A stretch of DNA of 64,000 nt from Calditrichia bacterium (lineage in GTDB: Bacteria; Calditrichota; Calditrichia; RBG-13-44-9; J075). Positions within the stretch are counted from its first letter, which is position 1. Every line of letters starts with the position of its first letter. This document shows, one piece after another, positions 1 through 64,000 of this stretch. The DNA lies in contig JANQQU010000036.1 of assembly GCA_028284905.1 (NCBI GenBank), forward strand, positions 62,001 to 126,000. The letters are read 5' to 3'. The translations under genes and the position numbers were made by a program. Below the pieces are notes generated by a model. That model made no database searches. It was not told the DNA's origin and saw only the letters and a program-made list of their open reading frames with translations.

Positions 1-229
1 AGGATAAGGAAGTGTTTTGCTTGTTGGAACATTCTTTCGAAACTCCCATTCATAATGATGACATTTCACTTAAATCCGTAAACTTAGAATGTATTGACAA
101 TTATTTTTTGTCAAACTAATCACCCTTCGACAATCTCAGGATGATAGCAGCAATTACGCTAAGTTTGTCGAAACGTATAGACAGAATACGCCAAATCGCA
201 AGTGACAGACTACTAACTTTTACTTTCGT
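1..229. other. Gene-free edge region with repeat fragment
   Basis: No gene is supported here. The stretch lies downstream of the minus-strand PL6 lyase. Positions 94-100 and 108-114 form a short A/T-rich palindrome (TTGACAA, 7-base loop, TTGTCAA). Positions 121-144 hold a single degenerate arm of the TTCGACAAGCTCAGGATGAA repeat family that appears as full inverted pairs near 36.9 kb and 56.3 kb. A partial match (TTTGTCGAAA) follows at about 163-172. No convincing terminator with a T-tract was seen for the lyase. Confidence 0.5.
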
Positions 230-2962
230 TTATTTAAGCAACAACATTTTTCGAACCTGGCTTTGATCAGCAACCTTCAATTCATAAAAATAGACACCGG
301 AAGCCTGCTCACTGGCATCCCATTGCAGGTAATAGCTACCCGCCTGACGGGACTCATTTAATAAAGTAACCACCGAAGCACCAAGCGAATCGTAAATATT
401 CACCTGCACATTCGCTGCCCTGCTCAATTCAAATTGAATTGTCGTTGTTGGGTTAAAAGGATTGGGGAAATTCGGATGCAGGATAAATCCCTCCACCACT
501 GCAGGTGATCCGAAATCATCGGAAATTGCCACTAATCCGGACACCCAGCGTAAATCCCCCAGTGCTTCGCCATCGTCTGCCAGGCCGAGCACCGGCGAAT
601 TCCCCGCCAGGGTAAAATTACCGTCCAAGCGATTTTCATATAACGGGTCCAGATTTACCATGCCATTTCCGGTCCCGGCATCCCGATTGGTTACCAGCGG
701 ACCGACATTGAAGGTATCGCAATAGGAAATGGTCGAGAGAAGGCCTTCAATAATCAACGATTCACTATTCCCCGGACTATTACTAAAAATGCTATTTTTA
801 ATAGAAGAAGCATCGCAATCCCGCAAATAAATGATGCGCGAATTATTGTTGCCGCAATTATCAAAGGTTGAGTGATTAATACGCACTCGGGGTTGGGGTG
901 TAAAGGGAACGGTATCGCCGCCATAAACAAAGATCGCTTCTTTTCCCGTTTCCCAGAAAGTGCAGTTACTGATTTCGAGCCAGTCGGCATTATGCTCGCC
1001 ACTACCTTCAACTTCCTCATTCAGGCGCAAACCGATACCCGTGCTATTTTCGAACAGGCAATTGGCAAACACCAGCGAATCTGCATAGCTACCGGCATGT
1101 GCCCGGAAAAAATTACCATCAGTATCGTCGCCGACATCGCGTAGATAACAATCATTCAGATTCAATACAAAAGAGGTGTTTAGCGATTGATCATCGGTTC
1201 GAATGATGTATCTTGCCGGAGTTGCACTGCCTGCCATGCCATCCAACTCAATGCTGTCGAGACGCAATGATCCGCCTTGCTGAATGACAAAAATACTGCG
1301 TGGCTCAGCAGTGCTGTTATTATTGCGAATCACCGGACGATCTTCGGCATTGGCAGCTTTTCGAATCACTAAAGGCACATTGATGATGATATCCTGGTCA
1401 TTCAAATATTCCCCGGATTGCAACTCGAGAATATCGCCGGGTAAAGCGTTATCTACTGCCTGCATCAGGGCATTCTGTGCCGGCGCTACCTGCTGAATAT
1501 TCGACGGCAACGGCCACCAATGCGGGCCGGTATTTTCGCTGTTGACCGGATGAATTGTCACCGGAGCGGTAGAATACTGATCGGCCCCGACATCTTTGCT
1601 GCTTCCCCGGGAATGTCCGTCCATATCGATGGTCACATCGGGATAGTCTCCGCTTGCCGCCCCAATGACCGGACTGTTCACATTATCTGGCCTCCATAGG
1701 CTATCGCTCCCCAATTGCAACAGTGGATCCAGTTCGTCAATGCCGCCGGGCGACGTGATCCCCAGCGGAGAGCCAAACATAATATTCCCTTCATATTGCA
1801 TATTTTGTGGCGTGTCTTCATAGTCAATCAATTGCGCGCTATTGGTTGTATAAGCGACATTGTTGGCAATAACACAATCGAGCGGCGGCAAGGTGCGTTC
1901 GTCATCATTTCCGGCACCAATCAGAAACGGATTACGGCAGTTAACGAAAGTATTAAACATCACCGTTGCCCGCTTCACCTGAAAGTAACGGTTCAGGGGA
2001 GAATTGGGCACCCCATTCATAATCGTCAGCGGGCTGCGAAAACTACTGCCGTACAAATCCTGAAAATAGTTATTGTAAACTTTATGATCCTCCCCGATAA
2101 TGCGAACCCCACCGGCACTGGTATTACCGTTACCAAAGAAAAAATTGCCATATACTTCCGCAAAGTTGCCATGCCGCAGGGTTAAGGTCCCCTTGCAATT
2201 ATAGAAAGTGTTGTAACGAAAAGTATTGTGACCGGATTTGTTGGAAATAATTTCGATTTCCCCATCACAGCGCTCAAAGTAATTCCACTCTACCAAAGTA
2301 TAAGAATCACTCATCGACCAGTCGCTGGTGCCGATGCGAATCGTTTCGCCTCCGTTAAACCCTAAATCCGGACGAAAGGCAAAATAGTTATGATCAATAC
2401 GATGATAGTTCGCCTGACCATTCAGCCAAACGACCAGCGTGGTGCCGGAATGTTTTTTGTTGCGCATCAGGCAATGATCTACCCGGTTGTATTGCCCGTA
2501 AATGGAGACCCATTTATAGTCGGTGTTAATACTGCTGGGATTATAGTCGACAATAACCGTATTGGTTAAACGGCTATGATTCGCCAGATTACCGCTGTTT
2601 TCCCGGAATTCGATTACCGCCCCGGAGCTGGGCCTTCCCCCTTTAAAATAGAGCCCATCTACTTTTAGATAATCGCCGGCAATTCGCAGGCGGGAAGATC
2701 CGTTCAGGAGCACCCGTCCGGGAGTTTCAGCGCGTAAGAGAATCGTATCGCCGGGAGTACCATCAGCTTTAAAAAGGATATTCGCATCGCTCCAAATACC
2801 ATTTAGCATGGTAATCGTATCGCCGGGCTGCACGTTATTTAAGGCACTGTTTATCTCGCCCGCGGTTGCGGCAAAATATTCCTCGCCATGAGCAGTATTA
2901 AAGTGCGCTCCAGCGAGCTGCAGGACAATTATTAACCAAAAGTAAATTCTTGTAATTCTCAT
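230..2962 (-). CDS. Secreted PL6 family alginate lyase with sorting domain
   Basis: A 910-residue protein predicted to cleave alginate by beta-elimination at or outside the cell surface. A signal peptide covers about residues 1-26. The PL6 (chondroitinase B/alginate lyase) parallel beta-helix follows, about 28-400, with the family motif blocks NGGETIRIG (N203), CDGEIEIIS (E235, E237), NKSG (K242) and LTLRHGN (R263). These fit the calcium ligands and the Lys/Arg catalytic pair of the family. A second beta-helix, about 470-750, resembles the DUF4957/DUF5123-type helix. The C-terminus, about 825-910, is a Por-type sorting domain with NFPNPFNPTTT and a final KMLLLK. PL6 also includes dermatan-sulfate lyases; the PL17 and KdgF neighbours and the absence of sulfatases favour alginate. 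It is the last gene of the cluster, 399 bp after the previous one, and that gap is filled by a hairpin repeat. Confidence 0.9.
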   Translation of the reverse strand: MRITRIYFWLIIVLQLAGAHFNTAHGEEYFAATAGEINSALNNVQPGDTITMLNGIWSDANILFKADGTPGDTILLRAETPGRVLLNGSSRLRIAGDYLKVDGLYFKGGRPSSGAVIEFRENSGNLANHSRLTNTVIVDYNPSSINTDYKWVSIYGQYNRVDHCLMRNKKHSGTTLVVWLNGQANYHRIDHNYFAFRPDLGFNGGETIRIGTSDWSMSDSYTLVEWNYFERCDGEIEIISNKSGHNTFRYNTFYNCKGTLTLRHGNFAEVYGNFFFGNGNTSAGGVRIIGEDHKVYNNYFQDLYGSSFRSPLTIMNGVPNSPLNRYFQVKRATVMFNTFVNCRNPFLIGAGNDDERTLPPLDCVIANNVAYTTNSAQLIDYEDTPQNMQYEGNIMFGSPLGITSPGGIDELDPLLQLGSDSLWRPDNVNSPVIGAASGDYPDVTIDMDGHSRGSSKDVGADQYSTAPVTIHPVNSENTGPHWWPLPSNIQQVAPAQNALMQAVDNALPGDILELQSGEYLNDQDIIINVPLVIRKAANAEDRPVIRNNNSTAEPRSIFVIQQGGSLRLDSIELDGMAGSATPARYIIRTDDQSLNTSFVLNLNDCYLRDVGDDTDGNFFRAHAGSYADSLVFANCLFENSTGIGLRLNEEVEGSGEHNADWLEISNCTFWETGKEAIFVYGGDTVPFTPQPRVRINHSTFDNCGNNNSRIIYLRDCDASSIKNSIFSNSPGNSESLIIEGLLSTISYCDTFNVGPLVTNRDAGTGNGMVNLDPLYENRLDGNFTLAGNSPVLGLADDGEALGDLRWVSGLVAISDDFGSPAVVEGFILHPNFPNPFNPTTTIQFELSRAANVQVNIYDSLGASVVTLLNESRQAGSYYLQWDASEQASGVYFYELKVADQSQVRKMLLLK

Positions 2963-3087
2963 AAAATCCTACCGGGCAAAGTAATGGCAGCGAAAGGGGT
3001 AAAAATCGCTGCCATTATCAAGATTATTAATAAATCAGGCTATCAGACATGTTCTGTGATTAAGTATAATCCGAAGCAACTTTTGTG

Positions 3088-3275
3088 AAACCCCTTCGGG
3101 GTAAAGATTCTTTGCCGCTTTAACCCGGGGCTGAAAAAACACTCCCGGGTTACGTCAAGTAACCGCTTTGCGGTAAAAATACGCCGAAGGCGTTACAGGC
3201 CTCAACCCGGGGTCGCTGCTTTTTTGCGCCCCCGGGTTGAGGCAATCCACTTAAAAAACCCTGAAGGGGTTACAG
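3088..3275 (+). repeat. Multi-hairpin dispersed repeat, copy 1
   Basis: About 190 bp built of at least five consecutive hairpins in the gap between two minus-strand secreted-protein genes. In order: CCCCTTCGGGG; a long stem TAACCCGGG...CCCGGGTTA; ACCGCTTTGCGGT; ACGCCGAAGGCGT; CTCAACCCGGG...CCCGGGTTGAG; then CCCTGAAGGGGTTACAG. Copy 2 at 33103-33296 has the same elements in reverse-complement order. The element has no ORF of its own. Two copies about 30 kb apart in opposite orientation mark it as a dispersed family rather than a local terminator, although it may also stop transcription before the PL6 gene. Confidence 0.85.
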
Positions 3276-3361
3276 AGATAACTTTTCCATAAATTACTAA
3301 TCAAACTATTTTCACAAAATATATCTGAGAACCACAAATTATCTAACTGCTATACAGACGA

Positions 3362-4774
3362 TTATTTCAACAGAATCATCTTCCGGGTTTCTGCCTTATC
3401 ACCACCTACTTTCAGGGTATACATATAAACACCAGCGGCATATCCTTCCGCATTCCAGGTAAACTGGTGCTCACCAGCTGCCTGAACCGAATTGACAATC
3501 GTTTCAACCAACGATCCGCGGACATCATAAATGCGCAGGCTGACATCAGCAGATTTCGGGAGGAAATAGCTGATAATCGTCGATGGATTAAACGGGTTGG
3601 GATAATTCTGACGGAGATAAAAATCATTAATATACGGACGCGGCTCTTCGATGCCAACCGGCGGACAGTCGCCGCCCCAACGACGATCACCTAATGGGCC
3701 GCCATCGTGGCCAAGATTACAAACCGGTGATGTCGAAGATAAGGTATAATCCATAAGCGCTGCGTTAGCGTATTCCGGATCAAAGCCGTAAACCGTGGTG
3801 GTATCCACTGTCGCGCCCTTGGTCCCGCTTACCCGGCCGGATGCCGTAGGAGGACTGGTAAAGGAATTGACATTGAATGTATCCACATGGCTAATATGTG
3901 ATCCGTTTTGCTGAATTTGCATCACATAATCATCGCGGCCATGGCCGGATTGACGGCTGTTGGTGACTATAATATTTCGGGCAATAGTATTCTGATTATT
4001 CTTGACAAACATCATCCGGGTGGCGCTGCCATTAACCGTCAGGTTTTCAAATAAGGCATAGGCATCTTCAGTGGCAGTGTCCAGGTCAGCGTAAAAACGA
4101 ATGGCTTCCGCATCAATATTGGTAAAAGTAGTATTACGGACAATCAAAGTATCTACCACTCGATCAATCACATATTTTTCAGTTTCCGACATACGGATCG
4201 CTTCGTAACCGGTATTGGCAAAAGTGCAATCCTCAATCCGGACGGTACCGGCATCAACATCTTTTAAGAAATAGAAGCCATGGCCATCACTGGCAAGATC
4301 TTTATTCTGATACAAATTAACAAAATCGCAATCCCGGATAGTAACATTCAAACCTACTTTCGGTAATGGAAATCCATCTGGACCGGGACCAACACGCATT
4401 GCATACTTCATCCCATGAGACACAGGGTGCCCACCGTCAAAGATGACACCTTCAACGGTAAAATCGTCGTGAATACGGATCATTTCCAAGTTTGTCCCAT
4501 TTGCATCGCTGTTGGTAATAATCGGCTTTTGCGCCAATCCTGGAGCAGCGATAATAGTCATCGGGTGCCGCACCTGCAGATATACTGTATCAGTGGTAGT
4601 ATAGACACCACCGCTGGTTATCAGAACTAATGTGTCGATATTATTGCTGAATGCAAAATCGAATGCCAGTTTAAAGTCAAATGAGTCATCGACTTCAATT
4701 TTACTGGCAAAAGCAGAATTAAAGAGAACAAACACGGCTAATAAAGTGGCCCAAATTACTTTAGCATAATTCAT
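3362..4774 (-). CDS. Secreted beta-helix protein of the alginate cluster
   Basis: A protein of about 470 residues, function unknown. The start is ATG at 4774, preceded by GGAGG; the reading frame extends to a TTG at 4786, which is not needed. A signal peptide (about 23 residues ending AFA) leads into a right-handed parallel beta-helix with many short 'N-x-T-F-x-N' coils, for example IEDCTFANTGYEAIR and LIVRNTTFTNIDAEAIR. It ends in a Por sorting domain (NYPNPFNPSTI, final KMILLK). It is clearly paralogous to about residues 900-1240 of the 1420-residue protein at 13516-17778; both share VTSGGxY, KPIITNSD, DGGHP and SETEK blocks. The PL6 catalytic Asn/Glu/Lys/Arg blocks are absent, so it is not called a PL6 lyase. 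Binding or degrading alginate is inference from context. Confidence 0.8.
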   Translation of the reverse strand: MNYAKVIWATLLAVFVLFNSAFASKIEVDDSFDFKLAFDFAFSNNIDTLVLITSGGVYTTTDTVYLQVRHPMTIIAAPGLAQKPIITNSDANGTNLEMIRIHDDFTVEGVIFDGGHPVSHGMKYAMRVGPGPDGFPLPKVGLNVTIRDCDFVNLYQNKDLASDGHGFYFLKDVDAGTVRIEDCTFANTGYEAIRMSETEKYVIDRVVDTLIVRNTTFTNIDAEAIRFYADLDTATEDAYALFENLTVNGSATRMMFVKNNQNTIARNIIVTNSRQSGHGRDDYVMQIQQNGSHISHVDTFNVNSFTSPPTASGRVSGTKGATVDTTTVYGFDPEYANAALMDYTLSSTSPVCNLGHDGGPLGDRRWGGDCPPVGIEEPRPYINDFYLRQNYPNPFNPSTIISYFLPKSADVSLRIYDVRGSLVETIVNSVQAAGEHQFTWNAEGYAAGVYMYTLKVGGDKAETRKMILLK

Positions 4775-4807
4775 ATATGCCTCCAATGTGTTGGTTAAAA
4801 GGGTTGA

Positions 4808-6343
4808 TTAAAAACTATAAAGATAGCCTAAATAAAAGTTGTTTAGCGATTCCCGGGCGTAGTTCGTATTGCTGTAATAGCTGTCATAATACTCCAGGTT
4901 ACGGATTTCGTAAGCTGCGTCGATCCGCCCTAATTTTCCGACGGCCAGTGTGGCACCGAAAGTATAACTATTAGCCGCAGGACCACGATCTTTAAAAGCC
5001 GCGCCATCCGGAACGAATGTCGCCGGCAGGTTGCGATATCCGGCTAATAATGAGAGGTAATTGGTTGCACGATACTCTATGCCAAAGCGCATCGCCTGAT
5101 AATCCGCCCATCCCTGGAAAAGGGAATCCAACGGTTGACTGGTAAGATTATAATCGGCTTTACTATACTGGGCGTAATCCAATGCCAGGGAAAAGGTAAA
5201 TTTATCCATCGGTGTAACGCTGATGCCGAATTGATAAGTTGCCGGCAGTTCAATTTCATCTGTGCCGGAAGCACTCTCCGAGCTGCTGCTGGTAATGCCA
5301 CTATCGATTGCGGTAACAGTTGTTGTTGTGTTCCAGTCCCGGCTAAGCGTGTGCGGCAGGGCGAGTTTCACACCAATATTCAAACGCTCCAACTTTAATA
5401 CCGCTCCGATATCGAAGGCACTTGAGCTAAACTCCGACGCACCAACAGTACTGGTGGATAGGGTGTCATAGGAAAAGCGGAATTTATTATTGCCAACCAG
5501 GTCGAAATAACCAACGCGATCAAGTGTTTGCAGATCGTCTGTATCCGCGGAGCGAATTTTTACACCGGCGCCAAGCATTAAATTATCATTTAGTTGAAAA
5601 GCAACCGCACCATTCAGGTTCGTCACATCTCCATCGCGCTGGCGCAAGTAACGGGACCAGTTAACGGTGACCGTATCTACAGTTGTTGCCCGGGAAGGAT
5701 TCCCATAAAGATTATAGCCGATATGTGGATCGAGAAATGTATCATTCCGATCGAAATCAGCGGTCAGTACATTCCGGGAATACGCCGCGGCAACCACTAC
5801 CGGACGCTTCATAAAGGTAAAAGGAATCGCTGCCGTAAAATTAGTAAAAGCGGAGCCGCTTAAATCCCGTTGCCAATCTGCTGCTTCATCACTATAGGGA
5901 TCCAGACCCGTCTCCGGTGCCCGTACCTCGTAGTCGATCGAGTCCAGGCCAGGCGTTCCGGCCAGCTCGTAATCCCAAATGCCATTATAGGCAGGATTCG
6001 GTGTGTACAACCCCTCAAGATAGAAAGGCAGCGTCACGTAAATGCGGTTCGGACGATAACGTTGATTTTCCTGCCAGGAACGGTTATAGGAAACACCACT
6101 AAAAGAGAACTGTATTTCGGACACTCCCACTAATCCGGCAGGATTGTGGAACAATGCATTAATGTCCCCGCTAATTGCCGTGGCAGCATTTCCCATCGCC
6201 AGCAGTTTTACCCCGGCATCGTCCGGGGTGGAAAGCCCCTGGAAAGAGAGATTGTCGCCTCGCCGTTGGGCAGAAAGCCCCAAGGAAAAGATAAGGACAA
6301 CCCAAAACGCTTTCTGAATTATTGACTTTGTATAAGTTTTCAT
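4808..6343 (-). CDS. Outer-membrane beta-barrel protein (FadL/OmpP1-like)
   Basis: About 511 residues, starting at ATG 6343 (a TTG at 6355 in frame is not needed). A signal peptide of about 25 residues is followed by a GVKLLAMGNAATAISGDINALFHNPAGL block. This is the N-terminal pattern of FadL/OmpP1 and PorV-like barrels, where 'G..A.A...D..A...NPAGL' precedes the strands. The rest is rich in alternating aromatic strands and ends in a typical aromatic residue (LYSF). It probably sits in the outer membrane. It lies 21 bp before the beta-helix gene and 34 bp after the PorV-like gene, so it is part of the same transcript. A role in oligosaccharide passage or in T9SS cargo handling are both possible; the sequence does not decide. 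Confidence 0.7.
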   Translation of the reverse strand: MKTYTKSIIQKAFWVVLIFSLGLSAQRRGDNLSFQGLSTPDDAGVKLLAMGNAATAISGDINALFHNPAGLVGVSEIQFSFSGVSYNRSWQENQRYRPNRIYVTLPFYLEGLYTPNPAYNGIWDYELAGTPGLDSIDYEVRAPETGLDPYSDEAADWQRDLSGSAFTNFTAAIPFTFMKRPVVVAAAYSRNVLTADFDRNDTFLDPHIGYNLYGNPSRATTVDTVTVNWSRYLRQRDGDVTNLNGAVAFQLNDNLMLGAGVKIRSADTDDLQTLDRVGYFDLVGNNKFRFSYDTLSTSTVGASEFSSSAFDIGAVLKLERLNIGVKLALPHTLSRDWNTTTTVTAIDSGITSSSSESASGTDEIELPATYQFGISVTPMDKFTFSLALDYAQYSKADYNLTSQPLDSLFQGWADYQAMRFGIEYRATNYLSLLAGYRNLPATFVPDGAAFKDRGPAANSYTFGATLAVGKLGRIDAAYEIRNLEYYDSYYSNTNYARESLNNFYLGYLYSF

Positions 6344-6389
6344 TTTATATCCCAATGCTTTATTCTCACTGGTTTAATTTTTTAGCGGA

Positions 6390-7364
6390 TTAATCGAAGT
6401 TAAGCCCTAACGTGAAACGGTGGACGCCATCTAAAAATTCCCCATAGTCGTTAAAGGAATAATCGAAACGGTAATTTTGCAGATGGATGCCCATGCCCAA
6501 CGCCAGGCCTTCTTCATCATAATTGATTTTGTAACCGCCACGCAGAAAAACCATATCATTGAAACCGTATTCCATACCAACATTATATTGCTGGTCAAAA
6601 TCACGAGGCTGGACCATATCAAAAGCTACCAGCAGCTTATGATTTTCCGAAGTTCGAAACATGTTCTGATTCGGCGACATTAGATAAGCGGAAACACCAA
6701 TATTAAATGTTTGCGGCAAGGGGAATTTTTCCTCAACGAATTTTACTTCCGGACCAAACTGGCGCACGGTTGCGGAAATTTTCACTGAGCGGTAACCGGT
6801 GTCATAGACCAGACCACCGTCAAAAACCAGTGAAGAAGCGCTTTCTGCGACAAGATCTTCCCGGACAAACTTAGTGGTGAGCCCAAAGGAAAACTGATCG
6901 GTAACTGCCCGCGCCCAACTGACGCCGACCACAAAAGCACCGGGAGAAAAAGTATTGCCTGTCAAGCCGGGATTGTAAGTGCCATCGGCATTAAAGCCCA
7001 GCGCACTGACAGTCGTCTCTTCAATTTCACCGACATCCGTTAGCAGCACCTGTACGCCGAGAGTGCCCCAATGACCAGCGGAATAAGCAGCGGCAAAGGA
7101 AGAATGGCGAATATCAAAGAAATAATCCACGTAGCTAAATTCCGCATCAAAACGCTGCACGGTGGGCAATAGTCCAGGATTCCAAAACACTGCATCTGCA
7201 CCATAGGCGAGTGAGCTGTACGCCCCTCCCATCGCGGTAGAACGGGCACTCATCATCACTTTCAGAAATTGAAAAGATGTGGTGCCAACTTTCTCAAAAC
7301 CATAACTGACGGTAGAGAGAATAAGCAGTAATATCAGGGTAATTTTTTTAATGCTGGCGACCAT
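6390..7364 (-). CDS. PorV/PorQ family outer-membrane protein
   Basis: 324 residues with a signal peptide and the PorV/PorQ family opening: TSFQFLKVMMSARSTAMGGAY, then YGADAVFWNPGLL. It ends as a barrel (RFTLGLNFD). In Bacteroidota, PorV is an outer-membrane shuttle of the type IX secretion system that carries cargo bearing C-terminal sorting domains; related paralogs often sit beside cargo genes. Here four cargo-like genes (230, 3362, 7401 and 13516) are in the same cluster, so a dedicated cargo helper is a reasonable inference. The start has AAAGGAGA about 8 bases upstream. The spacing of 34-36 bp to both neighbours supports an operon. Confidence 0.8.
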   Translation of the reverse strand: MVASIKKITLILLLILSTVSYGFEKVGTTSFQFLKVMMSARSTAMGGAYSSLAYGADAVFWNPGLLPTVQRFDAEFSYVDYFFDIRHSSFAAAYSAGHWGTLGVQVLLTDVGEIEETTVSALGFNADGTYNPGLTGNTFSPGAFVVGVSWARAVTDQFSFGLTTKFVREDLVAESASSLVFDGGLVYDTGYRSVKISATVRQFGPEVKFVEEKFPLPQTFNIGVSAYLMSPNQNMFRTSENHKLLVAFDMVQPRDFDQQYNVGMEYGFNDMVFLRGGYKINYDEEGLALGMGIHLQNYRFDYSFNDYGEFLDGVHRFTLGLNFD

Positions 7365-7400
7365 AATGATCTCCTTTAAAAAACCATCAAATGTTTTTCG

Positions 7401-9629
7401 TTATTTTATGACCACAAATTTTCCTGTGGTTTGTTCTCCTTCCGGAGTTGTAACCACATAAAAGTAGATACCAGAAGCAATTTCCTGGCGATTTCGGGTT
7501 ACCTGGAACCATGCCACGGAATAAATCGGTTGATCATGCTCTATGGTTTCCACCAATTGCCCGGCATAAGAAAAGATGCGAATAGTGCAACGGCTGGGCA
7601 GTCCGTAAAAACCGATCTGGCCGGTCGTTTCTCCGCCACCTTCAAAACCGGAATTTACCCGGAAAGGATTAGGCACGGCGTGTATAGCGCCAAAAGTTTC
7701 CACCGAACCGATATTCTTCTGAAACTCAATGATATTGGTTCGTCCGCTTTGATTGCCATTCACATCTACGGAAGTAACGGAGTAATAGCGGCGCTCACCC
7801 ACTTTAAAATCCGGGTCATCATCCAGAAACTCATAGACATTATCCCCATTCACCTCGCCTTTTGAGAGAGTGCCGATTTGCGTCCAGGGCCCCATACCCG
7901 CCAGGCTGCGATAGATCCGAAATTCGCTCAATTCTCCCATTAAACGCGGGTGGGTAAACTCTTCCAAATCCCGGGGCCAGATGAGGCGTACTTCTGCTTT
8001 CTCGGTGTTATCGATTTGATATTCCGGCGCCGGAAAGGGCACGGGAATTTTATAGCTGCCATCTCTCGGATTATCTTCCGGCCAAACCGGCAAGGTCGGT
8101 TCCTCACCCAGATAGGCCTGGAATGCCTTATGGGCCACTTGCTGCACGTTGACCACATCGGAATTGACATAATCCGGATAGCCGTAATCGGTTAGATAGT
8201 TCTCGGTCATTACTTCCCCATCCAGCACAATCCGTCGATCCAGGCTCGGTATATTCGACCATTGCGTTAAGGTCTGGCCGCCTTCAACCCGCTTGTTCGC
8301 CTGGCCACCGTATCCGACAACTTCGGCCAGGGCATATTCCAGTTTATCACCGTGCTCCAGGGTATAAGGACCAAAGACAATATGCTTCTGCCCGGCGTCG
8401 ACACTCTGGCGATAATTGTAGGAGGCGCGCCCCAACCAGCGGGCGGACGGCGGCTCCGGCCAGGTGGTGCTATTGGGAGCATAACGGCCACTCCAGCGCT
8501 TGTCCGGGTTAATCGATTCCACAGTCATTTTTGAACTACGCGTGTTACCGGTACTGACCTTATTAGACCAGGGCTGGAGAATATGAGAATTTTCGTCTAT
8601 TTCATAAAACTCATCATTAAAGGTTCTGAGAATATCGGCAGCCTCGGATTCATTCCGGCTCGGATCGTCTGGATCAACAATTGCCAGATGATTCACATCA
8701 TAATGCAGCATTGCGTAGCCGGGCGCCTGCGGGCTACATAAACCGCCGCCGTTTATGCCGGTTTCGGAAAAGAGGCGAAATAATTCTTTATTCGGCTCCG
8801 GTTTCCCCATCAATCCGCCATCACCGGAAGTACGGCGATCCATATTAAAGGTCAGCCAGTAATCGGCATCCCAAAAACCATTCTGATCGCCGCGATAAAT
8901 ACCACCGTCATATTTCCATTCCTGGTAATGCCGTTGATACCCGTACATCGAGGGGGCATGCCCATAGATAAACAAGGCCATAAAATCCCGGTATTGCGCC
9001 GTCTGCTCAATCGTTGACGGATCGCCGTCGGTATCGCCGGTATACTCCAGGGTGTATTCGTAAATAATCAGATCATCATAATCGGGATAGCTCCAGGCCC
9101 GGGAAACCCGGGTTATAGTGATGCCTAACGGTGTGGCCCATTTGGCAGTAATAATTTCTTCCGCTTCATCGGGATTGTAATCGGGGTTCAAACTACCATC
9201 CGGCAGCAAGGGGAAATTTTCCACTTCTTCGATAGAAATCGGAAAGCTCCAGAGACCGTTGGCCACTTCCGGATCACTGGCACCAACGCCACCACAGAGG
9301 GCATACAGGCGATTGCTTTTCCCGGGATTACCGGCAACATTCGCGGCAATATACATACCGGCGCCGAGCATATTGTGCTGCCCGCTGTACTGCAATCCTT
9401 CAACGACGGTGGCCGAACGCGAAGGCCATTCGAATACTGGTACGCTGGTGGCGTTTCCCTGCTGCCCGGTCTGCCAGGCACGGCCAATTTCGCCGGTATT
9501 AAACACTGTTTCATGTAACATTCCCCGATCGTGAATCCGAAAATCCCGAAAGGTCTGCGGAAAAGCCAGAGAGGAATAAACAAGAACGCTAACAGCTATT
9601 ATTTTGTAAAGTTTCGAGACTACACTCAT
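7401..9629 (-). CDS. Large secreted protein with sorting-like C-terminus
   Basis: 742 residues, family not recognised. Residues 1-24 are a signal peptide (ending LAFPQ). The middle is rich in Trp, Tyr, Gly and Asp, with a repeated theme of 'YDDLIIYEYTLEYTGD'. A fibronectin-III-like segment lies about residues 565-650 (AEVRLIWPRDLE ... YYSVTSVDVNGNQSG). The C-terminus is a divergent sorting domain (AVPNPFRVNSG ... ASGIYFYVVTT ... GKFVVIK). It follows the TonB-dependent receptor by 58 bp, where Bacteroidota would have SusD, but no SusD-like TPR pattern or lipobox is visible. It may be the surface-exposed partner of the receptor; that is inference from gene order only. Confidence 0.65.
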   Translation of the reverse strand: MSVVSKLYKIIAVSVLVYSSLAFPQTFRDFRIHDRGMLHETVFNTGEIGRAWQTGQQGNATSVPVFEWPSRSATVVEGLQYSGQHNMLGAGMYIAANVAGNPGKSNRLYALCGGVGASDPEVANGLWSFPISIEEVENFPLLPDGSLNPDYNPDEAEEIITAKWATPLGITITRVSRAWSYPDYDDLIIYEYTLEYTGDTDGDPSTIEQTAQYRDFMALFIYGHAPSMYGYQRHYQEWKYDGGIYRGDQNGFWDADYWLTFNMDRRTSGDGGLMGKPEPNKELFRLFSETGINGGGLCSPQAPGYAMLHYDVNHLAIVDPDDPSRNESEAADILRTFNDEFYEIDENSHILQPWSNKVSTGNTRSSKMTVESINPDKRWSGRYAPNSTTWPEPPSARWLGRASYNYRQSVDAGQKHIVFGPYTLEHGDKLEYALAEVVGYGGQANKRVEGGQTLTQWSNIPSLDRRIVLDGEVMTENYLTDYGYPDYVNSDVVNVQQVAHKAFQAYLGEEPTLPVWPEDNPRDGSYKIPVPFPAPEYQIDNTEKAEVRLIWPRDLEEFTHPRLMGELSEFRIYRSLAGMGPWTQIGTLSKGEVNGDNVYEFLDDDPDFKVGERRYYSVTSVDVNGNQSGRTNIIEFQKNIGSVETFGAIHAVPNPFRVNSGFEGGGETTGQIGFYGLPSRCTIRIFSYAGQLVETIEHDQPIYSVAWFQVTRNRQEIASGIYFYVVTTPEGEQTTGKFVVIK

Positions 9630-9687
9630 TGGATATTCTCCAACTATTTGTTTTCAGTCTTTTTAGCCGACAAATCTTCTCATCCGC

Positions 9688-12513
9688 TTAAAATTTCAAA
9701 TACATACCCAACCGGTAATGGCGCGGTTGATTGTTCAGGAGATATACTTCCTGGCTGGTTACATAAGGTTCACGCAGGTTATAGGTGAGGATATTTTCCC
9801 GGTCATTATTCCAACGAACGGTATTGCGCTCATCATCGAATGTACGGGAGTAGTGAAACACCTGATTATTCAGCAAATTAAAGGCTTCTGCATAGAAATT
9901 AACTCGCTGACCATTCCATATAAATCCTTTTTCCAGACGCATTTTCCAGTCTTTTTCAAAGGGGGTACGCTGATTGAATTGCAACCCTTGACCGGTATCA
10001 TCAAAAGTATAGGGGCGGCCGCTCATGAGGCGTAACGTTGTGCTGAAATTGAGATTCGCCAGCGGACGAAATCCCATTAAATCAAATCCGTTATCGCGTG
10101 CGGTACGAAAGCGCAAATTGAACACAGTTTTATGGGTACGGTCAAAATTGAGGAAAACATCGCCAGGTGCCGGCAGTTGAAAAACCGGGTCACCATCACG
10201 TGTTTCGCTGAATTTCACCGGCACATCAAGGTCTGCCGGACGGTTGGCCGTGGCAGATTCATAGTTATAGCGAATGTAACCACGGAAAAAACCGTTTTGC
10301 TTTTCCAGACTGATATGAAATCCCTTAATATCCGCATATTCCCGGTTGACATAAGTCTGATACACATTCTGCTGGAAATCTTCAAAGAAGGCGTCCTGAA
10401 TCAAATTGGAAACATCTTTATAATAGGCACTGACATCCAACCGAACATCGTCCGTAATACCCTGAACAACACCAAGGTCGTAAGCATTGGTTTTTTCTGC
10501 TTCCAGTTGCGGATTCCCGAGGAAATCAATGTTTTCGCGAATATCAACCCGGTCAAAAAATATCTGGTTAAAACTGGGTCGCTGCATAAACGTCCCGTAA
10601 TTCAGACGAAAAACTGATTTTTCAGAAATCGGAAAAGAAATACCGACTCTCGGTTGGAAGATATATTCTATTTCCCGGTCTTGGACCGCATCCGGGTCAC
10701 GTAATGGTGCGTATTGATTGGTGAAATATTCGGTATTGAGATCATAAAAATCCATGCGCATACCGATATTGGCAATCATACCGGAAAATTCCATTTTATC
10801 CTGTATATAAAAAGCGCCCTCATATGGGAAGTTCCGGAATTTCACTTTCCGAAAGTTTCCAGCAGTGGAAAGCCCATTGTTCATGTCTACATTCAAATCA
10901 TAATAATTATACTGCAATCCGGCCTTGAGTAAATTAAAGCGATTTAGCTGACTGCTAAGGCTAATATCCGCACTAAAGCTGCTCACCCGCTCGTCCCCCC
11001 AATCATCTTCCGGGCGTCCGATGCGATGTTCGGAAGGGCTGGTGTAGTCTGTCCAGTTGGTTGCATTGGAATAAGTTTCCACATATTCCCCTTCTTCCAA
11101 CAACTCTACCCGCTGCTCGGTTAAGAGATCGAGCATTTTTAAACGAACATCCATAAAGGTTGACGGGCTGAACACATGGTTCCAACTAACGCCGTATTGT
11201 AACGAGGTGGTATTAATTTTGGCAACACTAAGGGTTTGGTCAAACATCCAGCGGAGCCATTGGCTACCAATATCATTTTCGTAGCCATTATCATACAAAA
11301 AGTCGAATTTGAATTTATTGGAAGCATTCATTCGATAGACAACATTACTGACAAACTGCCGTTCCAAATCCGGCTGTGGTGTGGGAATTACCGGTTGAAT
11401 AGTGCTTTGCCGGGTAGCGAAGAAAAGTGTGGCTTTTTTCGAAATCGGTCCACCGGTGGAAAAGTCCAGGCGGGTATCGATACTCTTGTCATAATCCCGG
11501 CCAACATCGCGGATAGCCTGCTGCCAGAGTAATTGTCCCAGGCGGGCCACTTGCAAAGAATCAGCGCGCGTCAAGGGATTTGGCGGCCAAACATTTCGCG
11601 GCGGCAAGTAGGTGGGGCCAAAGCTGAAGCTAACATCGAACAACGGTTTACCCGGGTCAACCGGATTTTCCTTCAGCCACTCATCTACAGAGCTCAGCAA
11701 GCCGAAATAGTCCAAATTTTCCGGATCGTAAACGCTGCCTTCCCAGGTTTTGTAATAGGGCAATGTACTACTCACTTCCAATCGGCTGGTCCAGGCCTGG
11801 CCTCCCTCACGGGTAACCATATTTACCACGCCGGACTGGGCATTGCCATATTCTGCGCTAAAACCACTGGTATATACCTCGATTTCCTGCAGTGCTGTGG
11901 TAATGGGTCGAAATGCCCGGCTTCTCGTTAGCGGGTTAACAATACTACTCCCCCCAACCAGATAAAGCGCTTCACCGGCACGGCCGCCGCGGAAATTTTC
12001 CCCAACGACATCGGCTTGCAAGGAGAGAATATCGCTAACATCACTAACACCCGCGATACTTTCGATGTCATCCAGTGAATAGCTTTGCTTGGTTGCCGTA
12101 ACATCTTTCTCAACCCCCAACGGGGCGTAGGCAGTTACTTCTACAGCGTCGGACTCAATCGTTTCCGAGGTCATTGCATAGTCTACCCGTGTGGTTCTAT
12201 CAACAACGACGCGTACTTTCTGGCGAACTTCCTCGCGAAAGCCGACATAGATTACCCGAACATCATAGAGACCGGGGCGTAGATTCAGAATGAAGTAAGT
12301 GCCATCGATATCGGTTGCTGCACCGGTAGGTGTTTCGAACTTTATTAGTCTATCGCCGCTCCACATTCCTTCCACAACGACATTAACGCCAACCAGCGCC
12401 TCTCCGGTAGCTTTATCAGTTACCTGCCCGGAAAGCTTGCCGGTTTCTCCGGCATAGATCATAAATACCGGCAACAAACTAAAAAATAGGATTCGCATAA
12501 ATTTCTTCATCAT
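9688..12513 (-). CDS. TonB-dependent receptor of the alginate cluster
   Basis: 941 residues. A signal peptide precedes a carboxypeptidase-regulatory-like domain (about 24-115: LSGQVTDKATGEALVGVNVVVEG). A plug follows (about 130-240), with IEVYTSGFSAEYGNAQSGVVNMVTREGG, and then a 22-strand-type barrel ending in LGMYLKF. This is the general SusC/receptor layout, though the protein is shorter than many SusC proteins. It would import alginate oligomers or another ligand across the outer membrane using TonB-ExbBD energy; those partners are not in the window. AGGAGG lies about 7 bases before the first ATG. No SusD gene follows. The 144-bp gap upstream has a LacI-like near-palindrome at its kduD end. 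Confidence 0.88.
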   Translation of the reverse strand: MMKKFMRILFFSLLPVFMIYAGETGKLSGQVTDKATGEALVGVNVVVEGMWSGDRLIKFETPTGAATDIDGTYFILNLRPGLYDVRVIYVGFREEVRQKVRVVVDRTTRVDYAMTSETIESDAVEVTAYAPLGVEKDVTATKQSYSLDDIESIAGVSDVSDILSLQADVVGENFRGGRAGEALYLVGGSSIVNPLTRSRAFRPITTALQEIEVYTSGFSAEYGNAQSGVVNMVTREGGQAWTSRLEVSSTLPYYKTWEGSVYDPENLDYFGLLSSVDEWLKENPVDPGKPLFDVSFSFGPTYLPPRNVWPPNPLTRADSLQVARLGQLLWQQAIRDVGRDYDKSIDTRLDFSTGGPISKKATLFFATRQSTIQPVIPTPQPDLERQFVSNVVYRMNASNKFKFDFLYDNGYENDIGSQWLRWMFDQTLSVAKINTTSLQYGVSWNHVFSPSTFMDVRLKMLDLLTEQRVELLEEGEYVETYSNATNWTDYTSPSEHRIGRPEDDWGDERVSSFSADISLSSQLNRFNLLKAGLQYNYYDLNVDMNNGLSTAGNFRKVKFRNFPYEGAFYIQDKMEFSGMIANIGMRMDFYDLNTEYFTNQYAPLRDPDAVQDREIEYIFQPRVGISFPISEKSVFRLNYGTFMQRPSFNQIFFDRVDIRENIDFLGNPQLEAEKTNAYDLGVVQGITDDVRLDVSAYYKDVSNLIQDAFFEDFQQNVYQTYVNREYADIKGFHISLEKQNGFFRGYIRYNYESATANRPADLDVPVKFSETRDGDPVFQLPAPGDVFLNFDRTHKTVFNLRFRTARDNGFDLMGFRPLANLNFSTTLRLMSGRPYTFDDTGQGLQFNQRTPFEKDWKMRLEKGFIWNGQRVNFYAEAFNLLNNQVFHYSRTFDDERNTVRWNNDRENILTYNLREPYVTSQEVYLLNNQPRHYRLGMYLKF

Positions 12514-12657
12514 GCGATAACCTCCTGATTTTCAAAAAAGATCATTGAATTGACAACCTGATTCTCCCCTGTATTATTACCAGGTGAACCCTTATGAAGC
12601 CTTGTCATCATTACACTATCTTTCAATTTAATTCTCCAAAATTACAATGTAAGCGCT

Positions 12658-13419
12658 TTAGCGCGCCATCCATCCGCCATCGACGGTTAACAAATGGCCG
12701 TTCACATAATCCGATGCGGGCGAGGCCAGAAAAACCACCGCCCCCTTCATGTCTTCAGGGTTTCCCCAACGATTAGCCGGAATACGGGCAGTAATCGCCT
12801 GATTGCGTTCCGGATTTTCCCGTAATGCCTGGGTGTTATCGGTAACCATATAGCCCGGGGCAATTGCATTTACACAAATGCCATGCTGCGCCCATTCGTT
12901 AGCCAGCGCTTTCGTGGTTTGCGCAACAGCCCCCTTACTGGCGGCATAAGAGGGCACGGTAATGCCGCCGGAAAAACTAAGCAGAGAAGCAATATTCACA
13001 ATTTTACCATACCCGCGTTTTAACATATCCCGCGCAACTGCCTGGGAGAGGAAAAAGACCGCTTTACTGTTTAAATCCATCACCGCGTCCCAGTCCGTTT
13101 CGGAGAAATCGATCGCCGGCGTGCGGCGAATGATCCCGGCATTATTGACCAGAATATCGACTTTACCAAAATGCGTCAGCGTCTCCTCGACAAACTGATT
13201 AATAGTCTCTAGCTTGGAAAGATCGCCATGCAGGGAAAGTGCTTTTCTGCCCAGGTCTCGTATTTGGTCCGCAACCGCTGTCCGTTCCCGATGATCAACC
13301 AGCACAATATCCGCGCCGGCTTCCGCCAATCCAAGACTCATCGCTGCCCCCAACCCGGTACTAGCGCCGGTGACCATTGCAACTTTTCCTGATAGGTCGA
13401 ACATTTTTGTCATTGTCAT
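12658..13419 (-). CDS. kduD: KduD-type 2-keto-3-deoxygluconate dehydrogenase (SDR)
   Basis: 253 residues, the usual KduD length. A classical short-chain dehydrogenase: TGASTGLG (residues 17-24), NNAG (92-95), Ser145, Tyr158 and Lys162, and a C-terminal VDGGWMAR that is typical of KduD. The family interconverts 3-deoxy-D-glycero-2,5-hexodiulosonate and 2-keto-3-deoxy-D-gluconate with NAD(H), in the cytoplasm. Here it would take the product of KduI encoded in the same cluster. An SD-like AGAGAAG precedes the ATG. It sits between two genes for outer-surface proteins, 96 bp after one and 144 bp before the other, far from kduI, which suggests the cluster was assembled piecewise. Confidence 0.88.
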   Translation of the reverse strand: MTMTKMFDLSGKVAMVTGASTGLGAAMSLGLAEAGADIVLVDHRERTAVADQIRDLGRKALSLHGDLSKLETINQFVEETLTHFGKVDILVNNAGIIRRTPAIDFSETDWDAVMDLNSKAVFFLSQAVARDMLKRGYGKIVNIASLLSFSGGITVPSYAASKGAVAQTTKALANEWAQHGICVNAIAPGYMVTDNTQALRENPERNQAITARIPANRWGNPEDMKGAVVFLASPASDYVNGHLLTVDGGWMAR

Positions 13420-13473
13420 TACTTCTCTTTTATAAAGGTGTCAACTTACTTGCAACAGTTAAATCTCGAGGAT

Positions 13474-13503
13474 GTTCTGCTGCCGGTACTCCGGCAACAG
13501 AAC
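13474..13503 (-). other. Intercistronic hairpin before kduD
   Basis: GTTCTGCTGCCGG and its imperfect complement CCGGCAACAGAAC flank a 4-base loop in the 96-bp gap between the 1420-residue protein gene and kduD. The stem has about 12 of 13 pairs and is GC-rich, but no T-tract follows on either strand. It may be an RNA stability or attenuation element that separates expression of the large secreted protein from that of kduD. Confidence 0.5.
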
Positions 13504-13515
13504 GCCTCATCCAAC

Positions 13516-16500
13516 TTACTTCATCAAAATCATTTTTTGGGTCTTGGTATACTCACTCGCTTCAAAACGGTAGATATAAATACCGGTAGCAACCGCTTTA
13601 CCGAGATCGTTCCGACCATCCCAAACGGCTTTGTAGTATCCCGGCTCGAAGCTGCCATTAATTAGTGTGCGCACTTTTTGGCCGAGAACGTTGTAGATAA
13701 CCAAGGTTGCTTCACTCAGGCGCGGAATCTGGAAATTCACCGTTGTGGTCGGGTTAAAAGGATTCGGATAATTTCGGCTAATATCAAAGACCTTCGGTAA
13801 CAGACCGCCATCCTCGATACCGGTGGCGAGCTTGAATACCGCGGTAACTGCCAGATCGCTATCCATTGTTAAGGTTTCCGGATTGGTATTCCCAGTCAGG
13901 GCGCCTTGCCATTCATAGAACATCCATCCGTCAACCGGTGTTGCTGTTAGGGTGACCACTGTGCCAGGGTCATAGGTTAATCCTACCGGAGGGGGATCCA
14001 GAAATACTGAACCGGAGTCGACAACCGTAACTGCCAGGGAAACGTGGGTCGGGGTATTCGTAGCCCAATTCAGGTCACCAATCGCTTCACCATCGGAACC
14101 CAGCTCATACAGATGAGAGGCAGGTAACAATGTGTAATTCAGGCTGTCCGGCGCTTCATATCGGGGATCGATACCATATACAAATTCCTCAACAACCGTG
14201 CCGCCCTTTGTTGCTTTAATATCAACAGCTTTAACATTAAAGGTGTCCACATGAGTAACAACGGTACCACTGCCCTGGGCATCCATAAGGTCGCCATCAC
14301 GGCCATGGCCGGAAGTGCGGCTGTTCGAAATAATAATATCCCGCACGACAGCCCCGCCGCTATTTTTCAGGAACATTACCCGGGTGGCGGAATTGTTAAT
14401 CGTCAGATGCTCAACGAATACCGGTGCATCTGCGGTAGCGGTATCCAGGTCGGAGTAATAGCGAATACATTCCGCGTCGATATTGGTGAAAGTGCTGTTG
14501 CGTACAATGAGTGTATCCAGTGCACGGTCGGTGTCAAACTTCTCGGTCTCGGAAATGCGGATGGCTTCGTATCCGAAATTGGTAAAAGTACAGTTTTCGA
14601 TATGCACGGTTCCCGCAACAAAATCCTTGTCAAATCTCAGTCCATGACCGTCTGCCAGCGGATTCTTTCCTTCATAAAAGTCTTTGAAATCGGTATCGAG
14701 AATGGTGATATTCGTACCGTTTTTCACGGAATCCGAGCCGGTGTAATGGCGTAAGCGAATGCCATATTTCATGCCCTGGCTTTCCGGATGACCACCATCC
14801 ATCACTACGCCGCGTAAGTAGAAATCATCGAAGACCCGGAAGATGTCCAGGTTTGATCCTTCCACATCGCTGTTGGTAATAATCGGTTTTTCTGCCAGGC
14901 CATTTGCAGCAACGATTGCTATCGGCCGGAGAACGGTGACATCGGAAGGATTCGTGGAAGTATAAAGCCCACCGCTGGTCATCAGACGAATGGTATCGAC
15001 CATAGTATTGTTATTGGCAAACTGCAGGGCATCGCGCAAGTCCCAGCTATCATCAATTTCCAGGACATTATTCGGTACTGAAATTTCCTGGAAAACCGCG
15101 GTGACATTTACATCACTGTTCATCGTTACCGAGGCCGGATTCGTGTTACCGGTTAAATCGCCCTGCCACTCGAGGAATTCCCAACCAAGATCAGCTTCCG
15201 CGGTTAACATCACCACCGCGCTACTGTCGTAGGTGCCTAAAATTGGTTCCGGATCGAGCGCCACGCCGCCGCTACCGACGGTATCAACATCCAGCGTGAA
15301 CTGGGTGAAAACACTTGCGAAAGAAGCAGTGACATTCATATTGGAATCTACTGCAACCGTGGTTGGATTGTCGGTGCCGGTCACATCACCCAGCCATTCG
15401 ACAAATTCCCAGTCCGGGCGGGGATTGGCAGTCATCGTTACCATGGTGCCCTGGTCGTAGGTGCCGTTGAACGGTTCCGGATCGAGGGTCACAAATCCCA
15501 ATCCCAGTGTATCCACGGTTAAGGTGACCTGCGGAGAAGCACTGACAAAAAGGGCAGTGATGGTTTCATCGGAATTCATAGTAATCGTAATCGGATTCGC
15601 ACTGGGCGGGAAGACATTACCAACCCACTCATCGAAAAGCCAGCCGGGATCCGGCACGGCGGTAAGCTCTACTTGAGTACCGGGTTCATAGATGCCACCA
15701 GGAGGATCTAAAGTAACCAGGCCGTTACCGGTGGTAAGCACCGTCAGATAATAAGATGAGGGTAGTGCTTCCCAGCGTAAGTCGCCCATTGCTCTGCCAT
15801 CGTCCGCTGCACCGCGGACCGGGGAAGTCGCGCTGAGGCGATAGTCATCGTTGGCCGGATTGTTATATTCCGGATCAACGCCAAGCATGCCCGCACCAAC
15901 GGCTGCGGAACCATTCAGGCTAAAGTTGCCGATACTGAATGTATCGGTATAAGAAATTGTCGAGGTGCCATAAAGGGCAACTGCGGTACTTTGGGTGCCG
16001 CCCTGATTGGTAATAATGCTATTCTTGATCTCAACATCAGTAACATCTCGGGGATAGATCACCCGCTTGTTTTCCGCATAACTGATCGAATCGAACGTAC
16101 AGTGATTGATCCGCACTACCGGGTTTGTAAACTCAATATAAAGCGCTTCCCGGCCAATTTTCGTAAAAGTACAGTTGGTCAATTCCAACGAACCGATTTC
16201 CGGGCCACCGGCGGAAGAGCTTTCCCGTAATAGCACACCTTCTTTGGCGGACTCGTCCAAAATACAATTGCGAAGAATTACCGAATCTGCCTTGGTATTG
16301 GCATGCGCTTTTACAATCGCTTCCGTGAAGTAGCGCATATCGCAGTCTTCGATCTTCAATTGAAAACGAATAGAATCTGCCACCACGTTAATATCCTGAG
16401 AGCGAACGGCATTTTTCGCATGGGCGCCGCCGCCGTCTTCCATGCGGCCATCAAGATACAACCCTTTTAGGTACAGTTCGCCGCCAGCCTGAATTTCGAA

Positions 16501-17778
16501 GAGGCGGGCACTGCTGGTGCCGGGATTGGTATTCCGAATCACCGGCTTTTGTGCCAATCCGTCCCGGGCGCGAATGGTTAATTTTTTATTAATGATGGTT
16601 TTGTCTGTGCTGGACACCGTATAGTGACCACCGCTTGTTACCAGCTCAAGAATGTCGCCATCAGCAGCAGCATCGGCAGCAGCTTGTAAAACACCATCGC
16701 CAGCTTCTACCGGGTGAACCACCGGATCGTTAATGGTTGGATCCCAGCGTAAATCGCCCATTGCTTTCCCATCATCCGCCGCGCCGATTACCTGAGAAGC
16801 GAGATCCAGAGTGTAATCGTCATTGGCCGGATCGATATAGAGCGGATCTACACCTAGCATGCCCGCACCTACTGAGGCAGAGCCATTCAGACTAAAGCCG
16901 GCAATGTTCAATGTATCGGTGTAAGAAATAGTCGAGGTACCATAAAGGGCAACGGCTGTGCTTTGGGTACCACCTTGATTGGTAATAATACTGTTTTTGA
17001 TCTCAACATCCGTAACATCTTTCGGGTAGATCGCCCGCTTGTTTTCCGCATAGCTGATCGAGTCGAAAGTACAGTGATTAATCCGTACCACTGGATCGCT
17101 AAATTCAATATAAAGCGCTTCCCGGCCGATTTTCGTAAAAGTACAGTTGGTCATTTCCAGGGAACCGATTACCGGACCACCGGCGGAAGAGCTTTCCCGC
17201 AGCAATACGCCTTCGCGCGGAGTTTCGTCCAAAATACAATTACGGAGAATCACCGAATCTGCTTTGGTATTGGCGTGCGCCTTTACAATTGCTTCGGTAA
17301 AGTAGCGCATTTCGCAGTCTTCGATTTTCAACTGAAAACGAATTGAATCCGCTACCACATTGATATCGCGGGAACGAACAGCGTTTTTTGCATGGGCAGC
17401 GCCGCCGTCTGTCATACGGCCATCGAGAAACAAACCCTGCAACACCAGTTCACCACCGGCCTGTATTTCAAACAGACGAGCACTGCTGGTGCCGGGGTTA
17501 GTATTACGAATAATCGGCGCTTCCGCTAAACCGTCCTGAGCACGAATGGTAATTTTCTTCGTTATCGCAATTTTATCCGTTGTAGAAACTTCATAAATCC
17601 CACCGCTATCGACGAGCTCCAGAATATCTCCGTCAACTGCGGCATCGTGTGCCGCCTGGATGGTGCCATCGCCGGCGTTTACCGCGATCACGGTCTGCGC
17701 CTGCGCGATATTAAATATTGATACGCAGCAAAAAATCAGCGCGATCAAAAATCGATTGATCGTAGCCGGATTTGTCAT
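13516..17778 (-). CDS. Giant secreted triple beta-helix protein, InlB repeats
   Basis: 1420 residues; no enzyme family is assigned with confidence. Order: signal peptide (1-28); beta-helix A (about 29-345); beta-helix B (about 353-670), a near copy of A offset by 324 residues; three InlB-B-like beta-grasp repeats (about 676-895; pattern 'LDPxxGxYxxGTxVxLTA...W.F.EW.G'); beta-helix C (about 900-1240), paralogous to the protein at 3362-4774; a fourth InlB-like repeat (about 1240-1310); and a Por sorting domain (YPNPFNPTTT, final KMILMK). The helices resemble DUF4957/DUF5123-like domains of alginate loci and lack PL6 catalytic blocks. A cell-surface alginate binder or an unrecognised lyase are both possible. 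AGGAGG precedes the ATG. It sits directly behind the TRAP transporter genes (68 bp). Confidence 0.8.
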   Translation of the reverse strand: MTNPATINRFLIALIFCCVSIFNIAQAQTVIAVNAGDGTIQAAHDAAVDGDILELVDSGGIYEVSTTDKIAITKKITIRAQDGLAEAPIIRNTNPGTSSARLFEIQAGGELVLQGLFLDGRMTDGGAAHAKNAVRSRDINVVADSIRFQLKIEDCEMRYFTEAIVKAHANTKADSVILRNCILDETPREGVLLRESSSAGGPVIGSLEMTNCTFTKIGREALYIEFSDPVVRINHCTFDSISYAENKRAIYPKDVTDVEIKNSIITNQGGTQSTAVALYGTSTISYTDTLNIAGFSLNGSASVGAGMLGVDPLYIDPANDDYTLDLASQVIGAADDGKAMGDLRWDPTINDPVVHPVEAGDGVLQAAADAAADGDILELVTSGGHYTVSSTDKTIINKKLTIRARDGLAQKPVIRNTNPGTSSARLFEIQAGGELYLKGLYLDGRMEDGGGAHAKNAVRSQDINVVADSIRFQLKIEDCDMRYFTEAIVKAHANTKADSVILRNCILDESAKEGVLLRESSSAGGPEIGSLELTNCTFTKIGREALYIEFTNPVVRINHCTFDSISYAENKRVIYPRDVTDVEIKNSIITNQGGTQSTAVALYGTSTISYTDTFSIGNFSLNGSAAVGAGMLGVDPEYNNPANDDYRLSATSPVRGAADDGRAMGDLRWEALPSSYYLTVLTTGNGLVTLDPPGGIYEPGTQVELTAVPDPGWLFDEWVGNVFPPSANPITITMNSDETITALFVSASPQVTLTVDTLGLGFVTLDPEPFNGTYDQGTMVTMTANPRPDWEFVEWLGDVTGTDNPTTVAVDSNMNVTASFASVFTQFTLDVDTVGSGGVALDPEPILGTYDSSAVVMLTAEADLGWEFLEWQGDLTGNTNPASVTMNSDVNVTAVFQEISVPNNVLEIDDSWDLRDALQFANNNTMVDTIRLMTSGGLYTSTNPSDVTVLRPIAIVAANGLAEKPIITNSDVEGSNLDIFRVFDDFYLRGVVMDGGHPESQGMKYGIRLRHYTGSDSVKNGTNITILDTDFKDFYEGKNPLADGHGLRFDKDFVAGTVHIENCTFTNFGYEAIRISETEKFDTDRALDTLIVRNSTFTNIDAECIRYYSDLDTATADAPVFVEHLTINNSATRVMFLKNSGGAVVRDIIISNSRTSGHGRDGDLMDAQGSGTVVTHVDTFNVKAVDIKATKGGTVVEEFVYGIDPRYEAPDSLNYTLLPASHLYELGSDGEAIGDLNWATNTPTHVSLAVTVVDSGSVFLDPPPVGLTYDPGTVVTLTATPVDGWMFYEWQGALTGNTNPETLTMDSDLAVTAVFKLATGIEDGGLLPKVFDISRNYPNPFNPTTTVNFQIPRLSEATLVIYNVLGQKVRTLINGSFEPGYYKAVWDGRNDLGKAVATGIYIYRFEASEYTKTQKMILMK

Positions 17779-17846
17779 TGGTAATTCCTCCTGGTTTTAT
17801 CAAAACTGCATTTATTTAGTAAAACGATTTCGTATTTAAGCGCCCT

Positions 17847-19142
17847 TTAGAAACCAAACCAGCGCGGCGCCATCAAGGTGATTTCCGGGAAATAAGTAAT
17901 TAGAAATAGTGCGACCAGCATCGCGACATACATCGGCAGTAAAGGCTTGACGATTTCCGTCAGAGATACCTTTGCGACACCGCACCCCACAAACAAAACA
18001 GTACCGACCGGTGGAGTGCACAGGCCGATGCACAAGTTGAGGACCATCATAATGCCAAAGTGCAAGGGATCGACACCTAATGAGGCTGCTACCGGCAAGA
18101 AAACCGGGGTAAAGATGAGAATCGCCGGGGTCATATCCATAAATGTGCCGACCATTAACAGCACCAAATTCATAATCAGCAGGATGACGATTTTATTCTC
18201 GCTAAAAGCCAGCAATGAGGCGGTAATATTCTGGGGAATATTTTCGAATGAAAGCACCCAGGAGAGCGCCATTGAAGTGCCGATCAGCAGCATCACTACA
18301 GCGGTTGTAGTGGCGGAATCGAGGAGAATCTTCTTCAAATCCCCGACTTTCACTTCACGATAAACCAGCATCGAGAGAATCAAGGCATAAACGACAGCAA
18401 TCGCTGCTGCTTCCGTCGCGGTAAAAATACCGGCGACAATCCCGCCGATGACGATAAATATTAAAGAAAGGCTGAGCAGTGCGTCAAAGAATCGTTTTCC
18501 TGCTTCAACAAGGGTAACCCGTTCAGTACTGCCATAACCGGATCTTTTCGCAACAATCCCGGCCACCGCCATCAGAGATAAGCCGACGAGAATGCCCGGC
18601 AGGTATCCGGCGACAAACAACGCACCAATCGACACGCCGCCGCTCGCCAGAGAATAAATAATCAGGACATTACTGGGGGGAATGATCAATCCGGTCGTTG
18701 CGGAAGAGACATTTACCGCAGCACTGAAAGCCGGATCGTAGCCATTTTCCACCATACGGGGATGCATAAAAGAACCGATCGCTGCTGCCGACGCAATCGC
18801 CGAACCGGAGATCGCCCCAAAAAGCATTGCGGAAATAATGTTCACGAAAGCCAATCCGCCGGGCAAGGCGCCAACGACCGCTTTTGCAAATTCGATTAAC
18901 CTTCGCGCCAATCCTCCCCGCGCCATCAGGTTCCCGGAAAGAATAAAGAATGGGATGGCCAGCAGAGTAAAAGAATCCAATCCGGTTGCGACTCGCTGCG
19001 CCACAGTACTGGCTGCCGGGGCAAAATCCATATTCACCAGCATGGTTAAGGCCGTTGCCAGACCGATACAGTAACCGATCGGCACATTCAGAAATAGTAA
19101 TACCACAAAGCTGATTAATAATACCGAAACATCTAGCGCCAT
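17847..19142 (-). CDS. dctM: TRAP transporter large membrane subunit DctM
   Basis: 431 residues with about 12 hydrophobic segments. Family hallmarks include PFFILSGNLMARGG, FGAISGSAIASAAAIGSFMHPRM, GLIIPPSNVLIIYS, TEAAAIAVVYAL and NLCIGLCTPPVGTVLFVGC. DctM is the ion-coupled channel subunit of tripartite ATP-independent periplasmic transporters, driven by a sodium gradient. The substrate is set by the DctP protein encoded upstream; context suggests unsaturated or 4-deoxy uronates from alginate. AAGGAGA precedes the ATG, and the gene starts 9 bp after dctQ. Confidence 0.95.
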   Translation of the reverse strand: MALDVSVLLISFVVLLFLNVPIGYCIGLATALTMLVNMDFAPAASTVAQRVATGLDSFTLLAIPFFILSGNLMARGGLARRLIEFAKAVVGALPGGLAFVNIISAMLFGAISGSAIASAAAIGSFMHPRMVENGYDPAFSAAVNVSSATTGLIIPPSNVLIIYSLASGGVSIGALFVAGYLPGILVGLSLMAVAGIVAKRSGYGSTERVTLVEAGKRFFDALLSLSLIFIVIGGIVAGIFTATEAAAIAVVYALILSMLVYREVKVGDLKKILLDSATTTAVVMLLIGTSMALSWVLSFENIPQNITASLLAFSENKIVILLIMNLVLLMVGTFMDMTPAILIFTPVFLPVAASLGVDPLHFGIMMVLNLCIGLCTPPVGTVLFVGCGVAKVSLTEIVKPLLPMYVAMLVALFLITYFPEITLMAPRWFGF

Positions 19143-19151
19143 AAATTCTCC

Positions 19152-19661
19152 TTATTCCCCTGTTGCGGTATGTGAATAGTTGTCAGTTTGAAGTTCATCC
19201 TTGGGATGAAGCAGGGCATAAATGGAATAGTAGACCATCAACAATCCGCTCAGCGGAATAACCAGGTAGACGTACCCCACCGGCACTTTGAACGCCGCGG
19301 ACAGCTGCTCCAGGTAAAGCGTAACATAAACCAACCGGATGCCTCCGTAGATAAAGACAATGACCGAAAAAGCGATGATCGCGAAATGAATGATCATTTG
19401 AGATGTCCGTTCCGCTCCGCCGGTAAGGTTGCGGGTCAGGACGTCGATACCGAGGTGCGCTTTCAAGCGCAAGGCATAAGCCGCCCCGAGCAGACTAATC
19501 CAGATCAGCAGATAGGTGGCCAACTCCTCGGTGTAAGAACTGGGACTGTTCAAGAGGTAGCGAGTAGTGACTTGCCAGGTAACGACAACGACCATAACTG
19601 CCATCAGCCATACCAGAGATTGCACTAACATTTTGTCAATCAACGCGGTAATTTTTTTCAT
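19152..19661 (-). CDS. dctQ: TRAP transporter small membrane subunit DctQ
   Basis: 169 residues with four membrane segments. The DctQ signature is visible in WQVTTRYLLNSPSSYTEELATYLLIWISLLGAAYALRLKAHLGID, shown here over residues about 29-73. It pairs with DctM to form the membrane part of the TRAP transporter. The start overlaps the dctP stop by four bases (ATGA), with GGAGGAGA just upstream inside dctP, which implies translational coupling. Confidence 0.93.
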   Translation of the reverse strand: MKKITALIDKMLVQSLVWLMAVMVVVVTWQVTTRYLLNSPSSYTEELATYLLIWISLLGAAYALRLKAHLGIDVLTRNLTGGAERTSQMIIHFAIIAFSVIVFIYGGIRLVYVTLYLEQLSAAFKVPVGYVYLVIPLSGLLMVYYSIYALLHPKDELQTDNYSHTATGE

Positions 19662-20716
19662 TGAACATCTCCTCCGCTTTCAAGGGAATCCGGAACGGTC
19701 GTTTCCGGCGGTAAATTTCGAATACGCGCCGCCAATTCACCCAGGCTACTGCCCTCTAGATCATCATAGATCGGTTGTACGCTCTCAAAGAAAGGCGCTT
19801 TTTCCGGGCGAATCACTGTTACACCGGCCTCTTCCACGGCAGCAATAGATTTGGCAGTCATTTCTTCCCATAATTGCCGTTGAAATACCACTGACCTCGC
19901 AACCGCTTCACTCACCCACTCTTTCTCGGTGTCGCTCAACTTATTCCAGGAATGACTGCTCATTACCAGCACATCCGGCGGGGCGGAGTGTTCATCCAAT
20001 ACCAGGTAGTCGCAGAGTTCGTAAAATTTATTCTGGTAAAAATTGGGGGGATTATTTTCCGCGCCGTCCACCACGCCTTGCTGCAGGGCGGAGTATAACT
20101 CTCCCCAGGCCAGCGGAGTAGCGTTGCCACCGAGCAAATTGATTGTGCGGATCTGCAGATTACTGCGCATTACCCGGATTTTCAGACCATTCAAATCCTC
20201 CGGGACATTCACTTCATTCTTTCGTAAGAAAAAACTGCGGAAACCGGCATCGTAGTAACAAAGGCCATGCAGCCAGTATTTTTCACCCTTCAACAGCAGC
20301 TCTTTACCAATTTCACCGTTAAATACCTGCCAGTAATGATCGGCATCGCGAAAGAGATAGGGTAAACTGAACACACCCATTTCCGGCACAAAATTTTCGA
20401 CAACCGCGGAAGAGACTTTCGCAATATCCAGGGAGCCCAACTGAAGCAATTCGAGCGATTCCCGCTCGTTACCCAATTGACCGCCGGAGTAAATTTCCAC
20501 TTTCATCTTTCCGCCGGAAAGCGCCACCAGCTGCTCACGAAAATGTTCCATCCCTTTGTGTACCGGTGAGTTGGTATCCAGGACATGGGCCAGCCGCAGC
20601 GTATGAGAGTTGCTACTTTGTTCGCATCCCGCCAGCATCCCAATCAAAATGAGACAAATAATAATGCCGCTACATTTTTGCAATTGATCACCTGAAAGTT
20701 GAGTCATAAATTTCAT
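19658..20716 (-). CDS. dctP: TRAP transporter solute-binding lipoprotein DctP
   Basis: 352 residues with a lipoprotein signal (LIGMLAGC), so it is probably tethered in the periplasm. The DctP family fold is shown by LRLAHVLDTNSPVHKG near the N-terminus, GGQLGNERESLELLQLGSLDI, and the ligand-site block LKIRVMRSNLQIRTINLLGG, which contains the arginine that usually grips the substrate carboxylate, followed by GVVDGAENNPPNFY. Homologs of this type bind uronates and related sugar acids. In this cluster, 4-deoxy uronates from alginate are the likely ligand (inference). It starts 3 bp after kdgF with no strong Shine-Dalgarno; another ATG three codons further in is possible. Confidence 0.92.
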   Translation of the reverse strand: MKFMTQLSGDQLQKCSGIIICLILIGMLAGCEQSSNSHTLRLAHVLDTNSPVHKGMEHFREQLVALSGGKMKVEIYSGGQLGNERESLELLQLGSLDIAKVSSAVVENFVPEMGVFSLPYLFRDADHYWQVFNGEIGKELLLKGEKYWLHGLCYYDAGFRSFFLRKNEVNVPEDLNGLKIRVMRSNLQIRTINLLGGNATPLAWGELYSALQQGVVDGAENNPPNFYQNKFYELCDYLVLDEHSAPPDVLVMSSHSWNKLSDTEKEWVSEAVARSVVFQRQLWEEMTAKSIAAVEEAGVTVIRPEKAPFFESVQPIYDDLEGSSLGELAARIRNLPPETTVPDSLESGGDVQ

Positions 20717-20719
20717 TAT

Positions 20720-21058
20720 TTATTCAACAAAGTCACTACGAATCGGGGTAAATACATCGATGAGCACCCCATCTTCCAGCGCAGTACAGCCATGCACTTT
20801 TTCCGCCGGCACAAAGAAGCTGTCGCCGGCTTCTAACACCTGTTTCCGCCCATCGATATGCACTTCGAATTTCCCGCTTTCCACGTAGGTTACCTGGCGG
20901 TGCGGATGGCTGTGTGCTTCGCCGACAGCGCCGCTTTTAAAGAAAACCCGTACCATCATCAAGTCCGGATTGTAACCGAGAATTTTCCGGGATAATCCTT
21001 CTCCAACCTGTTCTAATTCCACATCTTCACTTTTGATAAACACATCAGACGATGCCAT
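20720..21058 (-). CDS. kdgF: KdgF-like cupin, unsaturated uronate linearisation
   Basis: 112 residues, the normal KdgF size. A single cupin with metal ligands HSHPHRQ (H49, H51, Q55 region) and H89 in AEKVHG. KdgF speeds conversion of 4,5-unsaturated monouronates, released by lyases, to the linear 4-deoxy ketouronate that KduI or DEH reductase uses, in the cytoplasm. It lies between the SDR and the TRAP genes, which fits monomers entering through the transporter. GGAGGCG precedes the ATG. Confidence 0.88.
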   Translation of the reverse strand: MASSDVFIKSEDVELEQVGEGLSRKILGYNPDLMMVRVFFKSGAVGEAHSHPHRQVTYVESGKFEVHIDGRKQVLEAGDSFFVPAEKVHGCTALEDGVLIDVFTPIRSDFVE

Positions 21059-21128
21059 GTTAAACGCCTCCGACTTGGTAAAAATTATTTGATCTTTATT
21101 TCAGCTTTGCCGCTCGTATTTGCTGATA

Positions 21129-21884
21129 CTAAATGAAGTACAATCCACTGTTAATTTCTATCGATTCGCCGTTGATGTAATCGGAATGATCACTGGCCAA
21201 AAACAGTATGGTATTGGCAACATCTTCCGGAGTGCCTTCCCGTTCGGAGAGGGTAACCGCGGCTGTATTCTTCCGTGCCTGATCCGGGGTAAACGTATCA
21301 TGAAAAGTTGTATTGATCAGTCCGGGTGAGACGCAATTCACTCGTATCTTTCTTCCCTTCAGCTCCTTCGCTAATCCCCGGGAAAAAGTTAGCACACCGC
21401 CCTTCGCAGTCGCATAAGCAACGGCGCCCCCGCCCCCACCATTGCGGGCTGCCAGGGATGACAGATTAACAATCGCCCCACCATCGGCCATGTGTGGGAT
21501 AAAAGCCTTACTGACCAGCATAACACTGGTAAGATTCAGGCGGATGACTTTTTCCCAAAAGGATTCTTCCATTTCGATAATGTTCTTTCTGGCAACCAGG
21601 CCTCCGGCATTATTAACCAATACATGAACGCTTTCTCCGAATGCCTTATTGGTATCTGCAACCAGGCGATCAATATCGTCCGTTTTGGTAACATCTGCCT
21701 GGATAGCGACGCCTCGCCCACCAGCGGCTTCTATCATGGAAACCGTTTCCTGCGCAGAATCGCTACTGGCGAGATAGTTTACAACCACTTTCATCCCGTA
21801 CTCAGCGAGTTTCAGGCAAGTGGCCCGCCCGATATCACGCCCGCCGCCGGTTACAACGGCTACTTTTCCTTGCAAATTTTTCAT
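21129..21884 (-). CDS. SDR oxidoreductase, probable DEH reductase
   Basis: 251 residues. Classical SDR: TGGGRDIG (about 12-19), NNAGG (91-95), Ser143 region, Tyr157 and Lys161, and a C-terminal INSGLYFI. It is distinct from KduD at 12658. In alginate clusters an SDR beside KdgF and PL17 commonly reduces 4-deoxy-L-erythro-5-hexoseulose uronate (DEH) to 2-keto-3-deoxy-D-gluconate, and this gene sits exactly there, 35 bp after PL17 and 70 bp before kdgF. Assignment to that reaction rests on context; the sequence alone shows only an SDR. GAGGTG precedes the ATG. Confidence 0.75.
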   Translation of the reverse strand: MKNLQGKVAVVTGGGRDIGRATCLKLAEYGMKVVVNYLASSDSAQETVSMIEAAGGRGVAIQADVTKTDDIDRLVADTNKAFGESVHVLVNNAGGLVARKNIIEMEESFWEKVIRLNLTSVMLVSKAFIPHMADGGAIVNLSSLAARNGGGGGAVAYATAKGGVLTFSRGLAKELKGRKIRVNCVSPGLINTTFHDTFTPDQARKNTAAVTLSEREGTPEDVANTILFLASDHSDYINGESIEINSGLYFI

Positions 21885-21919
21885 CTTAGCACCTCGCGCT
21901 ATTTTCTATGGTTTGTGGT

Positions 21920-24118
21920 TCAATTCAATTTTTCAATCGCGTAATTGCCTTGCCAGCGGTAGGTTTTTCCTTCGAAACTAACTGTTTTCTCGCCGCTGGT
22001 TGGCGCCCCGTTGTTGACCATAATGCGCCAATGCAATCCACGCTTGCCGCGAATATCAACGACACTGCCTTCATCATCATGCCCGATCACTTCTACGGAG
22101 GTAATCACACTGCGGGCATCGCGGGACATTTCCCGGGCCTCGCTAAAAAAGCCATGAGGTTCGATCACCGAAGCGAAAAGATGATCGGCAGCGCGAAGCC
22201 GCAACATCATCATAGGCCCCGAGCGCAAATTGAAATCCGGGTCGTTCGCGCCAATCCGTCCCAAAAGCATTTCCGTTCCCGCTGTGCCGGCGCTAATCAG
22301 GCTGTAATATCTGCCGCCATCTACCCAGGTAAAAATGATTGTGCTGTCGCTTTTCCCGGCAGCGGTTTTCCAGAGATGCTCGTAACCGGCTTTTTCCCCC
22401 ATTGGGCGCAAGCTGTTCCCGGCGACATCAAAAGCAACATTACTGACAACAAACTGACCGTTGTAATAGATCGGGTAATCGTATTGATGCTCGCTATCGC
22501 TCTGCAAACGGTAGAGGTCGATCACTGCCGGGTGCTCCAGCTTCTCATCCCTTATCAAAAACATGGTTCGCTGCATCGCCACGCCTTCATATTGCTGATT
22601 GGCGCGAGCGCTCATCACCTGGATGTCGCTACCATTGCCATCAAAGAAGTGGCGTTCCGCCCAGTGGGCATCGCCTTTTTTCCGATTGGCGTTGTTTTGG
22701 GAAGTTTCGTCTACAACAACAACATTGTGGGCAACGGTTTGCTTGGCAAAACTGTTATTTTCCCGGGTGTAACGGCCGCCGTGCTTCGGCTCCATATTGA
22801 TCCAGCGGGCAAAACCGTAATCGGGAATCACTTCATGATATTGATCGTAGAAAATGAATTGCAGTTTATCGAAGTGGCCGTGCCCTTTTCCATGCACGCC
22901 ATATTTCATCAGAAGCATCGTTTGTGATTTGCCGCTGCCGGTGCGTAAAATTCCCAGGCCGCCCCGCTCTCCGTCATAACCATCGGAGAATTCCACGCTG
23001 CCCCAGTTCAATTCCGCTACTGTGCTGCCATCTCCGAAATCGTTTGCGATCGTTAAGCCGGCCTGGTTGAGCATAACTCTATCCTGCAGCCGGGCGATCG
23101 CCAGCAGGTTCTCGTTCTTCCCATATCGCTGATAGGTGAGGTTATTGGCAATCATCGGGCCGATATCGGCGATATCCATTGTTTTCGAAGCATCATTAAT
23201 CGGGGGAAAAATACCATCGGGAAAAATCGTTTGCGCCACAGAGTAATAGGCTTTTCTCAGGATTTCATCCCGATACTGATAAATCTTCCGCTCCGGTTCA
23301 TTTCGCTCAATGGCATCAGCAAAAAGGAAAAACGGACGTAACGCATAACGGATATAATATGGCCCTTCCATATAAAAACCATCGGGGGAAAAGAGCTGTT
23401 CCATCTGCTTTAAGAATCCACCTTTTCCATCTAAATTGGTGCCATAAAGCGCTCTTTCGACCAACTCTGGTTCATCCAATACATAGGCCATCATACCCAC
23501 AGCAGCAGTCGACCAGGTGCCATGATTATGAATCAGGTTAAACATTTCCGCATGTTCCACGGAAAAGAGGTGAATCATCGGTCTGAAAATACTTTCTTCG
23601 TAGCGCTGGCGATCTTCCGCGTTCAACCAATTATAGATGCAATCATACGCGATGGAAACGTGCACCAGCCAAACCGCTTCATTCAAAGTTTGATGAAACA
23701 GCCTTCCCGGTTTTTGTTTGAAAGAACGTGGGTGCGGGCCCAGAGTGGGATACATCTTTGCGTATTCGTCCAGCATGGCTTTAATAAACGCAGCGTATAT
23801 TTCCTCGCCATTAATGGCGAAGAGGATACCGGCCTGGTGCATTTCCCGGTAATTTTGCTTGTGTTTTTCATGCGCGTATCCGCCGGCCTCTCCCGGTGGC
23901 GGTACTTCGATTACCCGTTGCAGGGCAGCATTCACGAATGTTTCATAGGCGGCATAAGACTTATCCAGTAAGGGATATTTTCCTAACGCCTCGCGAATAG
24001 CCCTTGCTTCAGATTTATTGATGGCAATCGTCGGATGCTCTTTGGCAAACGTCGCCGTCAAGAGAACGCTTAATAAAAGAATCAGAATTTTCTGAAAAAC
24101 ATTCACGGAATAACCCAC
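21920..24118 (-). CDS. PL17 oligoalginate lyase (heparinase II/III fold)
   Basis: 732 residues. A signal peptide (about 1-25) is followed by an (alpha/alpha) toroid with the catalytic pair in LIHNHGTW (N198, H199) and Tyr255 in EGPYYIRY. A heparinase II/III-like beta domain follows, with a plausible zinc site at His415 (GHGHFDKL), Asp433 (IPDYGF) and His464 (TVAHN). This matches PL17 exolytic lyases, which release unsaturated monouronates from alginate oligomers, here probably in the periplasm. The start is uncertain: GTG at 24118 or GTG at 24106, neither with a clear Shine-Dalgarno; coupling to kduI, which ends 21 bp upstream, is likely. Confidence 0.9.
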   Translation of the reverse strand: MGYSVNVFQKILILLLSVLLTATFAKEHPTIAINKSEARAIREALGKYPLLDKSYAAYETFVNAALQRVIEVPPPGEAGGYAHEKHKQNYREMHQAGILFAINGEEIYAAFIKAMLDEYAKMYPTLGPHPRSFKQKPGRLFHQTLNEAVWLVHVSIAYDCIYNWLNAEDRQRYEESIFRPMIHLFSVEHAEMFNLIHNHGTWSTAAVGMMAYVLDEPELVERALYGTNLDGKGGFLKQMEQLFSPDGFYMEGPYYIRYALRPFFLFADAIERNEPERKIYQYRDEILRKAYYSVAQTIFPDGIFPPINDASKTMDIADIGPMIANNLTYQRYGKNENLLAIARLQDRVMLNQAGLTIANDFGDGSTVAELNWGSVEFSDGYDGERGGLGILRTGSGKSQTMLLMKYGVHGKGHGHFDKLQFIFYDQYHEVIPDYGFARWINMEPKHGGRYTRENNSFAKQTVAHNVVVVDETSQNNANRKKGDAHWAERHFFDGNGSDIQVMSARANQQYEGVAMQRTMFLIRDEKLEHPAVIDLYRLQSDSEHQYDYPIYYNGQFVVSNVAFDVAGNSLRPMGEKAGYEHLWKTAAGKSDSTIIFTWVDGGRYYSLISAGTAGTEMLLGRIGANDPDFNLRSGPMMMLRLRAADHLFASVIEPHGFFSEAREMSRDARSVITSVEVIGHDDEGSVVDIRGKRGLHWRIMVNNGAPTSGEKTVSFEGKTYRWQGNYAIEKLN

Positions 24119-24139
24119 GCATTTTAAAACTGTTAACGT

Positions 24140-24976
24140 TTAACGTAATTCGTCCATTGTAACGGCATCCATGTCGGTATAATCCTGATTTTCCCCGCCC
24201 ATCGCCCAGATGAAGCTGTAATTCCGGGTACCGCTGCCGGCATGGATTGACCATCCCGGGGAAAAGGCAGCCTGCTGATTGCGAATCACCAGGTGGCGCG
24301 TCTCGTCCGGTTTTCCCATCAAATGAAAAACGACAGCGTTTTCGGGCAGATTGAAATAAAGGTAGACTTCTGTGCGGCGCATATGTTTATGGGCCGGCAT
24401 AGTGTTCCAGACATTTCCTGGCGCCATTTCGGTAAATCCCATCACTAACTGACAGCTTTCGATCCCGCCCATGTAAACGTATTTGTAGATGGTGCGCTTG
24501 TTACATTCTTCATCACTGCCGAGGTGTAAGGGATCGGCATCTTCGACTTTCGCATGGCGGGTCGGATAGGCAGTGTGTGCCGGATAGCTGATCAGATAAT
24601 ACTGCGCCGGATTATCGGCATCCTTACTGGCGAAGGTTACTTTTTCGCTACCTCTGCCGATATAAAGCGCATCACGATTAGCCATTTGATATTCCTTGCC
24701 ATCGACAGTTATTACACCATCCGCGCCAACATTCATAATTCCAATTTCTCGTCGCTCGGTGAAATACGCTGCTCGCAATTCCTCCGGACATCCCAGCGTC
24801 AAGGGTGCACTTGTGGGCATGGCACCGCCGAGTACTGTCCGCTCCAGATCGACATATGTCAGGGAAATCTTCCCGGGCCGGAAAAGGTTATCAAACAGGT
24901 AATTATCACGTAACTCCGCGCTGTTCATCCGTTCGGCGCGATGCACATCGGGTATTTCTCGAAAGGTTATATCCAT
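24140..24976 (-). CDS. kduI: 5-keto-4-deoxyuronate isomerase KduI
   Basis: 278 residues, the same length class as E. coli KduI, with the zinc ligands at the same positions: H196 and H198 (MPAHKHMRRTE), E203 and H245 (WSIHAG). It isomerises the linear 4-deoxy-5-keto uronate to 3-deoxy-D-glycero-2,5-hexodiulosonate for KduD. It is the first metabolic gene after the regulator and has AGGAGG upstream. A Bacteroidota-type promoter and a candidate GntR operator lie 45-85 bp before the start, so this is probably the head of the catabolic transcript. Having KduI and KduD together with a DEH-reductase-like SDR is unusual for an alginate locus. Confidence 0.95.
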   Translation of the reverse strand: MDITFREIPDVHRAERMNSAELRDNYLFDNLFRPGKISLTYVDLERTVLGGAMPTSAPLTLGCPEELRAAYFTERREIGIMNVGADGVITVDGKEYQMANRDALYIGRGSEKVTFASKDADNPAQYYLISYPAHTAYPTRHAKVEDADPLHLGSDEECNKRTIYKYVYMGGIESCQLVMGFTEMAPGNVWNTMPAHKHMRRTEVYLYFNLPENAVVFHLMGKPDETRHLVIRNQQAAFSPGWSIHAGSGTRNYSFIWAMGGENQDYTDMDAVTMDELR

Positions 24977-25020
24977 TTCAGCCTCCTGATATTATCATTC
25001 AATAAGACGTAAGATATAAG

Positions 25021-25033
25021 ATGTCATACAAAT
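25021..25033. promoter_or_regulatory. Candidate GntR operator before kduI
   Basis: ATGTCATACAAAT on the plus strand is the exact reverse complement of the 13 bases at 25844-25856 before the regulator gene. Its core read on the minus strand, TTGTATGACAT, fits the FadR-subfamily half-site pattern TNGTNNNACNA at all but the last position. It overlaps the -7 element of the putative kduI promoter, which suggests repression. Confidence 0.65.
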
Positions 25034-25060
25034 TTTGACACAAAAAAATGTTCTATCAAA
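25029..25060 (-). promoter_or_regulatory. Putative kduI promoter, Bacteroidota type
   Basis: On the minus strand, TTTG (25057-25060), a 20-base spacer, and AAAATTTG (25029-25036). The Bacteroidota consensus is TTTG-N19-20-TAnnTTTG; only the first base of the -7 element differs. Transcription would start near 25022 and run to the AGGAGG before kduI. Confidence 0.55.
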
Positions 25061-25091
25061 CCGCTATAAAAACTAGATAACTATATATTTT

Positions 25092-25829
25092 TTATAACTC
25101 TTCGTTATTCAAAGATTCGATTAAGGCCATCGTATCTTTTTCAGCAATCGTTAAATGCTCTTTCATCATCTGGGCGGCACCATCTTCGTCACGGGCCTTA
25201 ATGCATTCAAAAATTCGTTGATGATATTCCAACGGTACTTCGATGATGTTATGCTTTACCCGGTCAACAATGAGTGCTTTTATTTTCGGCATCAGGTTGA
25301 AAAGAGGGTTCATTATGAGGCTGATTAGCGGATTACCGGTTGCTTCGGCAATTGTTTTGTGAAATTCCAGATCGAGAATTGCATGACGCTGACTGTCAAT
25401 AGTAGCATCACTATATTCCAATAAGTTCGCTTCGAAAGCTTCGATATGGGTATCTGTGCGATTACGGGCAGCCAGGCGGGCGTTCTCCGGTTCCATTGTC
25501 TGGCGAATATGTACCAGATGCAAGGCGTAATCTTTATCAAAGTTTAATTCCAGGTAGAGCTTCATGTTTTCACTGGCGTCCAGATCAGAAAAATCATTGA
25601 CATAAATACCACTGCCTTTTCTGATTGTCACCAGTCCCCTGGCACTTAACATTTGCATAGCTTCGCGCAGCGCAGTCCGGCTAACGCCAAATAGCTCGCA
25701 CAGTTCTTTTTCGGTAGGTAATTTTTGCCCTGGCTGTAGTCGTTTATTGAGAATATTCTCCTCAATTGTCTTGACGATTTCCTGCCCAAGGGTTAATGGG
25801 CTTCCAATAGGTTTAAAAATTGCGTTCAA
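25092..25829 (-). CDS. FadR-subfamily GntR regulator of the alginate cluster
   Basis: 245 residues. An N-terminal winged helix (about 15-80: LQPGQKLPTEKELCELFGVSRTALREAMQMLSARGLV, KGSGIYV) and a C-terminal FCD ligand domain (about 100-235), with DLEFHKTIAEATGNPL carrying the usual metal-binding histidine context. Such regulators respond to sugar acids. Divergent neighbours are absent; kduI follows 115 bp downstream on the same strand. The start codon is TTG at 25829 with GGGG upstream. An operator-like 13-mer overlaps its own promoter and recurs before kduI, which suggests autoregulation and control of the cluster. The ligand is probably KDG or a 4-deoxy uronate (inference). Confidence 0.9.
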   Translation of the reverse strand: MNAIFKPIGSPLTLGQEIVKTIEENILNKRLQPGQKLPTEKELCELFGVSRTALREAMQMLSARGLVTIRKGSGIYVNDFSDLDASENMKLYLELNFDKDYALHLVHIRQTMEPENARLAARNRTDTHIEAFEANLLEYSDATIDSQRHAILDLEFHKTIAEATGNPLISLIMNPLFNLMPKIKALIVDRVKHNIIEVPLEYHQRIFECIKARDEDGAAQMMKEHLTIAEKDTMALIESLNNEEL

Positions 25830-25843
25830 TTATTGCCCCTTAA

Positions 25844-25856
25844 ATTTGTATGACAT
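25844..25856. promoter_or_regulatory. Candidate GntR operator before its own gene
   Basis: ATTTGTATGACAT, identical over 13 bases to the inverted site at 25021-25033. It begins inside the -10 hexamer of the regulator promoter and extends over the expected transcription start. No third copy was found by eye elsewhere in the cluster. Confidence 0.65.
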
Positions 25857-25883
25857 ATTACAATATGCATTCAATTTTGTCAA
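25855..25883 (-). promoter_or_regulatory. Putative sigma70-like promoter of the GntR gene
   Basis: On the minus strand TTGACA (25878-25883), a 17-base spacer and TAATAT (25855-25860). This is a near-consensus sigma70 arrangement, about 26 bp before the TTG start. The candidate operator overlaps its downstream edge. Confidence 0.65.
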
Positions 25884-26090
25884 GAAATATTTTCAGCAAA
25901 ATCTAATACTCAACGATTAAACCATTGAAAAAACAACGATTACGCAAACAATAATTTATATGCTTATATCCAGTTTCAAGGTTATGGAAATAAATATCTC
26001 AAACCTGGAAAACCAAACCAAAGACATTTTTTGCGTCTGTTTATGATGTAAAGGATAAAACAATTTGGGATTGATTACAATAGTGCGATC
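25884..26090. other. Gap between tatC and the regulator gene
   Basis: A/T-rich sequence lying upstream of the GntR promoter and downstream of tatC. No ORF with a ribosome binding site, no strong hairpin with a T-tract and no member of the dispersed repeat families was seen in it. Confidence 0.5.
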
Positions 26091-26885
26091 TCAAGAATCC
26101 ATCTTCTGTTCTTTTTCCAGCCAGGCCTGGTATTCTTCCTCTGCCTCTAATGCAGCCTTTTCCCGACCGCGTTCGACACCGCGAACAATGTAGACGGAAA
26201 GTTCATAGAGGAGAATTAGCGGGATGCCCAAAAACACCTGTGTGATTGGGTCCGGCGGGGTGAGCATTGCCGCTACAACAAAAATGAGCACGATGCCATG
26301 GCGGCGATAAGTGCGCATAATGGTGGATCGCAATATCCCTACTTTCGCGAGGGTAAAGCTGAGCATCGGCAGCTCAAAAATGATTCCGAAGAGAAACATC
26401 AGGCGTATGGCGAATCCGATATATTCATCGATAGCAATGTCTGCGCGAATCCCTTCCGGGGCGAGATTCACGAAGAAGTCCAATGCGAGCGGAAGAATAA
26501 TGTAGTAGGCAAAAGAAATTCCAACCAGGAAAAGAAAGGTAGAGGCGCCGACCATCGGCACAAAGTATTTCTTCTCTTTCGAATGCAGGCCGGGTGCTAC
26601 AAAAGACCAAAGCTGGTAGATAATGAAAGGGAGTGCCAGGGTTATTCCACCAAAAAAGCCAATTTCAATGTAGACGACAAAAATCGCCTGCACTCTCAGG
26701 AATTGAAATATTAACGGTGGGTCCAGGCGGGTTGCCGGGTATTTAAGAAATTCCAGAATGTACTGCGCGACAATGAAACAAATAATAACACCAACAATCA
26801 AGGCGATCACCGACTTGATCAGTTTTCCCCGGAGTTCCTCGAGATGATCCAGAAAAGGCATTTCATGATTTTCTTGGCGCGACAT
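26091..26885 (-). CDS. tatC: Twin-arginine translocase subunit TatC
   Basis: 264 residues with six membrane segments. TatC hallmarks are present: an N-terminal MPFLDHLEELRGKLIKSV block with the conserved Glu pair, then ITLALPFIIYQLWSFVAPGLHSKEKKY, FGIIFELPMLSFTLAKVGI and the C-terminal AAMLTPPDPITQVFLGIPLILLYELSVYI, each read from separate positions along the protein. TatC recognises twin-arginine signal peptides in the inner membrane. TatA/B are not adjacent. The tail is charged (KAALEAEEEYQAWLEKEQK). Confidence 0.96.
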   Translation of the reverse strand: MSRQENHEMPFLDHLEELRGKLIKSVIALIVGVIICFIVAQYILEFLKYPATRLDPPLIFQFLRVQAIFVVYIEIGFFGGITLALPFIIYQLWSFVAPGLHSKEKKYFVPMVGASTFLFLVGISFAYYIILPLALDFFVNLAPEGIRADIAIDEYIGFAIRLMFLFGIIFELPMLSFTLAKVGILRSTIMRTYRRHGIVLIFVVAAMLTPPDPITQVFLGIPLILLYELSVYIVRGVERGREKAALEAEEEYQAWLEKEQKMDS

Positions 26886-27218
26886 ATTAAATCCGTATTC
26901 TCAGTAAATCGATAATGCAACTAATGTAATCCTCTAATTTAATAGTGTTTGCCTTGAAAAAGAAATGCTAGTTTAAAAATACTTTCTATCATCACAATAT
27001 TTTTTAAAAAGCACTTCATTATGCAGACGCTTTGCAGTTATTTATGCTGCGATTTCGCTTAGCAAATTGAAATGCCCTTTAACTGTCATCACGAGGAGTG
27101 CAGCGACGAAGTGATCTCTCAGTATACTCTGAGATTGCTTCGGCCAAAAAGATGCCTCGCAATGACATACTAGCAACAAGATTTACGAGTTCTACCTGAA
27201 AACAGAAAGTAAGCATTT
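26886..27218. other. Divergent gap tatC/lpxH with repeat
   Basis: Spacer between two divergent genes. The only recognisable content is the TCATTGCGAGGAG inverted repeat at 27083-27170, described separately. The rest is A/T-rich and should contain both promoters, but no strong promoter match was found by eye. Confidence 0.5.
27083..27170. repeat. TCATTGCGAGGAG inverted repeat, copy 1
   Basis: Arms CTGTCATCACGAGGAGTG...GCGACGAAGTGATCTC and GAGATTGCTTCGGCC...GCCTCGCAATGACA face each other around a short A/T centre. Copy 2 is at 54275-54362. Similar 'TGTCATTGCGAGGAGCGAAGCGACGAAGCAATC' elements are common intergenic repeats in many bacterial genomes. Confidence 0.85.
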
Positions 27219-27938
27219 ATGGGAAAGACCTATTTTTTTTCCGATGTGCATCTCGGTATGAATGATGACAAAGCGCAGCAGGAGCGCGAGGCAAAGCTGT
27301 TGGATTTTCTCGCCCATGTCGGGGAAAACGGCGATCGGCTGTTTATTGTTGGGGACCTTTTTGACTTCTGGTTCGAGTACAAAACGGTGATCCCCCGAGG
27401 CTACACCCGGGTGATCGGCGCGCTCAGCAAGCTGAAGGAGCTCGGTAAAGAAGTCCATTACATCGCTGGTAACCATGATTTTTGGCTGGGCGATTATCTT
27501 ACCGATGAGCTGAATATTCAGCTGCATTTCGATGAATTGATTTATGAAATTAACGGGAAAAAATTCTTCCTGCATCATGGCGACGGCATTGCTAAAGACG
27601 ATAAAGGCTATCGCCTCTTGAAGCGGGTATTGCGCAATAAAACCAACATTTTCCTCTACCGACTACTGCATCCGGATCTTGGCATTCCCCTGGCGAAGTG
27701 GGTTTCCAGCTACAGTCGTAACCATAACAAATTTGATGTGCTGGACGACAGCGATTATCGCGAAGAAGCGCAGCTGCGTTTCGGTGAAGGTTGTGACTAT
27801 GCCATTTTCGGGCACCTCCATTCTCCGATGATGGACGAATACGACGGCAAATACTACGTGAACCTCGGCGACTGGATCGAGCATTTCACTTATGCCGTTT
27901 TCGATGGCGAAAAGCTGGAACTGTTGAAATGGAAGTAA
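27219..27938 (+). CDS. lpxH: UDP-2,3-diacylglucosamine diphosphatase LpxH
   Basis: 239 residues. Calcineurin-type metallophosphoesterase with the full set of motifs: FSDVHLG (residue 5 on), GDLFDFWFEY (about 45-54), GNHD (about 86-89), HHGD (about 120) and GHLH (about 200). The FDFWFEY and HHGDG blocks are typical of LpxH, which makes lipid X from UDP-diacylglucosamine on the cytoplasmic side of the inner membrane in lipid A synthesis. It supports a Gram-negative host with lipid A. ATG at 27219 follows a weak GAAAGTAAG. Confidence 0.9.
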   Translation: MGKTYFFSDVHLGMNDDKAQQEREAKLLDFLAHVGENGDRLFIVGDLFDFWFEYKTVIPRGYTRVIGALSKLKELGKEVHYIAGNHDFWLGDYLTDELNIQLHFDELIYEINGKKFFLHHGDGIAKDDKGYRLLKRVLRNKTNIFLYRLLHPDLGIPLAKWVSSYSRNHNKFDVLDDSDYREEAQLRFGEGCDYAIFGHLHSPMMDEYDGKYYVNLGDWIEHFTYAVFDGEKLELLKWK

Positions 27939-28072
27939 ACAGTGATCAGTTATCAGTGATCAGTTATCAATGTGCAATTTTGGTGATCACTGTTAAATGA
28001 TAACCGATTACTGTTCAATGATAACTGATTACTGACAACTGTTCACTGATAACTGTTCACTGATAACTGTTT
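27938..28072. repeat. CAGTKRT heptamer repeat array, copy 1
   Basis: Seven-base units of the form CAGTTAT, CAGTGAT and their complements ATAACTG and ATCACTG. The left half reads mainly CAGT and the right half mainly ACTG, so the array folds into a long imperfect hairpin. It begins at the lpxH stop codon. A second array lies at 61728-61896. There are no spacer sequences of CRISPR size. Confidence 0.85.
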
Positions 28073-28237
28073 ACCGCCTACCGATTTTTAAAAAGCCATA
28101 CCCTTCCTTCTATAGAGCATTTATATTGCAGATGTTTGCCTGAGAGCAATTACAAGCTATTCAGATAAACAACGATATCAACGATACAAATCCATTATTA
28201 GCAATATCTTATCAACTTTAACTGCCCAGGAGGAATC

Positions 28238-29263
28238 ATGACTACGCCGCGTAAATTCGACAATCTTAAATTCTCCCTCTATGAAAACGCCCATGAAACA
28301 AAAATGTATGAGAGTTATTATCGCAATGGCGCCTGGGATGCCGGCAAAATTAGCAACTTTCATAATCTGGAACTCTCCCCGGCGGCAAACATCCTGAATT
28401 ACGGACAGGGTATTTTTGAAGGCATGAAAGCCTACCGCAGCGTCAAAGGCAATATCGTAATGTTCCGACCGATGGAAAATGCCCGTCGTTTTGTACGCAG
28501 CTGTCAGCGCATGGCGATTCCCACGGTAAGCGTAGAAAAATATATGGACGCAGTAAAACAAATGGTGTTGGGGAATGCAGAATTCATACCGGAAACAGAA
28601 GATGGCAGCCATAGCTTGTATCTTCGTCCGGTAATTATCGGCACGGAGGCACAGCTTGGCGTAAAAGCGGCCAGTGAATACTTGTTCTACATTTATGCCA
28701 GTCCGGTTGGCCCCTATTTTGACAAGGTGGGCATTATCTCCCTTTGGGTGACGGACATTCATCGTGCGGCCGCCCATGGCACTGGCGATGCCAAGGCTGC
28801 CGCGAATTATCCCGGCACCATGAAGCCCCGGCAGGATGCAATGGACCATGGCTATAATGGCGCTTTATTCCTCGATACGGTTCACAACCGCTATATCGAA
28901 GAGGCCGGCGCGGCGAACTTCTTTGCCTTAATGGATAATGGCACCCTGCGCACACCACAGCTCGGTTCGATTCTGCCTGGCATTACCCGGGACGCCATTA
29001 TTCGCTTCTCCCGGGAAAGATTGGGACTTAAAGTAGAAGAAGGATTGCTGGATGTAGAAGATATCTGCAATAATGCCCGGGAATGTTTTGTTTGCGGCAC
29101 CGGTGCCATCGTTACTTCCGTCAGTAAAATTTCCTGGGAAGGGAAAGAATACAATGTCAACAAGAACGATTATCAGTTGGCGCATAAAGTATATAACCAG
29201 CTAATTGGCATTCAGCTGCAAAAAGAAGAAGATCCGTACGAATGGGTGATGGAAATCCGTTAA
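28238..29263 (+). CDS. ilvE: Branched-chain amino acid aminotransferase IlvE
   Basis: 341 residues, fold-type IV aminotransferase of the longer eukaryotic/Bacteroidota BCAT type. Motifs: LNYGQGIFEGMKAYR, SLYLRPVIIGTE, the PLP lysine K196 in TMKPRQ, EEAGAANFF and LPGITRDAIIRFS. It transfers amino groups between glutamate and branched-chain 2-keto acids in the cytoplasm. AGGAGG lies about 8 bases before the ATG. No other branched-chain genes are adjacent. Confidence 0.93.
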   Translation: MTTPRKFDNLKFSLYENAHETKMYESYYRNGAWDAGKISNFHNLELSPAANILNYGQGIFEGMKAYRSVKGNIVMFRPMENARRFVRSCQRMAIPTVSVEKYMDAVKQMVLGNAEFIPETEDGSHSLYLRPVIIGTEAQLGVKAASEYLFYIYASPVGPYFDKVGIISLWVTDIHRAAAHGTGDAKAAANYPGTMKPRQDAMDHGYNGALFLDTVHNRYIEEAGAANFFALMDNGTLRTPQLGSILPGITRDAIIRFSRERLGLKVEEGLLDVEDICNNARECFVCGTGAIVTSVSKISWEGKEYNVNKNDYQLAHKVYNQLIGIQLQKEEDPYEWVMEIR

Positions 29264-29453
29264 ACGGCCAATTGACCTGCGGCACTTATTTAAGACCTGA
29301 GATTCCTATTTTTAATCTCTAAATTATCAAACACTTATTAAAGGAAACTCTATTTCAGCATAAGCGTTTGTTAATTAAAAAGGGGTCGGGGTAAAATTTA
29401 CATTGCGCTGCGGGAATTATCACAATATAATTTACCCGTAAGGCAAATGCTGA

Positions 29454-29485
29454 TTTGATTTTATCCCACTGATTGTCTATATTTG
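29454..29485 (+). promoter_or_regulatory. Bacteroidota-type promoter
   Basis: TTTG (29454-29457), a 20-base spacer and TATATTTG (29478-29485). This is an exact match to TTTG-N19-20-TAnnTTTG, the housekeeping promoter form of Bacteroidota. The start would be near 29492, leaving a short leader before the GGAG and ATG of the gene at 29511. Confidence 0.7.
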
Positions 29486-29510
29486 CACTAAATTTATTGC
29501 TGGAGACTAC

Positions 29511-30173
29511 ATGAAAATGAACCGCTCTCTTTTGATTTTACTTATCGCTTTCTTTATGCTGCCAATTGTTGAAGAAGTACAGGCACAACAAAGTCGTCCG
29601 TTTGCCGAGTTTAAATTCGGTACCCGGAATCCGGAAGACACCGGCACCGGCAACTTTTTCGGTGTTAGCACCGGACGCCGTTTGGACGATCGCCTCTACT
29701 GGGGCATCGAGTTCGATTATTTTAAGTCATCCTATCTGAAAGAAACAACCATTGCAACAGATACAACCGGTGGCATTACTGTAAATACCAGGGTATTGGA
29801 GCTGGAATTTGCGACCCGCATTGCTTCTTTACAGATGCAAATCTATTATGAGTTGAAACTTGGCAAACAAAGCCCGTTTTATTACCGCGCGTCGGTTGGT
29901 GCCGGGGGAGAATTTATCTGGAACAATGAGAATAACTTTGTCCAGGATATCGAACGCACCCGTTTCTTCAGCGGCTTTGGCTGGAAGGCGGCAACTGGCA
30001 TTGCCCTAAAGGTCAGCCGTTCCGGGGTAATTTTCTGGGATATCGCCTACAACAATGCCACCGCCCGGAAAAATCGTGAACGAAATGAAGAAGGCCTGCC
30101 AATCTTCCAGGAAATAGACGTCTCCGGTTTTGGTTTTCAGGTCGGCATCAATATTATCGGTCTCGGTTTCTAA
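29511..30173 (+). CDS. Small outer-membrane beta-barrel protein
   Basis: 220 residues, family not identified. A signal peptide (about 1-25, ending VQAQ) is followed by amphipathic strands: FAEFKFGTRN, LYWGIEFDYFKSSY, MQIYYELKLG, FYYRASVGAGGEF and a terminal FGFQVGINIIGLGF. The final aromatic residue and strand pattern fit an 8-stranded OmpW/OmpA-like barrel. It has its own clear promoter and a GGAG before the ATG. Confidence 0.7.
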   Translation: MKMNRSLLILLIAFFMLPIVEEVQAQQSRPFAEFKFGTRNPEDTGTGNFFGVSTGRRLDDRLYWGIEFDYFKSSYLKETTIATDTTGGITVNTRVLELEFATRIASLQMQIYYELKLGKQSPFYYRASVGAGGEFIWNNENNFVQDIERTRFFSGFGWKAATGIALKVSRSGVIFWDIAYNNATARKNRERNEEGLPIFQEIDVSGFGFQVGINIIGLGF

Positions 30174-30214
30174 AATCGTTCCGATAATCACGACTGTTGA
30201 TATACAGTGCACAG

Positions 30215-30249
30215 CGGCTGAGGAAATTTTTCCACATATTTCTCAGCCG
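30215..30249 (+). terminator. Probable terminator after the barrel gene
   Basis: CGGCTGAGGAAA and TTTCTCAGCCG form a stem of about 11 pairs with one bulge, around a 12-base loop. Only a weak T-run (TTTAT) follows. It begins 42 bases after the stop codon. Confidence 0.5.
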
Positions 30250-30387
30250 TTTATCCTGAAAATTCACAGGGAGATAAGACCCGATAAAATTAAATAATTT
30301 CCTTGCACCCGCCTCATAAATAAAAAATATTACAGACTTTACGAAACAGCTCTCAAGTCCACTGACGAAGGTAAGGACAGCAACTCT

Positions 30388-31653
30388 ATGAAATTAATCT
30401 CCGAGATTACCTCCCTCTCCAAATCTTTTTCCTGGCGCTGGTTGCTCTTTAGCTTTTTAACCATGCTATTTTTGATGCAATGTTCGCCCAAAACGGCTTC
30501 GCAGCAAGCCCAGGCTTTGTCTGTCCGGGAACCGGATATTCGGGTTTGTATCGCAGAAAATCCCCGGGAAGCAACGCTGGCTTTTCAGGGTATTTATACC
30601 GCAGAACTGGAAGAGGCCCGTTACATTTTTGATGATGGCGTTGGCAGAATGTCCGTAAACCTGCAAGATGGACGGCTGGTTCTATCCAACGAAAATCGCT
30701 TTTTTGAACTTCTCCCGCCCCAGGTGGTCATCTTTAAACCACAAATGCCCAAGGATCAGTTTATTCTTAACGATATCCCCTACCAGGGAGAACTGACCAT
30801 TCATTTTCTTGATGGCGAAGTTACCTTGATCAACACCATTGCGATGGAAGGTTATCTGAAAGGCGTGCTTCCCTACGAAATCCCGACAGCGCGGGAAGAT
30901 TACAAGGAAGCAGTGATGGCCCAGGCAATTGCCGCGCGCAGCTATGCCCATTACCGCCTGGAAAACCCGGTAAATGATCTCTACGATACCTGGGCAGACG
31001 AACGTGACCAGGTTTATAAAGGCACCGATAAAACCACACCACTGGCGGAACGGGCGATTTCGGAGACCCACGGTATTGTGCTGGCAGATGAAACCGGCCC
31101 GATGATCACCCAGTTTCATTCCACCTGCGGAGGCGTGCTGGAAGAATACATTGGCAGCGATCCATCCGGATTTGCCTTCGATTTAACCGATAATGAGTAT
31201 AATTGCAAAGTTTCCCCGCATTATCGCTGGGTGGAATTCCGCGAAGTGGAAACGGTACTCTGGAATCTCTCCCGGGAATTTGACATTGATTCCTCGCAGG
31301 TGAATAGCTGGATCGAAGCAGGATACGAGCTTGTTACCGAGGTGACCAGCCGGAAATCGAGCGGCCGGGTATCAGAAATACTGCTGAATATTCAGGGCGC
31401 TGAATACCGGGTAGATGACTTCCGGATTCGACGGGTACTCGCAGACAAATCCGGCAAGATACTGAAAAGTAATTTCTTCTTTTTCCGTACTTCTCCGGCC
31501 AATCCGGAGAAATTCTACATTATTGGGGCCGGGGCCGGGCATGGCAGCGGTATGTGTCAATGGGGCGCCATCGGTATGGCACTGAAAGGCTATTCCCATA
31601 ATAATATTCTCGGACTGTATTACCCGCAGTTATCGATTAAAAAAGTATACTAG
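30388..31653 (+). CDS. SpoIID/LytB domain lipoprotein
   Basis: 421 residues. A long N-terminal leader with a hydrophobic core and lipobox-like FLMQC (near residue 32) suggests a lipoprotein. The SpoIID/LytB domain covers about 100-400, with the family blocks YLKGVLPYEIP, KEAVMAQAIAARSYAHYR, TQFHSTCGGVLEEY and GAGHGSGMCQWGAIGMA. SpoIID-family proteins are lytic transglycosylases or amidase enhancers that act on denuded peptidoglycan. The next gene, 24 bp downstream, has SPOR domains that bind denuded glycan, which fits a joint role in septal or spore-independent wall processing. Confidence 0.9.
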   Translation: MKLISEITSLSKSFSWRWLLFSFLTMLFLMQCSPKTASQQAQALSVREPDIRVCIAENPREATLAFQGIYTAELEEARYIFDDGVGRMSVNLQDGRLVLSNENRFFELLPPQVVIFKPQMPKDQFILNDIPYQGELTIHFLDGEVTLINTIAMEGYLKGVLPYEIPTAREDYKEAVMAQAIAARSYAHYRLENPVNDLYDTWADERDQVYKGTDKTTPLAERAISETHGIVLADETGPMITQFHSTCGGVLEEYIGSDPSGFAFDLTDNEYNCKVSPHYRWVEFREVETVLWNLSREFDIDSSQVNSWIEAGYELVTEVTSRKSSGRVSEILLNIQGAEYRVDDFRIRRVLADKSGKILKSNFFFFRTSPANPEKFYIIGAGAGHGSGMCQWGAIGMALKGYSHNNILGLYYPQLSIKKVY

Positions 31654-31677
31654 TAGCCCGTATAAAGAGAGACCAAT

Positions 31678-32439
31678 ATGCGCATGAAAAACTTTCTGCA
31701 TATTTTTATCATTGCTTTTTTTCTGATAAACAGTAGCAGTGTATTTGCCCAAACGGAAATGTCCAGTGAGCTGAAAACATTGCTGGAATCCCGCAGTTTT
31801 CCGGATCTCATCAGCCAGTACAAGCAGGACCGGATAACTTTATACAACAAAGGCACCCGGTTGAAGCATATTGAATCCCGCTCATACAATATCGGCCAGG
31901 GATTCCGCTGCCAGATATTCGCCGGTTACGAAGAGCAGAATGCCCTGGAGATGGCCGATCAGGCCCGGGCGTTAAACATCGATTCTGTCTATGTCCTGCG
32001 CACCGATGCGAATCTTTTTAAGGTTCAGGTTGGTAATTTTGGCAATAAAGATGATGCCTACAAACTGATGCGACGCCTCATTGACGCCGGCATTAATGGT
32101 GCCTGGGTGGTGGAAACCAATATTCATGAGGAAAAATCCCAGGAAGAAATGAACGCCTATGAAGCGCAGGTAAGACTACAACAGCAGCAGGAAATGTCGG
32201 AAATATCCGGCGTTTATTTCGCCATCCAGGTATTTGCTACCAATGATGCGTTTAAAGCAAATCAGCTAAAAGATGCCTTAAGCAATCAGCTCAATCAGCC
32301 GGTGAAGGTTATACAGCAGGCCAGTATCTGGAAAGTTGTGGTTGGTCAGTTTAATGATCGGCAGGACGCCGAGGATTTTCTGGGTATTCTCCGCGCCCGT
32401 AATTATCCCGACGCCTGGATTACTCAAATTACTTCATAA
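31678..32439 (+). CDS. Secreted protein with two SPOR domains
   Basis: 253 residues. A signal peptide (about 1-23, ending VFAQ), a helical linker, then two SPOR-type repeats: one about 60-140 (FRCQIFAGYEEQNALEMADQ ... LFKVQVGNFGNKDDAYKLMRRL) and one about 175-253 (YFAIQVFATNDAFKANQL ... IWKVVVGQFNDRQDAEDFLG). SPOR domains bind glycan strands stripped of peptides at division sites. It starts 24 bp after the SpoIID gene and is probably in the same operon. Confidence 0.88.
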   Translation: MRMKNFLHIFIIAFFLINSSSVFAQTEMSSELKTLLESRSFPDLISQYKQDRITLYNKGTRLKHIESRSYNIGQGFRCQIFAGYEEQNALEMADQARALNIDSVYVLRTDANLFKVQVGNFGNKDDAYKLMRRLIDAGINGAWVVETNIHEEKSQEEMNAYEAQVRLQQQQEMSEISGVYFAIQVFATNDAFKANQLKDALSNQLNQPVKVIQQASIWKVVVGQFNDRQDAEDFLGILRARNYPDAWITQITS

Positions 32440-32469
32440 AAAAAGCCCTGCAAAAAATTGCAAGGCTTT
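32438..32469 (-). terminator. Terminator of the 18-codon gene (minus strand)
   Basis: The stem AAAGCCTTGCAA/TTGCAGGGCTTT, with one unpaired base on each side, has a 4-base loop. On the minus strand it is followed at once by seven T (32438-32444), a textbook intrinsic terminator. On the plus strand the T-run is poor, although it may also act for the SPOR gene that ends at 32439. Confidence 0.75.
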
Positions 32470-32486
32470 CAAGTTATTCTTTAGGT

Positions 32487-32543
32487 TTAGTTATCACCTT
32501 GTGATTTCTTTACCTTCATTTTCACTTTGATTTTGATTTTCAT
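32487..32543 (-). CDS. 18-residue Lys-rich beta-strand peptide gene
   Basis: The reading frame encodes MKIKIKVKMKVKKSQGDN. Seven lysines against one aspartate give a strongly basic peptide, and residues 1-12 alternate lysine with Ile/Val/Met, the pattern of an amphipathic beta-strand. A perfect AGGAGG (32551-32556) lies seven bases before the ATG, and a T7 intrinsic terminator follows 17 bases after the stop. No other gene shares the transcript. The family is not recognised. It could be an antimicrobial-like or membrane-active peptide, a toxin-like peptide or a leader peptide; none is shown by the sequence. A possible -10 TATAAT is at 32640-32645 on the minus strand, with no good -35. Confidence 0.6.
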   Translation of the reverse strand: MKIKIKVKMKVKKSQGDN

Positions 32544-32556
32544 CGTCGATCCTCCT

Positions 32557-33494
32557 GATTGACAAGTCCCAATTACTACTTACACCACATCATTGCTTCT
32601 ATAACGCGCCGCAAGTCAATCCTTTTGATGTTCATATATATTATAAGACATTTAACAAAGGAAAATTCTCTTCCGAGTCACATACCCCTCAAAAAAAACG
32701 GGTAAAAATGGCATTTTCTTAAAACGATTCAAACGTTTGTTTATTTTAAATTTACAAAAAAATTGAATTTTGCAAAAATGACCAGAATCATAAAAATGCC
32801 GATTTCTACTTTAGAAAGGTGGTTTTTGCCCCTTTTTAAACAGGGACAAAATAGCGCTTTGATTCCGTTAAGATTCTATTTTTATTGGATGAAGCCGGTA
32901 GATTTTTAACCAACTCAGTCAGCTAATTGGCACATTACCGATATTACACGCACACAAGTACGACTTTAACGAGAGAACGGTTGTAAAGATTATATTTGCC
33001 CGCCCCGAAGGGACTCCTTTGGAGCGAAATACGCGAAACATACGAAAGTACACTGGCATATTTTGCCAAAATGTATTTAGTGCGATTCTTAAGATAAAAA
33101 AAGTCTGTAACCCCTTCAGGGTTTCTAAAAAGTTGCCTCAACCGGGGGCGCGAAAATACAACGCCCCCGGTTGAGATCTGTAACGCCTTCGGCGTATTGA
33201 TACCGCAAAGCGGTTACAGATTTTAACCCTGGGCTGACGCTCTTTTCAGCCCAGGGTTAAAATCCTAAAAAAACTTTACCCTGAAAGGGTTACATAAAAG
33301 ATGTTCCAAATAATACTTAATCACAAAATATGTCAGTGAACTAAAGTTCTTTGCTGTTTTTCATGATATATGCGAGCTTGATACGAGCGCGCAACCAAGT
33401 CTTCTTTCAGCCAGGGCTTGATAATTTTCGTGTAATTTGCGTATTTCGAGGGCAAAAAACAGCCATCATTTTGTCATATTAGCAGGATTTCCAA
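32557..33494. other. Long intergenic region with hairpin repeat
   Basis: Upstream side of the 18-codon gene and upstream side of the AddB-like gene. It is A/T-rich to about 32900, with a perfect palindrome CAAACGTTTG at 32730-32739. A CCCCGAAGGGACTCCTTTGG segment at about 33003 belongs to the same class of repeat as the multi-hairpin element at 33103-33296. The 65-codon frame at 32944-33141 lies over these repeats and is not supported as a gene. Confidence 0.55.
33103..33296 (-). repeat. Multi-hairpin dispersed repeat, copy 2
   Basis: Same hairpin series as at 3088-3275, but reverse-complemented: TGTAACCCCTTCAGGG, CTCAACCGGGGGCG...CGCCCCCGGTTGAG, TAACGCCTTCGGCGT, ACCGCAAAGCGGT, TTTTAACCCTGGGCTG...CAGCCCAGGGTTAAAA and CCCTGAAAGGGTTAC. 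Several bases differ between copies in pairs that keep the stems intact, which suggests selection or conversion for structure. Confidence 0.85.
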
Positions 33495-36400
33495 TTGAGC
33501 AAACAACCGCAGTTTGAGTTACTCACCGGGCCATCCGGCGATTATTATTATTTCCAGGAAGAAATCACCGAACGGATTGGAAAACAGGCGCCGTTTCAGT
33601 ATGATTTCATTTGTTTTCTGCCGGTAAAACGAGCGGTTCGCTACTTCAAAGAAAAGCTGGTAGATACAGCCCGCGGTCAGGTGCTAGCTCACCCTCCCAT
33701 TTTCACTTTTTACGAATTCATGATCGATTGCTACCGGAAGATTCCCGGGGCAAAAAAAATCATCTCACCGGCGATGCGGCTTTTTCTGGTAGAAGCAGCT
33801 TTGAAGGAAAATATCGGCCAATTCCGTTTTTTCTCCGATAGCAGTGCCCGGCGGCGCGGATTGGTACGCAAAGTCGATACGTTACTAACGGAACTTCGGG
33901 AATATGGATATTCCCCGGAATTATTACAGCAGCAGATGGAAGCGGAAGACGACCGTATTCACGATTTTGCCCTTTGTATCGATGCCTTTGAAAAGCTGCT
34001 CGGCGATCGCCTGGTCGACGAAGCCGGTGCTATCCAGGCCGTCATCGATTATCTCGATACAAACAGCTCATTCTGGAGAACACACTTTCCCACTGTCAAT
34101 ACGATTTATATGAGCGGCTATGGCCTCTTTAGCCGACCGATGATCCGTTTTTTTGAAGTGATGCGCCATCATTGCGATATTAAAATCAAGCTGGATTATA
34201 TTCCCGAATACCCGCAGCTTTTTTCCCATGTGGATCCGGCTTTTGAAGCATTATGCGATTTATCGCCAACGGTCATTCAGGATACATCGCCGGCCGCCTG
34301 GGAAACCCAGCTTTTTCGCCGCCACAATACTGGCGACACATCGCTCCCCCTCGGGAAAACAGTGCTGGTGCAGCCGGCAAATAGCCGCAGCGAAGAGATT
34401 GCTTTTATTGCCAATTATGTAAAAAGGCTTCATTATCATCAGAAAATTCCCTTACATCGTATTGGCCTGACCTTCCCTTCTCTGGAAGAATATGCCCCGC
34501 TAATCCATGATCTTTTTCCACGCTATGGTGTGCCCTACAATCTCTCGACCGGCTATCAGCTTAGCCAGTCGCCGCTCATTCGTAGCTTTTTGCTGGTATT
34601 GGAAGTACCGATGCTGCGTTACGACATCAAAAAGCTGGTGCAGCTACTCAGCTCGCCGTTTTTTCTGCGCAACAATGAGAATCATCCGAATATATCCGCG
34701 ATTAAGAATATCGCACGGGAGCTTCGCCTTACACATTTTTCCGGCAACTGGCAGCAATCGTTAAACAAACATATTGCTCACCTGCAGGGGCAAGTGGATG
34801 AACATCTCTTCGAGGACGAATATGAGATGGGTCAATTGCAGAAAACCATCGGGCAATTCGAAGAAACACTTTCCCGTCTCGATGCAATTCTCCCCAACTT
34901 CCAGGCCCTGGAAGCCCGTCAACCGGTACAGCAGTTCCGGGAAAAGTTCCTGCAGGCGCTGGAAGCATTCGGCTTCCTCGATTGGTATAAAGAAGGAAAT
35001 CCGGAGCTATCTCCGCCGGAGCAGGAGCGGGAATTTCGCGCCTTCAACCGCTTTAGTAAACTGCTCGATCAATTTAGCTGGATCGTCACGAATCTGCATG
35101 GGGAGCAAAAACTGACCCTGAAGGAATATCACCAGTACCTCAGTTTGCTGGTATCCCAGGCGACCTATAATTTGCGGGAATGGGCAGACTATGGCGTGCA
35201 AATTATGCCGCGCCTCGAAGTGCTTTCTGCCGAGCCGGAAATTCTCATTTTCGGCGGGATGGTCGAAGGTGAATTTCCCCGCCCATATACGCAGGATGTA
35301 TTTTTCCATGACGATGAACGGGAAGTGCTCGGTCTCTCCGCCACAGAAGATCTGCTGGCGCAGGACCGCTACCTTTTTTACCAATTGCTCAGCGCTCCCG
35401 CGAATAAACTGGTATTCACCTATCCTCGCTTCAAAAAAGAAGCTGCGCGGGTGCCCTCGAACTTCCTCAATGTGCTTGCGGATCAAATTGAAATCAATTG
35501 GCGGAAGCAGAGTTTATCGCCACGTTTTCTGCAAAACACCCAGTCGTTGCTGACCCGTGTTGCCCTGCAAATCCCTGCCGGGATTACTTCTGCGGAAACG
35601 CAGCAATTACAGAAATGGCTGCGTTTGCGGGAAAGTGACAACAGGCGATTTCAAATGGCCGACTTCTGGCTGCGCCGGATCGCCAACATCTATAGCACTC
35701 GAAAAACCGGTCAATTCGGCGAGTATGAAGGCGTGCTTGAAAATTACCCCGATATCATAGACTTGCTGCAGCAACGATTTGGTAACAGTGCATTCTCAAT
35801 TACCCGCCTGGAGACTTTTGCCTTTTGCCCGATTCAGTTCAATTTCCGCTATCTCGCCGGTTTGTCGGAAGAAGAAGAGGTGGAGCAAGGACTGACCGCC
35901 CTGGAGCGGGGACAAATGGTGCATCAAACGCTATTCCGGTTCTATCAGGCACTAAAAAAAGAAAACCGCCAGGAAAAACCCTGGCTGGCCGCCGATCTGC
36001 TGAAAGAGATTGCCCGGGAGGAGTTCGACAATCTACCCTTTTCCGGTATGCTTTTCGAGTTGGAACGGGAACGTTATTTTGGTAATGAAGTCATTCCCGG
36101 ACTTTGGGATATCTTTTTAGAGCAGGAAGAACATCAGATTGGCGCGCTGCAATTCTTCCCGGCCTTTTTTGAAATAGCTTTTGGCCGGGCGGGCAGGAAG
36201 AGCGATCAGGATGAAATCTCTTCGCCGCAGCCAATAGAACTCACCCGTGGTGAAGAGCTGGTAAAACTGATTGGCAAGGTGGACCGAATCGATCTCGACA
36301 AAAATGGCAACGCGATTTTACTGGACTATAAAACCGGCAGCAGCGCGAGCCATTCCCGGGATGTGCTGAATGGCATCTCCCTGCAGATGCCGGTATATGC

Positions 36401-36779
36401 GGCAATTCTTACGCAATTACTGGAACGGAGCGGCCAGGCAGCAACGCCGGTGATGACCGCAACCTACCAGGTAAAAGATGCCGAGAACTGTGGCCGAATT
36501 CCGGAAATCTTCGATAAAAATGCCGGCGTCAATATTAGCGCCCGGAATAGCCCGGCGGCTTTACCGGGCAAACTGAAAGACGGCGATGGGCACGCGCTCA
36601 CCTTCCCGGAAGTGCTTGACATTGTGGAAGGATATATATTCCAATACGTTGCCAACATCCGCAACGGCGCCTTTCGACATACCCGCTACCCGGATTCTCC
36701 CGGCTGCGAGAATTACTGCGAATTTCGGCGTATTTGCCGCAAGGATGTCCGCAAGCTTTTGGAAGAACGGGCTGGGTAG
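33495..36779 (+). CDS. AddB-like PD-(D/E)XK nuclease/helicase-fold protein
   Basis: 1094 residues. Starts at TTG 33495 with AGGA upstream. The N-terminal half is helicase-like, but its Walker A is degenerate (LLTGPSGDYYY, without GK[ST]), as in AddB-type subunits that do not hydrolyse ATP. The C-terminal third has a PD-(D/E)XK nuclease: ALERGQMVHQTLFRFY, GKVDRIDL with D930, and LLDYKTG with D944 and K946. Cysteines C778 and C1071, C1075, C1081 (spacing C-x3-C-x5-C) match the AddB/Cas4 iron-sulfur staple. AddAB resects double-strand breaks for recombination. No AddA gene is next to it in the window, which is unusual because the two normally form one operon. Confidence 0.88.
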   Translation: MSKQPQFELLTGPSGDYYYFQEEITERIGKQAPFQYDFICFLPVKRAVRYFKEKLVDTARGQVLAHPPIFTFYEFMIDCYRKIPGAKKIISPAMRLFLVEAALKENIGQFRFFSDSSARRRGLVRKVDTLLTELREYGYSPELLQQQMEAEDDRIHDFALCIDAFEKLLGDRLVDEAGAIQAVIDYLDTNSSFWRTHFPTVNTIYMSGYGLFSRPMIRFFEVMRHHCDIKIKLDYIPEYPQLFSHVDPAFEALCDLSPTVIQDTSPAAWETQLFRRHNTGDTSLPLGKTVLVQPANSRSEEIAFIANYVKRLHYHQKIPLHRIGLTFPSLEEYAPLIHDLFPRYGVPYNLSTGYQLSQSPLIRSFLLVLEVPMLRYDIKKLVQLLSSPFFLRNNENHPNISAIKNIARELRLTHFSGNWQQSLNKHIAHLQGQVDEHLFEDEYEMGQLQKTIGQFEETLSRLDAILPNFQALEARQPVQQFREKFLQALEAFGFLDWYKEGNPELSPPEQEREFRAFNRFSKLLDQFSWIVTNLHGEQKLTLKEYHQYLSLLVSQATYNLREWADYGVQIMPRLEVLSAEPEILIFGGMVEGEFPRPYTQDVFFHDDEREVLGLSATEDLLAQDRYLFYQLLSAPANKLVFTYPRFKKEAARVPSNFLNVLADQIEINWRKQSLSPRFLQNTQSLLTRVALQIPAGITSAETQQLQKWLRLRESDNRRFQMADFWLRRIANIYSTRKTGQFGEYEGVLENYPDIIDLLQQRFGNSAFSITRLETFAFCPIQFNFRYLAGLSEEEEVEQGLTALERGQMVHQTLFRFYQALKKENRQEKPWLAADLLKEIAREEFDNLPFSGMLFELERERYFGNEVIPGLWDIFLEQEEHQIGALQFFPAFFEIAFGRAGRKSDQDEISSPQPIELTRGEELVKLIGKVDRIDLDKNGNAILLDYKTGSSASHSRDVLNGISLQMPVYAAILTQLLERSGQAATPVMTATYQVKDAENCGRIPEIFDKNAGVNISARNSPAALPGKLKDGDGHALTFPEVLDIVEGYIFQYVANIRNGAFRHTRYPDSPGCENYCEFRRICRKDVRKLLEERAG

Positions 36780-37211
36780 ATTGCAAATTTACAAATGGGC
36801 AAATGGGCAATTATGCAGATTTGCTGCGATCATTATAAAAAAATAGGCGAGTATTTTTTATTTCCATTCATCCTGAGCCTGTCGAAGGGTGAATCATTGG
36901 CACCAACCTTTTATAGACAAATACTATAAGTCGCTTCTACCGGTTATTTATTCTGCCAGTACGAAATCACTTTTCATCCTTCGGCCGGCTCAGGATGAAT
37001 GGAGGTTAAGAGCTCTGGTTTAGTTTCCTGATCTTTAAGACTGGAAAGAAATTCAATAATTTGTCATTTTAGTCATTGAATATTTTCCGAAAGAGCGCTA
37101 ACTTGCTTCTGCTTCACCGTCTTAAGGCCGGATTTTTATCCGTCTGCCGGTTCTTTTCATGTTGAATTACCCCGCAAATGTTTAATTTACGATTTAGCCA
37201 GGAGTCTTGTT
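36780..37211. other. Intergenic region with two repeat families
   Basis: Contains an AAATGGGC octamer stretch at 36790-36810 and an inverted pair of the TTCATCCTGAGC family (36862-36892 and 36972-37003). The part from 37010 to 37211 is the leader of the next gene; AGGAG and a GTG start occur at its end. No further gene was seen. Confidence 0.6.
36862..37003. repeat. TTCATCCTGAGC inverted repeat, copy 1
   Basis: Left arm TCCATTCATCCTGAGCCTGTCGAAGG... and right arm ...CCTTCGGCCGGCTCAGGATGAATGGA flank about 80 bases. Copy 2 is at 56211-56358, and a lone arm lies at 121-144. Both full copies continue past the arm into AATGGAGG...GGTTTAGTT, so the family unit is longer than the palindrome. Confidence 0.8.
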
Positions 37212-38084
37212 GTGAACAAAGTACAAGAGAGCAAGAAAATCCCGCTTCAGCCGATGCCGACCTTTACTGCGACCGGCAATCGCTCCCGCGAAAGGGAAGT
37301 GCTCAGCGCGATCGATGGTTTGAACTCCCGCATGCCGGAACTTACCCCGGGAAAATCATTTACTGATGAATATCTTGATATGATTAGCAAAGCCGCCACT
37401 GCTGCCAAAGGGAAGAATTGGCTGGAAGCTTATCGGAACGTCTGGGATGCCACATTTTTAATCAACCGCGGTATCGAAAGTCAAAATAACCGCCGGCTGG
37501 CCGTTCAGTTATCTTTTGCCCCTTTTGCCACTTTCGCGCTTCTGGCGATCATCAACCTGATCTCCGGCTGGGATGCACTACCACTGTCCGTGCAAGGCAT
37601 CCTCGGCAGTGAATACATCCAATTCTTATGGACCGGTGCCGTTGGTGGAACAACCATCGCCTGGTGGGGCATCGTCAAGCACATGATCGCCATGGACTTT
37701 GACGATCAATTCAAATCCTGGTATTGGTTCAAGCCGGTATTGGGATCGGTTTTTGGTGTTATTTCAGTCATTATTATTCAGGGAGGGATGTTTACTCTTG
37801 CTGATCAGTCTACCAGCGAAGCGATTAAGAACCCGGAGATTTTGCATGTGATTGCCTTTCTCGCCGGTTTTAGCGAGCGCTTCTTTGTTCGTATGATCGA
37901 CCGGGTAATGAATGCGCTCTTCGGCGCGGACGGAGATAATCCGAAAACCCAGGTTGTTACAGTACCGACATTACCTGTTAACCAAACAAATGATGTTGTT
38001 GATGATGATCCCGATGTGGACGATGACGACGACAATCCGGATGCAGCTGATAAATCCGAAACCGAGCATCCCGGACTGCCCTAA
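37212..38084 (+). CDS. Polytopic membrane protein with GFSERF motif
   Basis: 290 residues, not assigned to a characterised family. GTG start at 37212 with AGGAG upstream. Residues 1-95 are soluble and partly helical. Hydrophobic segments lie at about 101-119, 137-157 and 173-196, followed by a shorter one at 209-220 that runs into GFSERF (219-224). The tail (about 245-290) is acidic, with a run of Asp. The 'KPVLGSVFG ... FLAGFSERF' layout recurs in uncharacterised bacterial membrane proteins as far as I recall. It heads a tight unit with a LysM-amidase 27 bp downstream and a PLP decarboxylase. A wall-related or export role is only a guess from that context. Confidence 0.7.
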   Translation: MNKVQESKKIPLQPMPTFTATGNRSREREVLSAIDGLNSRMPELTPGKSFTDEYLDMISKAATAAKGKNWLEAYRNVWDATFLINRGIESQNNRRLAVQLSFAPFATFALLAIINLISGWDALPLSVQGILGSEYIQFLWTGAVGGTTIAWWGIVKHMIAMDFDDQFKSWYWFKPVLGSVFGVISVIIIQGGMFTLADQSTSEAIKNPEILHVIAFLAGFSERFFVRMIDRVMNALFGADGDNPKTQVVTVPTLPVNQTNDVVDDDPDVDDDDDNPDAADKSETEHPGLP

Positions 38085-38111
38085 GCGTTCCACTTCAACC
38101 AGGAGATAATA

Positions 38112-38960
38112 ATGCGCACTTATGTCATTCGCCCCGGCGACACATTGACTTCAATCGCCAAACATTTTTATAATGACTTTACGAAATATACCGTCATCGC
38201 CGACGCCAATAATATAACCAACCCCAACGCGATTCGGGTCGGTCAAACCTTGAAGATACCGGATCTGTCTATCGATCCGAGCATTGCCGATATTGATATT
38301 GACTCCGCAACGTTTCAGTTACCGCCCCGCGAGTATTTCCACGAAGTGCATCCGAAACAGATGATCGTTTTGCACTTCACCGCCGGTAGTAGCGCCTCCA
38401 GTGCTTTCAGTACTTTTAAGAATAATCGTTCCCGGGTCGGCACGCCGTTTATTCTCGATCGTGACGGACGTATTTACGAAATATTCCCGCCCCGTTATTG
38501 GGCCATTCATCTCTTCCGCCATCGTCGTGGGGAATTCCCAATCTTTTATCGTTTGGAAAAGCGAACGATTCCTATTGAGATCGTCAATGTGGGGCCATTA
38601 AAACCAGACACCCGGGATCGGGATCGCCTGAACTGGTGGCCGCCTTCCCACGCTATTACCGGCCGGGAAACCTATGGCACTCGCTGGGCAACCAAGGATG
38701 CAAAAGAGAAATATGAAAAGAAGTCGTTTCGCGGCATTGATTACTTTGCGTCTTTCACAGATGCGCAATATACATCATTGGGCAAATTGATTGATTACCT
38801 TTGCCTGCACTTCAACATTCCCAAGGAGCCGCCGCCAGACAAGCTGGAGACAAACCTGGAAGATATGATTAATTTCCGGGGTATTGCCTCCCATCTCAAT
38901 TTCCGGAGCGATAAGTATGATATTGGTCCGGCATTCGACTGGAGCAAAATAGGGCTGTAA
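38112..38960 (+). CDS. LysM plus Amidase_2 peptidoglycan amidase, no signal
   Basis: 282 residues. LysM domain at residues 3-48 (YVIRPGDTLTSIAKHFY ... NPNAIRVGQTLKIP), then an Amidase_2 (AmpD/T7 lysozyme-like) domain about 78-280. Likely zinc/catalytic residues are H88 (LHFTAG), H261 (ASHLNF) and K268/D270 in SDKYDIGP, close to the family's HxxxxxxKxDPG. It should cleave the MurNAc-L-Ala amide bond. The protein begins straight with LysM and has no signal peptide, as in endolysins. AGGAG precedes the ATG. It is framed by the membrane protein 27 bp upstream and the decarboxylase 3 bp downstream. Confidence 0.85.
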   Translation: MRTYVIRPGDTLTSIAKHFYNDFTKYTVIADANNITNPNAIRVGQTLKIPDLSIDPSIADIDIDSATFQLPPREYFHEVHPKQMIVLHFTAGSSASSAFSTFKNNRSRVGTPFILDRDGRIYEIFPPRYWAIHLFRHRRGEFPIFYRLEKRTIPIEIVNVGPLKPDTRDRDRLNWWPPSHAITGRETYGTRWATKDAKEKYEKKSFRGIDYFASFTDAQYTSLGKLIDYLCLHFNIPKEPPPDKLETNLEDMINFRGIASHLNFRSDKYDIGPAFDWSKIGL

Positions 38961-38963
38961 AGA

Positions 38964-40394
38964 ATGACAAAAGACAGTAAATCCCTGCAGGATGCCGGTG
39001 AAATCGTTCTGCAGGTGCTGGCGAAATATCTGAGTGAAAGCCAGGAGGGTGAACAACCGGTACTGTCGCTACGGTCCATTCGGGAAATCGCCGATACACT
39101 GCAGTTGGAATCCTGGATACGGAACGGCGGCCTGAATGCTCCGCAGGTAGCAAATTTTCTCCATACTTACCTTGATAATACCATTCGCATGCATCATCCC
39201 GGCTATATCGGCCATCAGGTCTCCATACCGCATATCAACAGCGCTTTGGCAGAGCTGATTCATGGCGTCTCTAATAATCCCATGGCGATTTACGAAATGG
39301 GCCCGGCAGCAGCTGTTATGGAGCTGGTAGTTGTTAACTGGATGCTGGAAAAGGCCGGCTGGGGACAAACCGATTCTCTCCACGATGCCACGACTGCCAG
39401 CGGCGCAGGCGTATTAACCCACGGTGGCTCCCTGGCAAACCTCACCGCCCTGCTCGGTGCCCGCGCGGCTATTGCCCCGGAAGCCTGGGAGCAAGGCAAT
39501 CCGCAAGACCTGGTCATTCTCGCGCCAGCCAGTGCACATTATTCTGTTTCCCGGGCTGCAGCGATTATCGGTCTGGGTACCCAATCGATCATTCCGTTGC
39601 CGGTGGATAAGCGGGAAGTTGTCATCCCCGATGAAATCCCCGCTATCCATAAAAGCGTTATCGAGAACGGTCAACGTGTGATGGCCCTGGTTGCCAATGG
39701 CTGTGCGACTTCTACCGGCCTCTATGATCCGCTGGCAGAGATCGGCGCATATTGCCAGTCCGCAAACATTTGGCTCCATGTGGACAGTCCTCATGGTGCA
39801 GCTGCCCTGGTTTCCGATAAGGAACGGCATCTCATGAAAGGGATTGAACTGGCGGACTCCTTCACCTGGGATGCCCACAAAATGCTCCGCACCTCCACAC
39901 TTTGCACTGCGGTGCTTTTCCGCGAGCGCCAGGCGTTTCAGCAGGTATTTCGTCAGAAAGCCAGCTACATCTTTTATGAGAAAGAGATATTCGGGATTGA
40001 CTTTATCGAGCATACCGTCGAGTGCACCAAAGCCGGTTTGGGCATGAAACTATTCTGGGTAATTGCAGCAGAAGGCGAAGCCGGCCTGGCCACATATGTA
40101 GATGCACAGTTTGCAAAAACCCGCCGTTTTTATGAAATCGTCAATCAACGCTCCGGTTTTCACTCCCCGATTATTCCGCAATCAAATATCCTCTGCTTTC
40201 GCTATGGCACTGATGATCAAATGCAAGTAACCATCCGCGACCAACTGCTGCGCAACGGGAATTTCCACATTTCTTCCACGGAAATTCATGGTGAGCGTTT
40301 TCTCAGACTTTCGGTGATGAATCCGATGACAGATGAAGTAACCATCGGAAAGCTGTTGGATGAGATTGAAAGTATTGCAGTAGAGATTGGTTAG
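38964..40394 (+). CDS. Group II PLP-dependent amino acid decarboxylase
   Basis: 476 residues. Fold-type I, group II decarboxylase (glutamate, diaminobutyrate or aspartate decarboxylase family). Motifs: MHHPGYIGHQVSIP, LTHGGSLANLTALLGAR, WLHVDSPHGAAAL with the PLP-binding Asp, and the Schiff-base lysine K306 in WDAHKML. The usual 'VDAAYGG' is VDSPHGA here, a mild deviation. The substrate cannot be set from the sequence. It starts 3 bp after the amidase gene, so it is translated from the same mRNA. Confidence 0.85.
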   Translation: MTKDSKSLQDAGEIVLQVLAKYLSESQEGEQPVLSLRSIREIADTLQLESWIRNGGLNAPQVANFLHTYLDNTIRMHHPGYIGHQVSIPHINSALAELIHGVSNNPMAIYEMGPAAAVMELVVVNWMLEKAGWGQTDSLHDATTASGAGVLTHGGSLANLTALLGARAAIAPEAWEQGNPQDLVILAPASAHYSVSRAAAIIGLGTQSIIPLPVDKREVVIPDEIPAIHKSVIENGQRVMALVANGCATSTGLYDPLAEIGAYCQSANIWLHVDSPHGAAALVSDKERHLMKGIELADSFTWDAHKMLRTSTLCTAVLFRERQAFQQVFRQKASYIFYEKEIFGIDFIEHTVECTKAGLGMKLFWVIAAEGEAGLATYVDAQFAKTRRFYEIVNQRSGFHSPIIPQSNILCFRYGTDDQMQVTIRDQLLRNGNFHISSTEIHGERFLRLSVMNPMTDEVTIGKLLDEIESIAVEIG

Positions 40395-40464
40395 TGAAGG
40401 GTTGGGGGATCCGCAAAAATTTCAGGTGTATTTTTCTAGTTATGCTTCCGCAGGCAATTGGGTG

Positions 40465-40663
40465 CAATATGGTTCCGCTCCCTGTCGGTCGCTAATTGTT
40501 CCGTTCCCTGCGGTCACTGATGGCTCCGCTCCTTCGTCGCTAATGGTTGATAGGTTAAGCATCTTCAGTCACTTTAACCATCAGCGACGAAGGAGCGCAA
40601 CCATTAGCGAAGCCCCACAGGGGCAAGCGGAACAATTAGCGACCAGCGGGAGCGGAACCATGC
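40465..40663. repeat. GGTTCCGCTCCCTGCGGTCGC inverted repeat, copy 1
   Basis: About 25-base units GGTTCCGCTCCCTG-CGGTCGCTAAT repeat about three times on the left (40465-40550) and in inverted form on the right (40577-40661). It fills the gap between two convergent genes (decarboxylase and propeller protein). Copy 2 lies at 46690-46860. Confidence 0.85.
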
Positions 40664-40738
40664 TTCTCAGATATCGTCAACAATCTACATATTCAAATGA
40701 ACCACTAAAACATTCGTCGACAATTCCCCAATCTTTTC

Positions 40739-43375
40739 CTATCTAACCAACTGCATTTTCTTGTTCAACTGAAAGCTGTTCTCTCCGCTCACTGTCAAGC
40801 GATAGAAATAAGTGCCGCTGGGAACACTTTCACCAGTCCGGTTAGTGCCATCCCAACTTACCTGATATTGCCCGCTCGCCTGGCGGATATCTACCAGGGT
40901 CTTCACCCGCTTTCCGAGTATATTGTAAACGGTTAGATTTACCTGGCTGCTTGCCCCAATTTTGTAAGCAATCGTTGTGCTTGGGTTAAACGGATTGGGA
41001 AAATTTTGCGCCAATTCAAAGTCTCCAGGAACTGCTTGATTCTGATCGTCTGCGATTCCGGTAATCAGTTGGTCCAGATTGAGCTTATAGATAGAACGGG
41101 CGTGAGTACCGAGGGCAAGGTAATTTCCTATCGGATGAATCTTCATATCATAGACGGAAACCATGGGGAAATCGCTGCTGATGTATTCCCAATTGGCGCC
41201 ATTATCCACACTGAAATAAGCACCGAGATCGCTACCGACAAACAGCTGCTCATTATCAGCCGGATTGACCGCAAAGGCATTGACCGGCGCATCGGGCAAA
41301 TTGCTACTGATGTTTTCCCACTTCGCGCCTAAATCGACGGTACGATAAACGCGGGGTTCCGGGTCTACCCATCTCAATCCATTGAATGTAACGTAAGCGA
41401 TATTGGGATCCTGCGGGTCCGCAACAACCCGGGTCACCCAGCGAAAAGGCAGCGTGGCGGAGACGTCTGTCCAGTTATTACCACCATCCGTCGTTACCCA
41501 CACATGACTATCATCCGTACCGACCCAGATGATGTCGCTATCAAGTGGGGAAACGTCAATCGTAGTCAATGTGCCCAATCGAGAATTTCCCGGGGCGGTG
41601 GTAAGATTCGGACTAATTGCGGTCCAGGATGCAGCGCCATTCGTGGTGCGATATAGCCGATTGGTGCCATAATAAAGCACATTGTTATTATTCGGATCCA
41701 TCACTACCGGCGTGGACCAGTTTGTCGGCTGATTGCTATTAATGCCGTTTAGCACGATATCAAAATCATTGCCGCCATCGGTGGACTTACCGAGCACGCC
41801 AAACTGGGATTCTGCATAGATGACGTTCGGATTAGTATGATCGACAATCGTATAAAAACCATCGCCGCCAAAAATCCGCTCCCAATCATTGGTTGCCCCG
41901 GTCAGGGTGCGCAGTGTGCCATTGTCCTGGGTACCGCCGTAGATGCGCTCCGGATTGTTGAAATCCAAACCAATCTCATAGAATTGATTGACCGGCAAAT
42001 CCGCTACTTTTGAAAAAGAAACACCAGCGTCAGTGGAAATATTCAATCCGCCATCATTACCGTTAATGATGTAATTGGGATCGTCGGGGTGAAATGCCAG
42101 GGCATGATGATCGACATGCAAATTGGGTGGCCCGCCATTATAACCATAAATGATTGGCCATGTGGTGCCGCCATTGGTGGAACGCATAAAATCCGCATCC
42201 ATAACATAGACAATATCCGGGTTGGCCGGATGCACCCGCACCTGCCCGAAATACCAGCTAAAGCCGGCAACTCCGGTTTCAATTTCTCGATCAGGATCGA
42301 CGTTTGTCCAGGTATCTCCGAAGTTTGTCGTCAGGTAGAGCCCCCGATAGCCACTGCCGGTAGTAATCAGCGCATAAACAGAGTCGGGATTGTTCGGATA
42401 TAATGCCAGCCCGATACGACCAATCTGGTTGCCAATGGGAAGTCCCGTTGTGCTGCCCAGCCGCTCCCAGTTATCGCCACCATCTGTGGAACGATATATG
42501 CCGCTGGTTGGTCCATTCAGATGCGTTAACCCGGTGTGTGGACGGCGAGCACGCTCCCAGGTCGTCGCCAAAATGCGATTGGGATTAACGGGGTCGATAA
42601 CGATATCACTGGCGCCGGTTGAGTCCGTCACAAAAAGTACCCGCTCCCAGTCTGTGCCACCGTTGGAGCTGCGATAAACGCCCCGCTCCGGGTTCGGTAA
42701 AAAGTAAGACCCTTGCGCCGCGACAAATACCCGCTGGGGAATAACCGGATCAACAACAACCCGTCCGATCGAAACCGTATTTTCCAGACCGATCAGCGCC
42801 CAGCTGTTCCCGGCATCCGTCGATTTATAAATGCCCTCTCCGGGGAAATTATTATGTCCCCCATTGCCTTCCCCGGTACCGACGTAGACCACATCCGGGT
42901 TGAGCGGATTGATGGCAATATCCCCGATATTCAGGTTGGCGGCATCATCAAAAACCGGTGCCCAGGTAACGCCTTTATCTGTGGATTTAAACACACCGCC
43001 GGTAGCAGCGCCGGCATAAACGATGTCTCCGTTTTGCGGATTAAATTCGATATCGGAGATTCGGCCACCGATATTGCTTGGTCCGGCAAAGGTAACGGTT
43101 TCCAGCGGTCGCGCCACCGCTTGTTCCTTCATTGCCCGGGCATCTTTGGCAGCATTGCGATATGCCTGCTGGTCATATGTATAATGGGGAAATGTGCGGC
43201 GTTGCCAGGCCCAATCGGATGGGCGCGCATCCGGCCCCGGCGCGGATTTTTTCATTCGTTCCTGAATAATATTTTCAGTATTATCAACGGGTGTGAGAGT
43301 GAGATAGAAAAGCAGACCTGCGAAAAGCAGAAGACCACCAGCAATCCCGATTTTCTTTATGCCATTATTACTCAT
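40739..43375 (-). CDS. Secreted Asp-box (VPS10-like) beta-propeller protein
   Basis: 878 residues. A membrane anchor or signal at about 8-28 (GIAGGLLLFAGLLFYLTL) is followed by about ten Asp-box/BNR motifs of the form S-T-D-x-G-x-x-W: STDKGVTW, STDAGNSW, SSNGGTDW, STDGGDNW, STNGGTTW, STDGGNDF, TTDGGNNW, SVDNGANW. This indicates one or two sortilin/VPS10-type propellers. The end is a Por sorting domain (NFPNPFNPSTT ... SGTYFYRL ... KKMQLVR). Similar proteins are often labelled glycosyl hydrolase without proof. AGGAG precedes the ATG. Its role at the cell surface is unknown. Confidence 0.85.
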   Translation of the reverse strand: MSNNGIKKIGIAGGLLLFAGLLFYLTLTPVDNTENIIQERMKKSAPGPDARPSDWAWQRRTFPHYTYDQQAYRNAAKDARAMKEQAVARPLETVTFAGPSNIGGRISDIEFNPQNGDIVYAGAATGGVFKSTDKGVTWAPVFDDAANLNIGDIAINPLNPDVVYVGTGEGNGGHNNFPGEGIYKSTDAGNSWALIGLENTVSIGRVVVDPVIPQRVFVAAQGSYFLPNPERGVYRSSNGGTDWERVLFVTDSTGASDIVIDPVNPNRILATTWERARRPHTGLTHLNGPTSGIYRSTDGGDNWERLGSTTGLPIGNQIGRIGLALYPNNPDSVYALITTGSGYRGLYLTTNFGDTWTNVDPDREIETGVAGFSWYFGQVRVHPANPDIVYVMDADFMRSTNGGTTWPIIYGYNGGPPNLHVDHHALAFHPDDPNYIINGNDGGLNISTDAGVSFSKVADLPVNQFYEIGLDFNNPERIYGGTQDNGTLRTLTGATNDWERIFGGDGFYTIVDHTNPNVIYAESQFGVLGKSTDGGNDFDIVLNGINSNQPTNWSTPVVMDPNNNNVLYYGTNRLYRTTNGAASWTAISPNLTTAPGNSRLGTLTTIDVSPLDSDIIWVGTDDSHVWVTTDGGNNWTDVSATLPFRWVTRVVADPQDPNIAYVTFNGLRWVDPEPRVYRTVDLGAKWENISSNLPDAPVNAFAVNPADNEQLFVGSDLGAYFSVDNGANWEYISSDFPMVSVYDMKIHPIGNYLALGTHARSIYKLNLDQLITGIADDQNQAVPGDFELAQNFPNPFNPSTTIAYKIGASSQVNLTVYNILGKRVKTLVDIRQASGQYQVSWDGTNRTGESVPSGTYFYRLTVSGENSFQLNKKMQLVR

Positions 43376-43485
43376 GAGTTCTCCTAAAAAATGTATAATT
43401 CAATACGACATCCTGGCCAAAAACCATCCCGGCCCTTTGATATCAAAACATTATTAGATATACATTTCAGGAGAGTACTTCCCTA

Positions 43486-44760
43486 CTAAATGAGATCCCC
43501 GATTGAACCAAACCCGGGATCGAAGAGGCGTTTGTAGGTACGAATCGCAAAACGGTCGGTCATACCGGCAATATGATCACAAATGGTGCGGATACGCTGC
43601 GCTTCATCAGAAATATCCAGCACACGGCGATGGGTCACTTCCGGAAGCAGTTTCAGGCAATGCGGATCGTGCGGCCAGTAGTTTTCATAAAAGGATGCAA
43701 ATAGCCGCTGGAGAATATGATTCCATTTATAAATCAGCTGCTGCTGCTGGGCAGAGCTGAAAACGATATCCGCGGCGATACGCTTGTAAAGATTCGCCTC
43801 TTCCAAAACGTCTGCATCAATCACCAACTGATAGCCATACCGATGTGTGCGGCTACTCATAAAGTTTTCCCGCTTCTCCAAATGGGACGCAGTAATAAAA
43901 TCACCGATCCGCCGGGAAAAAGTACGGCCGACTTTTCCTTCGGAAACCGTCCGGATCATCGCTTCCAGCTTGTTGCTTTCCAACTTGCTGAGTTGCTGTG
44001 CTTTTCCCCAGTTCTCCAGTCGCTCCCGATTGATAAAACGGGCCTGCACACAATCGATAATGTCGTTGAGAGAATAAGCGGTGTCATCCGCCCAATCCAT
44101 AATCTGGCATTCGACACTGCGGAATTTATTCAAGGATTTTCCGGGCTTTAAGCTAGCGGGAAACGGTTGACCGTCGAAGACAAAATCCAGGTATTGCTTT
44201 TGATCGTCATAGAGAAAATAACGTTCGGGATTTTCCAGCTGCCCGATCAGGGTTTTATATTTGAGGACACCATCCATCAGGGCACGGGTCGGTTTCATGC
44301 CCATCCGATGAACGCCATTCGGGTAGATAATTTCCGTGAGCACCCGCAATGTTTGTGCATTCCCCTCAAAGCCGCCATACGGCAACATTACTTGATGCAG
44401 GGTGTGCTCCCCGGCATGCCCAAAAGGCGGATGACCGAGATCGTGTGCCAGGCAAATAGCCTCTACCAAATCCGGATCAATGAAAAAATCGTCGCTGAGA
44501 TCATCACTGGCATGAAGAAGATGATTGCAAATTGAGCGGCCGATTTGCGCCACTTCGATGGAATGGGTCAGGCGGGTGCGGTAAAAATCATATTCCCCGG
44601 ATAAAAACACCTGGGTTTTTGCCTGCAGCCGTCGCAGGGCAGAGCTGTGGATAATTCGGTCACGGTCCCGCTGGAAAAAAGTCCGATAATCACTCCCCTG
44701 GCGCTCTTCCAGGAACTCCCGGTCAAATGGTTGATAAAAATTATTTTCCATCGATCCCAT
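43486..44760 (-). CDS. dgt: dGTP triphosphohydrolase (dGTPase)
   Basis: 424 residues. HD-domain phosphohydrolase: RLTHSIEVAQIGRSI (H66), then AHDLGHPPFGHAGE (H106, D107), and MDWADDTAYS with the later conserved Asp. RDRIIHSSALRRLQAKTQVF near the N-terminus is typical of Dgt. It hydrolyses dGTP to deoxyguanosine and triphosphate, and so controls dNTP pools in the cytoplasm. The start at 44760 overlaps the end of the M14 peptidase gene by 20 bp; ATG at 44751 has the better Shine-Dalgarno (GGATGGGA) and may be the true start. Confidence 0.93.
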   Translation of the reverse strand: MGSMENNFYQPFDREFLEERQGSDYRTFFQRDRDRIIHSSALRRLQAKTQVFLSGEYDFYRTRLTHSIEVAQIGRSICNHLLHASDDLSDDFFIDPDLVEAICLAHDLGHPPFGHAGEHTLHQVMLPYGGFEGNAQTLRVLTEIIYPNGVHRMGMKPTRALMDGVLKYKTLIGQLENPERYFLYDDQKQYLDFVFDGQPFPASLKPGKSLNKFRSVECQIMDWADDTAYSLNDIIDCVQARFINRERLENWGKAQQLSKLESNKLEAMIRTVSEGKVGRTFSRRIGDFITASHLEKRENFMSSRTHRYGYQLVIDADVLEEANLYKRIAADIVFSSAQQQQLIYKWNHILQRLFASFYENYWPHDPHCLKLLPEVTHRRVLDISDEAQRIRTICDHIAGMTDRFAIRTYKRLFDPGFGSIGDLI

Positions 44761-46543
44761 CCAACGGCAAGGATTGTTCGGTCATAATTTTTCCTACCGG
44801 ATAAAGGTTAGTCCGGCTTTCCCAATAAGGCGTGCGGGCATAAAAGAAATAAAGGCGCGCCCAACGGTTTTGCGCGGCACCGGGATTATCCGCCAGGTAT
44901 TGATCGAACTCTTTCTGCAGCTCAGGATTTTCGGCAAGCATTTCCCGGGCGATGGTTTCCAACACATAATCTTCTCCATATTCTTTCCGCTCAAAAATAG
45001 TATTCCAGTAACCCCACTTCACGTAAGAATCCGGCGCATGTGGTTCGAGCAAATGGGCGATCACCCGGTTGGTGCGCTGATTCATAATAATCACCGCGCT
45101 GCCGGCCGGATACATTCGGGTTTCCGTCAATGGCGCAACGCTGAATTCCGCCAGCAATTGTCCTTCAAAAGATTGCCGCCGCCAGGAGACGTTGTTGAAA
45201 CGATAGCTCTCGACCTCCAACGAAACCGCTTCGCTCAGGCGATGAATTTTCACATCATGCCAACCGAGCCTTTCAATCTGCAGCGCCCATTGCGGCGGAA
45301 TGATGTAGGCATAAGGTATTTTAGCGGAATCCGTTACGACGCTCTTCTTGAAATAGGGAATCTCCATCGTCACCGGTTTACCATTGTAAACCACACGTTC
45401 GCTATTGGATATTTCGCTGAAGGTTTCCTCATATTCAATACCGGCGAAAGGTGCCATGGTTGTGTCGGTCATATCCATAGTGAGGTCCAGCGGCAGATAG
45501 CTGCCCGGCAGTTCCCGGGTAAGTGCATCGGAGGTTCGATTGGCACTCAAAAGGCTTTTCCGCTCTTTATTTAAGAGCGCCAGCATATGTTTCATCAGGA
45601 GATAGTTGGCGGTGACCCGGGTTTTGTAATCTTTCAACGCGTGGGTTTCCACCAGGTAGAAGATGCGATTTTGTACCGCGCCATAACCGGTAGAATAGCG
45701 GGGACTGTACGGTTCGATTTTCACGCCATTACCAATCGCCGGACGGCGATTCATGGAAAAATACGGCGCCGTTAACTGATTATCTTTGCTCATCGCCTCC
45801 ACCAGAAATGGCTCCATGACATCTGTTGTCCATTCCCGCAACGGTGCAGCGACATTGACGTTGGTTTCAATGCCATAGGTCATCACATATTGATGATCGG
45901 CGCCATTGGTGACGTGATTATCCGCGAGAAAATCCGGCAGCCAACGATTGTAAAGCTTCAACCAAGCCTGCATCTCCGGAGATTCCGCCTTGAGGAAATC
46001 CCGGTTGAGGTTGTAATTCTGGGCGGTGGCGCGAAAACCCATTTCCTTAGGGCCATTCTGATTGAGGCGATTATAAGGCCCGAACATCTCATGGCCATCC
46101 ACATTGAAGATAGGGATAAACAATATCGTTACATGATCGAGCAAATCAGCGAGATCCCGGGTAATGACCAGCTCGCGCATTAGCATTAAAGAGGCGTCTT
46201 TCCCGTCCGATTCTCCGGAATGAATGCAGCTTTGTGCCAGCATAATTACATTACCGGATTTGCGCACGGCTTCCGGGGTAAAGTTGCCGTTTTTATCGAC
46301 GATTACCAGGGGCAGATCTCTCCCCTGCGGGCTTTTTCCGAATGACTGATATTGTACCCAATCGGACGCTGCATCCAGCCGTTGGCAATAGTCAATCGTT
46401 GCCGAATAACGAGGTGTTTCCAGATGACCGGATTTTTCATAATGGGTTTGCCAATCCCCTTGCGTTTGCGCACAAAGTGAGGCGGTAATACCGAAAAAAA
46501 ACACAGAAAAGATGAAAAAAATAAGATTTCGCAGCAAAATCAT
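44741..46543 (-). CDS. Secreted M14 zinc carboxypeptidase-like protein
   Basis: About 600 residues from ATG 46543, which has GGAGG five bases upstream; the frame runs to 46597, but without a ribosome site and with the signal peptide displaced. A signal peptide (about 1-25, ending LCAQ) precedes an M14 peptidase domain with the zinc motif HSGE (H108, E111 from this start). NLNRDF and LADNHVTNG follow, the latter probably holding the second zinc His. It would trim peptides in the periplasm or outside. The 3' end overlaps dgt, so the two are co-transcribed. Confidence 0.85.
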   Translation of the reverse strand: MILLRNLIFFIFSVFFFGITASLCAQTQGDWQTHYEKSGHLETPRYSATIDYCQRLDAASDWVQYQSFGKSPQGRDLPLVIVDKNGNFTPEAVRKSGNVIMLAQSCIHSGESDGKDASLMLMRELVITRDLADLLDHVTILFIPIFNVDGHEMFGPYNRLNQNGPKEMGFRATAQNYNLNRDFLKAESPEMQAWLKLYNRWLPDFLADNHVTNGADHQYVMTYGIETNVNVAAPLREWTTDVMEPFLVEAMSKDNQLTAPYFSMNRRPAIGNGVKIEPYSPRYSTGYGAVQNRIFYLVETHALKDYKTRVTANYLLMKHMLALLNKERKSLLSANRTSDALTRELPGSYLPLDLTMDMTDTTMAPFAGIEYEETFSEISNSERVVYNGKPVTMEIPYFKKSVVTDSAKIPYAYIIPPQWALQIERLGWHDVKIHRLSEAVSLEVESYRFNNVSWRRQSFEGQLLAEFSVAPLTETRMYPAGSAVIIMNQRTNRVIAHLLEPHAPDSYVKWGYWNTIFERKEYGEDYVLETIAREMLAENPELQKEFDQYLADNPGAAQNRWARLYFFYARTPYWESRTNLYPVGKIMTEQSLPLDGIDGK

Positions 46544-47267
46544 GCATGCCTCCGCGGTTAAAGATTCGAAGGTAAGGATTGAGAAGGACAATTTCAACAG
46601 TGATTTGGGGAGGGGAAGGATATTCTAGTTTGTGTGAAAATGCTGCTTTTTGGTAGAACATAGTTAGTTGCGCTTTCACAGTTCTGTGTAATATGGTTCC
46701 GCTCCCTGCGGTCGCTAATTGTTCCGCTTCCTGCGGTCGCTAATGGTTGCGCTCCTTCGTCGCTGATGGTTAAATGATTTCCGAGTCAGAAGTATTATAA
46801 CCATTAGCGACCAGCGGGAGCGGAGCCTTAGCGACCGCAGGGAGCGGAACCATATTGCACAGAGCGCCTTTACAGCAATGACTATAATACATGCAAACCA
46901 ATCCGTTCACACGCCACAAGCAATCAACATTAGCCAAAAAGCAAGCTTCAAAAATTTAACCAAAAATCGTCTCTATCAGGAAGTCTTAAAAAGGAAAGTG
47001 TGGGAGAACACTGCGGGAAATCAATAGGCGTCAGCAAGCTGGAACGCCTTTCCCGCATAGTTCTCTTTTTTCTATATTATATATGTTGGGGGTCAGGTAT
47101 TCTTTCGGCCCTTGTTTCATTTAAGAGCATGAGTAATATATACCAGCTCCATGGAGTGGTTGTGTTTGAAATCATGCATTTTCGAATTCAGAAGATAAAG
47201 GGATTAGCAGATGGGCAAATAAACAGAGATGCTCATTTGCTCATCTGCTCATTTAAATATCTTGTTA
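46544..47267. other. Intergenic region with two repeat families
   Basis: Upstream of the M14 gene and downstream of the alpha/beta hydrolase gene. It contains the GGTTCCGCTCCC repeat copy 2 (46690-46860) and an AAATGGGC-like octamer palindrome (47208-47258). At about 47088 there is GTTGGGGGTCAGGTATTC, a phrase often seen near RAYT-type elements, but no transposase is present. The 94-codon frame at 47000-47284 starts with GTG, has no clear ribosome site and runs into repeats; it is not accepted. Confidence 0.55.
46690..46860. repeat. GGTTCCGCTCCCTGCGGTCGC inverted repeat, copy 2
   Basis: Same units as at 40465-40663: ATGGTTCCGCTCCCTGCGG and TCGCTAATTGTTCCGCTTCC on the left, and TAGCGACCAGCGGGAGCGGA and ACCGCAGGGAGCGGAACCAT on the right, about a 40-base centre. 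The arms are close to perfect complements. Confidence 0.85.
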
Positions 47268-47987
47268 TTATAATTTTTCTTTGAACCAGGTTGCTAAATC
47301 CTGCTTCAGTTGTGACTGAGACGCCAGTAGCGCCGTTGCATGGCCGCCTGTCTCAAAGATAGTGGTTTCAGCATATGCCCGGGCCTGGACGAGCTTCATT
47401 ATTGAGAGCGGGAAGAGATTATCATCTTTAGCTACAATGTGACGCCAGGCTGCGTTGCTTTTTTCCATACGAACAATCGACTCCGGGCTGAATAGTCCCG
47501 AAGAAAGAATGACATATGCTTTGCCGAACTGATAATTCCGCCCGGCTTTCGCGACTAATTCCCCACTGTAACTGGCACCAATAAAACCGACACGATTGCT
47601 ATCGATGCCCGCTACCGTTTTTAAATGCCGATGAGCAGCAACGATGTCCGGCCAGGCCCCGAAAACAAAATCCGGATTTAAATCCCGGCGGGCCAGTTTG
47701 CCCAGATTGATGCTCTCGCCATGCCCCCGTAAATCGATACGCAGGGAAGCGATGCCATTATCCGCAAATACTTTTGCCAATGAGTCGTATTCAGATCGGT
47801 TGCCGCCCCAGAGGGTATGGCAAAAAATAACAACCGGCAGGGGATTTTCCGCTGCCGGCATATTCAGTGTACCAATAATTTTCCAACCATCGCTGTCGAT
47901 TTCAATTTTTTCTTCTCCACCCAGCACAGCAGCTGTCAGTGCAGCGAGAAGTATCATCAATAATAGCAGGGTCGTCGTAATTTTCAT
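47268..47987 (-). CDS. Secreted alpha/beta hydrolase (dienelactone-like)
   Basis: 239 residues from ATG 47987, which has AGAAGGA upstream; an ATG nine codons earlier lacks one and spoils the signal peptide. A signal peptide (about 1-23) leads into an alpha/beta hydrolase core: PLPVVIFCHTLWGGNRSEYDSLA, RIDLRGHGES, and the nucleophile elbow FIGASYSGEL with Ser in GxSxS. The C-terminal FETGGHATALL supplies the probable catalytic His. Substrate unknown. Confidence 0.8.
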   Translation of the reverse strand: MKITTTLLLLMILLAALTAAVLGGEEKIEIDSDGWKIIGTLNMPAAENPLPVVIFCHTLWGGNRSEYDSLAKVFADNGIASLRIDLRGHGESINLGKLARRDLNPDFVFGAWPDIVAAHRHLKTVAGIDSNRVGFIGASYSGELVAKAGRNYQFGKAYVILSSGLFSPESIVRMEKSNAAWRHIVAKDDNLFPLSIMKLVQARAYAETTIFETGGHATALLASQSQLKQDLATWFKEKL

Positions 47988-48062
47988 AAATCCATCCTTC
48001 TTCGTAAAAACCATTGATCGCGCTCAAACCAAGCTACGACGCTCCCGAAAGGATGTTTGGCA

Positions 48063-49730
48063 TTATTGCAACAATTTTCTCCCATCAATATCGGCCGGTG
48101 GTGCAATGCCGAAAAACGCGGCAATCGTCGGGGCAATATCGATGGTGCGCACCCGCTGGTCGTAGTTTGCCGGCGTAATGTTCATACCAGCAAAAACAAT
48201 CGGCACGTGGGTGTCATAGTGATACGGTGATCCATGCGAGGTGCCGGCCATCCCGCCTATCAACACGTATTCCTTTACCCGAAAGATGAGATCCGCGGAT
48301 CGTTCCGGGTGATAGTGCTGGCGAAAAAGGCGAATATATTCATCTTTATCGCTGAAAGCGAAAAGGTCATCTTTATCATAAACATCGTCAATCTCTTCCA
48401 GCTTGATGAAGGCTGCCTTCAAACGATTGTTAAGTGTCTCTTTATCTACCCCGAATTGTGCAGCGATATCATAATCCAGCACAACGCCAAATCCACTTTT
48501 TGCTTTAAAATAGTTGGCCTTAATACCCAGTTCCTTCCCCACTGCAGCCATCACCGCTCTCAGGTTTTGATTGGTTTTCCTGGAGAGAATTCGCTTTGCC
48601 GGATAACCGCGACGCTGCAACTCTTCCGGCAGAGGCAAAACGCCATGATCGCTAGTGAGCACTTTCAGATAATTTCCTTCACCAACTTTCTCATCGAGAA
48701 ACTCAAACAGCTCGCCGAGGTATTGATCGAGATAGAGAAAATAGTCCATGCTTTCCTGGCTGAGCGGGCCATAATCATGGCCAATCGCATCGGCAGCGGA
48801 ACAGCCGATAAAGAGAACATCCGGCACATCATCCTGACCGAGCTTTTCCTGAAGCAATGCCTCTTTGGCAAAATCGATCACCAGTTTATCTCCAAAGGGC
48901 GTGGTTTCCAGCGCTTTGTAATAGCCTTCGTCCGGCTTCCCGGATTCCGTTTTCAGCGAATGCGGAAAGATGGCGAGTTCCGGAATTTTTTCTGCATGAA
49001 AACTATCTTCCCGGGCAAGAAAATAGATCGACTCGTCATCGTAAAACTTCTGCCAACCGTCTTCATAGTAACGATCCACCTGGCGGGAATTATTGAATGC
49101 TTTTACCCAATCGGGTAAATCGTCGCCGTAATAGCGAGAGGTTTGTAAGTTGCCGGTTTTCGAATCATACCAGTATGCGCCATCCGGTTTATGACCGCCC
49201 ATCAGCACTGCCCCGCGATCTTTCCGCGCCACGCTAATCACCTTACTCGCGGGATTTGCCGCCTTCATCCAATCGCCCAGCGTCGGTACCTGCAACGTTA
49301 TCGGGGAACGTCCCTTTTCCGGTTTCAGATCAGGATAATCCAGCAACGGCGCGGTAGTATCCTCTACGCAGTATATATCCCGCCCAATGGATCGCTCATA
49401 CCAATTATTGCCGACGACGCCATTCTTCGCCGGGAAACAACCGCTGGAGATGGTTGCATGGCCGGCACCAGTAACCGTATAGGAATGATCCTGATGCGCG
49501 TCAGTAAAAACAATCCCTTCGCTTTGCAGACTTGCCAACCCATGCTTGTATACGCCGGCAAAACGGGTTAGATGATCGCCACGCATTTGGTCCACAACGA
49601 TGACCACTGCCAGCTTCGGCGGGGCGCCCGGTGGAATTTTCGCAATTGGTTTCTTTTCCTGACAGTTGCTGCCAAAAAGTAAGAAAAGAACGATAAGAAA
49701 AATTGGAAGAGGTTTGAAAGAAAAATGCAT
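48063..49730 (-). CDS. PafA-like alkaline phosphatase superfamily protein
   Basis: About 555 residues from ATG 49730, which is preceded by GGAGAATCAA; longer starts up to 49823 have no ribosome site. A lipoprotein-like leader ends in GSNC. The type I phosphodiesterase/alkaline phosphatase domain has VVIVVDQMRGDHL (metal Asp), DHSYTVTGAGHATISSG with the Thr nucleophile (T85 or T87), LFIGCSAADAIGHDYGP and LTSDHGVLPLP with DH metal ligands, and THGSPYHYDTHVPIVF-like SHGSPYHYDTHVP near the end. It resembles PafA/SPAP phosphatases that release phosphate from phosphomonoesters outside the cytoplasm. Confidence 0.87.
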   Translation of the reverse strand: MHFSFKPLPIFLIVLFLLFGSNCQEKKPIAKIPPGAPPKLAVVIVVDQMRGDHLTRFAGVYKHGLASLQSEGIVFTDAHQDHSYTVTGAGHATISSGCFPAKNGVVGNNWYERSIGRDIYCVEDTTAPLLDYPDLKPEKGRSPITLQVPTLGDWMKAANPASKVISVARKDRGAVLMGGHKPDGAYWYDSKTGNLQTSRYYGDDLPDWVKAFNNSRQVDRYYEDGWQKFYDDESIYFLAREDSFHAEKIPELAIFPHSLKTESGKPDEGYYKALETTPFGDKLVIDFAKEALLQEKLGQDDVPDVLFIGCSAADAIGHDYGPLSQESMDYFLYLDQYLGELFEFLDEKVGEGNYLKVLTSDHGVLPLPEELQRRGYPAKRILSRKTNQNLRAVMAAVGKELGIKANYFKAKSGFGVVLDYDIAAQFGVDKETLNNRLKAAFIKLEEIDDVYDKDDLFAFSDKDEYIRLFRQHYHPERSADLIFRVKEYVLIGGMAGTSHGSPYHYDTHVPIVFAGMNITPANYDQRVRTIDIAPTIAAFFGIAPPADIDGRKLLQ

Positions 49731-49945
49731 TTGATTCTCCATCATCTTTAAATAAGGGCGCAAGTTAGCAAATTGTACTTTTTTTCGCAAAAAGGAAAAC
49801 TTTTTAACAAATAGATGATGCACTTCGCAGAAATCATTTCCGAAAGCGGTATTTTCGTTTTATTATTTGGGATACTATCTCACAAGCGACAGCGAGAACA
49901 AACAGTGGCAGTAACAGACTGCCGGCGTAATATCGGAGCGAATCA

Positions 49946-52114
49946 GTGAGTTTCTTTAAGGATATCAGCAACCAAACAAATCGTTTTTTTACAGAGCAAC
50001 CGGAAGACACCGGGAGAAAATTCGGCACATTCGGCGGGGTTTTTGTTCCCGATGTGCTGACGATCCTCGGCGTCATTATGTATCTCCGCCTGGGATGGGT
50101 GGTTGGCAATGCGGGATTTATCGGGGCAGTGGCGATTATTCTACTCGCAAAGATCATTACCATCTGCACCGGCCTTTCCATGGCTTCCATTACCACGAAT
50201 ATCAAAATCGGTGCTGGCGGTGCCTATTCAATTATTTCCAAATCGCTGGGGCTGGAAGCCGGAGGCAGCATCGGGATTCCATTCTATATCTCCCAAACCC
50301 TCTCCGCCTCGCTGTATATTATCGGCTTTACCGAAGGCTGGCTGCGTATTTTCCCCGAACACGATCCTACTGTCGTTTCCCTGATTACCTGGATGCTTCT
50401 GTTAACAATCTCTTACATCAGCGCTCATTTTGCTATCAAGATTCAGTATATCATTATGGTCATCATCGGGTTGTCGATAGTGTCGATTATTTTCTCGCCG
50501 TCAACACCGCAGCCGAGCATTAATTATGTCGGTCAGTTCGAAGATGCGGATTTCTGGCATGTATTCGCGATCTTCTTTCCGGCGGTAACCGGGATTATGG
50601 CCGGGGCGAATATGTCCGGGGATTTACGAGACCCCCGTCGGGCGATTCCGGTTGGCACCCTTAGCTCCATTGGCGTGACGCTGGTTATCTATATCGGACT
50701 GGCGTATCTCGCGGCTTACTATATTTCCCCGGAAGAACTACGGCAAAACCAAATGGCGCTGGTTGATAATTCTGCGATACACAGCCTGGTAATCATGGGT
50801 ATACTCGCCGCCACCTTCTCCTCCGCACTGGGCAGCATGGTTGGCGCACCGCGGGTGCTGCAAGCGCTGGCGGAGCAGAAAACCGTGCCGCTACATAAAA
50901 CCTTTGCCGTCAAGTCCGCAAACAATGAGCCGCGCAATGCGACATTCTTTACCGGTATTATTATCATGCTGGCAATTATCCCCGGCAATCTCAATGCACT
51001 CGCCTCGCTGATTACCATGTTTTTCCTGATCACCTATGGCACACTCAACCTGGTGGTATTTATCCAGCAAAGCATGAAAATTATCAGCTTTCGTCCCACT
51101 TTTAAGGTGCCAAGATTTGTGGCATTCTTTGGTGCGGCAAGCTGCCTTTTTATGATGTTTTTTATTAACACCATTTTCAGCGTTTTTGCTTTAATTACGA
51201 TTGTCCTCCTTTACATCTGGCTCACCCGTAAAGGGCTGGAGTCCGAATGGGGAGACATTCGCGGCGGCATGTTTCTGGTGCTGGCGGAGCGCGCCTCCCG
51301 GCTGGCGGCCAAATTTCCCCGCCATCAAATCTCCTGGAAACCGGATTTGCTCATTCCCATCAACGATCCCTCGGTTTGGGGAGGCTCTTTATTACTTATC
51401 CGCAGCATTACTGCCCCCTCCGGCAGCATTTTCGCCTTCTCGGTGATGGATAAAAATATCGAAGAAAATGAAAAGACTTTGCGGGAGTTGCTCGATCCCC
51501 TGAATGATCAAAATATTCTCGTTCACTCCACTGTCATTGAAGAGCATGAATTTATTCGCGGTACCAAACTGGTGATTCAAACACTGAAAAATGCCACTTT
51601 ACGTCCGAATGCCCTCTTTCTGAAAATGGAGGAGCGCGGTAAAAATGACCGGATGCTGGAGCAGCTTACCCAGCACGCCATGCGCTACCAGATGGGCTTG
51701 ATAATCCTCTATCAGCATCCCCGCGTGGCATTTGGTATTCAGAAAGACGTCAACCTTTGGTTACGGGATGGCAGTCCGAACTGGCACCTCGCCATGCTGA
51801 TTGCCCTGCAGATTCAGTCGAACTGGGAAGGGAAACTCAATCTCATTACTGTTGCGAAAGACGAATCGGAAGAAAAGCATCTACTGAAGTTTCTCGAACA
51901 TCTCAGCGACCAGGCCCGCCTGCCTTCAGTAACCGAATTTCACGTGCTTACCGGCGACTTTTTCACTGCCCTGGGCAAGGCACCCCGCGCGGACATTAAC
52001 ATCTTCGGTTTAGCCAATACTCCCACTTTCCGCAACATGCGCAAAATGCCGGAACATACCGGCTCTTCCTGCCTGTTTATTGGCGACTCCGGTCAGGAAA
52101 GTGCGTTGGTCTAA
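49946..52114 (+). CDS. SLC12-like cation-chloride/amino-acid APC transporter
   Basis: 722 residues from GTG 49946, with CGGAG upstream. Twelve membrane segments in the first 430 residues. The N-terminal block FGTFGGVFVPDVLTILGVIMYLRLGWVVG (about 26-54) and IFFPAVTGIMAGANMSGDLRDPRRAIP are hallmarks of the eukaryotic-type SLC12 (NKCC/KCC) family. A soluble C-terminal domain (about 440-722) resembles the regulatory domain of those transporters. Ion selectivity cannot be read from the sequence. It is transcribed away from the PafA gene, with a short A/T-rich gap between them. Confidence 0.88.
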   Translation: MSFFKDISNQTNRFFTEQPEDTGRKFGTFGGVFVPDVLTILGVIMYLRLGWVVGNAGFIGAVAIILLAKIITICTGLSMASITTNIKIGAGGAYSIISKSLGLEAGGSIGIPFYISQTLSASLYIIGFTEGWLRIFPEHDPTVVSLITWMLLLTISYISAHFAIKIQYIIMVIIGLSIVSIIFSPSTPQPSINYVGQFEDADFWHVFAIFFPAVTGIMAGANMSGDLRDPRRAIPVGTLSSIGVTLVIYIGLAYLAAYYISPEELRQNQMALVDNSAIHSLVIMGILAATFSSALGSMVGAPRVLQALAEQKTVPLHKTFAVKSANNEPRNATFFTGIIIMLAIIPGNLNALASLITMFFLITYGTLNLVVFIQQSMKIISFRPTFKVPRFVAFFGAASCLFMMFFINTIFSVFALITIVLLYIWLTRKGLESEWGDIRGGMFLVLAERASRLAAKFPRHQISWKPDLLIPINDPSVWGGSLLLIRSITAPSGSIFAFSVMDKNIEENEKTLRELLDPLNDQNILVHSTVIEEHEFIRGTKLVIQTLKNATLRPNALFLKMEERGKNDRMLEQLTQHAMRYQMGLIILYQHPRVAFGIQKDVNLWLRDGSPNWHLAMLIALQIQSNWEGKLNLITVAKDESEEKHLLKFLEHLSDQARLPSVTEFHVLTGDFFTALGKAPRADINIFGLANTPTFRNMRKMPEHTGSSCLFIGDSGQESALV

Positions 52115-52119
52115 AAAAC

Positions 52120-52190
52120 AATGGCAGTTGGCAGTAGCACCAGGCAGTGATAGGCTTTTGCTGCCACTGCGACTGCCTGCTGCCACTATC
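52120..52190. repeat. GGCAGTT heptamer palindrome
   Basis: Seven-base units GGCAGTT, GGCAGTA on the left and CTGCCAC, CTGCCTG on the right form a hairpin directly after the transporter stop codon. A related array (GCAGTAGCAGTTCGCAGT ... ACTGCTGC) lies at 58951-59008. It may help end the transporter transcript. Confidence 0.7.
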
Positions 52191-52243
52191 ATTTGCATCT
52201 CGCAAGACTATATTGCCCTTCACAAGTATATTATCCTAATTGG

Positions 52244-52272
52244 TTAACTTTTCAATTTCTTTCCGGTATACT
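52244..52272 (+). promoter_or_regulatory. Sigma70-like promoter of the S9 peptidase gene
   Basis: TTAACT (52244-52249), a 17-base spacer and TATACT (52267-52272), followed by GGAGG (52290-52294) and ATG 52303. It lies inside the extra codons of the longer reading frame, which argues against the upstream start at 52240. Confidence 0.6.
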
Positions 52273-52302
52273 ACAACAACAATTTTAACGGAGGTAAGTG
52301 AT

Positions 52303-54213
52303 ATGAATGGTTTTGTTCTCAAACTGCTCTTAATGACAGTCTTTTTCGGCAGTTTGGCAATCGGGAAGGAAAGTGCTGTACCGGTAATTCCCATGGAAGA
52401 TTTCTTCAAGAATCCCCAGCAGGCTTCCTTTCAACTCTCACCGAATGGTGAATATCTTGCTTTTATGCAACCCTGGCAAAAACGGATGAATATTTTTGTT
52501 CAGAAAATCGGGCAGGATCAAATTACCCAGGTAACCCAGGCGACCGAGCGGGATATTCCCGGCTATCTCTGGGCAAACAACGGTCGCATCGCTTTTGTGC
52601 AGGACAAAGGCGGCGATGAAAATTTTAAACTGTACGCAGTTGATATCGACGGTAGCAATTTGAGGGAATTGACGCCGTTTGATGAAGTGCGCGTGCAATT
52701 GGTCGACCAGCTGGAAGGTGATGATGCCCACATGCTCATTGGCCTCAACAAACGCAATAAGCAGATTTTTGACGTCTATCGCATCAATATCGATTCCGGT
52801 GAGATGGAAATGGTCGGGGAAAATCCCGGAAATATTTCTGGTTGGGTCACCGATAACGACGGAAAAATTCGCATCGCCACAACCACTGACGGCGTTAGCA
52901 CCAGCATGCTCTATCGTGAAAGCGAAGATCAGCCTTTTAAGTCGGTTTTAACGGTAAATTTCAAGGAAACACTCGCCCCGCTCTTCTTCGATTTTGACAA
53001 CAAAAACATTTATGCTGCTTCCAACCTCGGCCGGGATAAAACCGCGATTGTAAAGTACGATCCCGCCAATGCCAAAGAATTGGAAAAGATTTTTGAACAT
53101 CCGGAAGTGGATGTTACCAACCTGCTTCGTTCCAAAAAGCGTCAAAAACTGACCGGCGTTACCTTTTTTACTGCCAAGCGCGGCTACCACTTTTTTGATG
53201 ATGATCGCAAGCAGCTGCAGGCCGAGCTGGAAAAAGAGCTGCCCGGTTACGAAGTGGCCGTATCCAGCATGTCCAAAGATGAGAGTAAAGTGCTGGTGAG
53301 AACTTTCAGCGATAAATCCCGCGGCGCTTACTATTTTTACGATCGTTCCGCCAAGAAGCTGGAAAAGCTGGTTGAAATTAGCCCCTGGCTGAACGAAGCG
53401 GATCTTGCAGATATGAAGCCGATCAGCTACAAATCCCGCGATGGACTGACCATTAATGGTTATCTCACGCTGCCGAAAGGTGTGGAAGCGAAGAACCTTC
53501 CGGTGGTTATTAATCCGCACGGCGGACCCTGGGCGCGCGACTATTGGGGATTCAACTCCGAGGTGCAGTTCCTCGCCAATCGTGGGTACGCGGTATTGCA
53601 AATGAATTTTCGTGGCTCCACCGGATACGGCCGGGAATTCTGGGAAATCAGCTTCAAGCAGTGGGGCAAAAAGATGCAGGACGACGTAAGCGACGGTGTG
53701 AAGTGGCTGATCGCAGAAGGCATCGCCGATCCGGAGAAAGTCGGCATTTACGGCGGCTCATACGGTGGTTATGCTACCCTGGCGGGGATGACCTTTACCC
53801 CGGAACTCTACGCCTGCGGTATCGATTATGTCGGTGTTTCCAACATCTTCACCTGGATGAACGCGATTCCTCCTTACTGGGAGCCTTATCGGGAAATGGT
53901 TTATGAAATGGTCGGACATCCGGAAAAAGAGAAAGAGTTGCTGGAATCCGCTTCTCCAATTTTCCATGTCGATAATATCAACGCACCGCTGTTGATCGCC
54001 CAGGGCGCAAACGACCCGCGAGTAACGAAGGAAGAATCTGACCAGATCGTAGAAGCGTTAAAGAAGCGCAATATCGACGTGCCGTACATCCTCAAGGAAA
54101 ATGAAGGGCACGGCTTCCGTAACGAAGAGAACCGTTTTGAATTCTACCGGGCGATGGAAACATTTTTCTCCCGTCACCTTGGTGGTAAAACCGAAAACGT
54201 TCTGGCGAATTAA
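52303..54213 (+). CDS. S9 family prolyl oligopeptidase-like peptidase
   Basis: 636 residues from ATG 52303, which has GGAGG eight bases upstream. A signal peptide (about 1-20) is followed by a WD40-like propeller (about 30-370: FQLSPNGEYLAFMQ) and an alpha/beta hydrolase domain with the triad S486 (YGGSYGGY), D571 (GANDPRV) and H603 (NEGHGF). It matches the DPP/acylaminoacyl-peptidase group of S9, probably periplasmic, and may act on peptides made available by the nearby M14 and DUF885 proteins. The gene is followed by a repeat and then by the DUF885 gene. Confidence 0.92.
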   Translation: MNGFVLKLLLMTVFFGSLAIGKESAVPVIPMEDFFKNPQQASFQLSPNGEYLAFMQPWQKRMNIFVQKIGQDQITQVTQATERDIPGYLWANNGRIAFVQDKGGDENFKLYAVDIDGSNLRELTPFDEVRVQLVDQLEGDDAHMLIGLNKRNKQIFDVYRINIDSGEMEMVGENPGNISGWVTDNDGKIRIATTTDGVSTSMLYRESEDQPFKSVLTVNFKETLAPLFFDFDNKNIYAASNLGRDKTAIVKYDPANAKELEKIFEHPEVDVTNLLRSKKRQKLTGVTFFTAKRGYHFFDDDRKQLQAELEKELPGYEVAVSSMSKDESKVLVRTFSDKSRGAYYFYDRSAKKLEKLVEISPWLNEADLADMKPISYKSRDGLTINGYLTLPKGVEAKNLPVVINPHGGPWARDYWGFNSEVQFLANRGYAVLQMNFRGSTGYGREFWEISFKQWGKKMQDDVSDGVKWLIAEGIADPEKVGIYGGSYGGYATLAGMTFTPELYACGIDYVGVSNIFTWMNAIPPYWEPYREMVYEMVGHPEKEKELLESASPIFHVDNINAPLLIAQGANDPRVTKEESDQIVEALKKRNIDVPYILKENEGHGFRNEENRFEFYRAMETFFSRHLGGKTENVLAN

Positions 54214-54274
54214 GAGAATTTTCTCCCTTCGTTGTATCGGTTAATTCGGTTTTCTGATTTTAATAATTAATCAA

Positions 54275-54362
54275 CCTGTCATTGCGAGGAGTGGAGCGAC
54301 GAAGCAATCTCCATTTGTAAACTTTGGGATTGCTTCGGCAAAATGCGCCTCGCAATGACAGG
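54275..54362. repeat. TCATTGCGAGGAG inverted repeat, copy 2
   Basis: Arms CCTGTCATTGCGAGGAGTGG...GCGACGAAGCAATCTC and GGGATTGCTTCGG...GCGCCTCGCAATGACAGG pair over most of their length. It corresponds to copy 1 at 27083-27170. The upstream frame extension of the DUF885 gene runs into this repeat and is therefore not used. Confidence 0.88.
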
Positions 54363-54398
54363 AAGAATAAAATCATCAACCACAACAGGGGGAATAAT

Positions 54399-56150
54399 AT
54401 GTTCCGCGTATTTTATCTGCTACTTTTTTTACTGCCAGGTATCCTCTTCGCACAACCAACCCGCAATGATGCGCTGCATGAACTCTTCGACAATTACTTC
54501 GAAGCATATCTGCAGTTGAATCCCATCTATGCGACCTCAATCGGGGACTATCGTTTCAACGACCAAATGACCATTGAGATTAGCGAATCGCATCAGGCAA
54601 AGATGGCCGATTTATATCGGGAATATCTCGCCGCGCTGAACAAATTCGATAGTAAAACGCTTTCCGGTGAAGACCGCTTCAGCTACGAATTACTCAATGA
54701 TCAGCTTTCTCAAAACCTGGTTTCGATGAAATATCCAAGCCACCTGATGCCGATTACCTCCATGAACGACACCCCGGGTCTGCTCATCCGCCTCGGTAGC
54801 GGCAAAAGCCTACAGCCATTTCGCAATGTAAAGGATTATGAAGATTTCCGGCAACGCCTGACGCACTTCCCCGCCTGGGTAGATACCGCAATTGCTAATA
54901 TGAATCGCGGTATCGAGATGAAGATCGTGCAGGCAGCGCCTTTAATTCGTCAGGGACTGAACACCTGGCGGAACCAAATTGTTGATGATCCCACAAAAAG
55001 TAGTTTCTATGCCCCGCTGCGCAACTTTCCCAAGGAAATTAGCTGGGATGATAAAATGCGCCTAATCAAAGAATACAAAGCAACAATCATGACTGCTGTG
55101 GTGCCTGCTTACCGGAAACTATATCAGTATTTATCCAACGACTATCTTCCCCATGCCCGGGAAACCCTTTCAATTCGCGCCTTGCCGGATGGCGAGGAAT
55201 GGTACCGCTATCTGGTGCGTTATTACACTACGACCGACCTCTCTCCGGATAAAATTTTCGATATTGGTATGAAAGAATTGCAGAAAATCGAAAAGGAAAT
55301 GCAGCAAACTTTACAGCAGTTGGGGCATAGAGGCAGCATTTCCGATTACCTCTTTCGGATGCGTAGCGATCCATCTTTCCTGATTCGGGGTGGCGAGAAT
55401 ATGATATTCCAGGAATTCCAGCGTATCGAAAATATTGTCGCGGAAAATCTAACTACGATTTTTGATATTGCCCCAAAGGCAGCTTTTGAGATTCGGGCAG
55501 TCGACCGCAGCCTGGCAGCGGTTTCCCCGGCTGCTTTTTATATGAATCCGACCGCGGATGGGAGTCGCCCCGGTGTTTTTTATATCAACTCCGGTCGCGC
55601 TGCTTACCCGCGTACACAAATGGAAAGCCTCTTTCTCCATGAAGCATTGCCGGGACATCACTTTCAAATCGCCCTGGCACAGGAGCAGCAGAACCTCCCC
55701 AAATTCCGGCGGTTTGGCTACTATGGTGCTTTTATAGAAGGTTGGGGACTTTACGCAGAAACACTGGGTGAAGATCTCGGGCTGTACACGGATCCCCATC
55801 AATACTTTGGCATGCTCACATATCAGCTCCTGCGCGCCGCTCGCCTCATTGCCGATACCGGCCTGCATTATAAGGGCTGGGACCGGCAGGAAACCAGCAG
55901 CGCGCTCTCTCAACATGCTTTTGGCTATGCCGCTTTCGAAATCAACCGCTATACTGCCATGCCCGGGCAGGCGCTTTCCTACAAAATCGGACAGCTGCAA
56001 ATTTCCGAACTGCGCGAGAAAGCCGAAAAAAAATTGAAAGATCGTTTCGATGCAAAAGAATTTCATCGCCTGATTCTCCAGTCCGGCGCTATTCCGCTGA
56101 GTATGCTTGCGGATAAAGTAGAAGATTATATTTCTGAGAAAGGGAAATGA
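54399..56150 (+). CDS. DUF885 family secreted metallopeptidase-like protein
   Basis: 583 residues from ATG 54399 with GGGGGA upstream; the longer start at 54324 lies in a repeat. A signal peptide (about 1-18, ending LFAQ) precedes a mostly helical DUF885 domain. The conserved HEALPGHH (H414, E415, H420) looks like a zinc HExxx motif, and RFGYYGAFIEGWGLYAETLGEDLGLY, with the third-ligand Glu, follows. DUF885 proteins are related to M3/M32-like peptidases; activity is mostly predicted. Terminal KVEDYISEKGK. Confidence 0.88.
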   Translation: MFRVFYLLLFLLPGILFAQPTRNDALHELFDNYFEAYLQLNPIYATSIGDYRFNDQMTIEISESHQAKMADLYREYLAALNKFDSKTLSGEDRFSYELLNDQLSQNLVSMKYPSHLMPITSMNDTPGLLIRLGSGKSLQPFRNVKDYEDFRQRLTHFPAWVDTAIANMNRGIEMKIVQAAPLIRQGLNTWRNQIVDDPTKSSFYAPLRNFPKEISWDDKMRLIKEYKATIMTAVVPAYRKLYQYLSNDYLPHARETLSIRALPDGEEWYRYLVRYYTTTDLSPDKIFDIGMKELQKIEKEMQQTLQQLGHRGSISDYLFRMRSDPSFLIRGGENMIFQEFQRIENIVAENLTTIFDIAPKAAFEIRAVDRSLAAVSPAAFYMNPTADGSRPGVFYINSGRAAYPRTQMESLFLHEALPGHHFQIALAQEQQNLPKFRRFGYYGAFIEGWGLYAETLGEDLGLYTDPHQYFGMLTYQLLRAARLIADTGLHYKGWDRQETSSALSQHAFGYAAFEINRYTAMPGQALSYKIGQLQISELREKAEKKLKDRFDAKEFHRLILQSGAIPLSMLADKVEDYISEKGK

Positions 56151-56457
56151 TTTTTAGCTAAGCCTAATTCTAATTGCGTTAAGGTATTTTCTAATCCCAG
56201 GTATTACTTTTTCATTCTTCGACAAGCTCAGAATGAATGGAGGTTTTGATTTTCGGTTTAGTTATACTATGCACGCTCAATCCAAAGGCACAATCGCTTA
56301 ATTATCGAAAACTAAAGCCTAAAATCTCCATTCATCCTGAGCCTGTCAAAGGGTGAATCCCCATCCTCAAACTTCATAAACAAATTCCATTTAATCTGAG
56401 AATTAAAAGCTCACTAACCACTCTTATTCAGCGTAAACATTAAGAGAGGTTATCCCC
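56151..56457. repeat. TTCATCCTGAGC inverted repeat, copy 2, in gap
   Basis: The gap after the DUF885 gene holds arms TTCATTCTTCGACAAGCTCAGAATGAATGG (56211-56242 region) and CCATTCATCCTGAGCCTGTCAAAGGG (56327-56358), about 85 bases apart. The right arm extends to GATTC. The remainder, 56360-56457, is the leader of a 25-codon ORF. Confidence 0.8.
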
Positions 56458-56535
56458 ATGGATCAATTAACAAGAATTTCTTTAATCGCCTTTACCATGC
56501 TGATATGGTTCACTTATCTCGGCTTTGGTATTTAA
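56458..56535 (+). CDS. 25-residue single-span hydrophobic small protein
   Basis: ATG 56458, 25 codons, TAA ending at 56535. It begins MDQLTRIS and continues as one hydrophobic segment, rich in Ile, Phe, Leu and Trp, ending TYLGFGI. AGAGAGG lies about 12 bases upstream of the start. Such single-span mini-proteins are sometimes subunits of transporters, but no transporter is adjacent and no family is recognised. It could be a chance frame; the ribosome-site-like sequence and the membrane profile are the only support. Confidence 0.45.
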   Translation: MDQLTRISLIAFTMLIWFTYLGFGI

Positions 56536-56774
56536 TATCGCTTTTTTATAATGGTAGAAAGCACTGCTATCTGCCTGCCCAGAAAAGGGTATCCTGCTAA
56601 ATAAAATTCGGATATTTTTTCAGAAAAAATACCCTGCATAGGGGATGTTTTTCCGGGTTTACGATGATTATTTTACTTGTGAATGTTGATTGAACAGAAA
56701 TAGTCAGGAGTATACTGAACAAAATCGTTACAAAGTTCAGCAGTAAATTTATCATCATCAGTAAGGATATTCCT

Positions 56775-57617
56775 ATGTTCAAGAAACAACATTCATATGC
56801 AGGGCAAATTTGTCCTAGACTATTTCTGTTCATCACATTTATCTGCTTTTTAACTGCTACTCTTTACTCGCAGGAAGCCATGGTCAGCACTGTTTCCGCT
56901 GATCCGGCACTGCAGAAAGCCCTGGCATATAATCCCGGTAATAACACTTTCCAGCCCGGCAGTACCGATCCGGCAGGAAATCGCTATGTCGCCCCATTTA
57001 ATGATGGCCGCATTTACAAAATAACCCCGCAGGGCAGTATGCTCTTGCTAATGTTCATGCCCGGCGTGCGCATCGGGCAGTTAGCCTGGGCGGCGGGCAG
57101 CATTTACTTTACCGCCGTTAACAAACATCGGGTGTATGAGTTAAAGAAAGATGGCAATGTGCGTCTGCTTGCCGGTAGCGGTAGTCAGGGGAGTACCGAT
57201 GGCGGCGCGGAGCGATCCCGCTTCGACCGGCCAAAAGGCATTGCCGCAACAGTCTCCGGAGACACATTGTATATCGCCGAGAAGAATGCTTCCGACCATT
57301 TTCGGCGGATTATCAGAAAGCGCCCAAGTTTGCAGCTCATCACGGCGGAAACGCCGCCCCATTTTGGATTTAGTAACGGCTCTCCTTTGATCCGCAATGA
57401 TAGTGTAGAAATTACCTACAGCGTCCCGGTATCAGAATTCGTTACTCTCAAATTATATCATGTTTCCGGCAGAGAGATCGCTACACTACATGAATCCCGA
57501 ATGATTTCCGGGACTTATCAACTGCAGTTCGAGACGAAGCATTTTGCCCCGGGGATTTACTATTGCCGACTGCAGGCAGGAAGCTTTGAGCAAACAATTG
57601 CTGTTAAAATTGAATGA
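56775..57617 (+). CDS. Short NHL-like secreted protein with sorting domain
   Basis: 280 residues. Signal or anchor at about 16-36, a stretch with NHL-type strands (DPAGNRYVAPFNDGRIYKITPQG, NKHRVYELKKDGNVRLLAGSG, FDRPKGIAATVSGDTLYIAEK), then directly a sorting-type domain (VTLKLYHVSGREIATLHES ... FAPGIYYCRLQAG ... IAVKIE). Only about two or three NHL units are present, against the six of a full propeller, and the join at about residues 178-195 is abrupt. It may be a deletion remnant or a short adhesin. AAGGA precedes the ATG. Confidence 0.65.
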   Translation: MFKKQHSYAGQICPRLFLFITFICFLTATLYSQEAMVSTVSADPALQKALAYNPGNNTFQPGSTDPAGNRYVAPFNDGRIYKITPQGSMLLLMFMPGVRIGQLAWAAGSIYFTAVNKHRVYELKKDGNVRLLAGSGSQGSTDGGAERSRFDRPKGIAATVSGDTLYIAEKNASDHFRRIIRKRPSLQLITAETPPHFGFSNGSPLIRNDSVEITYSVPVSEFVTLKLYHVSGREIATLHESRMISGTYQLQFETKHFAPGIYYCRLQAGSFEQTIAVKIE

Positions 57618-57703
57618 GTAAATGGGCAAATCTGCAAATGGGCAAAAAAACTAGTCTGTTCATTTGCCCATTTGCCCATTTGCCCATTTGTATATTTGCA
57701 TAT
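57617..57703. repeat. AAATGGGC octamer palindrome between convergent genes
   Basis: Left units AAATGGGC/AAATCTGC and right units CATTTGCC, four in a row, form a long hairpin in the 88-bp gap between two convergent genes. It probably helps end transcription from both sides. Related stretches occur at 36790-36810 and 47208-47258. Confidence 0.75.
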
Positions 57704-57705
57704 TT

Positions 57706-58914
57706 TCAACCACGTATTTTCTTCAAAGATTTTCGAAAAACCGCTTTCATCTCATTCGGTTCGATGTTCTCTAATTCCACCTGCTCGCAGCCGCAAAACG
57801 CTGCAAATTCCCAGACTGACTTCGCAAATTGCCGGAGTAAGTTTTCCGAGAAGTGGGTATCAGGTTCGATTACCAGGTTTCGAATGCGTAATTTCTTTTC
57901 CTTCCGTTCTGCCTTGCAGTCCATTCGACCGACAAATTTATCCCCCCAAAGCAGCGGCAGCACAAAGTAGCCGTATTTTCGTTTTGGCCCCGGCACATAA
58001 CACTCTAACTGGTAGTCGAAGTCAAACAGTTTGGTAGTGCGGGCACGGCGAATAATCAAATTATCAAATGGGGATAAAATATGTAATTTCCGGCTTCCGG
58101 CTTTCCCGATATCTGCTGCAATAATTTCCGGCAGGGTATAATAATTATCCGTCACTCCTTCTACCTGCAGCGGGATTATTTCTCCTGCTTCCTGCATTTC
58201 CGGCAGCGCTTTCTTCACAAATGGCTTGATGCGCTTGCGCAGATAAGTGATTTCCGTTTCAGTGCAAAATCCCAAGGCATGGATCGTCTGGCGAATCAGA
58301 TGGCGGGCGGTTTCTTCGATGGTCGGAATACTCAGATCGATATCCGGCGGCAATACCCGTTCGGTGAGGTCATATAATTTCTGAAATTTTTCCCGGCGGA
58401 CCACCATCAGGCGGCCTTCCATGAACTGCTGCTCCAGGGCTTTTTTCGCCGGTTTCCAGTTCCACCAGGTGCCGCCTTTATGATCCGGCGGTGCAGCAAA
58501 ATCTTTCGCCTTCAGCGGGCCCTCAGCGCGTATCAGATCCAGGACAAACGCCATTATCTTTGGCTCCCGTGCAAACCAGTGGAAGCCATCCTCACGCAGA
58601 TGATGCATGCGCGGCAGGCTGTAACGGAAATCATCAATCGATAAATAGGCAGCGGCATGACTCCAATATTCAAAAACCCGGCGGTTCTTCACCTGCAGGT
58701 CGTCCAGCATGGATGCCTGATAATTAGCCACCCGGCTGCGAATGATATGATGATGGGCGCGTTCGATAACAGAAATCGAATCGATCTGTACGTAGCTCAG
58801 GCGCTGCAGCATCTTATCGACGCCGCTTGCACCGCGGCCAAAGGGTGACTTTCCCCAGAGCCCCTGGGATGCCAAAGCGAGTCGGCGGGCTTCTTTTTTT
58901 GAGAGATTTTCCAT
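57706..58914 (-). CDS. YcaQ-type winged-helix DNA glycosylase
   Basis: 402 residues from ATG 58914 (a TTG at 58923 is in frame but not needed). Winged-helix HTH_42 family, related to YcaQ/AlkX. The QxD catalytic motif is present in RLSYVQIDSISVI (Q43, D45). RAHHHIIRSR and FEYWSHAAAYLS are also family blocks. Members unhook interstrand crosslinks by cutting the N-glycosidic bond of alkylated bases. No clear Shine-Dalgarno. The 3' end meets a palindromic repeat. Confidence 0.85.
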   Translation of the reverse strand: MENLSKKEARRLALASQGLWGKSPFGRGASGVDKMLQRLSYVQIDSISVIERAHHHIIRSRVANYQASMLDDLQVKNRRVFEYWSHAAAYLSIDDFRYSLPRMHHLREDGFHWFAREPKIMAFVLDLIRAEGPLKAKDFAAPPDHKGGTWWNWKPAKKALEQQFMEGRLMVVRREKFQKLYDLTERVLPPDIDLSIPTIEETARHLIRQTIHALGFCTETEITYLRKRIKPFVKKALPEMQEAGEIIPLQVEGVTDNYYTLPEIIAADIGKAGSRKLHILSPFDNLIIRRARTTKLFDFDYQLECYVPGPKRKYGYFVLPLLWGDKFVGRMDCKAERKEKKLRIRNLVIEPDTHFSENLLRQFAKSVWEFAAFCGCEQVELENIEPNEMKAVFRKSLKKIRG

Positions 58915-58950
58915 AAATCTCAATAAGCAAATTTATTGGGAGAAATACAA

Positions 58951-59008
58951 GCGCCCAGTGGCGGTTGCAGTAGCAGTTCGCAGTATAACAATAATTGTAT
59001 ACTGCTGC
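58951..59008. repeat. GCAGT heptamer palindrome
   Basis: GCAGTAGCAGTTCGCAGTATA and its partner TATACTGCTGC surround ACAATAATTG; related to the array at 52120-52190. It sits between the LptD gene and the glycosylase gene, both on the minus strand, where it may act as a terminator for lptD. Confidence 0.6.
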
Positions 59009-61636
59009 TTAGAAAGGCCGGTTGCCATTGGATGTTTTCGTCAATTTCAGATCGCGGAGGAGACTTTCCTTCACGCGGATTTCCAGACGAAAGTAACTGA
59101 AGTTCGGATTCGGCGACCAACTGAAGTTCATCTGCCAGCAGTGCAGTTCCCGGGAAATATTAAAGTTCTGATTAACAATTTCCCGGTCACGCAAATTAAC
59201 ATTCGCCCGATAGGCGACATTCCAGTTTTCCGTCAACTTTACGCGTGCGTTTATAGTGCTGCTGAAAGTCCGCGAGATGAATCCCTGACTATCGCTATAG
59301 CGAAAATTAAAGCCCATATCCACATTCCATGGCACATTGAAACTATCAAAATCTTCGTATTCGTCTTCCTCATCCCGGAAAGAACGGTTTTGATTATTGT
59401 TGAAGTCGACGGCGTCAACAATATCCTGGGCAACGGAATCTTCCGCGGCGGCTTTGTCATCTTTCTTCTTCTTTTCCGGCGGCTTCAGGCTAACGTTATA
59501 GTTCATGTTAAATGTCCAGTTGAGCAGGTTGGGCAGCTCAAAACCATCATCCCAGACCAGTTTATTTCGCCGGCCATTATTCTCATAGAAAGTATGGGTG
59601 GAATTAAAAGTGAGATTCAAGTTTTGATGCAAGCGAGATTGCAAGGAAGTGGTAAGATTGTTCCAGCGCAGACTATCCTTGGCAAAGTTGTGAGATGTAT
59701 TAAAGTTCACCCGAAAGAGGTCAATTTTTTTCTCTTCCCCATCGCTGATAATTTTCCCTTGAAAAAGGTTGTTTACCCGAATATTCATATTGCGCTGCTC
59801 CCCCTGCGGCGTCCTGCTGAAAACGGTATTGGCAAAGCGATCAGCGTAGATCGGTTCACCACCACCCGGACGGTCGATCCGTTGATAGTAGCCAAAACTT
59901 TCGTCCGAATAATCGGGCTGATAGCTAAAGCCAATGCTGGGATCCATTTTATGGCGCACCACTTTCATCGGGGAAAACGGAATTTCGAACAAGCCGTAGA
60001 GCGTAGTCTTCACACCAATTCCCATATTCCGAAAAAGATGGCGGGAACGGAACTCTCCCACGGTGTCGACGGCAACGGCCCTGTCCAGCGAATCGTCATA
60101 TTCATACTGCACATAATCCGGTGACCAAAGCTCCTCGAAACTCATTGAAGGCGTCACGGAAAAGTATTTAAAAATTTTGGTAGAAAAGCTCGGGACGATA
60201 TCATGTTTCCAGCCGCTACGAAACGTACGGTCGAACGACGTTACCGCGCCGGTGCTGTCGTCAAAATTAGCGATGCGGCTACCGCGTCCGAGCATTTTCG
60301 AATTGTAGCTGTAGCGAATCTGGTGATACCAGCGAGTGCGTCCTCCCGCTTTCTTCTTAAAAATACTCCGCGAGGGCTGGGAGAAAGAGAGGTCGGGAAA
60401 AGTAAAGTCGATCCGATCAGTTTGTAGATTTTCTTCCCGGGTAAAATTCAATGACAAAGAGCGAGATCCCGGCAGGGTTTTCTTGATTGATGCAGAAGTA
60501 CGCACCACCTGGCGGGTACGCAGGTCGTAATTCGTAGAATAATCCTGGTAAAAGCTGTTATCGCTAACGAAACTGCCGCTCCCGGTAATCGTAGTGGTCT
60601 GCCCGATTTTCTGAAAGTGATTGAAACGCACTTCCCAGCGGGCGCCGTCGGAACTGGCGTTTGTGACATTGTCCGGAGAATAATTTCCACTGATAGATCC
60701 ATTGAAAGCATACCGTTTCTTGTAGCGTAAATCGCCACTGAAGAGGAATCCGGTGCGTTCGTAAAAGTCCGATTTAAAGGTAGCATCCCAGTAATCACTC
60801 GCTGCCCAATAGTAACCAAACCGTTTCAGATAACGACCGCCAACGCTGTTTTGCCCGTAGGTCGGGAGAATAATTCCCGAACGCCGCCCCCGCCGCAAAG
60901 AGAAGACCGCATAGGGAACGGTAATGATTGGCACATCGGCGATGTAGAGCGTCACTGGTTTGGCGACCGCCTGTTTCTTCAGCTGAACACGCATCTTTGA
61001 GCTGCGGAAATAGAAGTGAGGATGATCCTCATTATCACAGGTGGTAAAGTAGCCATCACGGATAAAGAGGGTCTCCTGGCCGATTTTCCGAATATCCTTC
61101 CCACGATAATATCCGGGCGACATTTCGGTGCGGCCTTCCAGCACTTTACCGCGATTATTTTTGAAGTTGTATTCCAGTTGAAAGCCGTTGATCGGGTCAG
61201 TGCCCTGCTCGGTTAAAACCGGCAGGTCTTCATATACGGCATGACCGAGCGAATCGGTAGAGTCGCTCACGCCGGTGGCAATCAAACGATTTTCATCCCA
61301 GTAGAGATCAATCTTTCCGGCGGTAAGGGTAACGCTCCCATACACAATCTTCGCTTTTCCTTCCAGATGGGTGATTCGTTCCTTCACGGAAAAAGAGATT
61401 TGCTCCGCCCAATATTTGATCGGGTCGGAAATATCGCTGTTCGGGGGTGGAGTTAGCACTTGCAGAGTATCGATATCGGTGCTGCTGAATGCGTTAAGGC
61501 TATCCGCCGGGGCAACAGCAGTGCTGTCGCTTTCCTGTGCAAGCAAGGAGGACGAAAACAGAAGTATTCCCAAAAACGGTAAATAAATACAAAAATGTAA
61601 ATGATGAATTTTCAAGCGGTTCAGCAATTCGTTCAA
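59009..61636 (-). CDS. lptD: LPS-assembly outer-membrane protein LptD
   Basis: 875 residues. TTG start at 61636 (GAGGAAAA further upstream); the leader is hydrophobic at about 15-34 (LPFLGILLFSSSLLAQ). An OstA/LptA-like N-domain lies about 70-240 (LEGKAKIVYGSVTLTAGKIDLYWDENRLIATG, YRGKDIRKIGQETLFIRDGYFTTCD), followed by a large barrel (PYAVFSLRRGRRSGIILPTYG onward). LptD inserts lipopolysaccharide into the outer leaflet with LptE. It fits the presence of lpxH in the window and shows an LPS-bearing host. Confidence 0.88.
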   Translation of the reverse strand: MNELLNRLKIHHLHFCIYLPFLGILLFSSSLLAQESDSTAVAPADSLNAFSSTDIDTLQVLTPPPNSDISDPIKYWAEQISFSVKERITHLEGKAKIVYGSVTLTAGKIDLYWDENRLIATGVSDSTDSLGHAVYEDLPVLTEQGTDPINGFQLEYNFKNNRGKVLEGRTEMSPGYYRGKDIRKIGQETLFIRDGYFTTCDNEDHPHFYFRSSKMRVQLKKQAVAKPVTLYIADVPIITVPYAVFSLRRGRRSGIILPTYGQNSVGGRYLKRFGYYWAASDYWDATFKSDFYERTGFLFSGDLRYKKRYAFNGSISGNYSPDNVTNASSDGARWEVRFNHFQKIGQTTTITGSGSFVSDNSFYQDYSTNYDLRTRQVVRTSASIKKTLPGSRSLSLNFTREENLQTDRIDFTFPDLSFSQPSRSIFKKKAGGRTRWYHQIRYSYNSKMLGRGSRIANFDDSTGAVTSFDRTFRSGWKHDIVPSFSTKIFKYFSVTPSMSFEELWSPDYVQYEYDDSLDRAVAVDTVGEFRSRHLFRNMGIGVKTTLYGLFEIPFSPMKVVRHKMDPSIGFSYQPDYSDESFGYYQRIDRPGGGEPIYADRFANTVFSRTPQGEQRNMNIRVNNLFQGKIISDGEEKKIDLFRVNFNTSHNFAKDSLRWNNLTTSLQSRLHQNLNLTFNSTHTFYENNGRRNKLVWDDGFELPNLLNWTFNMNYNVSLKPPEKKKKDDKAAAEDSVAQDIVDAVDFNNNQNRSFRDEEDEYEDFDSFNVPWNVDMGFNFRYSDSQGFISRTFSSTINARVKLTENWNVAYRANVNLRDREIVNQNFNISRELHCWQMNFSWSPNPNFSYFRLEIRVKESLLRDLKLTKTSNGNRPF

Positions 61637-61727
61637 CAGGCGATTTTCCTCATTAGTTACAGCGCCTAAAAGTAATCATAAAAACCCCGCTTTTACAAAT
61701 AATGTTTTTCGAGTGGATTTAGTTCCC

Positions 61728-61896
61728 GTTATCAGTTGTCAGTGATCAGTTATCAGTTGTCAGTGAACAGTTGTCAGTTATCAGGTTACGTTAAAATTGT
61801 TCGCTTGATATCGACTAAAAATTAGGAGTATTCCTCGATGATTTAATCGCTGTAAACTGATCCCTGTTCACTGTAAACTGATAACTGTAAACTGTG
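61728..61896. repeat. CAGTKRT heptamer repeat array, copy 2
   Basis: Left half (61728-61786): CAGTTGT, CAGTGAT, CAGTTAT, CAGTTGT, CAGTGAA, CAGTTGT, CAGTTAT in a row with an exact period of seven. Right half (61853-61896): ACTG-units in inverted form. About 65 non-repeat bases lie between. It occupies the gap between lptD and the tRNA promoter. Same family as 27938-28072. Confidence 0.88.
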
Positions 61897-61905
61897 AATA
61901 TTTGC

Positions 61906-61936
61906 TTGACATCCAAAAAAGGGGATATTATATTTG
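61906..61936 (+). promoter_or_regulatory. tRNA-Gly promoter
   Basis: TTGACA (61906-61911), a 17-base spacer, TATATT (61929-61934), which extends to TATATTTG (to 61936). The element therefore fits both the sigma70 pattern and the Bacteroidota pattern TTG-N20-TAnnTTTG. The tRNA begins 25 bases further on. Confidence 0.75.
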
Positions 61937-61961
61937 TTTCGCTTTATTAAATAAGCCTAAT

Positions 61962-62034
61962 GCGAGAGTAGCTCAGCTGGTAGAGCACAACCTTGCCAAG
62001 GTTGGGGTCGCGGGTTCGAATCCCGTCTCCCGCT
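61962..62034 (+). tRNA. tRNA-Gly (anticodon GCC)
   Basis: 73 bases. Acceptor GCGAGAG/CTCCCGC, D-arm GCTC...GAGC, anticodon stem CAACC/GGTTG with loop TTGCCAA and anticodon GCC at 61995-61997, and T-arm GCGGG-TTCGAAT-CCCGT. The fourth acceptor pair is A4/C69, a mismatch; bacterial tRNA-Gly normally has G here. CCA is not encoded. Confidence 0.93.
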
Positions 62035-62041
62035 CAAAGAA

Positions 62042-62071
62042 AAGTACTTGTTAACCACAAGTACTTTTTTT
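62042..62071 (+). terminator. Intrinsic terminator after tRNA-Gly
   Basis: Perfect 10-bp stem AAGTACTTGT/ACAAGTACTT with loop TAACC, followed by a run of T. It begins eight bases after the tRNA. Confidence 0.85.
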
Positions 62072-62095
62072 ATTTCTGCCGTTTTAAACTCTGCT

Positions 62096-62180
62096 GCCCG
62101 GGTGGCGGAATTGGCAGACGCAAGGGACTTAAAATCCCTCGGTGATTATCACCGTGCCGGTTCGAGTCCGGCCCCGGGTA
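62096..62180 (+). tRNA. tRNA-Leu (anticodon UAA)
   Basis: 85 bases with a long variable arm, as expected for class II. Acceptor GCCCGGG/CCCGGGT (first pair G-U), D-arm region GGCGGAATTGGCAGACGC, anticodon stem AGGGA/TCCCT with loop CTTAAAA, variable stem CGGTGAT/ATCACCG, T-arm GCCGG-TTCGAGT-CCGGC, discriminator A. CCA is not encoded. The terminator after tRNA-Gly lies upstream, so it may depend on readthrough or its own promoter. Confidence 0.95.
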
Positions 62181-62200
62181 CTCAATAAACTAAACGACTT

Positions 62201-62240
62201 AAGGCTGATTAGCACAAACACTGATCAGCCTTATTTTTTT
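62201..62240 (+). terminator. Intrinsic terminator after tRNA-Leu
   Basis: AAGGCTGAT pairs with ATCAGCCTT around a 14-base loop, followed by A and seven T. Confidence 0.82.
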
Positions 62241-62407
62241 GTTTTTCATAGTGACTTAGTACTGATTGCCGACACTTTTTCCTTCAGGTGCAGCTTCCAG
62301 GTTTCTATTCATCATATATCTTCAATTTTCTTTCACAACCGCTATCCCAACAACGAAGCTCTAATTGATAAAGACATAACTGATTACGCTTTCCCGGAAT
62401 CCGGACA
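62241..62407. other. Gap between tRNA-Leu terminator and RND gene end
   Basis: No gene, repeat or strong hairpin seen. It separates the plus-strand tRNA transcript from the convergent minus-strand pump gene. Confidence 0.5.
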
Positions 62408-64000
62408 CTATGCTGTTCCTTTATTTCTCCATAATTTGAGGGGATTCATTTTGCGCAATAACTTGCTGATATCTTTACTGATCATGTAAAGGCTAGGCAC
62501 CAGCATCAGCGTTAGTGGAGTGGCGGTTAGCAATCCCCATCCCAAGGCCAGAGCCATCGGCGCGTTGTAGGGATCAGAACCCCCGATACCATAAGCCAAA
62601 GGCAGTAAACCGGCTGCTGTCGTAATAGTGGTCAATAAAATAGCGCGGAGACGATCAGCCGTTCCCCGGGCTATAAGTTCAATTAGAGGCTTCTCGGGGT
62701 TTTCGCGACAGAGCGTATTTAGACGATCGACCAGCACTAATGAATCATTGACGACGACACCGCTAAGGCCGATGATTCCCAACATCCCCATGAAACTGAG
62801 AGGTTCGTTATGCATTCCGAAAATCAACACTATGCCGGAGAATCCGAAGGGAATAGCCAGCATGACCAACAAAGGCTGCGTAATAGAGTTAAAGAGGATC
62901 ATCAACAAAAAGTAAATACCAATTATTGCGATCATAAAAGCGCGCAGACTATTGTTCAAGGTCGTATCGGTTCTTTCCGCCGCGCCTTCGGACAGCAAAT
63001 ACATTCCCGGATAGTTTTCACTAACGTTAAAATGACTTAAAATTTGCTGTGTGGCAATTTTCGGTGTCGTTTTTCCGGGAATCAATTCCGCGCTGATGGT
63101 GGTTACCCGTTCGCCGTTATGGTGCCGGTAATCCGTGGCGCCCGGCATAGAGCGGAACCGGGCCACTTCTCTTAAGGGAATCAGGCGGTTTTGCATATTT
63201 GGGATTGCCAGCTCCCGCAGGTATTTCATCTTGCCACGGGCCTTCTTATTCAATACCACCCGAAATTCGACATCTTCCTCACCATAGCGCACTTTGGTCA
63301 CGATTTCACCGTCGTAGGCGATCCGCACGTTCTGAGCAACATCGGCAACCGTCAATCCCAGGCGCGCCAACTTTTCATAGTTGAGCTTGATTTCGATTTG
63401 GGACTTCTCGGATTTATCATTACGGCGGATATCCTGCAGCGTGCCCATCGATGCCATATAATCCATGACATCAGTTGCCAGTTTGTTTCGCATATTGTCC
63501 TCACTACCGATCAGGTTAAGGATGACCGGCTGTTGAGCCGCAGGCCCTGACTCCTCAATGTCGATGTAGATTTCCTTAAAATCCGCTAATCCGGCGTATT
63601 TATCGCGGACTTCCTGGGCAATCTCTTCCGCATTGCGATTCCGGGTAGAATACGGGGTCAGGATTGCCGCGATAACTGCGCTATTTTTGCTGAAGGTACC
63701 GTCACCATAGGTCCCGACACGGGTCACGTATGATTCAATTTCTTCCTTTGGCAGCTCATCAAGAATCTGTTCTAACTCTGCAACCTTTAGGGATGTTTTT
63801 TCCAGCGTATACCCTACCGGCAGTTCGCAAAAAATGGTAAATTCTTCGGCGCCGGTATTCGGAAAAACAATCACTTCCATTTTATTCGCAGCGTACCATA
63901 TCGAAGAGAACAGGGCGAACACGAACACTAATACCAGGACATACCGTAATTTTAGCACCCATTTCATGAGGCGTTGATATCCGTTACGAATGGGGTCAAA
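62408..64000 (-). CDS. RND efflux permease, C-terminal half (cut by window)
   Basis: 530 visible residues; the frame is open to base 64000 (FDPIRNGYQRL precedes the internal Met at 63967), so the N-terminal half lies outside. This part matches the second repeat of AcrB/HAE-type permeases: a membrane helix (KLRYVLVLVFVFALFSSIWY), the porter domain with VFPNTGAEEFTIFCELPVGYTLEKT, and five more helices including MLGIIGLSGVVVNDSLVLVDRLN and TTITTAAGLLPLAYGIGGSDPYNAPMA. A proton-driven drug or lipid exporter in the inner membrane; the substrate is not readable. It ends KLWRNKGTA. Confidence 0.93.
   Translation of the reverse strand, partial: FDPIRNGYQRLMKWVLKLRYVLVLVFVFALFSSIWYAANKMEVIVFPNTGAEEFTIFCELPVGYTLEKTSLKVAELEQILDELPKEEIESYVTRVGTYGDGTFSKNSAVIAAILTPYSTRNRNAEEIAQEVRDKYAGLADFKEIYIDIEESGPAAQQPVILNLIGSEDNMRNKLATDVMDYMASMGTLQDIRRNDKSEKSQIEIKLNYEKLARLGLTVADVAQNVRIAYDGEIVTKVRYGEEDVEFRVVLNKKARGKMKYLRELAIPNMQNRLIPLREVARFRSMPGATDYRHHNGERVTTISAELIPGKTTPKIATQQILSHFNVSENYPGMYLLSEGAAERTDTTLNNSLRAFMIAIIGIYFLLMILFNSITQPLLVMLAIPFGFSGIVLIFGMHNEPLSFMGMLGIIGLSGVVVNDSLVLVDRLNTLCRENPEKPLIELIARGTADRLRAILLTTITTAAGLLPLAYGIGGSDPYNAPMALALGWGLLTATPLTLMLVPSLYMISKDISKLLRKMNPLKLWRNKGTA

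Follow-up and report, generated by a model that had tools for sequence, protein, structure and literature searches.

Two-domain PL6 alginate lyases, among them BcAlyPL6 (7DMK), Patl3640 (7O77/7O7T), AlyGC (5GKD) and the enzyme of entry 8BWK, carry a C-terminal β-helix behind the catalytic one. In BcAlyPL6 the C-terminal domain helps to fix the substrate and to shape the pocket, with substrate affinity reported mainly in the N-terminal domain (PMC8618178), and in AlyGC it covers part of the active site (PMC6879350). According to a review, the isolated BcAlyPL6 C-terminal domain has weak alginate lyase activity (PMC8618178), whereas other authors describe the PL6 C-terminal domain as inactive (PMC13377030). 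The loci for alginate in Bacteroides and in marine Bacteroidetes combine PL6 and PL17 lyases with regulators, DEH pathway enzymes and SusC/SusD (PMC11381880, PMC12472053), and Sus-type surface glycan-binding proteins such as BT4112, for homogalacturonan, hold an acidic polysaccharide beside a TonB receptor (PMC8002723).

Here we analyse a window of 64,000 nucleotides from a Calditrichia bacterium (GCA_028284905.1, contig JANQQU010000036.1) encoding a protein of 1420 residues in which the PL6 C-terminal fold recurs three times, detached from a catalytic helix, separated by InlB-like spacers and followed by a T9SS tail. The locus shares PL6, PL17, a regulator and DEH pathway enzymes with those of the Bacteroidetes; where those use SusC/SusD, it has a TonB receptor together with a 742-residue T9SS-type protein, PorV-like and FadL-like proteins and helix proteins.

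A predicted surface protein in an alginate cluster

The reading frame is intact, begins with ATG and lies on the same strand as its neighbours, between the TRAP gene for DctM (gap of 68 bp) and kduD (gap of 96 bp), in a cluster holding PL6, PL17, KduI, KduD, TRAP and GntR genes (Table 1); the alginate-operon setting given in the original prediction is thus upheld. So is the predicted architecture of three β-helices, InlB-B-like repeats and a surface sorting domain. AlphaFold2 modelled all three helices (mean pLDDT of 94.4 for D3 and 88.3 for D1–D2), and Pfam and NCBIfam searches returned DUF5123 and Beta_helix matches, four Flg_new_2 (divergent InlB-B) stretches (153 bits), FlgD_ig (PF13860, 32.9 bits) and the TIGR04183 tail (34.8 bits, cut-off 23). 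With this type A sorting domain above its cut-off and SprA of the T9SS encoded in the genome (591 bits), the protein is, by prediction, a T9SS cargo. The InlB-B-like block at residues 671–900 keeps 47–61% identity among related proteins. The whole chain is acidic (net charge of −84; D1, −18; D3, −23), as is the catalytic helix of the PL6 lyase in the window (−10). Searched whole, the protein matches 180 places in the genome, mostly InlB repeats and T9SS tails, and single helices therefore served as queries from then on.

Table 1. Features of the alginate cluster, in positions of the window. SA, stand-alone helix protein.
Feature	Position	Strand	Basis
Two-domain PL6 lyase with T9SS tail	230..2962	−	PF14592, 371.8 bits; PDB matches over both domains
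C-terminal helix of PL6 protein (DUF4957 + DUF5123)	545..1501	−	Pfam, BLAST
SA, single-helix T9SS protein, D3 lineage, 474 aa	3362..4786	−	Domain search, BLAST, tree
FadL/OMPP1-like outer membrane protein of cassette	4808..6355	−	PF03349, 56.6 bits
PorV/PorQ-family outer membrane protein of cassette	6390..7364	−	NF033709, 186 bits
T9SS-type protein, 742 aa	7401..9629	−	Weak tail match
TonB-dependent receptor with CarboxypepD_reg domain	9688..12513	−	Pfam/NCBIfam
KduD	12658..13419	−	TIGR01832, 371 bits
Triple β-helix surface protein, 1420 aa	13516..17778	−	ORF and translation, domain searches
T9SS type A/FlgD_ig C-terminal sorting domain, residues 1335–1420	13516..13776	−	TIGR04183, PF13860
Fourth InlB-B-like repeat, about residues 1250–1325	13804..14031	−	Pfam, sequence
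Helix D3, residues 901–1245, second lineage	14044..15078	−	Sequence comparison, tree, AlphaFold2, Foldseek, profile
Three InlB-B-like (Flg_new_2) repeats, residues 671–900	15079..15768	−	Pfam
Helix D2, residues 353–670, 84% identical to D1	15769..16722	−	Profiles, BLAST, AlphaFold2 model
Helix D1, residues 29–352, PL6 C-terminal-domain family, DUF5123 subtype	16723..17694	−	Profiles, AlphaFold2 model
Sec signal peptide, about residues 1–27, MTNPATINRFLIALIFCCVSIFNIAQA	17698..17778	−	Read by eye from sequence
TRAP transporter DctM, DctQ, DctP	17847..20716	−	Domain searches
SDR oxidoreductase, putative DehR-like by setting, substrate inferred	21129..21884	−	Domain searches
PL17-type oligoalginate lyase	21920..24118	−	PF05426 + PF07940; NF042990, 647 bits, under cut-off
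KduI	24140..24976	−	NF002091, 409 bits
GntR/FadR-type regulator	25092..25829	−	Domain searches

Homology to the C-terminal domain of PL6 lyases

A phmmer search of the PDB with the whole protein gave no match, and the homology emerged with profiles. Matches to a profile of the five helices in the window were limited to the C-terminal halves of PL6 lyases (7dmk, residues 430–744, E = 2e-31; 7o77; 8bwk; 5gkd, residues 442–650, E = 1e-12), and profiles of the D3 lineage and of D1D2 alone likewise reached 7dmk (residues 439–744, E = 1.5e-16, and residues 431–744, E = 3e-35, respectively). Foldseek aligned the D3 model with 7dmk at a TMq of 0.78 (E = 4e-12), compared with about 0.2 for single-domain PL6 enzymes; for the D1D2 model, two-domain PL6 entries ranked first with low TM scores, the placing of the two domains being different or uncertain. 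The C-terminal helix of the PL6 protein in the same window is 37–38% identical to D1 and D2. The agreement between profile E-values and Foldseek rules out a chance likeness among β-helices. Sequence and model evidence places D1, D2 and D3 with the C-terminal domain of the two-domain PL6 enzymes BcAlyPL6, Patl3640 and AlyGC, whose fold they share and to which they are homologous in sequence along the whole domain, and not with the catalytic helix; they are not an unplaced fold. PL31 and PL39 were not among the profile matches nor the best 50 Foldseek matches of these searches, which were general rather than pairwise against those two families.

With the catalytic domain (PF14592, PL6/chondroitinase B family) the helices share the common class of right-handed parallel β-helices, but Pfam returned no PF14592 match in the 1420-residue protein at E up to 1, and in BLAST they showed no significant similarity to the PL6 catalytic helix of the window. 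As first noted for the Asn/Glu/Lys/Arg blocks of PL6, the signatures NKSG, RHG and NGGET are absent from the reading frame; they are present in the PL6 protein, whose catalytic helix (residues 34–394) retains N203, E235, E237, K242, R263 and H264; the PL6 Lys/Arg (and His) and the Asn/Glu/Glu Ca2+ ligand motifs are also absent from the 1420-residue protein. No catalytic helix was found in its chain, so the three helices are not C-terminal to one. A degenerate PL6 enzyme is ruled out, as the helices group with the C-terminal rather than the catalytic domain: they fall in a lyase-associated family, the PL6 C-terminal one, lacking intact catalytic residues.

Two helix lineages in one chain

In a tree the helices fall into three lineages, one with the PL6-fused helix, one with D1 and D2, and one with D3 and the stand-alone helix protein, to which D3 is 52% identical. 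D1 and D2 evolve in concert according to this tree. Their divergence (dN of 0.115, dS of 1.28, dN/dS of about 0.09 at 84% identity) indicates that both copies are under constraint and, with the tandem present in related proteins, rules out a recent or assembly-made duplication. Both match DUF5123 (PF17161; 85.3 bits for the full protein, cut-off 35.1), whereas D3 alone matches just Beta_helix (21 bits, under its cut-off) and not DUF5123 at E up to 0.01; the predicted likeness to DUF4957/DUF5123 accordingly stands for D1 and D2 and is weaker for D3. At that same threshold DUF5123 is detected in 12/12 D1D2 tandems and 30/32 members of the D3 lineage. Across loci D3 is the most conserved helix (52–68%, compared with 33–63% for D1/D2), and the lower conservation of D1 and D2 implies that the helices may differ in job. 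DUF4957 (PF16318) and DUF5123 are families without assigned function, and a search of the accessible literature on them yielded a single paper, on another subject.

Recurrence beside alginate lyases in several phyla

The detached, triplicated architecture, whole or in part, occurs at about 18 distinct loci, in Calditrichota, KSB1, Ignavibacteriota and Neomarinimicrobiota. PL6 or PL17 is present in the fetched stretch at 17 of these, the remaining contig being 7 kb long. Most loci share a conserved cassette of TonB receptor, 742-residue protein, PorV-like and FadL-like proteins, single-helix protein and PL6, and SusD is not among the genes mapped in it; the 742-residue protein has no Pfam domain beyond its weak tail match and no PDB match. 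Helices of the D3/stand-alone type (>100 bits) occur in 6 of 40 Calditrichota genomes, exactly the six with a strong PL6 (p = 2.6e-7, genomes treated as unrelated), and the same six encode the 742-residue protein at full length (>800 bits).

Proposed function and alternatives

We favour, with moderate confidence and on the strength of sequence and models, the reading that this is a T9SS-exported surface protein for alginate capture, built on the PL6 C-terminal β-helix, detached and in triplicate; the best reading of its origin is recruitment from that domain, no longer joined to a catalytic helix. The three helices would bind alginate chains, as we infer from the PL6 enzymes, in which the C-terminal domain lies at the edge of the active site and assists in holding substrate. 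The InlB-like repeats would act as spacers and the tail would bring the protein to the outer surface, where it could hold alginate close to both the PL6 enzyme and the TonB receptor, filling the job of SusD and surface glycan-binding proteins in Bacteroides loci; products would pass on through PL17, the TRAP transporter and KduI/KduD. The comparison with BT4112-type proteins concerns the proposed role, with export here predicted from the T9SS tail. Of the alginate-binding scaffold originally suggested, the binding surface protein survives as the best sequence-based reading; a scaffold in the cellulosome sense does not, no docking modules being seen. Three points seem to count against capture: so acidic a protein would not readily be taken for a polyanion binder unless Ca2+ takes part, the substrate affinity reported for BcAlyPL6 resides mainly in its N-terminal domain, and D1/D2 and D3, unequally conserved across loci, may not share one job.

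The original suggestion of an undescribed lyase keeps a low probability. That the D3/stand-alone lineage, perhaps with D1/D2, cleaves alginate or another polyuronate at an active site unlike that of PL6, on the shared fold, appears unlikely to us, given the missing catalytic signature, the unmatched Ca2+ and Lys/Arg motifs and the published description of the PL6 C-terminal domain as inactive. The conservation of D3 across phyla and the weak activity in the BcAlyPL6 review argue the other way, as do R1074 and K1080, invariant in 32 D3/stand-alone sequences, and E1071, E1079, E1103, R1106, Y1108, D1110, D1117, R1133, K1138 and Q1168, invariant or nearly so in the same set. Many of these residues lie on or beside successive strands of one β-sheet, but the sheet is modestly enriched in conserved charged residues (9/50 compared with 14/170 positions). 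The bolder form, in which the D3/stand-alone lineage (K1080 invariant, R1106 and E1071 nearly so, on or next to one β-sheet) would form a new lyase family, active on polyuronates and derived from the PL6 'accessory' domain, strikes us as rather improbable; if a lyase, the surface protein would be a tandem enzyme, not a binding protein.

The active-site shaping described for AlyGC and BcAlyPL6 would also suit a partner of PL6 acting in trans and giving it the lid or dimer surface that in two-domain enzymes comes from the C-terminal domain in cis. At four loci (L009, L012, L021 and L022) the adjacent PL6 has InlB repeats instead of a C-terminal helix and the triple-helix protein is present; in the window and at many other loci, however, PL6 retains its own C-terminal helix beside the triple-helix protein, such that substitution is not the general rule, and we regard this role as quite improbable. 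Adhesins are commonly built from β-helices with InlB-type repeats and a T9SS tail, in keeping with the many genome matches to the latter two, but a general adhesin or stalk whose role is not specific to alginate is very hard to reconcile with the strict company of alginate genes over several phyla and with the derivation of all three helices from a lyase-associated domain family.

Implications

For the capture protein that we favour, the occurrence of the same design in several phyla suggests a cell-surface component that is probably dedicated to holding alginate: a PL6 helper domain cut loose, tripled and kept beside alginate lyases. The detached, tripled domain makes the poorly understood role of the PL6 C-terminal domain testable on isolated domains. 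The loci also outline a conserved alginate-uptake cassette in little-studied phyla and, through the PL6 C-terminal domain, give DUF4957 and DUF5123 a concrete link to alginate.

Architecture and family of the triple-helix protein

The intact 1,420-residue ORF has the composition that the original prediction described: three β-helices (D1–D3), backed here by AlphaFold2 models built with alignments taken from related loci. D3 was modelled with a mean pLDDT of 94.4 and a pTM of 0.93; for D1D2 (mean pLDDT 88.3), the pTM of only 0.57 means that the mutual placing of the two helices is not fixed by the model. The source genome encodes SprA of the type IX secretion system (T9SS).

Features of the triple-helix protein and its gene cluster
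Feature	Position	Detail
Triple-helix ORF	13516-17778 (-)	1420 residues
Putative Sec signal peptide	N-terminus	Read by eye
Helix D1	Residues about 29-352
Helix D2	Residues 353-670
Three InlB-B-like repeats	Residues 671-900
Helix D3	Residues 901-1245
Fourth InlB-B-like repeat	Residues about 1250-1325
C-terminal domain		T9SS type A; TIGR04183 model passed
Gene order, first half	From 25829 (-)	GntR, KduI, PL17-type oligoalginate lyase, SDR, TRAP DctPQM
Gene order, middle	(-)	Triple-helix protein, KduD, TonB-dependent receptor, 742-aa T9SS-type protein (7401-9629)
Gene order, last part	To 230 (-)	PorV/PorQ-family protein, FadL-like protein, stand-alone helix protein (SA), two-domain PL6 with T9SS tail
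Second, single-domain PL6 and PF14099 lyase-like T9SS protein	L052 10926-14203	On contig C1 of the genome, upstream of the window's first base

Identity is 84% between D1 and D2 and 52% between D3 and SA (a single-helix T9SS protein); D1/D2 share 37–38% identity with the C-terminal helix of the window's PL6 alginate lyase, and D3 about 25% with the remaining helices. In these sequence comparisons the window's catalytic PL6 helix had no significant match to any of the five. A profile of these five helices matched only the C-terminal halves of PL6 lyases in the PDB (7dmk, 7o77/7o7t, 8bwk and 5gkd/5gkq); D1D2 alone retrieved the same set, and the D3 lineage alone matched 7dmk. Foldseek ranked 7dmk, 7o7t and 5gkd at the top for the D3 and D1D2 models alike, with single-domain PL6 entries (catalytic helix only) far below two-domain ones. 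Because both searches favour the C-terminal halves over the catalytic helix, D1, D2 and D3 are members of the PL6 C-terminal domain family. The PL6 catalytic signatures (residue roles from PMC6879350 and PMC12028748) are absent from the triple-helix protein, as predicted, and intact in the neighbouring PL6.

Near-invariant, mostly charged residues in D3/SA (K1004, R1008, E1071, R1074, E1079, K1080, E1103, R1106, Y1108, D1110, D1117, R1133, K1138 and Q1168) lie mostly on or beside successive strands of a single sheet, with modest enrichment there (9 of 50 positions versus 14 of 170), and may form a pocket. Counterparts of K1004/R1008 occur in D1/D2 and most PL6-fused helices.

Genomic context and distribution

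Every gene from GntR through PL6 lies on the minus strand, with gaps of 68 and 96 bp flanking the triple-helix gene, and the cluster extends past the window edge. None of the locus proteins that were scanned is a SusD; the single SusD_RagB match in the whole genome is on another contig. The 742-aa protein, which lacks a PDB match and any Pfam domain save a weak tail match, is possibly the TonB receptor's partner, standing in for SusD. It is full-length at 54–68% identity in the five other Calditrichota genomes with strong PL6 and helix proteins; one further copy (G039) is 39% identical.

A genome scan and whole-genome searches recovered the D1-D2-InlB-D3-InlB-T9SS architecture at about 18 distinct loci, complete or clipped by contig ends, labelled Calditrichota, KSB1, Ignavibacteriota/Bacteroidetes and Neomarinimicrobiota. 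The third helix is of D1/D2 type in L054, the fourth repeat was not seen in L014 and the gene is split in L020. A PL6 or PL17 gene is on the fetched stretch in 17 of the roughly 18, and the order TonB, 742-aa protein, PorV-like, FadL-like, SA, (triple helix), PL6 recurs. Of 40 Calditrichota genomes, 6 have D3/SA-type helices (>100 bits), and exactly these 6 have a strong PL6 (p = 2.6e-7, relatedness ignored) and a full-length copy of the 742-aa protein (>800 bits).

In the split case (L020/L060 and L061, one Neomarinimicrobiota genome), the opening portion of a D1/D2-type helix adjoins SA and the remainder lies 1.6 Mb off beside PL6, which we attribute to recombination or misassembly between duplicated helices. 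For L015 and L056, a contig under a Caldisericaceae label has the very same helices as Calditrichota genome G002 and is probably mislabelled. PL6 genes in L009, L012, L021 and L022 lack the C-terminal helix, its place being occupied by InlB repeats. L080 encodes a 1,091-aa protein (250-3522) with three PL6-fused-type helices (DUF4957 x3, DUF5123 x3) and a T9SS tail; it lacks InlB repeats and represents an independent case of triplication of the PL6 C-terminal domain.

An unrooted tree of 78 helices, which gives no order of origin among lineages, comprises a D3+SA clade, a PL6-fused group and a D1/D2 clade. In several loci, including the window, the two helices D1 and D2 of the same protein are mutual nearest kin, and D1 versus D2 dN/dS is about 0.09; on these grounds the sequence pattern looks like concerted evolution under constraint, the alternative being repeated independent duplication.

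Proposed role

The original prediction that the protein could be a new scaffold needs amending, as the helix is a known domain type with solved structures; its suggestion of alginate binding stands as the best guess. The novelty lies in an arrangement of helices that are detached, triplicated and followed by a T9SS tail, in the way several phyla have conserved it, and in the uptake cassette around it. We found no published description of this arrangement in the literature searched, outside which most subscription journals lie. The 'GH28 domain' of the PL6 enzyme MhAly6 (residues 550–696; PMC12028748) sits at the expected C-terminal helix position and could be a PL6 C-terminal domain under the wrong name.

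PMC6879350 and PMC8618178 describe the C-terminal helix of two-domain PL6 enzymes as partly covering the active site and helping to fix substrate; PMC11381880 calls its role unknown. The helices could, with lower probability, act as lyases: review PMC8618178 credits the C-terminal domain of BcAlyPL6 with weak lyase activity, whereas PMC13377030 calls the same domain inactive, and this disagreement keeps lyase action alive as a rival to alginate holding. The analysis itself shows homology, architecture, conservation, genomic company and export signals, from which alginate binding, location and role are inferred. Under the alginate-holding reading, the detached helices would retain alginate contact, T9SS would set all three, on spacers, at the cell surface, and there they may keep hold of alginate for both PL6 and the TonB receptor.
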